Origin: Gammaproteobacteria bacterium
Lineage (GTDB): Bacteria > Pseudomonadota > Gammaproteobacteria > Steroidobacterales > Steroidobacteraceae
Direction of reading: 5' to 3'
DNA length: 64,000 bases
Assembly: GCA_016874235.1 (NCBI GenBank)
Contig: VGUJ01000007.1
Span: 1 to 64,000, forward strand
Program-made: the position numbers and the translations under genes
Notes under the pieces: model-generated
What the model was told of the DNA's origin: nothing
The model's database searches: none
Seen by the model: the letters and a program-made list of their open reading frames with translations, nothing else
In this document: piece by piece, positions 1 to 64,000 of the stretch
Numbering within the stretch: the stretch's first letter is position 1
Layout of the letters: the number at the start of each line of letters is the position of its first letter

Positions 1-803
1 TGGACGGCGCCGACGGGCGCATTCGCAAACGCTTGGCCGGCGTACATCGCCCCGAGCAGCATGGCACCCCGCGCGGCAAGGTCGGTCGGCGTCTGGACGG
101 CTCGCACGATATTCCCCGCGAGCAGTCGCAGCGCCTCGCGTGCCAACATGTCGGAGATCGTATTTTTGAGCCGCGCACTGGTGTACGACTCGATGGCATG
201 CACCATCGCATCGATGCCCGTTGCGGCGGTGACCTCGGCCGGCATCGAGACGGTGAGTTCGGGATCGAGCAGTACGCGATCGGCGAGCAGCGTTCGGCTC
301 ACCACGCCTTGCTTGGTGTCGGTACCCGTGGTCACGACGGCCACCATCGTCACCTCAGAGCCCGTGCCTGCGGTCGTCGGCACCTGAATCAGCGCCTTGC
401 GACTTGAGCGAACTTTGTTGACGCCGTACATGGCATCGAGGGCTTGTTCGTTGCAGAGCAGCACGGCGACGAGCTTGGCGGTATCCATGCTGCTACCGCC
501 ACCAAAACCAATCACGCCATCGCAACCGGCACGCACCCCGAGCGCGGTGGCCTCGAGCACCACCTCGGTTGGCGGATCGGCCACCACCTGCTCGTAAACC
601 GTGACGCCGACGCCCGCGGCCACCAGGCTTGCGCAGGCCGCCTGATGCATGCCGCGTGCGGAAATGCCGCGATCGGTGACGAGCAGCGCATGACGGATAC
701 CGCTTTGTCTCGCGAGGTCGCCGAGTTCGCGCAGACAGCCTGCGCCGAAGACGATGTCGCTCGTCGTGCTGAACCGAAGGCTCGGGGTCGGGGGCGTACT
801 CAT
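1..803 (-). CDS. Iron-containing alcohol dehydrogenase, partial (C-terminus beyond window start)
   Basis: Reverse-strand reading from the ATG at 801-803 gives [22 protein letters not shown]...GGGSSMDTAK...PTTAGTGSEVT...DAMVHAIESYTS, typical of Fe-ADH; open to window edge. Confidence 0.9.
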   Translation of the reverse strand, partial: MSTPPTPSLRFSTTSDIVFGAGCLRELGDLARQSGIRHALLVTDRGISARGMHQAACASLVAAGVGVTVYEQVVADPPTEVVLEATALGVRAGCDGVIGFGGGSSMDTAKLVAVLLCNEQALDAMYGVNKVRSSRKALIQVPTTAGTGSEVTMVAVVTTGTDTKQGVVSRTLLADRVLLDPELTVSMPAEVTAATGIDAMVHAIESYTSARLKNTISDMLAREALRLLAGNIVRAVQTPTDLAARGAMLLGAMYAGQAFANAPVGAV

Positions 804-885
804 GACTGCGATGACTGCGGCCTGAAAATCATTTGCGCCGCAAAATTAACAGAAACTTGCCGCTGAAACTCGCCGATAATGAGGC

Positions 886-2058
886 ATGAGCGACGCCTTC
901 CGTGATGAGGTTCGAGCCTGGCTGCAGGCCCATTGCCCGCTCTCCATGCGCGTGGCGCCACCGGAGATTTCGCATCTCTATGGCGGTGGTCGACGCGCCA
1001 AGGCCTGGCACCCCGATCAACCCGCCTGGTGCGCTTCGATGGCCTCGCGCGGCTGGACCGTACCGGAGTGGCCCGTCGAGTACGGCGGTGCTGGACTCTC
1101 GCGCGAGCAGGTCGCCATCCTTCGCGAGGAGATGCGACGCATCGGCGCTCAGCAGCCGCTCTTCAGTTTCGGTATCAGCATGCTCTCGCCCGTGCTCTTC
1201 AAGTTCGGCAACGATGATCAGCGCCGACGCTTCTTGCCCGACATCGCGCGCGGCGCCCTTCGCTGGTGTCAGGGGTATTCGGAGCCGAACTCAGGATCAG
1301 ATCTTGCGAGCTTGATGACGCGGGCCGAGGACCAGGGCGATCACTACCTCGTCAACGGTCAAAAAATATGGACCTCCTATGGCGATGAAGCCGACTGGAT
1401 GTTCTGCCTCGTGCGGACCAATACCTCGGTTCCGAAGCACGAAGGCATCAGCTTTGTGCTGTTTGACATGAACACGCCCGGAGTAACGGTACGGCCGATC
1501 AAGTTGATCAGCGGTGCATCGCCGTTCTGCGAAGTATTTTTCGAGAACGTCCGTGTCGCCAAAGAAAATCGGGTGGGCGAAGAGGGGCAGGGCTGGGCGA
1601 TCGCAACCTACTTGCTCTCGCACGAGCGAGAGATGATCTCGAGTCTCGGCAAGATCCGTCACGATACCGATCCGGGTCGTCGAGCCCTCGACATTATCGG
1701 AACCGATGAATCCGGTCGATTGCGCAATGCCTCACTTCGGCAAACGCTGGCGCGTTATCAACTCGATGCGGCGGCGTTCAGGCTTTGGATCGAGCATGGC
1801 GAGCGACATCCGAGCGCGAGCGCCGGCATGGGCGCGATGTCCTCGGCCGTGAAGTATTACGGCACCGAGCTCAACAAGCGGCGCAATGAGCTGTATCTCG
1901 ACATCGAGGGCGCCGAGGCGTTGCTGTGGGATGCGCGCGGTCCGGCGGGTGAGGCCTGGGCGCGCAATTGGCTGCGTTCGAAGGGCAACTCGATCGAGGG
2001 CGGAACCTCCGAGATCCAACTCAACATCATCGCTAAGCGCGTGTTGGGGTTGCCATGA
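886..2058 (+). CDS. Acyl-CoA dehydrogenase (retains EGGTSEIQ catalytic-Glu motif)
   Basis: 390 aa ORF with WCQGYSEPNSGSDLASL and [25 protein letters not shown] signatures. Confidence 0.93.
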   Translation: MSDAFRDEVRAWLQAHCPLSMRVAPPEISHLYGGGRRAKAWHPDQPAWCASMASRGWTVPEWPVEYGGAGLSREQVAILREEMRRIGAQQPLFSFGISMLSPVLFKFGNDDQRRRFLPDIARGALRWCQGYSEPNSGSDLASLMTRAEDQGDHYLVNGQKIWTSYGDEADWMFCLVRTNTSVPKHEGISFVLFDMNTPGVTVRPIKLISGASPFCEVFFENVRVAKENRVGEEGQGWAIATYLLSHEREMISSLGKIRHDTDPGRRALDIIGTDESGRLRNASLRQTLARYQLDAAAFRLWIEHGERHPSASAGMGAMSSAVKYYGTELNKRRNELYLDIEGAEALLWDARGPAGEAWARNWLRSKGNSIEGGTSEIQLNIIAKRVLGLP

Positions 2059-3218
2059 CGCTCCCGCTGACCGAAGAACAAGACATGCTGAGCCGCTCGG
2101 TGGCGGAGTTCGTCGCCGATCGTGCTTCACTTGCGCAATTCAGATCGTGGCGCGAGCGCACGACCGAGACCGCGTTCGACCCCACGCTGTGGCGCGAGAT
2201 CGCCGAGATGGGCTGGTGCGGCATCGCCCTCGATGAAGCACACGGCGGCTCGGGGCTCGGGTTTTCAGGGCTCGGTCTCGTGCTCGAGCAGTTTGGTCGT
2301 CACCTCAGCATCACGCCGATGAACGCCACGGTACTCGCCGGTGCGACAGTCATTTCTTTGATGGGCACCGCTGCACAGAAGAAACAGCGGCTTCCTGCCG
2401 TCGCAAGCGGTGAGCTCACGCTTACGCTCGGTTGGGACGAGGGCGCCCACTTTTCGCCTTGGAGTATTGCGACCCGCGCGGAGCGCGTCGGGACGGACTG
2501 GCGGCTCACGGGTGTGAAGCGACACGTCGAAGAGCTGACAGCCGTCGACCAGTTCATCGTGGTGGCGCGCGAGGCCTCTGCAGGTCGCGAGGGCCTCGCG
2601 GTGTTCATGGTGCCGCGCACGGCGAAAGGCGTCAGCGTCGTGGCGACGCCGCGGGTCGATGCGCGCCACTGCGGCACGCTGACGCTCGATGGAGTGATGC
2701 TGGACGACACCGCGCGGCTGGGCGGCGTTCAGTCGGGGGCAGGGGTCTCGGCGGCTGTGTCGCTTGAGCGTCTTGCGTGCGTCATCAACGCCGGGCTTGC
2801 CGCCGAGTTGCTCGGCGTCTGCGAGGAGACCTTCACTCGCACCCTCAAATACCTCAAAGATCGTTCGCAGTTCGGCAAGCTGATCGGCAGCTATCAGGCC
2901 CTGCAGCATCGTGCGGCGCACTGGTTCGTCGAGCTGCAGCTCGCCCGAACCCTCGTCCAGGAGGCCCTGCTCGCCCTCGATAAAGCCTCCGACGCAGAGG
3001 GGTACCTCCAGGCCGACCGGCTCTCGAGCATGGCCAAGGCGAAGCTCTCCCAGGTGGCGGAGCTGTCGACCAATGAGGCGATCCAGATGCATGGTGGCAT
3101 TGGTATGACGGATGCCTTCGACATTGGTCTCTATATCAAGCGAGCGCGCGTTCTGGAGCAGGCCTACGGGGATCAGCACTATCACCTCGACCGACTGGCT
3201 GCCCTCGAGGGGTATTGA
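2055..3218 (+). CDS. Acyl-CoA dehydrogenase, second subunit-like
   Basis: 387 aa ORF; ACAD fold motifs ([43 protein letters not shown]); overlaps upstream ACAD by 4 bp. Confidence 0.9.
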
Positions 3219-3257
3219 GCGGACGGCTTGTGATAGGATTCGCGCCCCGTCGGCGAC

Positions 3258-3334
3258 GCGCCCGTAGCTCAGTTGGATAGAGCGCATGGCTACGAACCAT
3301 GAGGTCGGGAGTTCGAATCTCTCCGGGCGCGCCA
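3258..3334 (+). tRNA. tRNA-Arg (anticodon ACG), CCA encoded
   Basis: Cloverleaf by eye: GCGCCCG/CGGGCGC acceptor, GCTC/GAGC D stem, CATGG-CTACGAA-CCATG anticodon arm, GTTCGAATC T loop. Confidence 0.97.
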
Positions 3335-3365
3335 GTTTCGAGGGATCCCTATGAAAAAAAAGGGT

Positions 3366-3384
3366 TGATATCACCATAATATCA
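3366..3384. repeat. Inverted repeat TGATAT-caccata-ATATCA in AT-rich intergenic region
   Basis: Perfect 6-bp arms read directly from the sequence. Confidence 0.6.
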
Positions 3385-3402
3385 GTCTAACGTCGACACC
3401 TC

Positions 3403-3421
3403 AGAGCCCAGTCCGGGCTCT
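3403..3421. repeat. Hairpin AGAGCCC-agtcc-GGGCTCT upstream of SPFH gene
   Basis: Perfect 7-bp arms; no T-tract follows on the + strand. Confidence 0.55.
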
Positions 3422-3445
3422 CCCGCCAAGGAGCGAGCGTCGACC

Positions 3446-4411
3446 ATGTCATCCCCCTCTCTGAGTCCGTCCCGTCCCGTCAGCCAAGAGCGTGAAGTCG
3501 CCGTCATGAGCGGCTGGCTCGCGCTACCGATCGTCATCGCGATCCTCCTCCTCGGTATCGCCGCCTGCGTCGGGGGAGAGCTCGACGATTCACCGGGGCT
3601 GTTCGGCATGGGTGTCGCGCTGATCGTCCTGTTCTTCATTTCCTTTGCGGGTTTTTTCACTCTGCAGCCGAACGAGGCGCGGGTGCTCGTGCTCTTCGGT
3701 GACTATAAGGGCACCGTTCGGAAGGAAGGGTTCCACTTTGGCAACCCGTTCTACTCGAATGGCAGTTCGACTCACGTAACGAACAAAGACGGCGCGACCG
3801 TCACGGTCAAAAAGAATCCACGCATGAAGATCTCATTGCGTTCGCGCAACATGAATGGCGATCGCCTGAAAGTGAATGACAAGCAGGGGAACCCCATCGA
3901 GATCGCGGCTGTCGTCGTGTGGCGTGTACAGAACACGGCTCAGGCGATGTTTGATGTGGATGACTACGAGGAATACGTGCGGATCCAGTCGGAGTCGGCG
4001 GTCCGTCATCTTGGCAGTCAATACGCCTACGACCATGGCGAAGAGCACGAAATCACCTTGCGCAGCGGTACGGATGAAGTGTCGGAGGCCTTGCAGGCTG
4101 AGCTGCAGACTCGCCTTGCGCCGGCCGGCGTCATCGTTGAAGAAGCCCGTCTCACGCATCTCGCCTACGCGCCGGAAGTGGCGCAAGCGATGCTGCGTCG
4201 ACAACAGGCCGAGGCCGTACTCGCGGCGCGACAAAAGATCGTGCAAGGCGCCGTGAGTATGGTCGAAATGGCGCTCACCGATCTCGCCCGTCGCGGGGTG
4301 GTCGAACTCGATGCCGAGCGCAAAGCCGCGATGGTGAGCAATCTCATGGTTGTGCTCTGTGGCGACTCTGAGGCCAAGCCCGTGATCAACACCGGTACGC
4401 TCTACGGCTAA
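3446..4411 (+). CDS. SPFH/Band 7 (prohibitin-like) membrane protein
   Basis: Two N-terminal TM segments then QPNEARVLVLFGDYKGTVRKEGFHFGNPF...AVVVWRVQNTAQAMFDVDDYEEYV...LAYAPEVAQAMLRRQQAEAVLAARQKIVQGAV. Confidence 0.9.
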   Translation: MSSPSLSPSRPVSQEREVAVMSGWLALPIVIAILLLGIAACVGGELDDSPGLFGMGVALIVLFFISFAGFFTLQPNEARVLVLFGDYKGTVRKEGFHFGNPFYSNGSSTHVTNKDGATVTVKKNPRMKISLRSRNMNGDRLKVNDKQGNPIEIAAVVVWRVQNTAQAMFDVDDYEEYVRIQSESAVRHLGSQYAYDHGEEHEITLRSGTDEVSEALQAELQTRLAPAGVIVEEARLTHLAYAPEVAQAMLRRQQAEAVLAARQKIVQGAVSMVEMALTDLARRGVVELDAERKAAMVSNLMVVLCGDSEAKPVINTGTLYG

Positions 4412-4430
4412 GGCGACCGCCGAGTCTCTC

Positions 4431-4649
4431 GTGGCCGAGCGCAAGTCGTTTTTGATGCGGATCGATCCCGCGCTTTGGCGCGAGATCGAGCGTTGGGCAG
4501 CCGATGAGCTGCGCAGCGTGAATGGTCAGGTGGAGTTCATTCTGCGCGAGGCCATCAAGCGGCGAGGGGTAACGCTCACGGAGTCCGACCCGACGGCTGT
4601 TGACGACGCCTCGCGCGACGCATCGGGCGAGACGACGAACGAGAACTGA
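4431..4649 (+). CDS. Small ribbon-helix-helix (Arc-like) DNA-binding protein
   Basis: 72 aa, MAERKSFLMRIDPALWREIERWAADELRSVNGQVEFILREAIKRRG: RHH pattern; GTG start. Confidence 0.75.
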   Translation: MAERKSFLMRIDPALWREIERWAADELRSVNGQVEFILREAIKRRGVTLTESDPTAVDDASRDASGETTNEN

Positions 4650-4686
4650 AAACGCTTTTGCGAGACTGCGGTCTCGTGAGGTCTCA

Positions 4687-5409
4687 TCAGGCGAGCGTGT
4701 GGAACACGCTTTGAACGTCGTCGTCTTGTTCGAGTTTGTCGATGAGCGCGAGCACCTCGGCGGCATCGGTCTCGGATAGCTCGGTGGGCGCCATCGGGAT
4801 GTACTCGTGCTCGGCTTTGAGCGGCACGATCTTGCGCGCTTCGAGCGCTTCCTGAACGCGACCGAAATCCTCGAAGGCGCAGCGCACGACCAGTTGAGGC
4901 TCGCCTTTTTCGCCCGTGCTTTCGCCCATTTCATCGAGCCCGTGATCGATGAGGTAGAGCTCGAGGTCATCTTGGTCGATGCCGGTGGGATCGAGTCTGA
5001 ACACACCCATCTTGCGAAACATGAACGAGACGCTGCCGTTCGTGCCTAGGTTACCGCCGCCTTTCTGAAAAGCATTACGGACGGTGGCAACGGTTCGTGT
5101 GGAGTTGTCGGTTGCCGTTTCGACGAGCAGTGCAATGCCGTGAGGTGCGTACCCTTCGTAGATTACGGTCTCGTAATTCGTGGCATCGCGACCGGAGGCG
5201 CGTTTGATCGCCGCCTCGACCTTGTCCTTCGGCATGTTGATCGCACGGGCGTTCTGCAAGATACGACGCAGCGTCGGGTTCGACTGCGGGTCGGGACCCC
5301 CCGACTTCACGGCCATGTTGATGTCTTTGGAGATACGCGCGAACTGTTTGGCCATCTTGTTCCAGCGGGCGAACATGGTGGCCTTGCGAACTTCGAATAT
5401 ACGACCCAT
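4687..5409 (-). CDS. YebC/PmpR-family transcriptional regulator / translation factor
   Basis: [71 protein letters not shown]. Confidence 0.96.
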
Positions 5410-5428
5410 AGGGGCGCTATGGTAACGG

Positions 5429-6400
5429 TCAGGGCGTGGGCGGCGCCATCGGACGCGAGGGCTCGCCGCCGCCCGGTGTAAAGGTGTCGGAGCGATTCAG
5501 GGCCTCTTCGGTGGCCTTGTTGAGCACCACGATGCTGATGCGGCGATTGATAGGGTTGCTCGGGTTCTGGGTATCGAGTCGGACATATGAGGACATGCCG
5601 ACAACCCGAGCGACTTTGTCGTCGGCGACCCCGCCCTCGACGAGCACACGTCGAGCGGCGTTCGCGCGATCTGCGGAGAGTTCCCAGTTGCTGTACCGCG
5701 AGCGCGCACCACCCATGAAGGGGGTGTCATCAGTATGGCCGGAGATACTCAACCGATTATCGACACCCTCTAGGGATTTGCCCACTTCGAGCAATAGATC
5801 TCGTGCATACGGTTTGATGGCTGTCCCGCTCAAGTCGAACATCGGACGATTTTGCGCATCCACGATCTGGATACGAAGGCCCTCGGTCGTGATATCGATC
5901 AGTAGCTGCTCGCGATACTTTTGCAGAATCTCGCTCTTCTCGATGGCAGCGAGTAGCTCTTTACGAATGTCTTGAAAGCGCTTGGTCTCGCTGGTTTCAC
6001 CCGTGAGCGCACGGGGTGTACGCAGCTCGTCTCGAGGCCCGGGCGAGGAGGGAGTCCCCGCGCCGGATTCGGCGATCGGTGAAGGCGCCGAGGCCGTGAG
6101 TCCCCCGCGCAGTTCGATGGGGCTCGTACTCGCGCCTCCTGGGCCATCTTGTCCGGGTGCCGGAATCGGCGCAGCGCCGCGTTCCATGCTCGGATTTTTG
6201 AAGTATTCGAAAATGGCTGACTTTTGTTGATCGTTGGCCGAGGCCACGAGCCACATCACGAGAAAGAACGCCATGAGCGCAGTCACGAAGTCGGCGTAGG
6301 CTACTTTCCAAGCGCCGCCATGATGACCCCCGGCCACCACTTTTTTCCGACGGATGATGATCGGTCGTTTGTCGTCCGGTCCTTTGCCTTTCTTTGCCAT
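5429..6400 (-). CDS. motB: Flagellar motor protein MotB
   Basis: [32 protein letters not shown] plug/TM and OmpA-like [12 protein letters not shown] domain. Confidence 0.93.
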
Positions 6401-6407
6401 GAGCGTC

Positions 6408-7292
6408 TCAGGTCTTTGGCGGCTCCGGAGCCTTAGCCTTGTTCTTCAAAGAATCCTCGAGATCCGAGAAGGTGGGACGAACGTCACTGAAGAGCAGCTT
6501 GCGCGCAAACTCCACCGCGACCTGCGGCGGATAGCCGCGCACGCTCGCGACGAGCGCCATCTTCACCACTTCGAACGCCTTGCCTTCTTCTTCGGCGCGA
6601 CCTTTCATCGCCGAAGAGATCGGCCCCACGAAACCGTAGGCAACGAGAATGCCGAGGAAAGTGCCGACGAGCGCGGCGCCGACTTTGGCGCCGAGTTCGG
6701 CGCTGGTCGAGTCGGCGACCGCAGCCATGGTGTTCACGATGCCAAGCACTGCCGCGACGATACCGAAGCCGGGCAGAGCGTCGGCCACTTGTTGCACGGC
6801 ATGCGCGGGTTCGTGCGCTTCTTTGTGATGGGTCTCGAGTTCGTAGTCGAGCAGGGCCTCGAGCTCGTTCGGATCCAGATTGCCACCGACCATGAGGCGC
6901 ATGCAGTCGGTGATGAACTCGATCATGTGATCGTCCTCGAGGATCTTGGGGTACTTCGAGAACACCGGGCTTTTCTTCGGATCGGAGATATCGTTTTCGA
7001 TCGCAAGTAGGCCTTCTTTGCGAGATTTGACGAGTAGATCGAAGACAAGCTTGAGCAGCTCGACATAGACCTCGCGCGTATACGGCAGCGGTTTGAGTAA
7101 GCCGATCGCCCCTGCGAAAGCTGCTTTACACGTTTTGACGGAATTGCTCGTGATGAAGGCGCCGAGCGCGGCACCGATGATGACCACGATTTCGGAGGGG
7201 TGCCAGAGCCAAAGATTGCCGCCGGCCATCAGGAAGCCGATGACCACGGAGAGGACTACGATGACGGAGCCAAACAGCGCGATCATAGACAT
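6408..7292 (-). CDS. motA: Flagellar motor stator protein MotA
   Basis: 294 aa: GGNLWLWHPSEIVVIIGAALGAF...GFGIVAAVLGIVNTMAAVADS...LVGTFLGILVAYGFVGP. Confidence 0.94.
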   Translation of the reverse strand: MSMIALFGSVIVVLSVVIGFLMAGGNLWLWHPSEIVVIIGAALGAFITSNSVKTCKAAFAGAIGLLKPLPYTREVYVELLKLVFDLLVKSRKEGLLAIENDISDPKKSPVFSKYPKILEDDHMIEFITDCMRLMVGGNLDPNELEALLDYELETHHKEAHEPAHAVQQVADALPGFGIVAAVLGIVNTMAAVADSTSAELGAKVGAALVGTFLGILVAYGFVGPISSAMKGRAEEEGKAFEVVKMALVASVRGYPPQVAVEFARKLLFSDVRPTFSDLEDSLKNKAKAPEPPKT

Positions 7293-7410
7293 AGATAGTA
7301 GAGTCGTCCGGGTTGTCGGGGGATGCAGGTAGGTTCAAACTGGAGCAATCAAGTGGTCGCGCGGCAAGAACCTGCCGAAGCGGCAAAGAAGCGGTCAACA
7401 GGAGACGGAC

Positions 7411-8181
7411 ATGTTTGATTTCTTTGGTTATGTATCGGCGCTGCCGTACATGTTGGGCCTCGCGGTCATCGGCTGGCTGATTTCGCTCCCGCGGCGCAAC
7501 GTCGATGTGGTCGACTCACTTTGGTCGCTGATGTTCCTAGTCGCCATCTTCGTTTACGCGGGCTTTCCGGCTGAAACCGTGCGTGGCCGGCTGCTCTTCG
7601 TGCTGGTCACGATCTGGGCGCTGCGCCTGTCCATCTTCATCACGGCTCGCAACTGGGGTCATGAAGAGGATCGGCGCTACCAGGCGATCCGCGCGCGTAA
7701 CCAGCCGAACTTTGCCTTCAGCAGCGTCTATCGTGTGTTTGCGTTTCAGGCGGTGCTCGCCTGGGTGATTTCGATGCCCCTGCATGGTGCGGTCGGTAGC
7801 GAGGCGCCGCTCGGCGTGCTCGACTACCTCGGGCTCGCCCTGTGGATCGTCGGTTTCCTGTTCGAAGCAGGGGGCGATTGGCAGTTGTCACGCTTCAAAC
7901 GTGACCCCGCCAATGCTGGCAAGGTCATGGATCGAGGCTTCTGGCGATACACGCGTCATCCGAATTACTTTGGCGACTGCGCGCAATGGTGGGGCTTCTA
8001 CCTGATCGCTGTCGCCGGAGGCGCTTGGTGGAGCATCCTCGGTCCGATTCTGATGACGGTTTTGTTACTGCGGGTGTCGGGCGTGGCGCTACTCGAGAAG
8101 GATATCGGAGAGCGTCGGCCGGCCTACGCCGAATACATTCGGCGCACCAACGCCTTCATCCCGGGACCCCGGAAAGACTGA
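7411..8181 (+). CDS. DUF1295-domain membrane protein (steroid 5-alpha-reductase-like fold)
   Basis: NVDVVDSLWSL...GFWRYTRHPNYFGDCAQWWGFYLIA. Confidence 0.88.
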   Translation: MFDFFGYVSALPYMLGLAVIGWLISLPRRNVDVVDSLWSLMFLVAIFVYAGFPAETVRGRLLFVLVTIWALRLSIFITARNWGHEEDRRYQAIRARNQPNFAFSSVYRVFAFQAVLAWVISMPLHGAVGSEAPLGVLDYLGLALWIVGFLFEAGGDWQLSRFKRDPANAGKVMDRGFWRYTRHPNYFGDCAQWWGFYLIAVAGGAWWSILGPILMTVLLLRVSGVALLEKDIGERRPAYAEYIRRTNAFIPGPRKD

Positions 8182-8185
8182 GTTC

Positions 8186-10030
8186 TCAGCCCGACTCGGC
8201 CTCTCGCGAGGCCCGCTTGCGCTCGTGCTCCTTCAGGAAGCGCTTGCGCAGGCGGATCGACTCGGGGGTCACCTCGACGAGTTCGTCCTCGTTGATGAAC
8301 TCGACCGCATATTCGAGTGACAAAGGAATCGGCGGCGTCAGCAGTAATGCGTCGTCCTTGCCAGCCGCGCGCACGTTGGTGAGCTTCTTTTCTTTGATGG
8401 GGTTCACGACCAGATCGTTGTCACGGCTGTGAATGCCGATGATCATGCCCTCGTAAACCTTTGTACCGTGCTCTACGAAGAGGCGACCGCGCTCCTGCAG
8501 CGTAAAGAGGGCGTAGGCCACGGCCGTGCCTTCCTCGTTGCTGATGAGCACGCCGTTGTGGCGCTCGGGGATGTCACCCTTCACCACATCGTACCCATCA
8601 AAGATATGACTCATGAGGCCCGTACCGCGGGTCATGGTCATGAACTCACCCTGAAAGCCAATGAGTCCTCGCGCGGGGATGCGGTACTCCAGTCGTACGC
8701 GACCCTGACCGCGACCCGTGGGGTCGCCCTCGACGGTCATATCGAGCAACTCACCGCGTCGCGTGCCGAGTTCGGACATGACACCCCCCTGGTATCCCTC
8801 GTCAATATCGATGGTGAGGGCTTCGAAGGGCTCCTGCGTGACGCCATCGACGACGCGTTTCAAAACTTGCGGTTTGCCGACCGCGAGCTCATAACCTTCG
8901 CGCCGCATGTTCTCGATGAGTATGGTGAGGTGCAGTTCTCCGCGACCCGAGACGCGGAAAACATCGGCCTCGTTCGTGTCCTCGACTCGCAAGGCCACAT
9001 TGCTTTGCAGCTCGCGGTGCAAGCGATCGCGGATTTGCCGACTGGTGACGAACTTGCCTTCACGACCGGCCAGGGGAGAGGTATTCACTTGGAAGGTCAT
9101 CGAGAGCGTGGGTTCGTCGACCTTGATCGGCGGTAGGCCTTCGGCGTTTTCGATGTCGCACAGCGTGATGCCGATATTGACCTCGTCGATGCCGGTGACA
9201 GCGACGATATCGCCCGCCGACGCCTCGTTAACCGGGATGCGCTCGAGACCGCGGAAGCTCAGGATCTGTCCGATCTTGCCGCTACCACGCTCCTCATCGC
9301 CCCAGCGCAATGCGACATGACGACCCGACTTGATGGTTCCGCGTCGGATGCGGCCGATGCCGATGCGTCCGACATAGGGGTTGTAGTCGAGCTGAGAGAT
9401 TTGCAACTGCAGCGGGGCGTCGACCTCCGTCGGTGGTGCCGGCGCGTGGGCGAGGATGGCTTCATAGAGTGCCGTCATGTCCGTCGCAGGCTTTTCGAGA
9501 TCGGCCGTCGCCCAGCCTTGTAGCGCCGAGGCGTAAATGATGGGGAAGTCGAGCTGCGTGTCACTCGCGCCTAACTTGTCGAAGAGTTCGAAGGTTCGAT
9601 CGATGACCCAGTTGGCGCGCGCGCCAGGTCGATCCACTTTGTTAATGACCACGATGGCCTTGTGCCCGAGGGCGAGCGCCTTGCGGGTGACGAAACGCGT
9701 TTGGGGCATCGGGCCTTCCACGGCGTCGACGAGCAGCAGCACGGCATCGACCATAGAGAGTACGCGCTCCACTTCACCACCGAAGTCCGCGTGGCCCGGT
9801 GTGTCGACGATGTTGATCCGAGTACCCTGGTACTCAATCGCGCAGTTCTTGGCGAGGATGGTGATACCCCGTTCGCGCTCGAGGTCATTTGAATCCATGA
9901 CGCGTTCGGCCACGCGTTCGTGCGCCGCAAAGGTGCCCGATTGCTTGAGGAGACAGTCGACGAGGGTGGTCTTGCCGTGATCAACGTGGGCAATGATCGC
10001 GATGTTACGGATCGGACGTGCGGTGGACAT
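8186..10030 (-). CDS. typA: Translational GTPase TypA/BipA
   Basis: [32 protein letters not shown]...[19 protein letters not shown], full length 614 aa. Confidence 0.97.
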
Positions 10031-10145
10031 GAGGGGTAGGGCGTGGTCGCGGCGGGTAAAAGGCCGCGGAGCGTACCAGAGCCGCGCTGTGGTTGCGACC
10101 GCGATACAGGTTCAGCGTAGAATCTGATTTTTATAGGAGAGACTC

Positions 10146-10616
10146 ATGACCCAGATTCGCAGGGTGTTCGCGCGTGTCGTGTTGGTTGCATCGGCGGTGG
10201 CTCTCGCGGGTTCCAGCGTGGCCTCCGCCCAGGATGCTCGGGCCGCTCAGCAAGTGAAGCTTCGTCAGTCGGCCTATACCGTGCTCGGAGCGCAGATGGG
10301 ACTCATGGCCGCACAGGCTTCGGGACGTGCGCCGTATGAGGCTAACACCTTTCGTATCGCCGCCGAGCGCGCGGCGTTCATCGCCAACTATGTGCCGGAG
10401 CTCTTCCCGACCGGCTCGATCACGCCCAGCAGTAAGGCGAAGCCCGAGCTTTGGCAGCAGCAGGCCGAGTTCCAACGCTTGATGCGCGACATGCAGTCGA
10501 AAACCGCGACGCTCGCGACCACAGCGCGTGGCGGCGATCTCGAGGCGATCAAGCCGGCGTTCGGAGCGGTTGGCGCAAGCTGCAAGGCCTGCCACGACAA
10601 GTACAAGGCCGACTAA
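10146..10616 (+). CDS. Cytochrome c-prime-type protein
   Basis: Signal peptide; C-terminal VGASCKACHDKYKAD heme motif; Q-LRQSAYTVLGAQMG start. Confidence 0.9.
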   Translation: MTQIRRVFARVVLVASAVALAGSSVASAQDARAAQQVKLRQSAYTVLGAQMGLMAAQASGRAPYEANTFRIAAERAAFIANYVPELFPTGSITPSSKAKPELWQQQAEFQRLMRDMQSKTATLATTARGGDLEAIKPAFGAVGASCKACHDKYKAD

Positions 10617-10622
10617 GATTCT

Positions 10623-11411
10623 TTGAGTATCGAAGGCAAGACCGATCGGGGCATTCATTACCGGGTGTCGGGGCGTAACCACGCTCCGGCCCTCGTGTTG
10701 CTTCACCCGCTTGGCGCGAGCAGCGGAACCTGGCAGCCCCAGCTTGCTGAGTTCGAGCGCTTTTTTCGGGTGGTTCTCGTCGACCTGCGTGGGCACGGCG
10801 GCTCTCAACTCAAAGAAGGCGCTCCGCGTGCCTGCACCGTCCAAGATTTGGCGGACGATGCGCTCGGTGTGCTCAATACCTTGGGTATCGATCGTGCCCA
10901 TTGGTGCGGGTTGTCGATCGGTGGCTTGATCGCGCTGCAGGTGGCGGTGATGGCGCCTCGTCGCGTGCTGCGTCTCGTGCTCGCCAATACGGCGGCGGTT
11001 TTTTCGCCCTCGTCCATGTGGGATGAGCGCATCGAGACTGCGCGTACGCAGGGGCTCGCCCCGCTGTTGGCCGCGATTCCCGAGCGCTGGTTTTCGGCCG
11101 GCTTTCGGGAGCGTGAGCCGGAGGTCGTCGAGCGCATCAAACGCCTTTTGGCCGATACGCAAGTTCAGGGCTATATCGAGGCGTGCTCGGCCCTGCGTGA
11201 GGTCGATCTGCGAGCCCGACTCAGCGATGTGCAGGCGCCGACGCTCGTCATCAGTAGCGCTCAAGATCTCTCCCCGTCGATCGAGCGGGCCGAGGAGCTG
11301 GCAGAAGGTATTTCGGGTGCGGATCTGCTCGTGCTCGATGCGGCGCATCTCTCCAATGTCGAACAGTCGACCGAGTTCACCACGGCCGTCGTCGACTTTT
11401 TGCGCGATTGA
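10623..11411 (+). CDS. Alpha/beta hydrolase (3-oxoadipate enol-lactonase-like)
   Basis: LLHPLGASSGTW...HWCGLSIGGLIALQVA nucleophile elbow (GLSIGG), DAAHLSNVEQ. Confidence 0.85.
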   Translation: MSIEGKTDRGIHYRVSGRNHAPALVLLHPLGASSGTWQPQLAEFERFFRVVLVDLRGHGGSQLKEGAPRACTVQDLADDALGVLNTLGIDRAHWCGLSIGGLIALQVAVMAPRRVLRLVLANTAAVFSPSSMWDERIETARTQGLAPLLAAIPERWFSAGFREREPEVVERIKRLLADTQVQGYIEACSALREVDLRARLSDVQAPTLVISSAQDLSPSIERAEELAEGISGADLLVLDAAHLSNVEQSTEFTTAVVDFLRD

Positions 11412-11418
11412 TCTCAGC

Positions 11419-12186
11419 GTGACAGCCGATCTTTCCGGCTCTTACCTTCCGTTCTGGATCGGCGGCGCCATACGGGGTCGCTTGCGGCGCGATGTCGCGC
11501 AGGCCCTGTCTGATTTCGAGGGCATTGAGGTGGCCGATATCGGTCTCAAGCTTCGCGAAAGAGGGTCATCGAGATCGGGACGTAGTCGGGCGTTACAAGC
11601 ACTTGCCGTTCACTTGCGAAAACTCGGGTTTATCGCGGATTGGCGTAATGAGCTGTCGGCGTTACTCGATGACTCGGGCGTCGAGATCGCTCGCTGCGAG
11701 CGTGGTGCGTTTCGATCGCTCGGTTTGCAAAATCGTGCGGTGCATGTGAATGGCTATCGTGCCGATGGCCGCGTCTGGGTGGCGAGGCGTAGCGATCTCA
11801 AGCGCGCAGACCCTGGCAAACTCGACAATCTTGCGGCCGGCGGCGTGTCAGCCGGTGAATCCCCGCGCCGCACGGCGCTCCGCGAAGCGTGGGAGGAGGC
11901 GGGCGTACCCGCCAGTCTCGCGCGTCGCGTCGATTTTCCAGGCATGGTGATTCGTAGCTTGCGCGAAACGACTTTCGGTGTGCACGATGAGCTGGTCATC
12001 GTCGCCGATCTCGATCTCCCCCAAGACTTCGAGCCTGCAGGGCGTGACGGTGAGGTCAGCGAATTTCTGTGTCTTTCGGCGAGTGCGGCCGAGAGCGCAC
12101 TCGATCGGGGAGAGTTTACGGTCGAGGCGGCGCTCGCGTTGCGGGAGTCTCTTGAGCGGCGAGGCTTTTCAAGGCATCGCCCGTGA
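11419..12186 (+). CDS. NUDIX hydrolase with N-terminal DUF4743-like domain
   Basis: In-frame GTG at 11419; Nudix box GGVSAGESPRRTALREAWEEAGV. Confidence 0.85.
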   Translation: MTADLSGSYLPFWIGGAIRGRLRRDVAQALSDFEGIEVADIGLKLRERGSSRSGRSRALQALAVHLRKLGFIADWRNELSALLDDSGVEIARCERGAFRSLGLQNRAVHVNGYRADGRVWVARRSDLKRADPGKLDNLAAGGVSAGESPRRTALREAWEEAGVPASLARRVDFPGMVIRSLRETTFGVHDELVIVADLDLPQDFEPAGRDGEVSEFLCLSASAAESALDRGEFTVEAALALRESLERRGFSRHRP

Positions 12187-12664
12187 CGCGATGGGGCATC
12201 CATTCGGTGAGGCCCTGCGCTCCGAGTGATTCATAAAACTTCCGAGCGGGCGTGTTCCAGTCGAGGACAGACCACTCGAGACGAGCGAGGTTTTCTTTGA
12301 CGCAGCGACTGGCAAGGTTCACGAGCAATGCCTTACCAATGCCGCGACCGCGCCGCGTGGGACGTACGTAAAGGTCTTCTAGATAAATGCCGTGCCGTCC
12401 ACGGAAGGTGGAGTAGTTGTAGAACCAGAGTGCGAACCCTGCAATCGTGGTGCTGCTGCTTTCGGTCCACTCGGCGACGTCGGCAAACACCTTCGCCGAA
12501 AACTCATCCGCCTGAGGCTGGACGAGCGGGCCGAAGAGGGCGGCCTCGAGTGACGAGGCGGTCGCGTCGACCTGATCGAGCAGTTTTTCGTAGTCGGCAA
12601 GCTCGCGGATGAGTTCGAGTAAGGCGTGGCAGTCGTCTCGGCGCGCAGGGCGAAGGGTGAGCAT
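12116..12664 (-). CDS. GNAT family N-acetyltransferase
   Basis: MLTLRPARRDDCHALLELIRELADYEKL...YLEDLYVRPTRRGRGIGKALLVNLA; 3' end overlaps NUDIX gene convergently by about 70 bp. Confidence 0.85.
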   Translation of the reverse strand: MLTLRPARRDDCHALLELIRELADYEKLLDQVDATASSLEAALFGPLVQPQADEFSAKVFADVAEWTESSSTTIAGFALWFYNYSTFRGRHGIYLEDLYVRPTRRGRGIGKALLVNLASRCVKENLARLEWSVLDWNTPARKFYESLGAQGLTEWMPHRVTGDALKSLAAQETPATRAPPRP

Positions 12665-12717
12665 GGAACCTCCGGTATACTTCGGCATTCTCGCACGAGG
12701 CATTCAGGGAGTTCGAC

Positions 12718-13479
12718 ATGCAGGTCAAAGGCAAGACGGTCATCATCACGGGCGGCGGTCGCGGCATCGGTCGCGAAATGGCCAAAGCCTTCGCTGAGCG
12801 CGGCGCGAATCTCGCGCTCTTCGACCTCAACCAGACTGATCTCGATGAGACCGCCCGCCAGTGCGCAGCCCATGGCGTGAAGGCACACGGCTACATCGTC
12901 AACGTGACGCAGGAGGCGGCTGTCGCCGCAGGCATGGATGCGGTCGCCGCCGATTTCGGCGGTATCGACGTGCTGATCAACAATGCCGGCATCGTGAAGG
13001 ACGGCCTGCTCATCAAAGCCAAAGACGGTGCGGTGACAGGCAAGATGACGCTTGATCAATGGCAGGCCGTCATCGACATCAACCTCACGGGCGTTTTTCT
13101 GTGTGGTCGCGAAGCAGCCGAGCGCATGATCAAGCGCGGCCAGGGTGGCGTGATCATCAACATCTCGAGTGTCTCGCGTCACGGTAATCCGGGACAGACG
13201 AACTACTCAGCCACCAAGGCGGGCGTCGCAGCGATGGCCGAAGTGTGGGCCAAAGAATTGGCGCGTTACGGGATCCGGACGGGTTCGATCGCCCCGGGCT
13301 ATACGCGTACCGATATCCTCGCGGCTATGAGACCGGAAATTCTCGAGAAGTTGACGGCGCAGGTGCCTCTGCGTCGTCTCGGCGAAGCGGGCGAGATCGC
13401 CCATGCGGCGATCTTCATCGTCGAGAACGATTTCTTCACGGGGCGCTGCATCGATGTCGACGGGGGGATGAGAATCTGA
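12718..13479 (+). CDS. SDR-family oxidoreductase (FabG-like)
   Basis: TGGGRGIGREMA, NNAG, SSVSRHGNPGQTNYSATKAGV (S-Y-K triad). Confidence 0.9.
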   Translation: MQVKGKTVIITGGGRGIGREMAKAFAERGANLALFDLNQTDLDETARQCAAHGVKAHGYIVNVTQEAAVAAGMDAVAADFGGIDVLINNAGIVKDGLLIKAKDGAVTGKMTLDQWQAVIDINLTGVFLCGREAAERMIKRGQGGVIINISSVSRHGNPGQTNYSATKAGVAAMAEVWAKELARYGIRTGSIAPGYTRTDILAAMRPEILEKLTAQVPLRRLGEAGEIAHAAIFIVENDFFTGRCIDVDGGMRI

Positions 13480-13496
13480 ACCCGCGCGGGGTGTCG

Positions 13497-14129
13497 TCAG
13501 GCTCCGCGAGCGAGGTGAAGTAAATCCTCGGGTGTTCGCAGCCCATCGGGGCCCGCGGCCCCGTAGCCCCAGGCCGCCGAAAAAAATCGCAGGCCGTTGC
13601 CGAGAGCGGCGCTGCGATCTTCGGCTGAATCCCCCACCATCCAGGTCCGCGACGACGTCAGCGACTCGCGCTCCATCACTTCACGTACGAGTGCGGTCTT
13701 GTGCGGCGAGACAGGTTCGAGCGCATCGAGCGCGTAGATACCTTTAAACCATCGGGTCCAACCGAGATGATCGAGGATCAATCTCGTCGGTGCGATGCGT
13801 TTGTTCGTGACGATATGCAACGAGATTCGATGATCGACGAGCGCCTCGAGCATGGCGTGGACGCCGGGATACACCTCGGTCTGACGATAGCCACCACCGT
13901 CGTAAGCCTCGCGGTAAGCAGAGGCGAGCTGGGTGATGACGGCAGGATCCTCCGTACCCGCGAGTGTCGCGAGGGTCTTGGGTAGCGGGGGGCCGATGAG
14001 GCTCGGCGAGAGGGGGACTGCAGGCCGCAGACCCTCACGCGCAAGGGCGAGTTCGAATCCTGCGAGGATGCTTCGGGCAGAGTCGATCAGTGTGCCGTCG
14101 AAGTCGAAAAGGATCGCTCGCGGACTCAT
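13497..14129 (-). CDS. HAD-family hydrolase (phosphoglycolate phosphatase-like)
   Basis: MSPRAILFDFDGTLIDSARSI...VTNKR...WMVGDSAEDRSAALGNG. Confidence 0.9.
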   Translation of the reverse strand: MSPRAILFDFDGTLIDSARSILAGFELALAREGLRPAVPLSPSLIGPPLPKTLATLAGTEDPAVITQLASAYREAYDGGGYRQTEVYPGVHAMLEALVDHRISLHIVTNKRIAPTRLILDHLGWTRWFKGIYALDALEPVSPHKTALVREVMERESLTSSRTWMVGDSAEDRSAALGNGLRFFSAAWGYGAAGPDGLRTPEDLLHLARGA

Positions 14130-14140
14130 GGTGTATGCAC

Positions 14141-15925
14141 TCAAGCGGTGAACTGCAGTGCGGCGAGCCGCGCATAAAGCGGATTCGAGGCGATCAACTC
14201 TTCATGACTGCCCGTCGCGATGATGCGCCCGTGGTCCATTACGATGATGCGATTGGCTTTGAGCACCGTCGCGAGACGATGCGCGATGATGATCGTCGTG
14301 CGCGTCACCATGAGTTGCTCGAGCGCTTGCTGCACCACGCGTTCGCTTTCCGCATCGAGCGCGCTCGTGGCTTCATCGAGTAGCAGCAGCGGAGGATTCT
14401 TCAAAATGGCCCGCGCGATGGCGATGCGTTGCCGTTGGCCACCGGAGAGACGGGTGCCGCGCTCGCCGAGGAAGGTTTCGTAACCCTCTGGTAGCGCGCG
14501 GATGAACCCATCTGCCGCAGCGGCCCGCGCTGCAGCCTCGACTTCCTCGTCCGTGGCATCGGGCCGACCGTAGCGAATGTTTTCGCGTGCGCTCGTACCA
14601 AACAACACAGTGTCTTGGGGGACGAGACCGATGCGCTGGCGAACGGCCAACGGATCCGCCTCTGCAATATGGACGCCGTCGAGTAATACGCGGCCCGACT
14701 GTGGGTCGTAAAACCGCAGCAGCAATTGGAAGGTCGTGCTCTTGCCAGCGCCAGAGGGGCCCACAAAGGCGACGGTTTCGCCGGGTGCGATATCCATCGA
14801 GAATCCATCGAGCGCGGGTGTCTCAGATCGCGAGGGATAGTGGAAGCGCACGTTCTCGAAACGGACATGCCCCGCTTTAACGCCAGATTGCAGTGCGGGC
14901 ATCGGCAGGGCGTTGGGCGGGGCGATGATCGCCGGTGTCGCCTGCTGCAACTCGACCAGTCGCTCCATGGCGCCCGCTGCGCGCTGGACTTCGCTCCACA
15001 TCTCGCTCAGCGAGGCGGCAGCGACTCCGGCGTACACGGCGAAGAGCAGGAACTGCACGAGTTCTCCGCCCGTCATTTCTTTGGAAAGCACCTGATGCGC
15101 ACCGAACCACAGCACGATCGTGATGGCGGCGACGACGAGCGTGGTCGAGAGCGCTGTGATCCAGGCCCGTACCCGCGTACGCACGATGGCGACCTGGAAA
15201 CTTTCTTCGACGGCAGCATCGTAGCGACGCGTATTGAGGGACTCGAGCGTGAAGGCCTGTACGGTTTGGATGGCGTTCAGGGTTTCTCCGGCGAGTCCGC
15301 TGGTGTCGGCGATACGATCCTGCGAGGAGCGCGACAACTTGCGCAGCTTTCGACCGAGAGAGATCACCGGGACGATGACCGCTGGCATGGCGATGAGCAT
15401 GAGCCCCAGCAGCTTGAAGCTCGTGACCGCCATCATGACGATGGCGCCGATCAGATTGATGGTTGATCGCAGGGCGATCGAAATACCGGCACCGGAGATC
15501 GACTGCACCAACGTCGTGTCAGTGGTGAGGCGCGAGAGTACTTCGCCGGTGCGTGTCACTTCAAAGAATTGCGGATCCATGCGGATCACATTGCGATACA
15601 CGGCCTCTCGCACGTCCGCGACGACACGCTCGCCGAGCCAGGTGACGAGATAAAAACGCATCGCTGCGAACGCGCCGAACAGCACGGCGACGCCCAAGAA
15701 GGCGATGAAGTAGATATTGACCGTCTCGGAATTACCCGCGCTCATGCCTTTGTCGACGAGCTGCGAGAGCGCGACGGGCAGGGCAAGCATGGAGCCCGAA
15801 GCGAGCAGCAGCGCCACCATGGCCCAAGCGAGCACACGCCGATAGGGTTTGAGATAGGGCCAGAGCGCGGCGAGGGGGCGAACGGACTTTGCCTTGGGGC
15901 GCTCGGACGCGGAGGAATCAGCCAT
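14141..15925 (-). CDS. ABC transporter, fused permease/ATPase (exporter type)
   Basis: Six-TM N-terminus; Walker A GPSGAGKST, signature [14 protein letters not shown], Walker B LLLLDEATSALD. Confidence 0.93.
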   Translation of the reverse strand: MADSSASERPKAKSVRPLAALWPYLKPYRRVLAWAMVALLLASGSMLALPVALSQLVDKGMSAGNSETVNIYFIAFLGVAVLFGAFAAMRFYLVTWLGERVVADVREAVYRNVIRMDPQFFEVTRTGEVLSRLTTDTTLVQSISGAGISIALRSTINLIGAIVMMAVTSFKLLGLMLIAMPAVIVPVISLGRKLRKLSRSSQDRIADTSGLAGETLNAIQTVQAFTLESLNTRRYDAAVEESFQVAIVRTRVRAWITALSTTLVVAAITIVLWFGAHQVLSKEMTGGELVQFLLFAVYAGVAAASLSEMWSEVQRAAGAMERLVELQQATPAIIAPPNALPMPALQSGVKAGHVRFENVRFHYPSRSETPALDGFSMDIAPGETVAFVGPSGAGKSTTFQLLLRFYDPQSGRVLLDGVHIAEADPLAVRQRIGLVPQDTVLFGTSARENIRYGRPDATDEEVEAAARAAAADGFIRALPEGYETFLGERGTRLSGGQRQRIAIARAILKNPPLLLLDEATSALDAESERVVQQALEQLMVTRTTIIIAHRLATVLKANRIIVMDHGRIIATGSHEELIASNPLYARLAALQFTA

Positions 15926-15969
15926 CGGACGATTGTAGCGCGGTGGTCATCCGTGCGGCGCGCGACGGG

Positions 15970-17046
15970 TTACCTCAGCCGCAGGATGAGCTTGCCCGTG
16001 GTGCGACCGGATTGGATCGCCTCGAGCGCATCGAGTGCGCGATCGAACGGGAAACTCTCACCGATATGCGGTCGCTCGGGGATGAGTTCGAGCGTCGCAC
16101 GCATCGACTCCGGCAGTCGTGAGGCCTGTTCCCAAAGCCAGATCAGATTGAACGCGAGCATGCCTCGGTTGAGCGGAATCATGGCGAGAGGATCGAGACG
16201 AGGTCGTCTGAGGTAGTGCCACGCGAGTCGCAGGACGTTGGGTCGCTTACCCGTACCCATGAAGTCCGCTGCGCCATAGAGAACGTAGCGACCCTCCGGC
16301 GCGAGTCGGTCAAACGCGACACGAAAGCCCTCGCCGTAGACCGCATCGAGCACGAGATCGAATCCACCATGACCATAGTGCGCGAGCGCCGTATCGAGAT
16401 CTCGACCGAGAGCGGGGCTGCGGATCACGACCGTTGCGGGGTCGAGCGCGAAACGTTTGATGAGCCAGTCGCGCTTGTCGGCCCGGCCGACGACCGCGAT
16501 CGGTCTTGCCTGAAGATGACGCAGAGCATGCAAGGCGTTGAGGCCGACACCGCCCGCGGCCGATTGAACGAGGACGACGCTGCCGGCTCTGGCAGCGCCC
16601 AGTGGTACGAGTCCGTACCAGGCCGTCAGCGCCTGCACGGGATAGGCCGCAGCCTCCTCGAGGGTCCAACCGTCTGGAACCGGCCAGAGCGTGCGGGCGT
16701 CGACATTGACGTGCGAGGCGTAGCCGCCGAATCGCGTGAGCACGATGACCGCGTCGCCCTCACGCCAGCCGCTTACGCCGGCGCCGATCCGCCGAATACG
16801 GCCCGCGCATTCGAGGCCGGGAATAAAACTCCCTTTCGGCGTCGCGGAATAGAGGCCGAGACAGGCGAAGACATCGGCGAAATTCACGCCGACGGCTTGG
16901 ACCTCAACTTGGACTTCGCCGGTGGCGGGTGCCGCCAAAGGCTCTTCGACCCGCGAGAGCGCTGAGAGTGAACCGGCTTTGGGGATGCGCCAAACCTGGC
17001 GCGTCAAAAAATTAGTCGTGGACTCAGCGGGTCGTGGTGCGGTCAT
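15970..17046 (-). CDS. Zinc-type alcohol dehydrogenase/quinone oxidoreductase (MDR)
   Basis: MTAPRPAESTTNFLTRQVWRIPKAGS...VNFADVFACLGLY...VQSAAGGVGLNALHAL. Confidence 0.88.
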   Translation of the reverse strand: MTAPRPAESTTNFLTRQVWRIPKAGSLSALSRVEEPLAAPATGEVQVEVQAVGVNFADVFACLGLYSATPKGSFIPGLECAGRIRRIGAGVSGWREGDAVIVLTRFGGYASHVNVDARTLWPVPDGWTLEEAAAYPVQALTAWYGLVPLGAARAGSVVLVQSAAGGVGLNALHALRHLQARPIAVVGRADKRDWLIKRFALDPATVVIRSPALGRDLDTALAHYGHGGFDLVLDAVYGEGFRVAFDRLAPEGRYVLYGAADFMGTGKRPNVLRLAWHYLRRPRLDPLAMIPLNRGMLAFNLIWLWEQASRLPESMRATLELIPERPHIGESFPFDRALDALEAIQSGRTTGKLILRLR

Positions 17047-17455
17047 GCGCCCGAGCATACTGCGAGGGCAGCACCCCGGTGTAGCGCCTGAACATCCGAG
17101 CAAAGTAAGAACCGTCGTGGAAGCCGACGGCAAAAGCGATCTCGGTGACGGGCACCTTGCCCTCTTGCAAACGGTGACAGGCGGCGATGATGCGGTAGCG
17201 GAGCAGATACTCTCGGAAGGTGATTCCGTAAACGGCGTGAAAGCAGCGACTGAATTGGAATCGACTGAGTCCGCAATACGTGGCGATGAGATTGGCCGAA
17301 AACTTCTCGTGGTAGTGATCGCGGACGAAGTCGACGGCCCGAAGGACCCCGACATGCGAGGGGGCGAGACCGGCGGCCGCGCGCTCCACGTCCTTTGACA
17401 GGGGCAGTGTGACCGCTCGTAGCGAGCCCCCGGTACTCATGTCTTCAACCTTCAT
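17024..17455 (-). CDS. AraC-family transcriptional regulator
   Basis: Two HTH segments, GLSRFQFSRCFHAVYGITFREYLLRYRI...VPVTEIAFAVGFHDGSYFARMFRRYTGVLPSQYA. Confidence 0.88.
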   Translation of the reverse strand: MKVEDMSTGGSLRAVTLPLSKDVERAAAGLAPSHVGVLRAVDFVRDHYHEKFSANLIATYCGLSRFQFSRCFHAVYGITFREYLLRYRIIAACHRLQEGKVPVTEIAFAVGFHDGSYFARMFRRYTGVLPSQYARAHDRTTTR

Positions 17456-17589
17456 GGAACCGAAATAGTAGGCGGTCGAGACTGCTATTTCGATTAAGAA
17501 TTGGTAATTTAGTGCGCAATAAAATTGCATTTCCAGGTTTATGGTGGCCCCAAACAGGGCATTTCAGGGCGTTCGGATAAGATTGCGCC

Positions 17590-17901
17590 ATGACACAGGA
17601 CCCGACAGACGCTGCCAGCGGCTTCGACGCCGCGTTCACCGATGCGGTAAATCTCGGCAACCAAATTGCAGACCGCGACAAGGAAGCAGACCTCTGGGAT
17701 ATCGCTGACGGGTTGCTCGCCGGCGCCATTCAGTATTGGCTGTATTCGCGTCAGCCCTGCAAGGATCCGCGCTGTGTCGAATGTCTGCCGGTCAGCACGG
17801 CCGAGGGGCGCATGGCCGAGTTGCAGCGCCTCATCCGTCAGCTCTCTGAAGAGAGCGAATACTTCCACTCGCCGAACGATTCGAACGTCGGCAGAGCGTG
17901 A
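17590..17901 (+). CDS. Hypothetical small protein with CKDPRCVEC cysteine cluster
   Basis: 103 aa ORF in otherwise empty interval; plausible composition. Confidence 0.65.
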   Translation: MTQDPTDAASGFDAAFTDAVNLGNQIADRDKEADLWDIADGLLAGAIQYWLYSRQPCKDPRCVECLPVSTAEGRMAELQRLIRQLSEESEYFHSPNDSNVGRA

Positions 17902-17917
17902 TCGGCGCGGGATCTGA

Positions 17918-19198
17918 TCAGCGACTCACGTCCTCGAGCGCCGCTTCAAGAATCGCCAGGCCCTCCGCAAGCTCGGCATCGGGGATGGTGAGCGGCATCA
18001 AGAAGCGGATGACGTTCGAATAGACCCCGCACGACAGCAACACCAGGCCGCGGCGTCCGGCTGCTTGCACGAGCGCTTTGGTGAGTTCGGCGTCCGGTGC
18101 GTCGTGTCGACCGTCCTTGATGAGTTCCATCGCGATCATTGCGCCGAGGCCGCGGACATCGCCGATACATGACCATCGAGTTTGCAGATCGGAGAGTCGG
18201 GCGCGCACCGCGGTGCCCACGCGTATGGCACGCACGCAGAGCTGTTCGGACTCAATGATTTCGAGGACGGCGAGTCCCGCGGCGCAGCCGAGGGGCGAGC
18301 CCGCGTAGGTGCCGCCGAGTCCCCCGGGAGGAGGCGAGTCCATGATGGCAGCTTTTCCCGTTACGGCAGAGAGGGGTACGCCACCGGCGAGGCTCTTGGC
18401 GAGTGTGACGAGATCGGGCTCAACGCCTGAGTGCTCGATGGCAAACATGCGTCCGGTTCGGGCAAAACCCGTCTGAATTTCATCGACGATGAATACGATG
18501 CCATGCGTATCACAGATCGATCGCAGCGCGCGCAAAAACTCCGGTGGCGCGATGTAGAACCCGCCTTCGCCTTGAACGGGCTCGACGATGATCGCTGCGA
18601 CTCGTGCAGGATCGATGTCGGACTTAAACAGTTGCTCGAGCGCTGCCAGCGACTGCGCCGTACTGATGCCGTGGTACTCGATGGGGAAGGGGGCGTGGTA
18701 CACCTCGGGCAGCATCGAACCGAAACCCGCTTTGTAGGGTTGGACCTTACCGGTGAGCGTCATGCAGGCGAGCGTCCTCCCGTGGAACGCGCCACCGAAC
18801 GCAATGACGGCCGAGCGCTGCGTGTGATGGCGAGCGATCTTGATGGCATTCTCGATCGCTTCCGCACCGGTCGTCAGAAAAATGGTTTTCTTAGATGAGC
18901 GACCGGGAACGAGATCATTCAGACGCTCGGCGAGCGCGACGTAGTTTTCGTAAGGTGTGACCTGAAAGCAGGCGTGGGAGAGTCGCGCCATTTGTGCGGT
19001 GACGGCGGCCTGTACTTTGGCATGGAGATGCCCGGTGTTGAGGACGGCGATGCCGCTTGCAAAGTCGATATAGCGCCGTCCCTCGACGTCCCAAATTTCG
19101 GCGTTGCTCGCACGATCAGCGTAGACCTGCAATGAGTTGCCGACTCCGCGCGGTATGGCGGCAGCGCGTCGACGGGAAAGATCGGCATTAGTCGGCAT
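17918..19198 (-). CDS. Class-III aminotransferase (4-aminobutyrate transaminase-like)
   Basis: IFLTTGAEAIENAIKIAR...IVEPVQGEGGFYIAPPEFLRALRSICDTHGIVFIVDEIQTGFARTGRMFA. Confidence 0.93.
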   Translation of the reverse strand: MPTNADLSRRRAAAIPRGVGNSLQVYADRASNAEIWDVEGRRYIDFASGIAVLNTGHLHAKVQAAVTAQMARLSHACFQVTPYENYVALAERLNDLVPGRSSKKTIFLTTGAEAIENAIKIARHHTQRSAVIAFGGAFHGRTLACMTLTGKVQPYKAGFGSMLPEVYHAPFPIEYHGISTAQSLAALEQLFKSDIDPARVAAIIVEPVQGEGGFYIAPPEFLRALRSICDTHGIVFIVDEIQTGFARTGRMFAIEHSGVEPDLVTLAKSLAGGVPLSAVTGKAAIMDSPPPGGLGGTYAGSPLGCAAGLAVLEIIESEQLCVRAIRVGTAVRARLSDLQTRWSCIGDVRGLGAMIAMELIKDGRHDAPDAELTKALVQAAGRRGLVLLSCGVYSNVIRFLMPLTIPDAELAEGLAILEAALEDVSR

Positions 19199-19333
19199 AG
19201 CGAGAGAGCTCCGGGCAGATGGGGCCGCTGCGACGTCGGCGCCGGTGACGTCGAGGTCGGCAGCGACGGCGTCCTCTGCTAGAATTTACCCGTTTTTTCG
19301 AGTCTTTTCCGATATACCAGACGGAGTATCCGC

Positions 19334-20365
19334 GTGTCCGAGGCCATTCAAACAGAAGTCGTCATCGTGGGCGCGGGGCCCTGCGGTCTCTTTCAAGTGT
19401 TCGAGCTGGGTCTGCTCGGCATGCGAGCTCACGTCCTCGACTCGCTCAAGGCGCCAGGGGGGCAGTGCACAGAGCTCTATCCGGACAAACCGATTTACGA
19501 CATCCCGGCGCTGCCGGTCTGTGGCGCGCAGGAGCTCGTCGATCGGCTGATACAGCAGATCAAGCCCTTCGATCCGGTGTTCCACCTCGGCCAGGAGGTC
19601 ATGGAGGTCAAGCCGCGCGATCGAAGATTCGACGTGGTCACCTCGGCGGGTACGCGCTTTGATGCCGGAGCGATCGTCATCGCCGCGGGTGTGGGTTCAT
19701 TTCAGCCACGCCGTTTGGGTGTCCCCGGTTGCGAGACGTTCGAGGGCCGCAGCATCCACTATCGCGTGAAGGGCGCCGACGACTATCGCAACCAGCGACT
19801 CGTGATCTTTGGTGGTGGCGACTCCGCGCTCGACTGGGTGATCGAATTTGCGGCCACGGCCCCCTCGGTCACACTGGTGCATCGCCGCAGCGATTTTCGT
19901 GCTGCACCTGCATCGGTTGCGCGGATGCGTGAGCTCGAGGCTGCGGGTCGTGCGCGCTTCATCGAGGGACTCGCCGAGTCGCTCATCATCGAGGGTGAGT
20001 CCATGACGGGCGTGCGTGTGAAAGCAGCCGATGGCACCTTGCACGAGTTACCCGCCGATCATGTGTTCGCATTTTTTGGTCTTCACCCGAAGCTCGGTCC
20101 GGTAGCGGAGTGGGGGATGGAGCTCGAGCGCAAGGCGCTCAAGGTCGACACGGAGAAATTTCAGACCAGTGTTCCCGGTATTTTTGCCGTCGGCGACATC
20201 AATACCTATCCCGGTAAGAAAAAACTGATTTTGTCCGGGTTTCATGAGGCGGCGTTGGCCGCTTTCGGCATCCAGAGTTGGCTGTATCCCGAGAAGAAGC
20301 AGTTTCTGCAGTACACCACCACGAGCCCTGTGATGCAGAAGCGTCTTGGGGTTGCCGGCTCGTGA
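19334..20365 (+). CDS. Ferredoxin/flavodoxin-NADP+ reductase, TrxR-like NAD(P)/FAD oxidoreductase
   Basis: VVIVGAGPCGLFQVFELG...PGGQCTELYPDKPIYDIPALP...IFAVGDINTYPGKKKLILSGFHEAALAA. Confidence 0.92.
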   Translation: MSEAIQTEVVIVGAGPCGLFQVFELGLLGMRAHVLDSLKAPGGQCTELYPDKPIYDIPALPVCGAQELVDRLIQQIKPFDPVFHLGQEVMEVKPRDRRFDVVTSAGTRFDAGAIVIAAGVGSFQPRRLGVPGCETFEGRSIHYRVKGADDYRNQRLVIFGGGDSALDWVIEFAATAPSVTLVHRRSDFRAAPASVARMRELEAAGRARFIEGLAESLIIEGESMTGVRVKAADGTLHELPADHVFAFFGLHPKLGPVAEWGMELERKALKVDTEKFQTSVPGIFAVGDINTYPGKKKLILSGFHEAALAAFGIQSWLYPEKKQFLQYTTTSPVMQKRLGVAGS

Positions 20366-21222
20366 ACGTTCGCGTCGCCGATTTACTGCGACAGTTCGAG
20401 CTCGAGCGACTCGAGGTCAATCTCTTTCGCGGCGAGAGTCGTGATATCGGCAGCCCTCAGGTCTACGGTGGGCAGGTACTAGGACAAGCGCTCATGGCGG
20501 CGTACCAGACCATCGATAATCTCGAAGTGCACTCCTTGCACGCCTACTTTTTGCGTCGCGGGGACTTCAATCGCCCCATCGTGTATCAGGTCGATCGCAG
20601 CCGAGATGGACAGTCTTTTTCCTCACGTCGGGTCATCGCCGTTCAAAACGGCGAACAGATCTTCACCTGCGCGGCGTCGTTCCAGCGTCGCGAGCCCGGT
20701 CTCGATCATCAATCGACCATGCCCACAGTCCCTGCGCCCGAGACGCTACCCGACTGGAGCCGCCCGACGCCCGAGGTCGAGGCGAAGCTTCCTGAGATGT
20801 TGCGCCGCTTTCTGATTCGGGAGCGCCCGGTCGAGATGCGTCCCGTCGAGCCCATCGACTTTTTGAGGCGTGCGGCGAGCCCTCCGTGCGAGCGGGTCTG
20901 GTTTCGAATCGCTGAGCCGCTCCCGGATGACGATCGACTGCACCGATGCCTTCTGGCCTACATGTCGGATTTCAATTTATTGACGGCGGCGACGCGGCCT
21001 CATCACGGCAAGTTTGCAATCGGCGAGATGGTGATGGCGAGTATCGACCACGGGCTGTGGTTCCATCGCGCGTTTCGGGCAGACGAGTGGTTGCTCTACG
21101 ACGTAGAGAGCCCGAGTGCCTCGGGAGGGCGCGGCTTCGCGCGCGGCAGCATCTACAGTCGTGACGGCCGACTGGTGGCCAGTGCTGCGCAAGAAGGTTT
21201 GATGCGGGTACGGTACTCGTAA
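20362..21222 (+). CDS. tesB: Acyl-CoA thioesterase II
   Basis: In-frame GTG at 20362; VYGGQVLGQALMAAYQTI...SLHAYFLRRGDFNRPIVYQVDRSRDGQSFSSRRV. Confidence 0.93.
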   Translation: MNVRVADLLRQFELERLEVNLFRGESRDIGSPQVYGGQVLGQALMAAYQTIDNLEVHSLHAYFLRRGDFNRPIVYQVDRSRDGQSFSSRRVIAVQNGEQIFTCAASFQRREPGLDHQSTMPTVPAPETLPDWSRPTPEVEAKLPEMLRRFLIRERPVEMRPVEPIDFLRRAASPPCERVWFRIAEPLPDDDRLHRCLLAYMSDFNLLTAATRPHHGKFAIGEMVMASIDHGLWFHRAFRADEWLLYDVESPSASGGRGFARGSIYSRDGRLVASAAQEGLMRVRYS

Positions 21223-21241
21223 AAAATCGGACCTTCGGTAG

Positions 21242-21640
21242 ATGGCATTCACGATGGCACGACTCCTGATCGCGATCTTGGTGGCGGTTTCGCCCGGGTG
21301 GGCGACGGCTGACGTCTCCCAGACATCTGATTACAAGCGCGGGCGGCTGCTCTACATCCAGTGCAGGGCTTGCCACGACCTGCAACCGAGTCCGGTGGAG
21401 AAGGTTGGCCCAAACCTCGCGGGCATCATGGGTCAGCGCGCAGGGCAGGTGCAGGGCTTCACCTACTCGGCAGCGCTGTCCTCTTCAAAGATTGTTTGGG
21501 ATCGGGCGACGCTCGATCGCTGGCTCGAAAAACCGGGGGCGGTCGTCCCCGGGAATGTCATGGCCTTTGCGGGTATTCCCGACGCTGCCGATCGTGCAGC
21601 GCTCATTCAGTACATCGAAATCGAGAGCGCACGACGCTGA
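21242..21640 (+). CDS. c-type cytochrome (class I)
   Basis: Signal peptide; CRACHDLQPSPVEKVGPNLAGIMGQRAGQVQGFTYSAAL. Confidence 0.9.
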   Translation: MAFTMARLLIAILVAVSPGWATADVSQTSDYKRGRLLYIQCRACHDLQPSPVEKVGPNLAGIMGQRAGQVQGFTYSAALSSSKIVWDRATLDRWLEKPGAVVPGNVMAFAGIPDAADRAALIQYIEIESARR

Positions 21641-21670
21641 GTGACTCGATGTCTGACGAGGCGGGTGCTC

Positions 21671-22693
21671 TCAAGCTTGCAATAGCATCCAGTGATAACC
21701 ATCCGGCGCGAAGAAAGTGAAGCTTCGTCGGCCGAATTCGTCGTGTTGGACGGGTGTGATTTCCGACGCGCCGCTGGCGCCGACTTTTTTCCACATGGCG
21801 TCGATGTCATCGACGCGCCAACAGTAGAGGCTGTAGCCGAGACAGCCGGCGCGTGAATGATCGAGCTTGTGCTCGATCTTCGCCGAGGCTGCAAAGCGGA
21901 CACACTTGAGTTTGCCGGAGCGACGCTCGTGAAGAGCAGGCTTGGAGGCGGGGTCATCGAAGTCGATCATGTGAAAGCCTTCGCCCGGTTCGAGTCCGAA
22001 AATGCGGCGAGAGCCCGTGGCGTTCTCGTAAGGCGTCCTCTCATCGAGCATGCGCTTGAGGCCGAGAACATCGTCATAGAAATCGAAGATCTTCGGATTG
22101 TCGTTCGCGATCATGAGTCCGAAGTGGGTATGCTGACTGGTGCGAAGCAGACTCGAGGCGTCGATCTGTCCGTATCGTGGGCTTTCGTAGCCGAATCGCT
22201 CGAAGAACACCTGCCGATAATGAGGTTGCAGTAGAACCATTTCGCGCACACCCACCACAGGGTCGCGAAAAGGTTGAGCAGCGCCCGTGCCGCTCACTTC
22301 GCCGATGACGGCGAGCAGGGGCTCGATGAGGGCGAGGGGCTGACCCGCCTGACGGGCCCGTTCCGCGTGGTTCAAAATATTGAATGCACTCGAGGTCACA
22401 CGAACGCCCCATCGCGATCCCACGCAGCGCAGGTGATCGCTGAGACCGAGACCGTCGTTGATGGGGCGATCCCATTGCATGAGCCTCACCAGCCCATGGT
22501 CAGACTGCTGATGCGAAAGGCGCAGCGATCGAACGGCTGAATCGACACCGTAGAGCGCACGAGCACTCGCGGCGTCGAGTGCACCCGACTCGGCGGGGTG
22601 GCAGCCATAGGCGGCGAAATCGGCGGCCGCGATGTGGAGGTCGGGTACGCCGACACACACTTCATGCAAGCCGCCGACGCAGCGACCGCTCAT
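21671..22693 (-). CDS. VOC (glyoxalase/bleomycin-resistance fold) family protein
   Basis: HFGLMIANDNPKIFDFYDDVLGLKRM...HMIDFDDPASKP...FAPDGYHWMLLQA. Confidence 0.75.
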   Translation of the reverse strand: MSGRCVGGLHEVCVGVPDLHIAAADFAAYGCHPAESGALDAASARALYGVDSAVRSLRLSHQQSDHGLVRLMQWDRPINDGLGLSDHLRCVGSRWGVRVTSSAFNILNHAERARQAGQPLALIEPLLAVIGEVSGTGAAQPFRDPVVGVREMVLLQPHYRQVFFERFGYESPRYGQIDASSLLRTSQHTHFGLMIANDNPKIFDFYDDVLGLKRMLDERTPYENATGSRRIFGLEPGEGFHMIDFDDPASKPALHERRSGKLKCVRFAASAKIEHKLDHSRAGCLGYSLYCWRVDDIDAMWKKVGASGASEITPVQHDEFGRRSFTFFAPDGYHWMLLQA

Positions 22694-24150
22694 CTCGAGA
22701 GGCTCGCGATGCGCAGTACTTTGCCCGGGTTCATGATCCCGTTTGGATCGAACGTTCGTTTGATGGCCCGCATGAGCTCAAGTTCGAGCGGCGATGCATA
22801 GCGCTCGAGTTCCTCGACTTTATGTCGGCCGATCCCGTGCTCGGCGCTGAAGCTGCCACCGAGTTCGTGTACGCGATCATGGATGACGCGACGGATCTCA
22901 TTTTGGCGGGAAACCAAGGCGCCCGCTGCCGCGTTCGGTGACTGAACTGGGTTCGCCGTTTGATTGATATTGAAATGCAAGTTGCCGTCGCCGACATGTC
23001 CGTAGCAGACCAAATATCCCTCCGGAATTTCGTCGCGTATCCAGTCACCCGCGCTCGCGATGAAGGCTGCGAGTCGATCGAGCGGCAAGGAGATATCGTG
23101 CTTGAGGCTGGGCCCGTCGCGGCGCTGAGCTTCGGGAATGTGTTCGCGTATAAACCAAAAGTCCTGTCGCTCTCGCTCACTTTGGGCAAGGGTTGCGTTC
23201 GTGACGAGTCCGGCCTCGAGTGCCGCCGCCAGCGCCGCTTCGAGGCGTTCGCCGAGCGGCTCGTTTGGCAAGGCGCTCGTGATCTCGCAGAGCACGTACC
23301 ACGGTGAGGTGCCGTCGAGCGGTACTCGACTACCCGGCAGATGTCGGACCACCAGATCGATCGCGATATCCGGGATGAGTTCGAAGGACGAAACGAGATC
23401 GCCGCAGTGCGTCCGAAGTTCATTGAGCAACGAGACCGCCGAAGCGGAGGTCGGCACCGCCACGAAAGCGGTGGCGACGCTGCGCGGTGCCGGAAAAAGC
23501 TTGAGGCTCGCGGCGGTGATCACGCCGAGCGTACCTTCAGCGCCGATGAAGAGGTGGCGCAGGTCGTAGCCCGTGTTGTCTTTGCGCAAGGCTTGAAGCG
23601 TCGAGAGAACGCGACCGTCGGCGAGGACCACTTCGAGACCAAGAACGAGATCGCGGGTCATACCGTAGCGCACCACATTCACGCCGCCGGCATTGGTGGA
23701 GAGGTTGCCGCCGATCTGGCAACTGCCTTCGGCGCCGAGACTGAGCGGAAAGAAGCGTCCGACGTCCGCGGCCGCCCGTTGCACGTCCGCCAGAATGCAG
23801 CCGGCTTCCACGATCATCGAATCGTTGACCGGGTTCATTTCGCGGAGGGTGTTCATCCGACGCAGTGAGAGTACGAGCTGCGTACCCGAGTCATCGGGCG
23901 CCGTACCGCCGCAGTAGCTGGTATTGCCTCCCTGCGGGATCACGCCGATACGCAGCGCGTTACAGAAGGCGAGCAGCTTCGACACCTCTGCGGTGCTTCG
24001 TGGCAAAGCAAGAGCGAGCGCCTTGCCTTGGTACAGTTTGCGGTGATCGACGTTGACGGCGGCGAGTTGAGAGGCGTCGATGACGATTACCGAGCTGCCG
24101 AACTGAGCAATGAGCTGCTGCAGTGGCGAGCCTGCTCCCCCTGGCATCAT
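22690..24150 (-). CDS. FAD-linked oxidase (D-2-hydroxyacid/D-lactate dehydrogenase-like)
   Basis: VIPQGGNTSYCGG...SLGAEGSCQIGGNLSTNAGGVNVVRYGMTRDLVLGLEVV...GHVGDGNLHFNI...EHGIGRHK. Confidence 0.92.
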   Translation of the reverse strand: MMPGGAGSPLQQLIAQFGSSVIVIDASQLAAVNVDHRKLYQGKALALALPRSTAEVSKLLAFCNALRIGVIPQGGNTSYCGGTAPDDSGTQLVLSLRRMNTLREMNPVNDSMIVEAGCILADVQRAAADVGRFFPLSLGAEGSCQIGGNLSTNAGGVNVVRYGMTRDLVLGLEVVLADGRVLSTLQALRKDNTGYDLRHLFIGAEGTLGVITAASLKLFPAPRSVATAFVAVPTSASAVSLLNELRTHCGDLVSSFELIPDIAIDLVVRHLPGSRVPLDGTSPWYVLCEITSALPNEPLGERLEAALAAALEAGLVTNATLAQSERERQDFWFIREHIPEAQRRDGPSLKHDISLPLDRLAAFIASAGDWIRDEIPEGYLVCYGHVGDGNLHFNINQTANPVQSPNAAAGALVSRQNEIRRVIHDRVHELGGSFSAEHGIGRHKVEELERYASPLELELMRAIKRTFDPNGIMNPGKVLRIASLSR

Positions 24151-25442
24151 CGGGCGTAAGCCACCGGCGGTAGCCGACAGTCGGGCTTGGTGAGCAACAA
24201 CTGCACGTCGCCCAATTGCCGCTCGGTGTAGCCGCCTTCGCAGTAGCAGAGATAGAACTCCCAGAGTCGCACGAAGGAGTCCGGGTAGCCGAGTGCGCGC
24301 ACCTTCGGCAGATGCTCGAAGAAATTCCGTCGCCATTCGCGCAGAGTGCGTGCGTAATGCGGGCCGATATCCTCGAGGTTGAAGATCTTGAGGTCCGTCG
24401 CGCGGGTCAGCGAGCGGCTGATCGCTTCGACACTCGGAATGAAGCTGCCCGGGAAAATGAATCGCTGGATGTAATCGACGGATTTTCTCGCTTGTTCGTA
24501 AAACTGATCCTGGATCGTGATCGCCTGCAGGAGCATCGCGCCGTTTGGGGCGAGCAGGGAGGAGCACTTGGCAAGATAGGTATCGAGATAGTTGGCGCCG
24601 ACGGCTTCGATCATCTCGATGGAGATGGCCTTGTCGTATCGACCTTTGAGGTCTCGATAGTCTTCGAGCAAGAGCGTGATGCGGCTTTCGAGTCCGGCGC
24701 GTGCGATTTTTTCTTTGGCGTAATCGTGCTGCTCGCGCGAGATGGTGGTCGTCGTGACATGGCAGCCGTACTTCGAGGCTGCATGGATCGCGAGGCCGCC
24801 CCATCCCGTACCGATTTCGACGACGCGATCGTCGGGTTTGAGTTGTAGCTTGCGGCAGATGGCTTCGAACTTGGCGATCGAGGCTTCTTCGAGTGTCGTC
24901 TGCTCGCTCTGAAAAATACCGCAGGAATACGCCATCGTCGGGTCGAGCATGAGCTCGTACAGGGCATTACCGAGATCGTAGTGTGCCGAGATGTTCCGGG
25001 CGCTACCGGCTGTGCTGTTGCGATTGAGAAAATGAAACGCCTTGAGTACGGGTCGGCTGACGAGTGCCCAGCGGCTGTCCAGCCCGTTCATGACGTCCCG
25101 ATTCGCAACGAAGATCCGTACGAGTCCGGTGAGATCGTCGCAGCGCCAGAGGCCACGGATATAAGCCTCTCCCGCTCCGACGGTTCCGCCGAGGGCGGTA
25201 TCGGCGTAAAGCTGCGGGTGGTCGATCTGCAGTGTCACCGAGAGATCGAGGCGCGAGGTACGCGAGCCGAATCGATGGCGTGATCCGTCCCATTCGACGA
25301 TGTTGAGTTCGCCGTCGCGCAAGCCCGCGAATTGGCCGAGCAAGAGACGTCGGCCGAAGGCTGCGAGTGCGGAGGGTCGATCTGCCGCTCCGAGGTTGGG
25401 AAGGCTCGGAATGATGCTGGGTTTCCGGGTCCGTTCGTTCAT
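24147..25442 (-). CDS. Cyclopropane-fatty-acyl-phospholipid synthase-family SAM methyltransferase
   Basis: ISAHYDLGNALYELMLDPTMAYSCGIF...VEIGTGWGGLAIHAASKYGCHVTTTTIS...SIEMIEAVG. Confidence 0.94.
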   Translation of the reverse strand: MNERTRKPSIIPSLPNLGAADRPSALAAFGRRLLLGQFAGLRDGELNIVEWDGSRHRFGSRTSRLDLSVTLQIDHPQLYADTALGGTVGAGEAYIRGLWRCDDLTGLVRIFVANRDVMNGLDSRWALVSRPVLKAFHFLNRNSTAGSARNISAHYDLGNALYELMLDPTMAYSCGIFQSEQTTLEEASIAKFEAICRKLQLKPDDRVVEIGTGWGGLAIHAASKYGCHVTTTTISREQHDYAKEKIARAGLESRITLLLEDYRDLKGRYDKAISIEMIEAVGANYLDTYLAKCSSLLAPNGAMLLQAITIQDQFYEQARKSVDYIQRFIFPGSFIPSVEAISRSLTRATDLKIFNLEDIGPHYARTLREWRRNFFEHLPKVRALGYPDSFVRLWEFYLCYCEGGYTERQLGDVQLLLTKPDCRLPPVAYAR

Positions 25443-25451
25443 GCGTACGAC

Positions 25452-26216
25452 TCAGCTCGAGATTTTGTCCGGATGAGTGAAGAACGGCGTGCGCTTGATC
25501 AGCAGCACGAGTGCTTGCCAGTAGATGAGCGCGTTCACTTTGAAGGTGATGAGCGGAAACGCGGCGAGCGCCCGCGCCAGCGAGAGGCCGGTGATCGGCT
25601 CGCGTCGCAGCGTCAGGGTCGCATCGAACTGCGATTGTCCGTCCTTCCAATTTTCCATATGCACCGACAGTGTGTCGCCCGGCTCGCTAAAGCGCCAGTC
25701 GTACCGCATATCCATGGGCAGGAATGGTGAAACGTGGAACTGTTTGTCGAACTGCCAGCGCAGCACCTGAGCCCCGACCCGTTCAGCCTGCTCGACGGAG
25801 AGCACGTAGGCATGACGCTCGTCCCAAGGTGTGTTGGTGATCTCGGCGACTACGGTTTCGAGACGGGTTCCGGTCGGGTCAAAGACGTAATAAAAGCTCA
25901 CCGGGTTGAAGTTGTAGCCAAATTGCCGGATGTGAGTGAGCAGTCGGATCGGACCCTGCGGCCGGCGGCCGGTCTCAAGCTCAATGCGGTCGCGTACGGC
26001 CGTATCGAGGGGGGTGTCCGGGTCGCCAAAAAAATCGGCACGGCGGAATCTCGCGAGCGCCGGTCGTTTCAAGGACCAAAACCAACGACCCGAAAAAATC
26101 GTCTCGAGCTCCGATAGATCGAGGTAGGTGAGGTAGATCCGATATCGAAAGTCGTTACGCCGCGGACCGAAGCGGCGATGACGAATGTGCCCGGTGTAGA
26201 GGGCGCTCGCCGTCAT
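25452..26216 (-). CDS. DUF1365-domain protein
   Basis: ALYTGHIRHRRFGPRRNDFRYRIYLTYLDL...LLTHIRQFGYNFNPVSFYYVFD. Confidence 0.92.
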   Translation of the reverse strand: MTASALYTGHIRHRRFGPRRNDFRYRIYLTYLDLSELETIFSGRWFWSLKRPALARFRRADFFGDPDTPLDTAVRDRIELETGRRPQGPIRLLTHIRQFGYNFNPVSFYYVFDPTGTRLETVVAEITNTPWDERHAYVLSVEQAERVGAQVLRWQFDKQFHVSPFLPMDMRYDWRFSEPGDTLSVHMENWKDGQSQFDATLTLRREPITGLSLARALAAFPLITFKVNALIYWQALVLLIKRTPFFTHPDKISS

Positions 26217-27562
26217 CGCGAAGAGCCTCGCAGGCTGCGGCGGACGGGTTCGGTGATGGGAGGGGGTGGTGGTGCGGTGTCGGTCGCTCGCGCGAAGTCT
26301 TCCACCGCCCAGAGGCCGCTCACGACGCCGTCTTCGTGGAAACCGTAGCGCCAGTACGCGCCACAGTAGTGGGTGCGATTGACGCCGCTCACGAGGTGTC
26401 GCTGCGCTTGCGCGGCGACGGCCTGCGGCGTGTAAACCGGGTGGTGATAGGTATAACGACCCAATATCTTTGAGGGGTCGATGTGGGCCTCACGATTGAG
26501 CGTCACCATGAAGATCTCTTCGGCCTCGATCGACTGAAGAATGTTCATGTCGTAGGTCAGAGCGACCTGGCCGCTGTCTGGCTCGAGCAAGTGATAGTTC
26601 CAAGCTGCACGGGCGAGCGGCGATCGCGGCAGCATCCGTCGGTCGGTATGCAGTACGGCGTCGTTCGCCTGATAAGGAAACGCGCTGAGTACGCGCTGTT
26701 CGTCCGTGCTCGGGTCTTCGAGCATCGCGAGCGCCTGGTCGCTGTGGCAGGCGAAGAACACCTGATCAAATCGTTCTTGTTGTACGCCATGAGCGCGAGA
26801 CTCGCTGGTGAGCGTCACGCCCTCGACGTCGCGCCGCACGCGCCGGACGGGTGAGGAGAGTCTGATATCGGCTCGCAGCCGCGGCAACATTTTGCGGATG
26901 TACTCGCGTGAACCACCGCGGACGGTGCGCCACGTGGGTCGATCATTTACGTTGAGAAAGCCGTGTCGATCGAAGAAATCGACGAAGAATCGTGCCGGGA
27001 AATCGAGCATACTGCGGCCTGTCGCCGACCAGATCGCGCGACCCATCGGGATGATGTAGCGCTCGATGAATGCCCTCGAGTAAGCCCCGCGCTCGAGGAA
27101 CTCACCCAAGGTGAGCATACCCTCAGGATCGGAGTGCCCCGGCGTGTCGTGCGGTAAGAGCAGTGACTTGGCCTGACCGTTGAAGCGTAGGATGTCGACG
27201 ATCATGCGCAGGAACAGCGGATTGACGATGTTTCGGCGTTGCGCAAAGAGCGAATTGACCGACGTACCGTTGTATTCGAGCCCGGTGCGCTCGCAGCGCA
27301 AGGAAAAGCTCATGTTCGACCACTGCCAGCTCGCCCCGACCTGCTCGAGCAGGGCGATGAAGTTGGGGTAAGTCCAGTCGTTGAAGACGATGAAGCCGGT
27401 ATCGATGGCGTAGTGCTTTCCGCCGAGCTCTATATCTTTGGTGGCCGTATGACCGCCCGCATAATCGATGGCCTCGAAGAGCACGAGATCGTGATCTCGA
27501 TGGAGCTGCCAGGCGGCAGTGAGGCCGGCGATTCCGGTGCCGATGATGGCGATGCGACTCAC
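26213..27562 (-). CDS. NAD(P)/FAD-dependent oxidoreductase (flavin amine-oxidase fold)
   Basis: IAIIGTGIAGLTAAWQLHRDHDLVLFEA...DTGFIVFNDWTYPNF...GAYWRYGFHEDGVVSGLWA. Confidence 0.92.
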   Translation of the reverse strand: MSRIAIIGTGIAGLTAAWQLHRDHDLVLFEAIDYAGGHTATKDIELGGKHYAIDTGFIVFNDWTYPNFIALLEQVGASWQWSNMSFSLRCERTGLEYNGTSVNSLFAQRRNIVNPLFLRMIVDILRFNGQAKSLLLPHDTPGHSDPEGMLTLGEFLERGAYSRAFIERYIIPMGRAIWSATGRSMLDFPARFFVDFFDRHGFLNVNDRPTWRTVRGGSREYIRKMLPRLRADIRLSSPVRRVRRDVEGVTLTSESRAHGVQQERFDQVFFACHSDQALAMLEDPSTDEQRVLSAFPYQANDAVLHTDRRMLPRSPLARAAWNYHLLEPDSGQVALTYDMNILQSIEAEEIFMVTLNREAHIDPSKILGRYTYHHPVYTPQAVAAQAQRHLVSGVNRTHYCGAYWRYGFHEDGVVSGLWAVEDFARATDTAPPPPPITEPVRRSLRGSSR

Positions 27563-27572
27563 GCGGCAGAGG

Positions 27573-28541
27573 TTAGCGGATGCGGCGTGGCGAGTGGTCG
27601 CGAATCGCGACCGGAACGGGCTTGAGATCCCAGATGATGCCGAGCCATGACATGACCTTGAGGACGTAATACGTGATGTCGATTTCCCACCAGTAGAAGC
27701 CTTGCCGTGTCGCGCTCGGGAAGTGGTGATGGTTGTTGTGCCAGCCCTCGCCGAGAGTGATCAGCGCGAGCAGCCAGTTGTTGCGACTCGCATCGCCGGT
27801 CCGATAGCGCTGGCGTCCGAACACGTGAGAGAGCGAGTTGATGGTGTAGGTGCCGTGGTAGCAGGCGACCGTCGAAATGAAGAACCCCCACACGAGCATC
27901 TGGCCACCACTCGTTCCGAGTTCGGGGGCGACACGCTCGAGGACAGCGCCGAGTCCAAACATGAAGACGGCGAGTACTACCGGGATCAGGATGTCGAAGC
28001 GATCGAGCCAGCGCAGTTCGGGGAACTGCATGAGATCGCGGACGCGTCGTAAATCGGGGCGGAACCCTCTCGTCGTGAGGAACCAACCCATGTGCGAGCG
28101 GATGAATCCGTGCTGCACGGGCGAGTGCGAATCCTCGGGTTTGTCGGAGTGGGCGTGATGATGGCGATGATGGGCAGCCCACCAAAGCGGACCGCGCTGT
28201 ACGGCTGAGGCGCCGAGCACGCCAAAAATGAACTGACCGACACGCGACGTCTTAAATGAGCGGTGTGAGAAGTAGCGATGATAAAAGCCGGTGATCGCAA
28301 ACATGCGCACGAGATAGGCGATTACGGCAACCAGCACGGCGATCGGGCTCCAGCCCACCCAGATGACGCCGAGGCAGGTGGCGTGAACGGCGATGAAGGG
28401 GATGATGCGCGCCCACTCTACGCGGTCGGGGATGTCGGGTAGCGCCGCGCCCTCAGGCGCGGTGACGAGCGCACCCGTGTCGAACCAATTAACGAACGCG
28501 TTCAGCCAGCGACGCCAAAGAGGGAGGCTTTGCTCAGTCAT
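27573..28541 (-). CDS. Membrane fatty acid desaturase
   Basis: Three histidine boxes HRYFSHR, HRHHHAHSD, EGWHNNHHHF. Confidence 0.93.
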   Translation of the reverse strand: MTEQSLPLWRRWLNAFVNWFDTGALVTAPEGAALPDIPDRVEWARIIPFIAVHATCLGVIWVGWSPIAVLVAVIAYLVRMFAITGFYHRYFSHRSFKTSRVGQFIFGVLGASAVQRGPLWWAAHHRHHHAHSDKPEDSHSPVQHGFIRSHMGWFLTTRGFRPDLRRVRDLMQFPELRWLDRFDILIPVVLAVFMFGLGAVLERVAPELGTSGGQMLVWGFFISTVACYHGTYTINSLSHVFGRQRYRTGDASRNNWLLALITLGEGWHNNHHHFPSATRQGFYWWEIDITYYVLKVMSWLGIIWDLKPVPVAIRDHSPRRIR

Positions 28542-28594
28542 TTATCAAAAATCCCTGCCATCGAAGATGCCAAAGCCCGACCCCCCGAAGTAAA

Positions 28595-28623
28595 CGTGCC
28601 TAAGCGTTCCGCTTCTAGGCACG
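28595..28623. repeat. Hairpin CGTGCCTA-agcgttccgcttc-TAGGCACG
   Basis: Perfect 8-bp outer arms plus nested AGCG/CGCT, read directly. Confidence 0.7.
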
Positions 28624-28639
28624 AGGGCTTTGGTGACCA

Positions 28640-28674
28640 CCTTGCGGCGCCGCCGGATCGGCAGCGCCGCAAGG
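28640..28674 (-). terminator. Strong GC hairpin just downstream of htpX; terminator candidate without T-tract
   Basis: CCTTGCGGCG...CGCCGCAAGG perfect 10-bp stem with nested GCCG/CGGC; 7 bp beyond the htpX stop. Confidence 0.6.
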
Positions 28675-28681
28675 GATAAGG

Positions 28682-29569
28682 TCAGATCAACCCGTGCTGA
28701 CGCTTGAGCGCGTCGATACGCTCATCGAGCGGCGGATGGCTCATGAAGAACCGCTTGAAGCCGCTCGGAACCCCAGCGCTGATGCCAAAAGCGGCCATTT
28801 GTTGCGGCAGGCCTTCGGGGTGCTGCGCACGCTTCAAGGCTTCGAGCGCGCCAACCATGGCCTGCGGACTGGCGAGCAAGGCACCGGCCGCATCGGCACG
28901 GAACTCGCGCTTGCGCGAGAACCACATAACGATGACGCTCGCGAGGATGCCGAGCAGGATCTCGCAAACGATCACGACGACGAAGTAACCGATGCCGCCG
29001 CCGTTCTCGTTCTTGAAGACGGCCTTATCGATGAAGTTGCCGATGATGCGGGCGAGGAAGATCACGAAGGTATTCACCACGCCCTGAATGAGCGTGAGCG
29101 TGACCATGTCGCCGTTGGCGACGTGGCCGACTTCGTGACCGAGTACGGCTTCGACTTCCTCTTTGCGCATGCGCTGGATCAAACCCGTGCTGACCGCAAC
29201 GAGCGCCTTGTTCTTGTTGGCGCCGGTGGCGAACGCATTCGGATCGGGTGATTCGAAGATGCCCACTTCAGGCATGCCGATGCCGGCTTCTTCGGCCTGA
29301 CGGCGCACCGTATCAACGAGCCAGCGCTCCATGTTGTCGCGCGGCTGATCGATGATGCGGACACCCATCATGCGTTTGGCGCTCCACTTCGACATGGCGA
29401 GCGAGATCAACGCGCCACCGAATCCGAAGACCGCGGCGAACACCAGCAACCCGAAGGCGCTGCCGCCTTGAGCGGCGATGTACTGATCGATGCCGAGCAC
29501 CTTCATGGCGACCGACAGGACGAATACGACGGCAAGGTTCGTGGCGAGGAACAGCAGAATGCGTTTCAT
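28682..29569 (-). CDS. htpX: Membrane metalloprotease HtpX
   Basis: [19 protein letters not shown]...[31 protein letters not shown] zinc motif. Confidence 0.97.
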
Positions 29570-29707
29570 GGGTTGCGAGAACTCCTTAAGTTCTAAGTCA
29601 GCGAATTGGACTCATTCCGAGCAATGAAGTTTCACGGCGCACAACAATGTAGCCAAGCGCCCGGCTCCGCGCTAGAGGTGGGGGCGACCCTCGGTATTTC
29701 AAGGGCT

Positions 29708-29724
29708 TAGGCCGGGCCTAGGCC
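29708..29724. repeat. Overlapping palindromes TAGGCC-G-GGCCTA and GGCCTAGGCC
   Basis: Read directly; lies just past the stop codon of the Fe-S subunit gene. Confidence 0.5.
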
Positions 29725-29728
29725 AGGC

Positions 29729-30574
29729 TTAAAAGAGGGTCAGCACCCCGAGATAGGGGCTTTCGGCACCCAGGTCGAAGGCCAGGGTGACCCGTCCCGA
29801 GGTCCCCGCGGCCTCGAGCTCGTAGCCGCCGCTGCCCGGCGGTAGCCGATCGATCTTGAACTCGCCGAAGGTGTCGGTGATCGCCCGGCCGACCTCCCGT
29901 CCGGCCCGACGCAGGACGACGAGCACGCCCGGGGCGCATTCCTCGACCCCGCCAACGTGGTGGACCACGGTGCCCCCCACGAAGCACTGCGTCATCAAAT
30001 GGAGGTTTTTGTAATACACCCGGGGCCGCGTGCCGAGTTCCGGACGCTCGACCTGGAGCCCTTGTTGCTCGGCAAGCCGCTGCATCTCAGCGTCTTCGAG
30101 CCGGACCGTTTGGAAGACGTTCGTGGGGCAGGCCTGCTCGGCTCGTACTTTGTCCCAGCCGGCATCGAGCAGGTGGGCGTCGAAGATCCAGTGTTGAGGT
30201 AATTGTGTCTCTTCGTTCCACCACACGGCGCCATACGGGCAGGCGTCGACGATTTGTTTCTGACCCTTGGCTTTGACAGGGTCGATGATCACGATGCCGT
30301 CGGCCCGTTTCTGGACGGCGCCGTCGCGCGCGGCTTTCATGCAGGGCGCATCGTCGCAGTGATTGCACATGACGGGTTGAAAGTTCGCCTCGACGAGCGG
30401 GTAAGACCCGCGTTCCTTTCGACGGATGTCGAGCCAATGATGGCCCTGCGCCGGCTGTGCGGCGGCATAGCCCGGAAAGTCGTTGCCGGCGTGTTCATCT
30501 TTGACCGCGATGTAGCAGCTGCGGCAGTTGTCGCAGCGCTCGACGTCGACGATCAGGTTCCATTTCTTTGCCAT
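29729..30574 (-). CDS. Fe-S (beta) subunit of transhydroxylase-like molybdoenzyme, with C-terminal beta-barrel/carboxypeptidase-regulatory-like domain
   Basis: MAKKWNLIVDVERCDNCRSC...CNHCDDAPC...DACPYGAVWWNEE...ELGTRPRVYYKNLHLMTQCF; ATG overlaps the alpha-gene stop codon. Confidence 0.88.
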   Translation of the reverse strand: MAKKWNLIVDVERCDNCRSCYIAVKDEHAGNDFPGYAAAQPAQGHHWLDIRRKERGSYPLVEANFQPVMCNHCDDAPCMKAARDGAVQKRADGIVIIDPVKAKGQKQIVDACPYGAVWWNEETQLPQHWIFDAHLLDAGWDKVRAEQACPTNVFQTVRLEDAEMQRLAEQQGLQVERPELGTRPRVYYKNLHLMTQCFVGGTVVHHVGGVEECAPGVLVVLRRAGREVGRAITDTFGEFKIDRLPPGSGGYELEAAGTSGRVTLAFDLGAESPYLGVLTLF

Positions 30575-33540
30575 CACGCCGTCTCCGCGCGCGGTTGCCA
30601 CGTATCGATGCCGGTCCATTTCTCGATCTGGATCAGCGTGGTGTTGGGGCGAATGCCGTGCGTCTTGCGCGCGATCGCCTTGCTCGGGTTCAGCATGTTG
30701 ATGCAGCCGCCAAGGTCTGTGGATTTTCCGGGCTCGCCGACGGGTCGGTACTCGGCCGAGGCCGTCGAGGCCGAGATCACCCCGGGTCGTAGGCGATCAG
30801 TGATTTGCGCGGCACACACGACAGAGCCGCGGTTATTCCACAGACGGATGAGATCATCGTCGCGGATACCCCGTGCTTCGGCATCCTTGCGGCTGATGCG
30901 CGCGACCAGATAGTGGTGTCCGTCTTTGAACACACGATGCTCACGGATGTCGCGCACGCTCGAGCCTTCGTCATCACCCATGAGATGGAAGGGGTAACGC
31001 GAGTGAGGCGAGAGCAATTGCAGCGGGAACTCGGCGAGTTCCGGTTCGCGTTTGCCGTCTTCGTACACAGGCATGTACTGGTTGAGTGGCGGACGATCGG
31101 GGTCATCGATGCGCTTAAGCGTCGTGGCGATGAACTCGAACTTGCCTGAGGGCGTTTGCAGCCCTTTGCCAAGACCGCCGACATACTCTGAAGGCAGAGG
31201 GTAGGGCTCGGGCGTATCTTTTTTGCGCCCTTCATAAAACCAGCGATTGGCGGTGGGTGCGCGGGCCGACTCGGGATCGGGAGGGACTACGTAGTACCCC
31301 TTCTTCAAGAACTCGCGCCACGAGATTTTTTTGGCGAGATCAGAAGAGTCGAAGACGCGCTTGCACCAGTCGTATTCGGAGGTGCCGCCTTCGGAGTACA
31401 CCGAGCCCATGTCGAGCTTCTCCGAGATGGCGAGGAAGATATCGTAGTCGGACTTCGACTCGCCGAGCGGCTCGATCGCCTTGTGCTGCATCGTGATGAC
31501 GCGATGGTTATTCATCGAGTACATGTGGTGCACGTAGCCCGCGCCGACGTTGTACCACTCGCTGATATCCCAGCGCTCGAAGACCGTGCAGGCCGGCAAG
31601 ATGACGTCGGCGAAGGGTGTTTCGCCTTCCCACCACACCGACTGGTTCACCACGAACTTCAAGCTCTCGTGCTGATATGCCTTAATCCAGCGGTTCGAGC
31701 CGACCTGCGTGCCGAGCGAAGAGCTGCCGTATTTGTAGAGCATCTCGACGCGGACGTGCCCGGGTGAGGGGTAGCCGAAGGGGAAGAACTGTCCCTGGAT
31801 CGACGAGACGTCGGTGAGATAGCCCATCGCCTTGCCTTGGGTGATGGCCTCAGGGAACCACATGCGTGGAATCGCCTGACGGACCGAGCTCATGGTCACG
31901 ATGTGCGGCATGCGCTGGTAGTTGTTGGCTGAGTTCGCGCTCGCCATGAGCTCGCCCGAGAAGCTGCCTTCACCGTAGCCTGGGAAATAGAAATTGAAGT
32001 CGAGCGGCGCGCCGAACTGCAGATTGCCGAAGTTCGAGCCTGGGCGGCCATAACCCTGCATCGCGCCGAGGATGGTCATCATGCGCGCCCATTGCGCACC
32101 CATCGGGCTGCGGCCGGCGCCGCCGAGACCGACACCCCAACCCCCCGCGCCGAGGTAGGTTTTCTTTGAGCCCCACTCGCGGGCGAGTGCGCGAACGTCG
32201 CGCGCCGGCACGCCGGTTTCCTTTTCCTGCCACTCCGGCGTCTTCGGGATGCCGTCGCTTTCGCCGAGGATATAGGCCTTCCACTCGTCGAAGCCGGTCG
32301 TGCGTTCGGCGACGAATTTTTTGTCGTAGAGATTTTCGGTGATCCAGACGTGACAGAGCGCTTGAGCCATCGCCGCATCGGTACCGGGCTTGGGCGAGAT
32401 CCACTTGCCGCCGAGGTGTGCGGCGGTGTGATTGAGGTACGGGTCGATGTGCACCATCTTGATGCCGAGTTGCTTCGCCCATTCGCGACGCTCGGTTCCA
32501 TCGAAGCCGTACGTGGCATCGGGATCGCTCGACCAGAAGACGATCAGCTCGGCTTCTTTGAGGCAGTCCTCGACCGTGCCATAGAACTCAGGACATCCGA
32601 GACGCAGGCTATTACCCCAGTGGTGCATCGCGCCCCAGAACCAGCCTTCCCAGCTATCTGGCGTGTGCACGAGTTTGGTGACACCGATGAGGTTCCAGAA
32701 ACGGTTGAAGGCGCTCAGGTAGTGACCGAGATTGCCCCACTGGTGATGAGAGCCGTTGGCGACACAGATGGCGCCGGGGCCGACGGCCTTGGCGCGCTTG
32801 ATTTCTTTGCTGACGATTTCGAGAGCTTCGTCCCAACTGATGCGGACGAACTTCGACTTGCCGCGATTCTGGATGTTGCGTTCGCCATCCGGGTCGAAGT
32901 CAACGCGCTTCATCGGATGCAGGATGCGGTTCTTCGAATACACCATCGACTTGAGACAGAGGCCGTGCGTCGCGACGGTGGTCCGGCGGCTCGGCGTGAA
33001 CGTCTTCCCGCGCGCCGTGATCGACCAAGACGGCGCGTCGCTGTCGTCGAAGTCGATGGGCGTCGTGCGAATGATCTTGCCGTCTTTCACATAAACGAAG
33101 ATCGGTCCGCTGTTGGTGCCATTGGTGTAGCGGGTGACGCCGTCACCAATGTCGGTGCCGGCTTTCCAGGTGATCGTTTCGAGTCGCGTGAGGGTCTGCA
33201 TGAACCACACGGCGAGATCGTCTGGACCCTCGAGACCGATCTTGAAATTTTTGGCCGCATCGATGCGCTCGAGCATGTCGAACGGCGGCGTCAGGAAGTT
33301 TTCGGCAATTTCGCGATTCTTGAAATGGAGGGTGAGGTCGGGGGAGGCGTGCAGTCCCGCCCCGGAGCGAACCTTGCCACCCCGAAGCGCAATCCAGCGA
33401 CCCTCGGGGACGTCACGCAAGCGGAACTGCGCCACGAGATCGCATTCTTTGAGGCGTCTCGCGTAGTCGGGGTAAAGCTTCGACATGGCCCGCATGGCCT
33501 GCGGAATGCCCCAGAGCAGAACCGAAAGATTCATTGCCAA
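30574..33540 (-). CDS. DMSO-reductase-family molybdopterin enzyme, pyrogallol transhydroxylase-like large subunit, with N-terminal SCP2-like domain
   Basis: 988 aa; residues about 1-130 SCP2-like, then TNGTNSGPIFVYVKDGKII...SHHQWGN...PDSWEGWFWGAMHHWG...PLDFNFYFPGYGEGS; no N-terminal CxxCxxxC cluster motif; no Tat signal. Confidence 0.88.
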   Translation of the reverse strand: MAMNLSVLLWGIPQAMRAMSKLYPDYARRLKECDLVAQFRLRDVPEGRWIALRGGKVRSGAGLHASPDLTLHFKNREIAENFLTPPFDMLERIDAAKNFKIGLEGPDDLAVWFMQTLTRLETITWKAGTDIGDGVTRYTNGTNSGPIFVYVKDGKIIRTTPIDFDDSDAPSWSITARGKTFTPSRRTTVATHGLCLKSMVYSKNRILHPMKRVDFDPDGERNIQNRGKSKFVRISWDEALEIVSKEIKRAKAVGPGAICVANGSHHQWGNLGHYLSAFNRFWNLIGVTKLVHTPDSWEGWFWGAMHHWGNSLRLGCPEFYGTVEDCLKEAELIVFWSSDPDATYGFDGTERREWAKQLGIKMVHIDPYLNHTAAHLGGKWISPKPGTDAAMAQALCHVWITENLYDKKFVAERTTGFDEWKAYILGESDGIPKTPEWQEKETGVPARDVRALAREWGSKKTYLGAGGWGVGLGGAGRSPMGAQWARMMTILGAMQGYGRPGSNFGNLQFGAPLDFNFYFPGYGEGSFSGELMASANSANNYQRMPHIVTMSSVRQAIPRMWFPEAITQGKAMGYLTDVSSIQGQFFPFGYPSPGHVRVEMLYKYGSSSLGTQVGSNRWIKAYQHESLKFVVNQSVWWEGETPFADVILPACTVFERWDISEWYNVGAGYVHHMYSMNNHRVITMQHKAIEPLGESKSDYDIFLAISEKLDMGSVYSEGGTSEYDWCKRVFDSSDLAKKISWREFLKKGYYVVPPDPESARAPTANRWFYEGRKKDTPEPYPLPSEYVGGLGKGLQTPSGKFEFIATTLKRIDDPDRPPLNQYMPVYEDGKREPELAEFPLQLLSPHSRYPFHLMGDDEGSSVRDIREHRVFKDGHHYLVARISRKDAEARGIRDDDLIRLWNNRGSVVCAAQITDRLRPGVISASTASAEYRPVGEPGKSTDLGGCINMLNPSKAIARKTHGIRPNTTLIQIEKWTGIDTWQPRAETA

Positions 33541-33624
33541 CCTCCCAACGGAATCCTTGGAAAAACTACCACGGGTTCTGATTCGGCCGCGGCGGTCGCC
33601 GGGGACAGCCCACAGCGCGGTTGG

Positions 33625-34671
33625 TCAGGCGAGGGCGACGCCGAGCAGACGACCGACGAGCCAGGCGATCACGCCTGCACCGCCGCCGATGAGCACCATG
33701 CGCAAGGCACCGCGCCATGCCTGACGCCCCGTGAACAGGCTGATGACGAGGCCGATACCGGCCAACGAGACGAGGGTGACGCCGATGGTCCAGCCAATGG
33801 CACGTCCGGAGGCAAGGCCGAGAGACGGGCCGACCAGAAAGGGAAGCAAGGGCAGGATCGCGCCCACCGAGAAAGCGATGAACGACGAGGAGGCAGCGCC
33901 CCAAGGCGAGCCGAGATCACTCGGGTTGAGACCCAGCTCTTCGCGAGCCAGCACCTCGAGGGCTTGCTCGGGACGAGTGACGAGTTCGCGCGTGATGTCT
34001 CGCGCCTTAGCGAGGTCCATGCCGCGTGCGGCGTAGATCAAGGCGAGCTCCTCGGCTTCTTCTTCCGGGTATTCGTCGAGCTCTTCGCGTTCGAGCGCAA
34101 TTTGATACTCGTACATGTCGCGTTGCGAGCGCACTGAGACATACTCGCCGGCGGCCATCGAGAGGGCGCCGGCGAGCAGCCCTGCGACTCCCGTGACGAG
34201 CACGGTACCGGGCGATGCCCCGGCGCCTGCGACGCCCATCACGAGCGCGGCGTTCGACACGAGTCCGTCGTTGATGCCGAAGACGGTAGCTCGGAGATTT
34301 CCGCCCGAGATACCGCGATGTCTTTGACCCACTTCGGAGATGGACGTCGGCATGTCGTGGCCCACTGAGGGCCCAGCGGTGTAGACAGAGATGCCGCGTA
34401 ATTTCATGGTGGCGAGCACATGACGAGTCGCTCGCGGACCGAAGCGCCTCACCAGTGAGGCGACGATGCGGGCTCGGGTGGAAGGTGTGAACGAATATTG
34501 CCGAGTAGGATCGAGCGCCTGCCACTTCAATGCCTGCTCGGCGGCCGCTTCGCCGAGCTGACGGAACATTCTACTTTTCGCCGGATCAGGCTCGCAGGCC
34601 GCGACACGACCGTAGAGCCAAGCGGACTCTTTTTCGTGGTACCAACTGTCGAGGCTTCCGCTCACGGGCAA
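33625..34671 (-). CDS. VIT1/CCC1-family Fe/Mn transporter with N-terminal ferritin-like domain
   Basis: [26 protein letters not shown]...[46 protein letters not shown]. Confidence 0.88.
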
Positions 34672-34680
34672 AGAAAACGA

Positions 34681-35007
34681 TCAGCGCTCACGACCGTCGT
34701 CGTCGTATTCTTCGTCTTCATCCTCATCGTCGTCCCAGTCGTCATCCTCGTCTTCATCCTCGTCGTCCCAGTCTTCCTCGTCCTCATCCTCATCTTCATC
34801 GTCTTCGTCGGACCAGCCTTCAGGCTCGTCGATGAGTTCGAGGTCGAATTCACGCCATTCCTCTAGGTCGAGTTCTTCGATTTCTCCATCGAGGTATTCG
34901 ATCTCAACGACCTCCGCATCCTCGTCGACGGAGAGCACGCGGAACGTTTCGTCGTCCTCGACGTTCTCGTACCACTGGCCTTTGACGGGTTCGTTATCTC
35001 TGCTCAC
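34681..35007 (-). CDS. Small acidic protein with extreme Asp/Glu-rich C-terminal tract
   Basis: 108 aa; conserved-looking N-terminus ([44 protein letters not shown]) then [38 protein letters not shown]. Confidence 0.8.
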
Positions 35008-35098
35008 GGGAACTACCTCGACACGGGACCTTCGGGTACCCAGGCGGGATTTTACTTCGACTCTCCTCTATAGTGCCACGCGTCGAGGATGTCTCATC

Positions 35099-36238
35099 AT
35101 GTCTTCCCGAACACAAGCCACCCCTCCAACGCCTCTGGTTCGAGCCCGCCGCATCGTGGTCAAGGTGGGTTCGGCGCTGCTCGTCGATGGCGAGTCGGGG
35201 CGCCTCAATCGCGCCTGGCTCGAGACGCTGATCGAAGATGTGGTGCGACTGCGACGGCAAGGCAAGGAGGTGGTGCTGGTGTCCTCCGGGGCGATTGCGC
35301 TCGGCCGACGCCATCTCGGACTCCCTCGGGGCCCATTACGACTCGAGGAGAGTCAGGCTGCTGCCGCGGTAGGTCAGATCCGTCTGGCTCACGCGTACAA
35401 GGATCTACTGGAGCAGTGGGATATTCAGGTCGCCCAAGTGCTGCTCACACTCGAGGATAGCGAGCAGCGCGTGCGATATCTCAATGCGCGCGCCACCCTC
35501 AATGCGCTCCTCGAGCGAGGCGCCGTTCCCGTCATCAACGAAAACGATACGGTGGCGACGGCCGAAATCCGCTACGGCGACAACGATCGACTTGCGGCGA
35601 GGGTGGCCCAGATGGTGAGCGCCGACTGCGTCGTGCTGCTCTCGGATATCGACGGGCTCTACACCGCCGACCCCAAGCTTGACCCCAAGGCGAAGTTCGT
35701 TCCGCTTGTTCGCGAGATCACGCCCCGCATCGAATCGATGGGAGGGGAGTCCGCTTCTGAGGTCGGTCGCGGTGGGATGACGACCAAAATCATGGCCGCC
35801 AAGATCGCCGTGGAGGCGGGCGCCCACTTCTGCATCACGCTGGGTTCGCCGAGACATCCCGTGCGTCGTCTCGAACAGGGTGCACGGTGTACCTGGTTCA
35901 GACCCAAGTCTTCACCGGTGGCCGCACGCAAGCAATGGATCGCCGGGAGTCTGCGGCCTTCCGGGGCGTTGCTCGTCGATGCCGGAGCCGAGCGGGCGCT
36001 GCGTTCGGGCAAGAGTTTGCTGCCGGCGGGCGTGACGGCCTTGCGCGGGCGTTTCGATCGCGGCGATACGGTCAGCGTGCTCGGTACCAACGGGAGCGAG
36101 ATCGCTCGGGGCATCGTCGCGTACTCGGACGAGGAGACTTCGCGCATCTTGGGTCGTCGAACGAGCGAGATCGCCACGCTGCTCGGGTTTGCGGGCCGCG
36201 ATGAGCTCATCCACCGCGACGACTTGGTGATGCGATGA
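35099..36238 (+). CDS. proB: Glutamate 5-kinase with PUA domain
   Basis: In-frame ATG at 35099; [15 protein letters not shown]...[15 protein letters not shown]...[25 protein letters not shown]...[15 protein letters not shown]. Confidence 0.95.
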
Positions 36239-37488
36239 AAGCGCTGATGCAGGAGCTCGCTCGCGCCGCACGGGCGGCGTCGCCGGTGCTCGCGTCCGCC
36301 TCACGCGAACAAAAGGACCGTGCGCTGCGTGCGGCGGCTACGGCGATTCGTCGTGACGCCTCAAAGATATTGGCTGCGAACGCGCAAGACATGCGTGCGG
36401 CCGAAGCGCGTGATCTCTCTGCGGCACTGCTCGATCGATTGCGTCTTGATGCCGCGCGTGTCGAGGCGATGGCCCGCGGACTCGAGGACATCGCCTCCTT
36501 GCCCGACCCGATCGGGCGAGTGCTCGCCGAGTGGACGAGACCGAACGGCCTGCGCATTGCGCGGGTCGCCGTTCCACTCGGTGTCCTCGGCATCATCTAC
36601 GAAAGCCGACCAAATGTGACGGCCGATGCGGGCGCGCTCTGTCTCAAGTCGGGTAATGCCGTGATCCTTCGGGGCGGCTCCGAGAGTCTGCATTCGACGG
36701 CAGCGATCCACGACTGTCTCGTGGCCGGCTTGCGAGAGGCGGGGCTTCCCGAGAGTTGCATTCAACGGGTTCGCGTGGCCGATCGTGAGGCCGTTGGCTT
36801 GATGCTCGAAGGTCTCGAGGGTGCCCTCAACGTCGTGGTGCCGCGCGGAGGCAAGGGACTCATCGAGCGCGTACGCCGTGAGGCGAGAGTGCCGGTGATC
36901 GGTCACCTTGATGGCAATTGTCATGTCTACGTCGATCGCGACGCCGATCTCGCGATGGCGGTCGCCATCACGCTCAACGCCAAGCTGCGGCGCACGGGCG
37001 TGTGTGGGGCTGCTGAAACCCTGCTCGTCGATCGCGGTGCACCTGCCGATTATCTTGGGGTGCTCGTACGCTCGCTGCTCGATGCGGGGTGCGTCGTGCG
37101 CGGCGACGCGTCGACGCAGAACGTCGATTCCCGCGTGACGGCTGCGTCCGAGGCAGATTGGGGGACGGAGTATCTCGATTCGATCATCGCGGTGAAGGTG
37201 GTCGAGGGTGTCGAGGAGGCGATGGCACACATCGCTCACTATGGTTCTTCGCACACCGAATCCATCATTACGAGCAACGATGCGACGGCGCGCAGGTTTC
37301 TCGAGGGCGTCGACAGCGCCATCGTGCTGCACAACGCATCGACGCAGTTTGCCGACGGCGGTGAGTTCGGCATGGGCGCTGAGATTGGCATCTCGACCGA
37401 TCGCTTCCATGCGAGAGGCCCGGTCGGGCTCGAGCAGTTGACGAGTTACAAGTACGTCGTGCGCGGCTCGGGTCAGATACGTCCTTGA
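36235..37488 (+). CDS. proA: Glutamate-5-semialdehyde dehydrogenase (gamma-glutamyl phosphate reductase)
   Basis: [39 protein letters not shown]...[12 protein letters not shown]; overlaps proB by 4 bp. Confidence 0.96.
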
Positions 37489-39125
37489 CGTTCGGATAGA
37501 CCGAGCGCGCCGCCCTTCAAAGAATAAACGTTCTCGAGGCCGCGATCGCGCAGGCTGCGAGCGGTGCCGAGGCTGCGCGCGCCCCGTGCACAGATGAGCA
37601 GGTAACGCCCTTCGGGCGGCAGGTTGCGCCCTGCGAGCAATTCACCCATTGGGACAGGCAGGGCAGCAGTCTCGAGCGGTGTCTCGTCGATTTCTTCGGG
37701 CTCACGAATGTCGACAAGCGAGTAGCCCTCCGCGAGAGCGCTCTGCAAGTCGTCGAACTCGAGTTCGAGCGGCGCGCGGCTGGCGTCTCGGCGTTCGCGG
37801 GCGGCGCATTGCAGCGCAAGCGAGGACGGCTCGCAGCCGCCGTCGCAGGCGGCGTTTCGGCGCGCGCGCAAGCGCGTTGTCGAGAGGCCGACGAGGTCGA
37901 CCGTCAGCAGCTCGTCGCCCAGTCGACCCGGCAAGCCCAGCACAATCTTGAGGGCTTCGAGCGCTTGCAGACCACCGAGCACGCCCGGCACGGGGCCGAG
38001 TACGCCGGCTTCGGCGCAGTTGCCCACGACGCCGTCGCGAGTGGCGTTTGGCCACAGGCAGCGCAGACAGGCGCTGTGCCGTGTCGGATCGACGACCTGC
38101 AGCTGACCTTCGTATTGGTGGACGCTTGCGAGCACGGCCGGCACGCCGAGCGACTGCGCGAGATCGTTGATCAAAAATTTGGTGGCGAAGTTGTCGGTGC
38201 AGTCGATGACGAGGTCGTGATGCGCGAGCAGGGTGGCGCCGTTCTCGATGTCGAGTCGACCGATGTGGACTTGGACGTCGACATCCGGATTGAGCGCGCG
38301 CACGCGGGCGGCGGCGAGTTCCGCTTTGGGTGTGCCGCAGTCGGCGAGGGCGTACCACGTTTGACGATGCAGGTTGGAGGGCTCGAGTCGATCGCCATCG
38401 ATGAGCGTGAGCCGACCAATGCCCGCACCAGCCAGATACTGCAGCACCGGCACCCCGAGACCGCCGGCGCCCACGACGGCGACGCGTGCGGCGCGCAGGC
38501 GCGCTTGTCCCGCGGCGCCGACTTCCCGAAGGTTCATTTGCCGTGAGTAATCGGGGACCCGAGGTGGTTCGACGAACTGACGATGCGTCGCGGCGGCGTG
38601 ATGTGTATGCTCGTGATGCGAATGTTCGTGATGGAAATGCGGCGAATGGGAGTGCGCATGATCGTCACTTGCGTGGTCGGCGTGGGCCGGCGTCCCCGCG
38701 CAGCGTTCGCAGTTGACCCAACCCGAATCACCGTCGACGTAGTGCTCTTTTTTCCAGATCGGCACGCGATGTTTCACTTCGTCGATGATGTAACGGCACG
38801 CCTTGAAGGCTTCGTCGCGGTGGCGGGCGCTCACGCCCACCCATACGGCGAGTTCCCCGAGGGCGAGATCGCCGACCCGATGTACGCAACGCGCATGGTC
38901 GACACCGAATCGCTCGCAGGCCTCGGCGATGATGCGTTCACCCTCGCGTACGGCGAGTTCGGCGAACGCTTCGTATTCGAGGTGACGCACTTCCCGACCT
39001 TCGTTGTGATTGCGCACCCAACCTTCGAACGCGGTATAGCCCCCGCACGTCGGATCCGAGAGTTCTGTGCGCAGCGACTCAGGATCGAGCGCCGACGAGC
39101 TGAACCGAAAGCGCACCGGACTCAT
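37473..39125 (-). CDS. MoaE - His-rich linker - MoeB/ThiF-like E1 - rhodanese fusion
   Basis: MoaE domain ([12 protein letters not shown]), 15 His in 34 residues, E1 domain ([19 protein letters not shown]...[14 protein letters not shown]), rhodanese CARGARS loop, one uninterrupted frame. Confidence 0.92.
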
Positions 39126-39132
39126 GGCGAGA

Positions 39133-39987
39133 TCAGCCTCCGGCTACCGGTGGGATGAACACGATGGAGTCGTGGTTTTGCAGCGGCTGACTCCAATCAC
39201 CGAACTCGGCGTTCACGGCGACCTTGAGCATGTCTGCAGGTAGCGTGAATCCGTATCGAGTTTGCAGCTCGCCATAGAGCTCGGCGGGGGTGCGTGCGGC
39301 GGTCGTCAGCGTTTCTTCGCTGCGACCGGCTTGTTCGCGCAGCAACGCGAAGTACTGCACGCGCACGCTGCGCGAGGGGAGAATGTCGGGTGAAAGGGCC
39401 TGCATGGAGGTCCAATAGTCCGCGGTCGAGTTGACGTTGTCGAGAGCCTCGGCGCGCAACGGCTCGAGCAGCGTCGCGTGATGTTCGATCAGGAATTTCC
39501 GTGGGCAGCTCTTACCCCTGGTCGCGTAGCGGGCAAGGGCGGTGACCGACCTCGGTTCATACACCGCGCAGAGCGGCTCGGGCAGGCCGTCGTGGGTCGA
39601 GCGGAAGGCGGTCGCATAGCCCTGTCGGTCACGCCGCTCGAGCAGATAACGAAGTACCGACCCATCGAGAAAAGGCAAATCACAGGCGAGCACGAGCCAG
39701 GTTGCGTGGGGGTGCGCGCCTTGCGCAGCGAGGATGCCGGCGAGCGGACCGAGGTCTGTCTGCTCGTCCACGATTTGTGGAAATCTTTGGCGCAGCGGCT
39801 CGTTCACCTGATCGGGGCGTACCGAGACGAAGGCGCGTTGCGTGACCGATGCGAGCAATTCGTAGGCGTCTTCGAGTTGGGTGCGACCGCGGTATTCGAG
39901 CGCTGCCTTGTCGCGCCGCATCCGCGAACTTCGTCCGCCGGCGAGCAACAACCCGAATACGGGCGCCTCGAGCTGCGCGAGGGTCAT
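39133..39987 (-). CDS. MobA-like guanylyltransferase fused to MoaD (ends in GG)
   Basis: [30 protein letters not shown]...LACDLPFLDGS, then RSVRVQYFALLREQAGRSEETL...IVFIPPVAGG-stop. Confidence 0.92.
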   Translation of the reverse strand: MTLAQLEAPVFGLLLAGGRSSRMRRDKAALEYRGRTQLEDAYELLASVTQRAFVSVRPDQVNEPLRQRFPQIVDEQTDLGPLAGILAAQGAHPHATWLVLACDLPFLDGSVLRYLLERRDRQGYATAFRSTHDGLPEPLCAVYEPRSVTALARYATRGKSCPRKFLIEHHATLLEPLRAEALDNVNSTADYWTSMQALSPDILPSRSVRVQYFALLREQAGRSEETLTTAARTPAELYGELQTRYGFTLPADMLKVAVNAEFGDWSQPLQNHDSIVFIPPVAGG

Positions 39988-40520
39988 CAGCGTCTCCGGG
40001 AAACGTTTCGCCGACCGCCTAATTTGTCGAGCAGGCGAACCGACTCGATCACGATATCGTGGGAGAGGGCTTTGCACATGTCGTAGATCGTGAGTGCTGC
40101 CGCTGTGGCGCCCGTCAGGGCTTCCATTTCGACGCCCGTCTTGTGCGTGGTCGCCACGGTGCAGCGGATCGTGACACGGGTCTTCTGTGCATCGATGTCG
40201 ATGTCGCAGTGTTCGATCGGCAAAGGATGACAAAACGGGATGAGCTCGTGCGTGCGCTTGACGGCTTGCACGCCCGCGATGATCGCCGTGTCGAACACGG
40301 GGCCTTTTCGCGTTCGATGCCCCGTGGCGGCCAACGCCCGAGCAACGGAACTTGGCAGTTTGATACGCGCCTCAGCCGTCGCGCTGCGACGCGTGACCGC
40401 CTTGTCACTCACATCGACCATGGTCGGTCGTCGCGCGGCATCGAGGTGGGTGAGGCCCGCAGGGGCACGATCACCCGTCGCCTTTTTCTCTTTCGGATTC
40501 TTTCTTTTAGCCTGAGCCAT
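39987..40520 (-). CDS. moaC: Cyclic pyranopterin monophosphate synthase MoaC
   Basis: [31 protein letters not shown]...[11 protein letters not shown]...[23 protein letters not shown]. Confidence 0.96.
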
Positions 40521-40529
40521 GGTGTCGTC

Positions 40530-41591
40530 TCAGCCGCCGATGTGGAACATTTCAACCTTGCGGCCGGACAGCGGCATTCCGCCGCGCAGTTCGCTGTAGC
40601 GGTCACCGCGTCGTCGCCAAGTTCCTGAAAGAAGGTCGAGCAACTCCGCATCGCTTGCGCCGGCGCGCAAGGGTCCGCGCAAGTCAGCGCCGATGGTCGC
40701 GAACAGACAGGTGTAGAGCTTGCCATCCGATGAGAGACGAGCGCGCGAGCAGTCCTGACAGAACGGCTGCGTGACCGAAGAAATGAAACCGACCTCGCCA
40801 GCGCCGTCGTCGAAGGCATACCGTTCGGCGACTTCGCCGCGGTAGTCACGCTCGCGAGGTGAAAGCGACCAACGCTGATGAATGGCGGCGAGCAGGTCGC
40901 GTGAGGGTACGACGAGGTCGGCTTGCCACTCGTTGCGGTTACCGACATCCATGTATTCGATCAACCGAACGATGACGCCGGTGCCGCGAAAATGCTCGAT
41001 CATCGGCAGTACGGTGTGATCATTGACGCCGCGTTGTACGACGACGTTGATCTTGATCGGTGTCAGTCCCGCGCGTTGTGCCGCCTCGATGCCCGCGAGC
41101 ACTTCCTCGACGCCGCCGAAGCCTCCACTCATTTTTTTGAATACCTCAGCATCGAGACTGTCGAGACTGATGGTAATGCGAGAGAGGCCTGCGGCCTTGA
41201 GCTCGGTGGCGTATTTGGCGAGCAGTACTCCATTGGTCGTGAGGGCGATGTCATCGATGCCGGGCAATGTCGAGAGGTCGCCGATGAGATCCGAGAGATT
41301 CGGGCGCAGCAGCGGTTCGCCGCCCGTAATACGCAACTTACGTACACCGAGCGAGGCAGAGAGGCGTGCGAGGCGCACGATCTCATCGAAGTCGAGCCGC
41401 TCTGCCGACTTCAAAAATCGGTAGCCGTCATGGAAGGTGTGCTGCGGCATGCAGTAGGGGCAGCGAAAATTGCAGCGATCCATCACCGAGATACGCAAGT
41501 CACGCATCGGTCGGCCGAGCGTGTCGCGCGGACCTTCGGTTGAGCGCAAGGAGATCAGCTTGTGTTCGGTCACACTCATGGCTTTTCGCAC
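40530..41591 (-). CDS. moaA: GTP 3',8-cyclase MoaA (radical SAM); start may be internal Met at 41579
   Basis: LRISVMDRCNFRCPYCMP (CxxxCxxC), RITGGEPLLRPNL, C-terminal FCQDCSRARLSSDGKLYTCLF. Confidence 0.96.
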   Translation of the reverse strand: MRKAMSVTEHKLISLRSTEGPRDTLGRPMRDLRISVMDRCNFRCPYCMPQHTFHDGYRFLKSAERLDFDEIVRLARLSASLGVRKLRITGGEPLLRPNLSDLIGDLSTLPGIDDIALTTNGVLLAKYATELKAAGLSRITISLDSLDAEVFKKMSGGFGGVEEVLAGIEAAQRAGLTPIKINVVVQRGVNDHTVLPMIEHFRGTGVIVRLIEYMDVGNRNEWQADLVVPSRDLLAAIHQRWSLSPRERDYRGEVAERYAFDDGAGEVGFISSVTQPFCQDCSRARLSSDGKLYTCLFATIGADLRGPLRAGASDAELLDLLSGTWRRRGDRYSELRGGMPLSGRKVEMFHIGG

Positions 41592-41592
41592 C

Positions 41593-42813
41593 TTACCAGC
41601 GGCAAAGTCGCGTCACGAAGCCCTTGGCGTACGTATTGGGTCCAGGCGGCAACTCCACGAAGCCATCGGTGCCGGTGAGTGAGGAGAAATCGCCGGAGCC
41701 ATTGGTGGGGCAGGGGTGTGCCCAAAGACGACCCCACTCATCGCCCTGCACCCGCACAGGTATGAAGCTCGTCATTGGGACCTTCACCTCGATCGGTGCT
41801 GCGATGGCGATTTTCTCAACAGAACGCACGGTCTCGCCCATCGCCGCATACACGCCCGGAATGACATAGCGTGCGAGACAGACGAGTGTCGAAACCGGGT
41901 TGCCGGGCAGCGCGAAGACGGCGGTCCCCGTCGGTCCGATGCCGAACCACATGGGCTTGCCGGGACGCTGCGCGATTTTGTGGAAGATGGGTCGTACGCC
42001 GAGTTCGGCCAGTACGCGCGGTACGAGATCGAGCTGACCCATCGACACGCCGCCCGACAGGATGAGTACATCGTGCGTATCAAGATGAACCCGCAGTCTT
42101 CTGCGCAGCACGTCGAGATCGTCGGGCAGGTGATCGTCGGCGAGACGCTGAAAGCCGCGTCGACGTAGCCCCGAGACGATGCCGTAAGCATTCGATCGGC
42201 GAACCTGATGGGCCTCGATCGGATCACCGGGTTCGATGAGTTCGTTGCCCGTTGAAACAACCAAGATCGTCGGCTGCGCGCTCACACGGATGCGTGCCAT
42301 GCCCGCGCTCGCGGCGACGGAGATCTCGGGGGCGCCAAGTAGCATGCCCGACGAGAGCAGTAGCGCACCCTGGGTGGTGTCGGAGCCGCGGCGATGGATG
42401 TTCTGCCCGGCGGTGACACGAGCGGGTTCTTTGAGTGTGGCGATCCCGTCGTGAACATCGATTTGTTCGATCGGCACGACGGTATCGCAACCGGTGGGCA
42501 GCACGGCGCCCGTCATGATCTCGATGGCGTAATGGGCGGTCTCGAGCTTCAGTGGTGGTTCGCCCGCCGCTTGCATCGCTTGAATACGCAACGTGGTTTT
42601 ACCGCCGCGCAGCCCGGAGGAATCGAGCGCGATACCGTCCATGGCGACCCGATCGAAGGGGGGTTGATCACGCTCGGCATACACATGCTCGCGCAAGACC
42701 GCACCGGTGCACTGGACGAGCGGCAAGGACTCGATCGGCAGACAGGTGAACTGTTGACCGATGAGTGCATCGGCCTCGGCAGGAGAAATCATGCCGGGAG
42801 TGTATCCCGGCAT
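41593..42813 (-). CDS. moeA: Molybdopterin molybdotransferase MoeA
   Basis: QPPFDRVAMDGIALDS...EIMTGAVLPTGCDTVVPIEQ...LSGGVSMGQLDLVPRVLAELG...FALPGNPVSTLVC. Confidence 0.95.
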   Translation of the reverse strand: MPGYTPGMISPAEADALIGQQFTCLPIESLPLVQCTGAVLREHVYAERDQPPFDRVAMDGIALDSSGLRGGKTTLRIQAMQAAGEPPLKLETAHYAIEIMTGAVLPTGCDTVVPIEQIDVHDGIATLKEPARVTAGQNIHRRGSDTTQGALLLSSGMLLGAPEISVAASAGMARIRVSAQPTILVVSTGNELIEPGDPIEAHQVRRSNAYGIVSGLRRRGFQRLADDHLPDDLDVLRRRLRVHLDTHDVLILSGGVSMGQLDLVPRVLAELGVRPIFHKIAQRPGKPMWFGIGPTGTAVFALPGNPVSTLVCLARYVIPGVYAAMGETVRSVEKIAIAAPIEVKVPMTSFIPVRVQGDEWGRLWAHPCPTNGSGDFSSLTGTDGFVELPPGPNTYAKGFVTRLCRW

Positions 42814-42847
42814 ACTGATCCGACAACCCGCACGGTGGCGGGCCGGA

Positions 42848-43216
42848 TTACTTCTTGGCGTTCTTTTCCTTGTACACGCGGATCTGCGCGTTCAGCCGAT
42901 CGGCGAGCGCTTGGGCTTCGTCCACCGCCGCGTTTTGCTTCTGTCCGAGGATGTTCAGCCGCTCTTTCTTCTGATCCTCGGTCAGATCAGGGTTGGCCGC
43001 GAAGGCTGCATTGTTCTCGGTCTCGAGGCAGCCCTGATAGACCGTGATGGCGGCGTCGAAAGCCTTGACGGCACGCTGCGCCGCGAGCATTTGCTCGAGG
43101 GTGGCGGTGTTGCCATCCGGGATGCTCTCCGGCGCCTTCGGATAGGTGCACGCGGCGAAAGCGGGACCGGCTGCAAGCGAAGCGGCAACCAGGGCGAGGG
43201 AAAGCAGAGTCTTCAT
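42848..43216 (-). CDS. Periplasmic/secreted hypothetical protein
   Basis: Signal peptide MKTLLSLALVAASLAAGPAFAACTYPKAPESIPDG; predicted coiled C-terminus. Confidence 0.8.
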   Translation of the reverse strand: MKTLLSLALVAASLAAGPAFAACTYPKAPESIPDGNTATLEQMLAAQRAVKAFDAAITVYQGCLETENNAAFAANPDLTEDQKKERLNILGQKQNAAVDEAQALADRLNAQIRVYKEKNAKK

Positions 43217-43309
43217 GTAGGTTCTCCAGCGCAACTCGTTGATCATGGGGCGGCGATACCGGCCGGTATCTTAAGGTGGGCGAGTCGCCGGTGCTAGACT
43301 GCTCGTCAC

Positions 43310-43386
43310 GCGCCCGTAGCTCAGCTGGATAGAGCATCAGGCTTCGAACCTGAGGGTCGGGAGTTCGAATCTCTCCGGGCGCGCCA
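43310..43386 (+). tRNA. tRNA-Arg (anticodon TCG), CCA encoded
   Basis: Cloverleaf by eye: GCGCCCG/CGGGCGC, TCAGG-CTTCGAA-CCTGA anticodon arm, GTTCGAATC. Confidence 0.97.
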
Positions 43387-43417
43387 GTTCCTTGTCGAAC
43401 GGCTGGGTAGACGAATC

Positions 43418-44650
43418 ATGAAAAGACTCGGTGTGCTGTGGCTGGTGGTGTTCATCAGTCTCGCGGGGTTCGGCATCACGACCATCCCGTTCCCGTTCGT
43501 CGCCGAGAATTTGGGGGCGTCCGATTTCTGGAAGACCTTTGGCGGCTCGGGCGTGTTTTCACTCTTCCAATTGATTGCCACGCCCATCTGGGGTCGCTTC
43601 AGTGACGCCTACGGCCGCAAACCGATTCTCATCCTGAGTACGGCAGGAACGATTCTGTCGTTCGTCTGGTTAGCCTATGCCACCACGCTCGAGTCGCTGC
43701 TGGTCGCGCGTGCGTTCGGCGGCATCATGTCGGGCAATTTGGCGGCGGCCTTTGCGTACACCACCGACGTCACCGATCCGAAGAATCGCGCCAAGGGTCT
43801 CGGCATCGTCGCCTCGGCCTTCGGTGTGGGGTTCGCGGTCGGGCCGGTGATTGGCGGCTTTCTCGGCACCATCGGTGGGGCACCCAATATGCATTGGCCC
43901 GCGCTCGCCTCGGCGGGGCTCTCGGCGCTCGCCTTCGTCGGCACGATTTTTTTCCTGCCTGAGAGTCTGCCTGCGGAATTGCGTAAGCCCTTCGGCAAGA
44001 GCGGGGCGAAAACCGAGGGTGCCGCAACGTCGACGGACGCAACGAGTGAAGCGGCAATCCCCGCGCCGCGTCGCTCTCCTCTTGAGGCGATGCGCAGTCG
44101 GCCAGTGCTACTTGGGTTGGTAGCGGCGTCGCTCTTCATCGCGATCGCCGGTGGCGTGATGCAGTCGGTATTTCAGTTTTGGGGTCGAGATCTCTTCAAC
44201 TACTCGCTGCGCGACATCGGCGTGCACTTCATGGTGTTTGCGCTGTTGTCGGCCGTCGGGCAGGCGGGACTCGTGGGTCCGCTCGCGAAGCGTTTCGGTG
44301 AGAAGCGCCTTGCGATCACCGCAGGAATTGGTGTGACTGCTGGGCTCGTACTGTTCGCCACGGCCCAGAATGACGCGATGGTCTGGATGGCAATCTGTAT
44401 TTTTGGTCTGGCGAATGGGCTCTTCTTGCCGGCGATTACGAGTCTCGTCTCGTTTGAAGCGGATGCGCGGTCTCGCGGCACGGTCATGGGGTTGTTCAAT
44501 GCTTCGAGCAGTGCCGGTCGTATCGTCGGGCCAGCGCTGTCGGGTCCGATTTATTTCAAGCTTGGGCCGGCGGCGCCGTTTGCGATGTCAGCCGTTCTGG
44601 CTGTGCTTGGAGTGCTGTTTCTAAGTCGTGCGAGGGCTAAAGTGTCATGA
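43418..44650 (+). CDS. MFS transporter (TetA-like)
   Basis: About 12 hydrophobic segments; GRFSDAYGRKPILILSTAG loop motif. Confidence 0.9.
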   Translation: MKRLGVLWLVVFISLAGFGITTIPFPFVAENLGASDFWKTFGGSGVFSLFQLIATPIWGRFSDAYGRKPILILSTAGTILSFVWLAYATTLESLLVARAFGGIMSGNLAAAFAYTTDVTDPKNRAKGLGIVASAFGVGFAVGPVIGGFLGTIGGAPNMHWPALASAGLSALAFVGTIFFLPESLPAELRKPFGKSGAKTEGAATSTDATSEAAIPAPRRSPLEAMRSRPVLLGLVAASLFIAIAGGVMQSVFQFWGRDLFNYSLRDIGVHFMVFALLSAVGQAGLVGPLAKRFGEKRLAITAGIGVTAGLVLFATAQNDAMVWMAICIFGLANGLFLPAITSLVSFEADARSRGTVMGLFNASSSAGRIVGPALSGPIYFKLGPAAPFAMSAVLAVLGVLFLSRARAKVS

Positions 44651-45219
44651 TCACGATACTGGTCGGCATGCTGCTTTTCTTTGGAGTGCACTCAGTCTCG
44701 ATTGTTGCGCCCGGCTGGCGTGACGGCGTGGCGAGTCGAATCGGAGACATCCGTTGGAAGCTTGTCTACTCGGTGGTGTCGCTACTCGGGTTCTTCCTGA
44801 TGGTCACCGGCTACGCGGCCCTGCGGCTCGAACCGCATATCGTCTACCTGCCGCCCGTCGGCTTGCGACATGTCGCCGCGCTGTTGATGCTCCCGGTGTT
44901 TCCTCTGCTCCTGGGTGCCTATCTGCCTGGGCGTCTGCAGCGCATGGCGAAGCATCCGATGCTCGTCGCAGTCAAGTTCTGGGCGCTCTCGCATCTGCTC
45001 GCCAACGGCATGTTGGCCGACGTACTGCTCTTCGGCGGGTTCTTAGTCTGGGCAGTTGCTGATCGGATCTCACTCAAGCGCCGAACGGAGCGCCCGAGGC
45101 CGATGGCGCCCTCGAGTGCGATCAACGATGTCATCGCGGTACTCGGCGGCCTCGCGCTCTATGCCGCATTCATCATGGGTTGGCACCAGCGTCTCTTTGG
45201 CGTGGCGCCTTTCGGTTGA
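44647..45219 (+). CDS. NnrU-family membrane protein
   Basis: MITILVGMLLFFGVHSVSIVAPGWRD...RHPMLVAVKFWALSHLLANG-type motif (KHPMLVAVKFWALSHLLANG). Confidence 0.88.
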   Translation: MITILVGMLLFFGVHSVSIVAPGWRDGVASRIGDIRWKLVYSVVSLLGFFLMVTGYAALRLEPHIVYLPPVGLRHVAALLMLPVFPLLLGAYLPGRLQRMAKHPMLVAVKFWALSHLLANGMLADVLLFGGFLVWAVADRISLKRRTERPRPMAPSSAINDVIAVLGGLALYAAFIMGWHQRLFGVAPFG

Positions 45220-45228
45220 GGAGGCCTT

Positions 45229-45708
45229 ATGTCGAATGTGCATGATTTTTCAGCGCGGGCGATCGACGGATTGGATCGTTCGTTGACCGAATACAAAGGA
45301 AAAGTGCTGTTGATCGTCAACGTGGCGAGCAAGTGCGGTTTCACCCCGCAGTACACGGGTCTTGAGGCCTTGCAGCGCAAATATGCCGATCGCGGTTTCG
45401 CGGTACTCGGATTCCCGTGTGATCAATTTGGTCATCAAGAGCCGGGCAACGAAGACGAAATCCGAAATTTCTGCTCGCTCAACTACGATGTGACCTTCCC
45501 AATGTTCGCGAAGATTGAGGTCAATGGAGCGGGCGCACATCCGCTTTACGAGCATCTGAAATCCTCGGCCAAGGGTGTCCTCGGAACCGAAGGTATCAAA
45601 TGGAACTTCACGAAATTCTTGATCGATCGTGAGGGTCATGTCGTGCGTCGCTATGCGCCGACCGACAAACCTGAGAGCCTCGCAGCTGACATCGAAGCAT
45701 TGCTGTGA
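45229..45708 (+). CDS. Glutathione peroxidase
   Basis: LLIVNVASKCGFTPQYTGLEALQRKYADRGFAVLGFPCDQFGHQEPG; cysteine-type active site. Confidence 0.95.
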   Translation: MSNVHDFSARAIDGLDRSLTEYKGKVLLIVNVASKCGFTPQYTGLEALQRKYADRGFAVLGFPCDQFGHQEPGNEDEIRNFCSLNYDVTFPMFAKIEVNGAGAHPLYEHLKSSAKGVLGTEGIKWNFTKFLIDREGHVVRRYAPTDKPESLAADIEALL

Positions 45709-47504
45709 AATCGTTGGTCGGATCGAGCGGTACGATGCGTATCGCCTTCGTGAGCGCGATGACGCTGATCGGCGTTGCCGGCTGCGCGGGGGGAGCGGGG
45801 TACGGCAACGCGGTCGCCACCGCGCCGAGTGCGACGGCGACATCAGTTATCGAGGCCAAACCCAATCTCACTTGGCGCTCAGGCGGTATGGTCGCAGCGG
45901 CTAATCCGCTCGCGGTCGAGGCGGGCGTCGAGATTCTGAAAGCGGGCGGCTCAGCCGTCGACGCGGCGATTGCGGTTCAGGCAGTGCTCGGCCTTGTTGA
46001 GCCCCAGTCCTCAGGGATCGGAGGCGGGGCATTTTTGGTGTACTACGATGTCACGACGGGTGACGTCATCACCTACGACGGCCGTGAAGTGGCGCCGCGT
46101 GGCGCGACCCCCGATATGTTTTTGATGGCCGACGGGAAGCCGATGACTTCTCTGGCAGCCATTCGCTCGGGGCGATCCATCGGTGTGCCGGGCGCCGTCG
46201 CCATGCTCGAGATGGCGCACCGCGAGCACGGAAGATTGCCTTGGGCGAGGGCGTGGCAACGCGCGGCGCAGATTGCGGAAGAGGGCTTCGCGGTATCGCC
46301 GCGTCTCAATGAAATGATTACGACGGCGGTGGCTCGCGAGGGATTTCCCGCCGAGGCTGCGGCCTACCTCACGACGGATGGTCGTACACCGCTGCCGGTG
46401 GGTAGCACGCTCGTCAACCGAAAATATGCGGACTCCGTCCGACGGATCGCGCGCGACGGTGCGCACGCCTTCCGCGAGGGGCCGCTCGCGGACGAGATCG
46501 TCGCGGTCGCACGGCGCGAGCCCGTTCCGGGAACGTTGTCCCATGAAGATCTTCGTGCCTATCGACCGAATCGTCTCGAACCCGTGTGCGATACGTACCG
46601 CGTGTACGTCGTCTGTGGAATGCGACCACCATCATCCGGTGGTATCGCCATCCTCTCCGTACTCGGGACGCTCGAGAACTTCGAGATGTCCTCGATGGGG
46701 CCGAAGACGGTCGCCGGTTGGCATCATTTCATTGAAGCACAACGTCTCGCCTACGCCGACCGCGACACCTATGTCGCCGATGATCGGTACACCTCGGTGC
46801 CGCTTGCGGGGCTCATCGACAAAACGTATTTAAGTTCGCGTGCTGTCCTCATTTCTTCGGTGCGAGCGATGACGAGCGTGCAGCCCGGCAATCCACCCGG
46901 GTCCACGCCGCGTGGTCGCGATGCGACAGGGATGGGAACGGGTACGAGTCATTTTGTCATCGTCGATACGCGCGGCAATGTGGTGTCGATGACGACGACG
47001 GTCGAAGGGCTGTTCGGTTCACAGCGTATGGCCGGCGGATTCTTCCTCAACAATCAACTCACCGATTTCAGTTTTCGCCCGGTGGATGACGCCGGAGCGC
47101 CGATCGCCAATGCGGTCGCGCCGGGAAAGAAGCCGCGTTCTTCGATGTCACCAACGATCGTGTTTCGCGACGGGCGTTTCGAGCTCGCCGTCGGTTCGCC
47201 GGGAGGCAATGCGATCATCGCCTACGTCAGCAAGGCGCTCGTCGGGATGCTCGATTGGAATCTCTCGCCGCAGCAAGCCGTGGATCTGCCGAACATGATC
47301 GCGCGCGGCGCGCTCGTCGCCGAAGTCTCGCGAGCCGACCCCGAGTTGCTCGAGCAGCTTGCTGCCCTGGGGCACGCGTTCAGAAACAATCGAGGCGCGG
47401 GTGAGGGTTCGGGCTTGCATGCCGTGCGCGTGACGTCCGATGGACAGCTGGTGGGGGCTGCAGATCCGCGACGCGAGGGTCGCGCAGTCTCGGTATCGCC
47501 CTGA
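45705..47504 (+). CDS. ggt: Gamma-glutamyltransferase
   Basis: VEPQSSGIGGGAFLVYYD...GTSHFVIVDTRGNVVSMTTTVEGLFGS...SMSPTIVFRDG...VGSPGGNAII. Confidence 0.94.
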   Translation: MKSLVGSSGTMRIAFVSAMTLIGVAGCAGGAGYGNAVATAPSATATSVIEAKPNLTWRSGGMVAAANPLAVEAGVEILKAGGSAVDAAIAVQAVLGLVEPQSSGIGGGAFLVYYDVTTGDVITYDGREVAPRGATPDMFLMADGKPMTSLAAIRSGRSIGVPGAVAMLEMAHREHGRLPWARAWQRAAQIAEEGFAVSPRLNEMITTAVAREGFPAEAAAYLTTDGRTPLPVGSTLVNRKYADSVRRIARDGAHAFREGPLADEIVAVARREPVPGTLSHEDLRAYRPNRLEPVCDTYRVYVVCGMRPPSSGGIAILSVLGTLENFEMSSMGPKTVAGWHHFIEAQRLAYADRDTYVADDRYTSVPLAGLIDKTYLSSRAVLISSVRAMTSVQPGNPPGSTPRGRDATGMGTGTSHFVIVDTRGNVVSMTTTVEGLFGSQRMAGGFFLNNQLTDFSFRPVDDAGAPIANAVAPGKKPRSSMSPTIVFRDGRFELAVGSPGGNAIIAYVSKALVGMLDWNLSPQQAVDLPNMIARGALVAEVSRADPELLEQLAALGHAFRNNRGAGEGSGLHAVRVTSDGQLVGAADPRREGRAVSVSP

Positions 47505-47573
47505 GGCGGATTTCGTGAAGCCGACTTCGTGAAGTCGACGTCGTGAGGCTGACGTCGGCGCGCGAGGATGCCT

Positions 47574-48395
47574 CTAGCTTGCTAAGTCGGCGTCCGTCAG
47601 CACCGATCGCTTGCGGAACAACGACATCAAGAAACGACGTCCTGCTTTGGCGCCGGTGAGCCACGCCACGCGCGCTCCGGCTTTTTGAGGTTGTAGCACG
47701 CGGTCAGCAAGCCAAGGTGTTACGGTTTCGACGCGGTCGGCCAGAATGTTGTAGATGCGTCGAGTGCGCTCGATTTCTTTGGCGCTATTGCTGCCCATGT
47801 CGCGCTTGACGAGGTCCGTGATCACGATGCCGGGGCTCAAGTAGCAGATCTTTACGGGGCCGTCGCCGGTTTCCGATACGAGTGCCTTGTTGAAATAGGT
47901 GAGAGCGAACTTGCTTGCGCCGTACAAGCCCATACCCGGCGTGACCATGCCGTTCGAGCCAAAACCTTCCATGTTGTAGATCGTGCCGCCGCCTTGGGTG
48001 CGCATCCCGGATAGCGCGACCTTCGTAGCGAGCATCATGCCGAGCAAATTGATTTCCTGAACGCTGTTGATGTCGTGTTCGTGCATCTCGCCGGCGCGCT
48101 GACGCGGATGGGAGATACCGGCGTTATTGATCCAGATGTCGACACGACCCAAAGCGGCTACCGCTGCGTCCCAAAGACCTTGTAAATCCTCTCCTTTCGC
48201 AACATCGCAGGGCGCGCCGACCACGCGAGCGCCGCCCGTGGCGCTTGAGGAGAGCTCGGCGATCGCAGCCTCGACGGCCTGCGCTGTCCGGCCACTGACC
48301 ACGACGTTATGACCGCGTTTGAGGATCTCTGCGGCGAGACCTTTACCGATGCCGCGTGTGCTGCCGGTGACGACGACGTTGAGTCTGGCGCTCAT
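47574..48395 (-). CDS. SDR-family oxidoreductase, NYC1/NOL (chlorophyll b reductase)-like
   Basis: VVTGSTRGIGKGLAAEILKRGHNVVVSGR...DIWINNAGISHPR...GGTIYNMEGFGSNGMVTPGMGLYGASKFALTYF. Confidence 0.82.
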   Translation of the reverse strand: MSARLNVVVTGSTRGIGKGLAAEILKRGHNVVVSGRTAQAVEAAIAELSSSATGGARVVGAPCDVAKGEDLQGLWDAAVAALGRVDIWINNAGISHPRQRAGEMHEHDINSVQEINLLGMMLATKVALSGMRTQGGGTIYNMEGFGSNGMVTPGMGLYGASKFALTYFNKALVSETGDGPVKICYLSPGIVITDLVKRDMGSNSAKEIERTRRIYNILADRVETVTPWLADRVLQPQKAGARVAWLTGAKAGRRFLMSLFRKRSVLTDADLAS

Positions 48396-48543
48396 GAATC
48401 ACCCCCTAGTCCCCGGAATCCTAGGCGATGGGTGGCCGACGTGGCGGTTTCGCCGTGCAGTGGCCCCTTGTGCGTCCGACTGTTGGACATGTCCCGGGCG
48501 TTGCGCGCGCCGCAGTGGGGCGTCGGTATGCTTTCGGTCAGTG

Positions 48544-49407
48544 ATGCCGCAGCCGGAAGGGGGTCTCGCTTTGGCCACTCAGACAATCATCATCACGGGC
48601 AGCACCCAAGGCTTGGGATTGGGTTACGCCCGCGAGTTTCTTCGCCGAGGACATCAGGTCATCGTGACCGGGCGCGACTCGGTACGCGTTCAGTCTGCGA
48701 TCGCCCGACTCGCTGCGGAGTGTCCCGGATCGGAGGCGCGCATCGCGGGAACGGCCTGCGACGTCTCTCAACTCTCGAGCGTGCAAGCGCTGTGGGATTT
48801 TGCCGTGTCACGCTTCGGGCGCATCGACATCTGGCTCAACAACGCCGGCTTCGCGCGTACCGGCGCTCAATTCGCCGACAATACCGTTGGCGAGATCGAA
48901 TCGATGGTGCGTTCAAACGTGATCGGCTCGATCAATGCTGCGCAAGTGGCGATTGCCGGATTTAAACGTCAGGGCGGCGGCACGCTTTATCTGACCCTCG
49001 GCGGGGGTGGTGCAACGGGTCGAGTCGTACCCGGTATGACGGTTTATTCGACGACGAAGCGCGCGGTGAAGTATCTCGCCAACTGTCTCGTGAAGGAGCG
49101 CAAGGACGAGCGAGACGAGTCGATCCTCATCGGTACGATCAGCCCAGGTATCAACATCACCGAGGGCATGATTCGCGAAATGCGAGCGCTGCCTTCCGAG
49201 CGGCGTGCCAAGGCGCTCAAGCAGCTCAGCTTCATCGGTGAGCATGTCGAGACGACGACGCCATGGATCGTTGAGCGCATCCTTGCCGACAAAAAGCAGG
49301 GTCATGACATCACTTGGCTGACGACGGGTCGGATGGCCGGGCGTGCGCTCTCTATGCTCTTCGGCTCGCGACGCGATGTTCTCTCACGTTATTCATTCGA
49401 GGCTTGA
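48544..49407 (+). CDS. SDR-family oxidoreductase, paralogue of preceding divergent gene
   Basis: IIITGSTQGLGLGYAREFLRRGHQVIVTGR...DIWLNNAGFAR...VETTTPWIVERILADKKQGHDITWLT; chosen start is the ATG at 48544. Confidence 0.82.
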   Translation: MPQPEGGLALATQTIIITGSTQGLGLGYAREFLRRGHQVIVTGRDSVRVQSAIARLAAECPGSEARIAGTACDVSQLSSVQALWDFAVSRFGRIDIWLNNAGFARTGAQFADNTVGEIESMVRSNVIGSINAAQVAIAGFKRQGGGTLYLTLGGGGATGRVVPGMTVYSTTKRAVKYLANCLVKERKDERDESILIGTISPGINITEGMIREMRALPSERRAKALKQLSFIGEHVETTTPWIVERILADKKQGHDITWLTTGRMAGRALSMLFGSRRDVLSRYSFEA

Positions 49408-49413
49408 TGACTC

Positions 49414-50361
49414 ATGAGTTCCACACTTAAGCCGTTTGCGAAGGGTGATCTTTTCGTCGGTGCAACGCAGCTGAACAATCCCGACGATGATCACGCCGGA
49501 CGCGGACGTATTCTGCAGTTCGACGCTCAACTCGCGCCAAAGGGCGAGCTCTGGTTGGACGAGACTACGCATCTTGTTGGAGGCTTGAAGTTCGACTCGA
49601 AAGGTGTGCTCTGGGCCTTCGACAGCCACTCGTTCGTCGTCCTCAACATTCACCGTGACGGCCGCGTCGTGCGGCGTCCGGAGTTTGGTACCCGTGCGTT
49701 CTCTCATGTGAATTTCGCTGCGGACGGCACGCTGCTGATGGGCGAGCATGTGGTCGGCGGATCCATCAGGCCCGAAGTGCAAGCGCGCATGAAGACCCGT
49801 TTGCCGTTCATGCCGGGCACGACTCGCTTTGGAGATGGCCATGTATTCAGGTTTACGACGGACGGCAAGCTCGTCAAAGAATATGGGACCGAGACTCACG
49901 GCGGCATGGGTGGTTTTCTCGGCGTCACCATGTCGGCGTTGTCGCACGATCAAAAAACGCTTGTGTACACCTCGGAGACGGGGACTCGCCTCATGCGATA
50001 CGACCTGGTCAACGATCGGCAATTGCCCGATCTGCAGGCCATCCTGCCGCCGTTCCCGCCGGGACCCCCGCCAATGTTTTTCGGAATGGCGTTCGGCGCG
50101 GACGGGACGCTTTATGCGCTGCGGGGTGGGTCGATCCACCTCATCGATGCGGCGGGCGTCACGACTCGACAGATCCCGCTCGAGGGCTTCGGCTGGGCCA
50201 TGATCGAGATGGCGGCCGACGGTCGACATGTTTTTGTCAGCAATTTCTTCACCGGTGATGTGGCGAAGATCGATCTTCAGTCGGGCACCAAGGTGGGTGG
50301 CATCGCGACGCAAGCGCCGAAAGCCGTCGCCGGAATTGCGGAGTACTCAGGCGAGGGTTGA
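49414..50361 (+). CDS. Beta-propeller (SMP-30/gluconolactonase-like) protein
   Basis: Repeating blade motifs LKFDSKGVLWAFDSH, MAFGADGTLYALRGG, EMAADGRHVFVSNF. Confidence 0.7.
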   Translation: MSSTLKPFAKGDLFVGATQLNNPDDDHAGRGRILQFDAQLAPKGELWLDETTHLVGGLKFDSKGVLWAFDSHSFVVLNIHRDGRVVRRPEFGTRAFSHVNFAADGTLLMGEHVVGGSIRPEVQARMKTRLPFMPGTTRFGDGHVFRFTTDGKLVKEYGTETHGGMGGFLGVTMSALSHDQKTLVYTSETGTRLMRYDLVNDRQLPDLQAILPPFPPGPPPMFFGMAFGADGTLYALRGGSIHLIDAAGVTTRQIPLEGFGWAMIEMAADGRHVFVSNFFTGDVAKIDLQSGTKVGGIATQAPKAVAGIAEYSGEG

Positions 50362-50395
50362 GCGAGCGCCGGGCGCTGATCGCGTCAGGTAAGCG

Positions 50396-51616
50396 TCATT
50401 CGTAACGCAGAGCTTCGATCGGATCGAGTTTTGCGGCCTTGGAGGCCGGCGCAATCCCGAACACGACTCCGACGAGCGCAGAGAAGCCTGCCGCTGCGAT
50501 CATGACCCAAATCGGGACGTGCGCGGGTGGGAAGTTCGGAATCAATGCCGCAATTCCCATGCCCGCGAGCAACCCCAGTACGATGCCAATCAGGCCGCCA
50601 AGCAGCGATAGCAGCGCAGCTTCGAGCAGGAACTGCACGAGGATGTCACGACGGGTCGCACCCAAGGCTTTCAAGATGCCGATCTCTCGGGTCCGCTCGG
50701 TCACTGACACGAGCATGATATTCATGATGCCAATGCCGCCCACGAGCAAGGAAATGCCGACGATCCCAGCAAGCACCGCCGTCGCGGTGGCGGTGATACG
50801 GTTGAATTGTTTGACGAAGGAATCGGCTGCCTTGATCTCGAAGTCGTCGGGCTTGCCGGGTTCGATGCCGCGAGAGGCGCGAACAGTACGCATGGCGCGC
50901 TCCCTCACCTGATTGACCTCGGCGAGATTCGTGACCGTGAACGACACTTCCATGAAGGTGCGTTCGAAGGTACCGGTCAGCGAGCGGGCTACGCTGAAGG
51001 GAATGAACACCCGATTGTCTTGGCTGAAGCCAAAAATTTCACCACGCTTCTCGAGTAGCCCCACCACTCGGAACCACTCGCGACCGATGAGAATGAACTC
51101 ACCCACCGGATCGCGCGGCATGCGTAGCTCGTCACGCACCTCGGTACCGATGACCACCACGCGACGGCTGTTTCGTTCATCGCTCGCCGTGATGAATCGA
51201 CCGAACGAGGTATCGACGCCGAGCACGTCTTGAGCTTCTTCTGTCGCACCGAGTACCTGCGGGGTCACGCTACGGCCGCGATACAGCGTGGCACCGAGCG
51301 GCGCACTGATGATGGGCGCAACGCGCTCGATGCCCGACACCTTGAAACGCAGGGCATCGACGTCCTCGAATGACAAGCGGTTGATTTGCCCGCTACGGAA
51401 GTTTTCTTGCTCGTTCTTGGCTTCGAGCGTGAGCGTGTTGCTGCCGAGGTCCGAAAACTGACTGCTGATCGAGTCCGAAAAGCCTTGCAAAACAGACACG
51501 ACGGCGATGACCGCCATGGTACCGATGAGGATGCCGAGCGTCGTCAGGAAGCTGCGCAGGCGATGCGCATTAAGGCTCGCGAGGGCGGCTTGAAAGGCTT
51601 CTGCGAGGATGTTCAT
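50396..51616 (-). CDS. MacB-type ABC transporter permease
   Basis: FQAALASLNAHRLRSFLTTLGILIGTMAVIAVVSVLQG...VGGIGIMNIMLVSVTERTREIGILKALGA. Confidence 0.93.
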   Translation of the reverse strand: MNILAEAFQAALASLNAHRLRSFLTTLGILIGTMAVIAVVSVLQGFSDSISSQFSDLGSNTLTLEAKNEQENFRSGQINRLSFEDVDALRFKVSGIERVAPIISAPLGATLYRGRSVTPQVLGATEEAQDVLGVDTSFGRFITASDERNSRRVVVIGTEVRDELRMPRDPVGEFILIGREWFRVVGLLEKRGEIFGFSQDNRVFIPFSVARSLTGTFERTFMEVSFTVTNLAEVNQVRERAMRTVRASRGIEPGKPDDFEIKAADSFVKQFNRITATATAVLAGIVGISLLVGGIGIMNIMLVSVTERTREIGILKALGATRRDILVQFLLEAALLSLLGGLIGIVLGLLAGMGIAALIPNFPPAHVPIWVMIAAAGFSALVGVVFGIAPASKAAKLDPIEALRYE

Positions 51617-51627
51617 CTCAGAAAACC

Positions 51628-52317
51628 TTAGGCGGCGCGAGCCGGATTTTGATAATCCTCGACGATACGTCCGTCGAAGACTCGAATGGTACGCCGACAG
51701 TGCGCAGCGATATCGGGCTCGTGCGTGACGACGACAACCGTCTGTCCCTGCGCATGCAAGGCATCGAATAGGGACATGATTTCCGCCGAGGTGCGAGAGT
51801 CGAGGTTTCCGGTCGGTTCATCGGCCAGCAGGATCGACGGCTCGCCGACGAGTGCGCGAGCGACGGCCACACGTTGTCTTTGTCCACCTGACAACTGATT
51901 CGGTCTGTGGTCGAGACGATCACCGAGTCCCACTTTGCGCAGCGCGTCAACCGCCCGCTCTCGGCGCTCTGCAGGGGGCATGCGTCGATACACGAGCGGC
52001 TGCATCACGTTTTGCAGCGCCGTCTGACGCGGTAGAAGATGAAAACTTTGGAATACGAAACCGATCTCGCGATTGCGAGCGGACGCAAGCTCTTCTTCGC
52101 TCAACGACGAGGTATCTCGGCCGTTCAGGATGTACTTACCTTCGCTCGCACTATCGAGGCATCCGATGATGTTCATCAGCGTCGATTTCCCAGAACCCGA
52201 CGGGCCGATGAGCGCGACATACTCATTACGCCCGACGTGAAGATCGACGCCCGCCAGCGCGAGGACCTCCTCGTCGCCGAGCACGTAGCGCTTGACGATG
52301 CCCTGAAGCTCGATCAT
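51628..52317 (-). CDS. MacB/LolD-type ABC transporter ATPase
   Basis: Walker [52 protein letters not shown]. Confidence 0.95.
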
Positions 52318-53546
52318 TCCGCGGCGTCCTCACTCTCGATGTCGTTCGGACCTCGAGCACCCGCTTCTCGCTGCGTGACGCGCTGGCCTTCCTGCAGTCG
52401 ACGCATGATCTTGCTTGGGCCGACGATGATCTGGGTACCTTCGGTAATTCCGGACTCGATGGAATCCCATCGGTCGTCGGAGAGGCCGGTCACGATCGGC
52501 GTCTTGCGGGCGACGCCGCCGTCGCTACGCCAGACATAGCGTTTCACGACGTTTTTCTCAGGCGTCTCAGTGACGACGGCCTCTACAGGCACCGCGAGTT
52601 GACGCGACCCATCACCGAGATAAATGAGGGCGCGGGCGCTCATGCCTGACCGAAGCAGGAGATCTTGAGGTGCCTCGATGGCGAGGGTGACCTTGTACGA
52701 TCTTCCCTGACCGTCGACGGTCGGAGTGAGCGCGATTTTTTCGACCTTGCTCGGTAGTGCGGTATCGGGATAGGCCGCGGAGAACACATCCGCGCGTTGT
52801 CCCAGCGTGATCTTTGCGACATCCGCCTCGTCGACCTTGACCTCAGCCGTGATCGCCGACACGTCGGCGATTTTCATGAGCTGCGCTCCAGCGAGTGAGG
52901 CCGTCGAGGGAATGGCCACTTCGCCCACTTTGATCGGTAGCGAGACGATACGCCCGGCGATCGGCGCACGGATTTCGGTTTTCGCTCGCTGCTCTTTCGC
53001 ATCGCCGAGCACCGCAGTCGCACGTCGTAAGGCTTCTTCCGAGCTGCGTAGATCCGCTTCGGCAACAATAAATTGATTGCGGTCCTCGTCCAGGCGATTC
53101 TTATCGATGAGATTGGAGGCTGCGAGTTTCTGACTGCGCTCGTATTGTTGTTTACGTAAAGCAACGACGGCGCGTTGTCGATCGATGCTGATCCGATTCT
53201 GTCGAACGCTGGCTTCTTCGCGTGCGATGACGTTGTTGTAGGTTTCGGGATCGAGTCGCAACAGCAACTGACCTTGCGTCACGTTGGCGCCTTCTTCGAC
53301 CAAGATGATCGCTACGCGCGCCGTGACCTCGGCGGTCAGGTTGACCTCGGTTCGGTAAGCGAGTGTGCCAGAGGCCAAGATGCTCGGTCTGACGTCCTGT
53401 TGGCCGGCGGTGGCCAGGTCGACGGGGGTCGCGCCTGCACCCGAGAATTGTCGATAGAGCTGCCAGACGACGATGACGAGGACGAGGGCGCCGCCCACGA
53501 GCCATCGCTTATCGAGTTTTAAGTTTTTGAAGACGTTGATGTTCAT
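52314..53546 (-). CDS. MacA-like periplasmic adaptor (HlyD family)
   Basis: Single N-terminal TM, lipoyl/barrel-sandwich and coiled-coil pattern: [23 protein letters not shown]...[20 protein letters not shown]. Confidence 0.92.
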
Positions 53547-53671
53547 ATTCGGGCTCGGTTTGCAGGTGTTATATTTACCTACAACAGTAAAACAGTGTCA
53601 AGGTGAGGAGGCGCATTGTGCCTGAAGGGCAGGTCGGTACACTCGGTCCGGACTCTAAAGAGGGCAAAGTC

Positions 53672-54079
53672 ATGAAAAGGTTCGTTTTTGTGGGGGTTGC
53701 AATGGCGCTGTTGTCCGCCTGCGGAACGGGGCCGTCGAGGCGTGATGAGCTGGACCTCAAGTACGTCGATTACGCGGGTGAGCCGGTCGATCAAATCCGC
53801 TCGATGAAGGGTATCGATGGGTGGACCCCGGTATCCCGCAACCAACTGGTGATTTGGACGGGCCACAACGAGGCTTGGCTGATCAAGGTTTGGGACGGAT
53901 GCATGAACTTGAGTTTCGCCAATGCCATTCAGGTCACCCAAACGGGCCGCACCATTACGCGGTTTGACAAGGTACTGGTGGAAAACGAGTCCTGTCCCAT
54001 CCTAGAAATGCGTCCGGTCGACGTCGCGCGCATGAAGGCTGATCGAAAAGCGGCCCGCGATACGGCGGTCAAACCCTGA
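53672..54079 (+). CDS. Small lipoprotein, DUF6491-like
   Basis: MKRFVFVGVAMALLSACGTG lipobox; WTPVSRNQLVIWTGHNEAWLIKVWDGCMNL. Confidence 0.75.
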   Translation: MKRFVFVGVAMALLSACGTGPSRRDELDLKYVDYAGEPVDQIRSMKGIDGWTPVSRNQLVIWTGHNEAWLIKVWDGCMNLSFANAIQVTQTGRTITRFDKVLVENESCPILEMRPVDVARMKADRKAARDTAVKP

Positions 54080-54600
54080 TGCTCTACTCGATCGGTGATC
54101 GTCGACCCGATATCGCGCCCGATGCCTACGTGGCGCCGTCGGCCGACGTGATCGGCAGCGTGCGGCTCGCGGAGGGCGCAAGCGTCTGGTTTCAGGTGGT
54201 GTTACGCGGTGATAACGACTGGATCGAGATCGGCTCAGGTACCAACGTTCAGGACGGTTCGGTCATTCACACGGATGAGGGTGTGCCAACGCGGCTTGGA
54301 GCGCGGGTGACCGTGGGTCATATGGCATTTCTGCACTGCTGTACGGTGGGCGATGAATCGATGATCGCCAATGGCGCCATGGTGCTCGATCGCAGCGTCG
54401 TGGGACGGCATTGCATCATCGCAGCGGGTGCGCTCGTGCCACCGGACAAAGAAATCCCGGACGGCAGCGTGGTGATGGGATCACCCGGAAAAATAGTGCG
54501 TGAGGTGACGGAGCGAGATCTCGCGCTCATTCGTGGCGCTGCAGCGAGCTACGCGCGACGGGCACAGCAGTATCGCGAGTCGCTCAAGGCGTATCCGTAG
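54079..54600 (+). CDS. Gamma carbonic anhydrase-family (left-handed beta-helix) protein
   Basis: VVLRGDNDWIEIGSGTNVQDGSVIHTDEG...VGHMAFLHCCTVGDESMIANGAMVLD hexapeptide repeats. Confidence 0.93.
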   Translation: MLYSIGDRRPDIAPDAYVAPSADVIGSVRLAEGASVWFQVVLRGDNDWIEIGSGTNVQDGSVIHTDEGVPTRLGARVTVGHMAFLHCCTVGDESMIANGAMVLDRSVVGRHCIIAAGALVPPDKEIPDGSVVMGSPGKIVREVTERDLALIRGAAASYARRAQQYRESLKAYP

Positions 54601-55576
54601 GGATTTCTCGTGTGAATGCGAGGATCCAATCGCGTACTCGAGCGGTGTCGTTCGGCGCGAGCACGCGGCCTGCGAGCACATGATTCGACGGATCGCCGCT
54701 TGTTTCGACGGCGATGAGAGGTTTGATGGGGGCGCCGAGTCTCTGGTGGGCATCCAAGATTTTGTCGGGACTCACCACCCGATCGTTGGGTGAGTAGATG
54801 ATGAGTGTGGGTTGGCGAATGCTTTCGAGGGGAGAGTCACGGACTTCCCGAACGATCGCCATCATTGGCAGCAACGCCTGTGACGGATACTTCCAGATCC
54901 AGTATTTAGCTTGTTCAGCATTGTGCGGCGTCCATCGATATTCATCGCCGACGAGTCGTTCTAACAACTGAGCACCCCACGGGCCTGCGAGCAGCTCGCC
55001 CGATCTCGAGCGGGGTCCGAGATTAGGCGAGATGAGTACTTGCGCGACGATTGCCGAGGCATCCTCACGCTGGGCGAGCCACAAGGCGAGCGTACCGCCC
55101 GTCGAAGTGCCGACGACGATGACACGCTCACCGATGAGACGACCAATCGCCAGCGCCTCACGCGCGTCACGCAACCAATCGCTACCTCGGACCTCACCCA
55201 TGGCGAGCGGGTTGCGACCATGGCCGGTGAGTCGCGTGTAGAACACATTGGCGCCGAGCGCTTCACCGAGTTCGTCGCAGAGCGGATCGACTTCCTGGCG
55301 CGTGGCGGTGTAACCGTGCAGGTAAATGATGGACAGCGGAGTCCGACGTCGATCGGGATGCGCCCAACGAATATGTTTTTCCGTGCCGTCGACGACATCT
55401 CCATATCTTTGTTCGGACTCTTCCAGATAGCGTTCGAGCGCCTCGCTCTCGCGAGGGACGTCAATGGGCGCATCGCGCGTATCGAGCGCATGAACCGGGC
55501 CCACGACGTAGAGGAGGGCGGTCAGAGCGAGGACTGCGCCCAGCCCAAGTAACAAGCGGCGTATCATTGGCGACAT
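54584..55576 (-). CDS. Alpha/beta hydrolase (serine aminopeptidase/carboxylesterase-like), membrane-anchored
   Basis: YLHGYTATRQEVDPLCDELGEALGANVFYTRLTGHG...VGTSTGGTLALWLA. Confidence 0.87.
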   Translation of the reverse strand: MSPMIRRLLLGLGAVLALTALLYVVGPVHALDTRDAPIDVPRESEALERYLEESEQRYGDVVDGTEKHIRWAHPDRRRTPLSIIYLHGYTATRQEVDPLCDELGEALGANVFYTRLTGHGRNPLAMGEVRGSDWLRDAREALAIGRLIGERVIVVGTSTGGTLALWLAQREDASAIVAQVLISPNLGPRSRSGELLAGPWGAQLLERLVGDEYRWTPHNAEQAKYWIWKYPSQALLPMMAIVREVRDSPLESIRQPTLIIYSPNDRVVSPDKILDAHQRLGAPIKPLIAVETSGDPSNHVLAGRVLAPNDTARVRDWILAFTREIPTDTP

Positions 55577-55597
55577 CGTACTTCAGTAGGGGATCTC

Positions 55598-56497
55598 GTG
55601 AGCAGTTTGCGGGCTCCGGATTGGGCGCGCGAAGGCGCTGATTGGCCCAACAGGGTGCACAGCCGTTTTATCGAGGCGGCGGGGCTTCGTTGGCACGTAC
55701 AAGACGCGGGAGAGGGGCCGGTTTGTCTGCTCGTTCATGGGACCGGAGCGTCCACGCATTCTTTTCGTGATCTCTTTCCGCGATTGACGCCTTTTTTTCG
55801 TGTCATCGCACCTGATCTTCCGGGGCATGGTTTCACTTCACGACCGCGGGACGATGTGGGGTTATCCCTCCGTGGCATGGTCGATGGCCTCGTTGAACTT
55901 CTGAACGTGCTCGGCGTCTCTCCGGCGCTCGTCGTCGGCCACTCGGCGGGCGCGGCGATTCTTTGTCGTGCCTGTCTCGACGGGAGTCTGCGCCCCTCGG
56001 AAATCATCAGTCTTAATGGCGCGCTGCTGCCGCTGTCGGGGTTCAAGCATCCTGCAGTCACACCGCTCATTCGTGCGATCGCCAGCAGCGATTGGGTGTC
56101 ACGTTTCTTTGCCCGACGACTGGAGTCGCCGAGCGAGGTCAGTCGGATGCTGGCGGCAACGGGATCAACGCTCGACCACGCGGGAATGGATCTTTATGGC
56201 CGGCTCTCTCGGTTTCCGTCCCATGCCGGTGCGGCCTTGACGATGATGGCCGTGTGGGATGTTCGACCCATTGAGCGAGAGCTGTCTCGACTCGACGTAC
56301 CGCTGACGCTCGTTGTGGGCGCGCGCGACCGCATGATCCTACCGGGGGAGGCCGCCCGAGTGCAGCGTCTGCTTCCGGCGGTCGAGGTGTTTCAGTACGC
56401 GGATCTGGGTCATCTTAGTCATGAAGAGCGACCTGATTTGATCGCTGAGCTCATCATCCAGCGCGCCCGCTCGAGGGGTCTGCGGATTCCATCCTGA
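55598..56497 (+). CDS. bchO: Alpha/beta hydrolase BchO-like (Mg-chelatase accessory protein)
   Basis: PDWAREGADWPNRVHSRFIEAAGLRWHVQDAGEGPVCLLVHGTGASTHSFRDL...VVGHSAGAAILCRACLDG. Confidence 0.8.
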   Translation: MSSLRAPDWAREGADWPNRVHSRFIEAAGLRWHVQDAGEGPVCLLVHGTGASTHSFRDLFPRLTPFFRVIAPDLPGHGFTSRPRDDVGLSLRGMVDGLVELLNVLGVSPALVVGHSAGAAILCRACLDGSLRPSEIISLNGALLPLSGFKHPAVTPLIRAIASSDWVSRFFARRLESPSEVSRMLAATGSTLDHAGMDLYGRLSRFPSHAGAALTMMAVWDVRPIERELSRLDVPLTLVVGARDRMILPGEAARVQRLLPAVEVFQYADLGHLSHEERPDLIAELIIQRARSRGLRIPS

Positions 56498-56521
56498 GGG
56501 CGGTCGCGGTAAGGTAATCGC

Positions 56522-57859
56522 TTGCTGACGACGGTCTCTTGCTCTCGAGGTCAACACGACGTGTCCCTGCCTGCCGTTCATCCGCTACGCGAAGAGCTAC
56601 ACGACGAAGTCCATGCGCGACCGCCGTTGCCGCTGCAATCGCCGTGTCGGGTCAGCTGTATTGCGTTGCTGTCGGGTAACGATGTCCGTCACGAAGAGTG
56701 GCGACTGCTTCGTGATCTCGGCGCACGTTTCGGTGTCGCAGTCGATGAAACGCCTGTGGCCTATCTGGCTGCGGATTTCGGTGCGTTTCGTCTGAAGTGG
56801 GAGCGACACACCGAGTTTTCACGATATATCTTCGTGGTGGATGGCGCGGCCGGCTCACCGTTCTCGCATGCAGCCATCGGCGTAGTGCCGAAGGAGTGGG
56901 TCGAGCAACTGCCGGGACGCACGATTTACGCCGGTCATTTCGAAGTGGTCGCTGCACGGGCTTGCGACGAACCTGACCTCGCGCGTCTCTCCAAAGAAAG
57001 CTTCGGTGATCGCCCTCTCGTCGGCTCTGAGATCGCCGATGATGCCGCCACCATCCTCACAGATTTTCGTATCGATGGGCAGGGCTACAGTCGAGCGCTC
57101 GTGGTCGATCGTGCCCTGAAGCCTGCTCAGGCGGGGCGTCTCGTGCAGGCGCTACTCGAAGTGGACATGTATCGCATGCTCGCGCTACTCGCGTTTCCGG
57201 TGGCGCGCGAATTGTCGCCCGTACTCTCTCGCAACGAGCAAGAGCTTGCCGAGATTGCGAACCAACTCGTCAAGGCTGACTCGACGATCGAACCCGAGTT
57301 GCTCGATCGACTGACCTCGCTACAGGCGCAGATCGAACGACTCGAAGCCGATCACCGCTACCGATTCAGTGCGGCGAGTGCGTATTTCGATATCGTCACG
57401 AGTCGCCTCAGCCAGCTTCGTGAACGACGTTGTGGTTCGCTGCAGACGTGGCAGGAATTCATGGAGCGACGACTCGCGCCGGCCATGAATACCTGCGAGG
57501 CGGCGATGACGCGGCTCGAGTCGCTCTCTCAGCACGCCACGCGCGCGACTCAATTGCTGTCGACACGTATCGGCATTACCCGGGAATCACAGAACCAACA
57601 GCTGTTGGAGTCGATGAATCAACGCGCAGCCGCGCAGTTGCGACTTCAGGCGACGGTCGAGGGACTCTCTGTAGCGGCGATCACCTACTACATCGTTGCG
57701 CTCATCAAAATTTTGGCTGATGGACTCGCCGAATCGGGGTGGCCGATCGATGCTGGCATCGTCACGGCGATCAGTATCCCGGTGGTGGGCGGCCTCGTGT
57801 TCACGGCCGTACGCAAAGTTCGACGCAGCGTGGTGCGACAGACGGGAGGCATGTCATGA
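56522..57859 (+). CDS. DUF3422-family protein with two C-terminal TM segments
   Basis: HPLREELHDEVHARPPLPLQSPCRVSCIALLSG...HTEFSRYIFV; TTG start, alternative GTG at 56561. Confidence 0.87.
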   Translation: MLTTVSCSRGQHDVSLPAVHPLREELHDEVHARPPLPLQSPCRVSCIALLSGNDVRHEEWRLLRDLGARFGVAVDETPVAYLAADFGAFRLKWERHTEFSRYIFVVDGAAGSPFSHAAIGVVPKEWVEQLPGRTIYAGHFEVVAARACDEPDLARLSKESFGDRPLVGSEIADDAATILTDFRIDGQGYSRALVVDRALKPAQAGRLVQALLEVDMYRMLALLAFPVARELSPVLSRNEQELAEIANQLVKADSTIEPELLDRLTSLQAQIERLEADHRYRFSAASAYFDIVTSRLSQLRERRCGSLQTWQEFMERRLAPAMNTCEAAMTRLESLSQHATRATQLLSTRIGITRESQNQQLLESMNQRAAAQLRLQATVEGLSVAAITYYIVALIKILADGLAESGWPIDAGIVTAISIPVVGGLVFTAVRKVRRSVVRQTGGMS

Positions 57860-59340
57860 CAGCAAAAAATCGCGCCATCGTCATCGGCAGTGGTTTCGGT
57901 GGATTAGCGGCCGCAGCCCGGCTCGGTGCGCGGGGCTATCGGGTCACGGTGCTCGAGAAGCTCGACGCGCCAGGCGGTCGTGCGTACGTATATCGGCAGG
58001 ATGGTTTTACCTTCGATGCCGGCCCGACCATCATCACCGCCCCTTATCTCTTTGCCGATTTGTGGAAGTTCTGCGGACGAAATATTTCAGACGATGTGAC
58101 CTTGAAAGCCATCGATCCGTTTTACGAGGTTCGGTTCGATGACGGCGATGTCTTCCGTTACACCTCCGATCTCGAGTCGATGCGCGAGCAGATCGCCCGT
58201 ATCGAACCAAGAGATGTAGAAGGGTTCAACCGTTTTCTCGGTGTCAGTAAAAAAATCTTCGAGGTGGCTTTCAAGGGGCAGGCAGAGCAGCCGTTCCATG
58301 ACATTGGCACGCTGCTACGAGCGGCCCCTGACCTCGTTCGCTTGGGCGGCTATCGCTCGGTGTTCCACGAGGTCAGTCGCTATTTTCACAGCGACAAGTT
58401 GAGGGTCTTGTTCAGCTTTCATCCTCTACTGATCGGCGGCAACCCGTTCACCACGACGGCGTACTACTGTCTGATCGCGCACCTCGAGCGGACGTATGGC
58501 GTTCATTACGCCGAGGGCGGGATGGGTGCGCTGATGCGAGGCATCGTGAAACTCGTCGAAACGCATGGAGGCGAGGTTCGCTGCAACGCGGAAGTCGCAG
58601 AGATTCTCGTTGAAAACGGCGCGGCAGTCGGAGTTCGACTCGTGAGCGGCGAGGAGATTCGCTCAGATATTGTGGTATCGAATGCGGATGCGGCCTGGAC
58701 TTACGGAACGCTGCTCGCCAAACACCCGCGACGCCGATGGACGGATTCCAAGCTCGCCCGATCGAGTTACTCGATGAGCCTGTTCGTGTGGTACTTCGGG
58801 ACAAGCCGGCGCTGGGATAACGTGTATCACCACACGATGGTACTGGGTCCGCGATATCGGGAATTGCTCGACGACATCTTCAAGCGAAAAGTGCTCGCCA
58901 AAGATTTCAGCCTCTATCTCCACCGACCGACCGCCAGCGACCCGTCGCTGGCGCCCCCGGGTTGTGACTCATTCTATGTTTTGGCGCCGGTGCCGCATTT
59001 GCAAAGCGGCACCGATTGGCGCGAGGAGGCCGAGCCGTATCGCGCAGCGGTACAGCGGCGCCTCGAAGAGACCATGATGCCGGGTCTTGGTGATTCGATC
59101 GTGACATCACACATGCTTACGCCCCTCGATTTCCGGGATCGCCTTTCGTCGGTGAACGGGGCAGCCTTCGCGATGGAGCCAAAACTCTTTCAGAGCGCGT
59201 GGTTCAGACCGCACAACAAGAGCGAAGAGGTCCGAGGTCTTTACCTCGTCGGTGCAGGGACTCATCCGGGGGCGGGTCTTCCAGGGGTGGTGTCCTCCGC
59301 CAACATCCTCGACCGGATCGTCCCCGATCCGCTCGACTAA
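57856..59340 (+). CDS. crtI: Phytoene desaturase
   Basis: AIVIGSGFGGLAAAARLGARGYRVTVLEKLDAPGGRAYVYRQDGFTFDAGPTIITAP...LYLVGAGTHPGAGLPGVVSSA; ATG overlaps the DUF3422 stop. Confidence 0.92.
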   Translation: MTAKNRAIVIGSGFGGLAAAARLGARGYRVTVLEKLDAPGGRAYVYRQDGFTFDAGPTIITAPYLFADLWKFCGRNISDDVTLKAIDPFYEVRFDDGDVFRYTSDLESMREQIARIEPRDVEGFNRFLGVSKKIFEVAFKGQAEQPFHDIGTLLRAAPDLVRLGGYRSVFHEVSRYFHSDKLRVLFSFHPLLIGGNPFTTTAYYCLIAHLERTYGVHYAEGGMGALMRGIVKLVETHGGEVRCNAEVAEILVENGAAVGVRLVSGEEIRSDIVVSNADAAWTYGTLLAKHPRRRWTDSKLARSSYSMSLFVWYFGTSRRWDNVYHHTMVLGPRYRELLDDIFKRKVLAKDFSLYLHRPTASDPSLAPPGCDSFYVLAPVPHLQSGTDWREEAEPYRAAVQRRLEETMMPGLGDSIVTSHMLTPLDFRDRLSSVNGAAFAMEPKLFQSAWFRPHNKSEEVRGLYLVGAGTHPGAGLPGVVSSANILDRIVPDPLD

Positions 59341-59347
59341 GCATTCG

Positions 59348-60874
59348 TCATTCGAAATCTTTGACGATGCGTCGTGCTGCAACGCGGCCCGACAGCGTGG
59401 CCATCGGAACGCCGGGCCCGGGATGGACGGAGCCTCCCGCGAGATAGAGACCGGCGACGGCGGTCGTGGCGCCGGGGCGCGCGAAACTCGCAAACGGGCC
59501 GTGGTTGGCTCGGCCATACAGCGAGCCGCCCGTGCCCGGAAAAAGTCGATCGAAATCTTGGGGTCTCGTGATCAGACCATCACCGGCTCGGCGATCGATT
59601 CGAAGGCCGCATTGCTCGAGCAGGGTAAACGCCTCGCGTTCGACTCGGGCGAGGGTGGGGTCGTCGATGCCGCCCAAATCACCATCGGGGGGTGCATTCA
59701 CGAGCAGTAGCATGCGTTCGGGGGGTCGCGTCGTGTCGTCGCGTGAGCGCGGAGTCGCTGCGGCACCGCGGTCTTGTGCACACAGATAGACCGTTGGCGA
59801 GGCTTTGATGCGTCGACCTGTGAAGAGGCTGGTGAACTCCTCAGGGTACTGATCGCCAAAGAAGACGTTATGGTGTTCGAGATCAAACCCCTGTGTCGGA
59901 GCATGCAAACACCAAGTGACCGCGGAAAGTGCGCGATCATCGCGCGACATCGGCGTTCCGCCGCGGACAGCATCTTTCCCAAGTCGTCCTGAGGCAAGCG
60001 CATTGGCATCGCCGTTGAACACGACGGCATCGGTGGCGACGAACTCCCCGGTATCGAGTTGAACGCCGACGCAGCGACCGTCCTCAACGCGAATTTCCTC
60101 GACCGCAGTGCCGTAACGATAGGTGGCGCCTGCAGATTCGCCCAAAGACTGCAGGGCGTCGGCAATGCGACGCATACCGCCGCGGACGAGCCAGACACCC
60201 GATTGTTCGACGTGCGCGATCAGCATCAGCGTGGCGGGTGCCGCGAGCGGAGAGGAGCCGACGTAGGTCGAGTAACGCCCGAACAATTGACGCAAGCGCG
60301 GATCGCGGAAATGGGAACCCAAGGCGCTCCAAAGGCTCTGCCATGGCGGGGTACGAAGCATCGCCCAGAGACCGTCCTGGGAGAGTCCGCGGCGCGCGAG
60401 CGCGCTGATGAGTTCAAACTGCGAAGGCCGCGAGCGTCGCATGAAGGTGTCGACCAACGAGGCGTACACTGTTGCGCTTCGCGCACAAAAATCGCGATAC
60501 CCTCGAGCGTCGTGATCCCCGGAGAACTCGCGAATGGCCGCGCAAGATCGATCGAGATCGGCGTGAAGATCCAGTCGACTGCCGTCTGACCACGCATGGC
60601 GTGCGAGCACAGTGGCCGGGACAAGATCAAGGTGATCGTTCAGGCGCGCACCCGCATCGGCGAACAAACCTTCGAACACCCAACTCATCGTAAAGACAGT
60701 GGGGCCCGCATCGATCGCTGCATCACCGATCAGCACTTCGCGCATTTTTCCGCCAGCTTGAGCGGCTTTCTCAAATACGCTGACGCGGAATCCTTGATGA
60801 GCAAGATCGGTGGCCGCGGCGAGACCGCCCATTCCAGCGCCGACGATCGCGACGTGAGGTCTGTCTTGACGCAT
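59348..60874 (-). CDS. crtD: Carotenoid desaturase, 1-hydroxycarotenoid 3,4-desaturase (CrtD)-like
   Basis: VAIVGAGMGGLAAATDLAHQGFRVSVFEKAAQAGGKMREVLIGDAAIDAGPTVFTMSWVFEGLF...LYLAGGSVHPGPGVPMATLSG. Confidence 0.82.
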   Translation of the reverse strand: MRQDRPHVAIVGAGMGGLAAATDLAHQGFRVSVFEKAAQAGGKMREVLIGDAAIDAGPTVFTMSWVFEGLFADAGARLNDHLDLVPATVLARHAWSDGSRLDLHADLDRSCAAIREFSGDHDARGYRDFCARSATVYASLVDTFMRRSRPSQFELISALARRGLSQDGLWAMLRTPPWQSLWSALGSHFRDPRLRQLFGRYSTYVGSSPLAAPATLMLIAHVEQSGVWLVRGGMRRIADALQSLGESAGATYRYGTAVEEIRVEDGRCVGVQLDTGEFVATDAVVFNGDANALASGRLGKDAVRGGTPMSRDDRALSAVTWCLHAPTQGFDLEHHNVFFGDQYPEEFTSLFTGRRIKASPTVYLCAQDRGAAATPRSRDDTTRPPERMLLLVNAPPDGDLGGIDDPTLARVEREAFTLLEQCGLRIDRRAGDGLITRPQDFDRLFPGTGGSLYGRANHGPFASFARPGATTAVAGLYLAGGSVHPGPGVPMATLSGRVAARRIVKDFE

Positions 60875-60890
60875 CGAGGACGAGAGGCGC

Positions 60891-61643
60891 TCAGCGAGCT
60901 GACGGACTTGGAACAGCCGCTTTCGCCTGACGCTCGACCTGTAAGCGGTGGTAGATGATGAGCGCGAGGCCGACGACGAGAGGGATCGACCAAAGGCCGG
61001 GATGCAAAGCAAGGGTCGGAATCGTACGAACGGCGCCGAAGGCGAAGAACGCGGTGTACACGGAAATTCCTGCACCGACTAACGCTTTAATGTGTTCTTT
61101 GAGCCAATCGATCGATGCCGGCTCGCGTTTCAGCATGAATGCGAGGTTGGAGGCGACCGTTGCGATGCCGATCGCGGGCATGCCGAGCATGATCGGCTCA
61201 CCGATGCGCAGTGAGTATCCCGCACAAATGATTGAGGCGATCAGCAAGAGACCTTGCAGCGAGAGGTTTCGCCACTCGAGATTCAGACGATGATCGGATT
61301 TATTGACGAGGCAACAACGACCGTACCACGCAAGGTTCAGGGTCAGGACAGCGAGACCCAGCATCATCCAGCCGAAGATCCCGCGGATCCACTCGGCGTC
61401 GTCGAGATGGGGATGTGTATTGATCGGATCGATAAGCGTCGTGATGCTGATACCGATCGCGGCCGTGCCCGTCACCAGCATGGCCCAGGTAAAAACTCGC
61501 CCCCACTGTCGGTGCAGAAGGCTGCCTTTTCGGCTGACCACCGGAATCCAGAACGACACGAGGCCAAGGCTGCCCGCAAGGATATGCAGCACGACGAAGC
61601 TCTCGAAGGCGAGCACGATCCCCGAAGTCCCTGAAGCCAACAT
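60891..61643 (-). CDS. Polytopic membrane protein, DUF2306-like
   Basis: About 7 hydrophobic segments; VVLHILAGSLGLVSFWIPVVSRKGSLLHRQWGRVFTWAMLVTG. Confidence 0.78.
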   Translation of the reverse strand: MLASGTSGIVLAFESFVVLHILAGSLGLVSFWIPVVSRKGSLLHRQWGRVFTWAMLVTGTAAIGISITTLIDPINTHPHLDDAEWIRGIFGWMMLGLAVLTLNLAWYGRCCLVNKSDHRLNLEWRNLSLQGLLLIASIICAGYSLRIGEPIMLGMPAIGIATVASNLAFMLKREPASIDWLKEHIKALVGAGISVYTAFFAFGAVRTIPTLALHPGLWSIPLVVGLALIIYHRLQVERQAKAAVPSPSAR

Positions 61644-61764
61644 AGGCGAGGATGCTGCGCCCGTCGGCAGAGCCTTGTCAAAATACGGGGGTCCTTTGTT
61701 ACTGCCGTGGTCATCGAATCGAGCCCTCTTTGCGAGCAGCGGATACTGGCGTTAGGGTGGCGGC

Positions 61765-63135
61765 ATGTACGAGCCACCGCGACCGACTTCCCTGGCGGCC
61801 ATCGCTTCGCTTCTGCGAGTCGCGATGCGCGGCGATGGCGATCTGCTGAGCCTGCTCCCCGCCAAGGCGTACCGGGTCGACGCAGGCTGGATGGGTTATT
61901 CGCGTCGGTCGATCTTGATCGTGAATGACCCGGAGATGCTCCGCGAGGTCATGACGGATCCGCTCGATATCTTCCCGAAGAGTGATCTCATGGTCGGCGC
62001 GCTCGAGCCGCTCGTCGGCAACTCGATCTTCGTGTCGCATGGATCCGTGTGGCGACGTCAGCGAAAAATGATCGAGCCGTCTTTTTCGCACATGAGACTT
62101 GGCAAGGCCTTTGCGTCGATGAGCGCTGCGGTCGACGACTACGAGTCGAGACTCGACAGCGCTGCGGCGGCGGGAGAAAGTTTTTCGCTCGATCTCGCCA
62201 TGAGTCATCTCACTGCCGATATCATTTGCCGAACGGTATTCTCGACCTCGCTCAAGTCGCAGACTGCGATCGACGTCTTCGAGGCGTTTACGTTCTTCGA
62301 GCGGACGTGTGCACAGGTCGAGTTACGCCGCCTGATCTTTGATCCACCCTTTTCGAGTATTCCGCAGCAGCCAAGTGTCCTTGAGGCGTGTGAACGAATA
62401 CGCCGTCATTTGAGTGATCTCGTCGATACCCACCTCTCGGATAACCCCTTGAGCTGGGACGACATCGCAGCTGAGATCATCGCCGCCCGCGACCTCGAGA
62501 CGGGTGAAGGGTTCACCCGTAAGGAGTTGCTCGATCAGCTTGGGGTGATGTTTCTGGCGGGTCACGAAACAACAGCGAGTTCGCTCACGTGGGCGTTTCT
62601 GATCATTTCGATGCAACCCGCGCTCGCGCATCGCATTCGAGAGGAGGTTCGAGCCGTGGCGGGCGATGAGCCGTTGACGCTCGAGCAGGTACGAAAACTC
62701 ACGTTCGTTCGCAACGTATTTCGCGAAAGTCTGCGTCTCTATCCGCCGATTCCCTTCATGCCGCGCGTGGCGGCTGAGGCGGCGACGATCGGTCGTCACA
62801 AAGTAAAGCGTGGGGCAATGATCATGGTCTCGCCCTGGACGATCCATCGACATCGTGATCATTGGCGTCATCCTCATGCGTTCGATCCCGATCGCTTCTC
62901 GCCGGAGCGTGAGCACGAGCTCGTGCCGGGCGCTTACCTGCCGTTCGGTCTCGGGCCGCGGACCTGTGTGGGGGCGGGCTTTGCGACGCTCGAAGCAACC
63001 TTGATTCTCGCTCGGCTTGTCTGTCGGTATGACATCCAGGTGATTGATGCCGCCAAGGTCAGACCGATCGCCCGCTTGACCATCCGTCCGCAAAAGCAGC
63101 TGATGGCGCGCGTCGTTCGGCGCGTCGGGATATGA
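61765..63135 (+). CDS. Cytochrome P450
   Basis: I-helix LAGHETTASSL, ExxR ESLR, heme loop PFGLGPRTCVG. Confidence 0.95.
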   Translation: MYEPPRPTSLAAIASLLRVAMRGDGDLLSLLPAKAYRVDAGWMGYSRRSILIVNDPEMLREVMTDPLDIFPKSDLMVGALEPLVGNSIFVSHGSVWRRQRKMIEPSFSHMRLGKAFASMSAAVDDYESRLDSAAAAGESFSLDLAMSHLTADIICRTVFSTSLKSQTAIDVFEAFTFFERTCAQVELRRLIFDPPFSSIPQQPSVLEACERIRRHLSDLVDTHLSDNPLSWDDIAAEIIAARDLETGEGFTRKELLDQLGVMFLAGHETTASSLTWAFLIISMQPALAHRIREEVRAVAGDEPLTLEQVRKLTFVRNVFRESLRLYPPIPFMPRVAAEAATIGRHKVKRGAMIMVSPWTIHRHRDHWRHPHAFDPDRFSPEREHELVPGAYLPFGLGPRTCVGAGFATLEATLILARLVCRYDIQVIDAAKVRPIARLTIRPQKQLMARVVRRVGI

Positions 63136-64000
63136 CGACGGCGCTGCTCACGCTCGGTCGACTGCCCAAGGCGCTCGACATTGCCCGTGCCTTACAGGGT
63201 GCAGGCGTTCGCGTGATCGTGGCGGAGCCTTTTCGTCGACACTTGAGCGGTGCGTCGAGGGCGGTCGATCAAAGTTTCGTGGTCACAGCACCCGCTGTCG
63301 AGGGTCCGCGTTATCTCAAAGAGTTGCGCGATCTCGTCATCGCACAAAAAGTCGATCTCGTGGTGCCAATCTCGGAAGAAATCGTGCACGTGTCGGCGTT
63401 GCACGGACGGTTACCCCCCGGATGCCGGTTGGTCTCGATGCCGCAGACTGCGATCCTCGAGGTGCATCACAAAGGTCGGTTCGTCGAGACCTGTCGGGCG
63501 GCAGGGATCAGGGCGCCCGAGACGGCGGATGCAACCACACCCGAGGCGACCGCGATCGCCGCCCGTCACGATTACGTCGTGAAACCCGTCTCGTCCTGCT
63601 CAGGTCGTGGCGTGCAGTTTTTTTCACGTGGTGATCCGCTACCGCGTATCGACGAGCCGTCGATCATTCAGCGCAGGGTGCAGGGCCGCCTGGTCAGTAG
63701 TTTCAGCATCGCCCGAGCGGGTGAAGTGCGATGCACGGTCCTGTATCGCGGCGCGGTGATGCAGGGCACCGTGGCGGTGTGTTTTGAGCGTATCGAGGTC
63801 CCTGCCGAGATCGGCGACTGGATCCGACGCTTTGTGGCCGCTGTTGGGTGGGACGGTTTCATCTCTTTCGACCTCATCGTCGATGACGACGGTCACGTTC
63901 ACGGTATCGAGTGCAATCCGCGTGCGACGAGTGGCATCCATTTCGTTGAGCCGGCGGGGCTGGCCGAGGCGCTGCTTAATCCGTCGGGGAGTCATCCACC
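63132..64000 (+). CDS. ATP-grasp enzyme, partial (runs off window)
   Basis: ATG overlaps P450 stop (ATGA); DYVVKPVSSCSGRGVQFF...IIQRRVQG...GWDGFISFDLIVDDDGHVHGIECNPRATSGIHF. Confidence 0.88.
   Translation, partial: MTTALLTLGRLPKALDIARALQGAGVRVIVAEPFRRHLSGASRAVDQSFVVTAPAVEGPRYLKELRDLVIAQKVDLVVPISEEIVHVSALHGRLPPGCRLVSMPQTAILEVHHKGRFVETCRAAGIRAPETADATTPEATAIAARHDYVVKPVSSCSGRGVQFFSRGDPLPRIDEPSIIQRRVQGRLVSSFSIARAGEVRCTVLYRGAVMQGTVAVCFERIEVPAEIGDWIRRFVAAVGWDGFISFDLIVDDDGHVHGIECNPRATSGIHFVEPAGLAEALLNPSGSHP

Follow-up and report, generated by a model that had tools for sequence, protein, structure and literature searches.

The 64,000-nucleotide stretch of DNA analysed here, which we refer to as the window, encodes on its minus strand the large subunit of a molybdoenzyme related to pyrogallol-phloroglucinol transhydroxylase (TH) and resorcinol hydroxylase (RhL), in which residues 1 to about 122, as shown by structure modelling, adopt the SCP2 fold. 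This fusion (SCP2-TH) is a real and widespread architecture within the TH/RhL family and is apparently undescribed, with RhL compared by published phylogeny only; our literature search for an SCP2-molybdoenzyme fusion found no published description. With a probability of about one half, the enzyme would act on polyphenols as a (trans)hydroxylase that needs no oxygen and is largely redox-neutral, its SCP2 domain handling a phenol of more hydrophobic character. Oxygen-independent hydroxyl chemistry on polyphenols is known from strict anaerobes and denitrifiers. If our reading is true, this chemistry would be widespread in Proteobacteria of lakes, oceans and soils, some of it encoded on megaplasmids of rhizobia and Burkholderiales, and the protein would offer a rare example of a molybdoenzyme with a lipid-carrier domain attached.

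The fused gene and its N-terminal domain

The gene, its putative ribosome-binding sequence and its first domain are located as follows:

30574..33534, minus strand: SCP2-TH large subunit, 986 aa plus stop (ATG 33534-33532; TGA 30576-30574)
33541..33546, minus strand: Shine-Dalgarno-like GGGAGG, read from the sequence, 6 nt before the ATG
33169..33534, minus strand: SCP2-fold N-terminal domain, residues 1 to about 122 (homologue Pfam matches, AlphaFold model, Foldseek)

The open reading frame as listed covers 30574-33540 of the minus strand and begins with a TTG at 33540. The ATG at 33534 (residue 3 of that frame) is the likelier start, since GGGAGG lies 6 nt upstream of it and Met is found there in 62 of 71 aligned relatives. 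The large-subunit stop codon and the small-subunit ATG overlap in the sequence TGATG, from which we infer that the two subunits are probably translationally coupled.

The AlphaFold model of the N-terminal domain, built from 47 sequences, had a pLDDT of 87 and a pTM of 0.77. It consists of a helix (3-20), a second helix (22-29), four strands, two helices, a strand (99-102) and a final helix (105-122). When this model was compared with the PDB by Foldseek, the first 36 matches, with E values from 1e-5, were all SCP2-superfamily structures, among them alkylsulfatase C-terminal domains, AF1534, UbiJ, SCP2-like 2, and rabbit and human SCP2. The fold is shared with the C-terminal domain of the alkylsulfatases Pisa1 and SdsA1, UbiJ-SCP2, AF1534 and SCP2-like 2 at E values of 1e-5 to 1e-3 and with 9-24% identity; unlike these structures, the query domain is N-terminal and fused to a molybdoenzyme. 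The SCP2-like fold that the earlier note had proposed for residues 1 to about 130 was thus confirmed by structure comparison, while the Pfam search it had suggested gave a divided answer: PF02036 (SCP2) was not matched above the gathering score by the query protein alone, and was matched weakly by 21 of the 47 homologous N-terminal domains (best E value 0.0014). Alkyl_sulf_C was also matched weakly, by 11 of the 47. The model of the whole protein had a pLDDT of 71, and the surroundings of its active site were too weakly modelled to trace any route between the carrier domain and Mo.

The missing Pfam match for the query alone, together with the lack of any match to the PF02036 profile across the window's genome, could suggest that the N-terminal region is not SCP2 and that its resemblance is due to chance, or that the fusion is artefactual. 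We consider this highly improbable, and in effect refuted, given the SCP2 fold matches, the Pfam matches of the homologues and the 99 distinct in-frame fusions. The single reading frame reported in the earlier note recurs in dozens of independent genomes, and the frameshift or assembly error it had asked about was checked and rejected, because the same in-frame fusion is found in those 99 distinct homologues from many independent genomes.

Catalytic region, distribution and phylogeny

The catalytic region and two of its positions, whose codons were counted from the ATG at 33534, are located as follows:

30577..33138, minus strand: catalytic Mo-bisPGD region, residues 133-986 (Pfam AhtL-like_1st, Molybdopterin, Molydop_binding)
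32653..32655, minus strand: Ser294 (S296 of the listed frame), predicted Mo ligand, equivalent to TH Ser175 by alignment; invariant in 99 of 99
32719..32721, minus strand: Tyr272 (Y274 of the listed frame), at the TH Arg153 position by alignment; aromatic in all SCP2-bearing members

AhtL-like_1st, Molybdopterin and Molydop_binding were matched with 100.2, 111.2 and 53.4 bits, respectively, all exceeding the cut-off. The closest solved relative of the query is the Pelobacter TH, a molybdenum enzyme that transfers hydroxyl groups from one plant-type phenol to another; it matched residues 135-977 with 919 bits and 52% identity across 837 aligned positions, the alignment being less certain around 466-474. 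The two proteins share the Ser ligand of Mo (TH S175) and the residues H144, D174, W176 and Y404, and both have an Fe-S small-subunit partner and lack an N-terminal Fe-S site. They differ in that the Pelobacter enzyme has no SCP2 domain, and in the substitutions, from TH to query, of Y152 by H, R153 by Y, W354 by L, F468 by T and C557 by V; with Y, L, T and V at 153, 354, 468 and 557, the query departs from the pocket of TH sensu stricto. The roles assigned to individual TH residues follow the TH structure of 2004. Judging from its sequence, the query is a member of the TH/RhL (PgtL) subfamily of MopB enzymes, as it has the three Pfam domains, the Ser ligand and the equivalents of His144, Asp174 and Tyr404. 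Identity with the steroid C25-type or ethylbenzene dehydrogenases was rejected on account of this Ser, the Mo ligand of that group being Asp (PMC10100899).

What the earlier note had said of this region was upheld: the catalytic part is of the TH type; the usual N-terminal Fe-S cysteine motif is missing, with AhtL-like_1st at residues 145-199; and the residue pairs it had given (H265/H144, D295/D174, S296/S175, Y522/Y404 and Y274/R153, listed frame/TH) are all correct. The catalytic residues it had described as conserved include the His144, Ser175 and Tyr404 equivalents, which are invariant in the SCP2-bearing clade. The changed substrate pocket it had postulated is likewise supported: in every intact sequence, presence of the SCP2 domain goes together with an aromatic residue in place of Arg/Lys at position 153.

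A survey of how widely the fusion occurs identified 99 distinct carriers, about 50-100% identical, in dozens of genomes and including plasmids. Scanning a single genome from each species gave 79 loci, in which full-length relatives share 52-93% identity with the query and fragments reach 99%. Additionally, full-length relatives at 54-57% identity are present in eight plasmid records from Sinorhizobium, Ensifer, Rhizobium, Burkholderia, Paraburkholderia, Cupriavidus and Salipiger. Matches were obtained in 30 of 217 genomes of the window's own family and in 2 of 369 in a random sample of the class; a random sample of the phylum also gave few. Based on the few matches in these two random samples, the distribution of SCP2-TH is patchy.

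In a tree of the catalytic part, the SCP2-bearing proteins form one clade, whose sister comprises the Pelobacter TH and L129, an 855-aa protein without the SCP2 domain. The sole apparent exception, L009_810aa, begins at a contig edge. The tree alone cannot decide between gain and loss, and gain of the domain on this lineage would be the simpler course, since more distant TH-like groups are also without it. The L009 contig carries a tandem of two SCP2-TH-family large subunits (2-2400 and 3406-6363), with a small subunit after each; the contig edge truncates the first large subunit.

Position 153 is Tyr in 86, Trp in 11 and His in 2 of the 99 SCP2-bearing sequences, and is Arg or Lys in every intact TH-like sequence without the domain. 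This switch counts as one event, as it is confined to one branch of the tree. L090, which has Tyr153 and no in-frame domain, is a gene split by insertion: in this Sinorhizobium terangae locus (13965-18460), the SCP2 and catalytic parts are separated by about 1.4 kb, and the insert carries an ORF that by eye resembles an IS110-type transposase. In one metagenome-assembled genome (L072, 7971-10945), the large-subunit frame is broken into frames of 630 and 454 aa, likely by a frameshift.

The Fe-S small subunit and the electron relay

The partner subunit is encoded directly downstream:

29729..30574, minus strand: Fe-S small subunit, 281 aa, with two complete [4Fe-4S] ligand sets and the third lost (V, W, D, A)

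When 105 distinct small subunits were aligned, their cysteines fell into columns paired in the manner usual for ferredoxins. At columns 22, 130, 133 and 149 the window's small subunit has V, W, D and A, whereas all four positions are Cys in the partners of TH-like proteins that lack SCP2. They are also Cys for most SCP2-TH in phloroglucinol-type clusters (the L137, L140, L154 and L155 group), with L142 and L143 as exceptions. By the ferredoxin pairing rule these four cysteines bind a single cluster, and the window's small subunit would thus be missing all four ligands of one [4Fe-4S] cluster and no others, retaining two ligand sets where TH-like small subunits, such as that of the L137 relative, have three; the earlier note had not remarked on this loss. 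W and D occupy columns 130 and 133 in 85 of the 105 sequences, and a full fourth ligand set is also present in the most distant group (L131-L136). Based on the ligand-set counts of these groups, the relay appears to have been reduced stepwise across the family, from four clusters to three and then two, a series that allows testing whether TH chemistry needs an electron relay.

The state of the relay bears on whether the enzyme exports electrons. A resorcinol-hydroxylase-type enzyme would hydroxylate phenols with a water-derived hydroxyl group and export two electrons via the Fe-S subunit. Together, RhL and TH make up a single family with Ser as the Mo ligand, and by published phylogeny alone RhLS of Azoarcus anaerobius falls in the same MopB subfamily (PMC10100899). 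The two ligand sets retained in the small subunit and the many carriers that, by record names, are lake or ocean Gamma- and Alphaproteobacteria are consistent with such an enzyme; one relay cluster was lost in the window's lineage, however, and no electron-acceptor or membrane subunit was recognised beside SCP2-TH. We regard this type of reaction as rather unlikely here. The domain may also be present in RhL, in which case the architecture would be that of a characterised enzyme, with the carrier domain simply unremarked in the literature searched. Redox-neutral transhydroxylation would be more likely than electron-exporting hydroxylation, since the relay is partly dismantled and the gene has no such subunit beside it.

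Gene neighbourhoods and proposed function

Six loci in five genomes (G1346, G1230, G753, G748 and G749) have the SCP2-TH pair together with a full or partial set of a cyclase (PF04199), a cupin, an SDR, a 3-hydroxyacyl-CoA dehydrogenase (3HCDH) and BKACE. Phloroglucinol-type clusters also surround SCP2-TH in G1370, G1373 and G1377, which belong to a sister genus in the window's own family, giving eight genomes overall. The best PDB match of the cluster SDR is 5g4k, which we take to be the Clostridium phloroglucinol reductase. The neighbourhoods in these eight genomes share their enzyme kinds with the phloroglucinol cluster of Clostridium scatologenes (PGR, DPGC, TfD, TAL), whose pathway has been reconstituted (PMC10470551); a cluster of this type is absent beside the window's gene. 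On the L137 contig, a domain-less TH with Arg153 (2164-4728) and an SCP2-TH with Trp153 (16205-19174) flank one phloroglucinol-type cluster. In G1370, G1373 and G1377, SCP2-TH is divergent from an adjoining domain-less relative, and their islands (L185-L191) contain three TH-like molybdoenzyme classes with the cyclase, SDR, 3HCDH and BKACE.

On the Burkholderiales and Rhizobiaceae plasmids, SCP2-TH is accompanied by genes for glyoxalase-fold (VOC) proteins, an acyl-CoA synthetase, a hydrolase of the FAH family and porins of the OmpW or FadL type. One Burkholderiales glyoxalase-fold neighbour resembles extradiol dioxygenases, with matches to the HpaD, catechol 2,3-dioxygenase and BphC models that are all below cut-off. 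Among gammaproteobacteria closer to the window, 23 loci have a glyoxalase-fold gene on the upstream side, and in 13 a TorD-like chaperone is encoded nearby.

The FadL/OmpW and acyl-CoA synthetase neighbours, found in one subclade, would fit a hydrophobic substrate. The phloroglucinol-type clusters argue for the use of ordinary small polyphenols by the relatives within them, and since those genomes have the same fusion, a hydrophobic substrate is probably not needed for all members.

UbiJ-type SCP2 proteins have been proposed to act as assembly scaffolds or membrane contacts, and the domain could likewise be a structural or targeting module that does not handle substrate. UbiJ-SCP2 structures are among its nearest folds, and several genomes have ordinary small-polyphenol genes beside the fusion, both of which agree with such a role. 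Gain of the domain nevertheless coincides with the pocket changes at 153, 354 and 468, which would not be expected if the domain were only a scaffold, and we judge this role unlikely.

The proposed (trans)hydroxylase would belong to the TH/RhL family and work in the cytoplasm as a Mo-bisPGD enzyme of two subunits, the larger of which includes the SCP2 domain. This domain would bind phenols that bear a hydrophobic alkyl, acyl or aryl part, and either raise their local concentration at the pocket or hand them over; the receiving pocket would have become less cationic and more aromatic, and its Mo centre would, like that of TH, transfer or add a hydroxyl on the phenolic ring without O2. The product would proceed to ring opening, by the phloroglucinol route in some lineages and probably by extradiol-type cleavage in the plasmid-bearing relatives. 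We put forward only tentatively the more specific proposal that SCP2 captures alkyl-, acyl- or prenyl-polyphenols and passes them to the aromatic-pocket TH-type Mo centre for O2-independent transhydroxylation, with a vestigial Fe-S relay, in otherwise aerobic bacteria.

A phloroglucinol pathway in the window's own genome was rejected, since neither a BKACE protein nor a PGR-like SDR at E 1e-45 was found in this assembly, which is 95% complete, so that these absences are not absolute. O2-independent ubiquinone hydroxylation was made unlikely by the two Ubi hydroxylases above the family cut-off in the same genome. SCP2-TH is one of three PF00384 proteins encoded there, and molybdenum-cofactor genes lie 4-10 kb from it in the window:

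37473..42813, minus strand: molybdenum-cofactor genes (MoaE/MoeB-like, MobA/MoaD-like, MoaC, MoaA, MoeA), from translations by eye and MoeA homology

Within 37473-40233 of the minus strand, a 550-aa ORF has, by eye, a MoaE-like start, a MoeB/ThiF-like part and a rhodanese-like end, and a 366-aa ORF appears to combine MobA-like and MoaD-like parts, with GG at its end.
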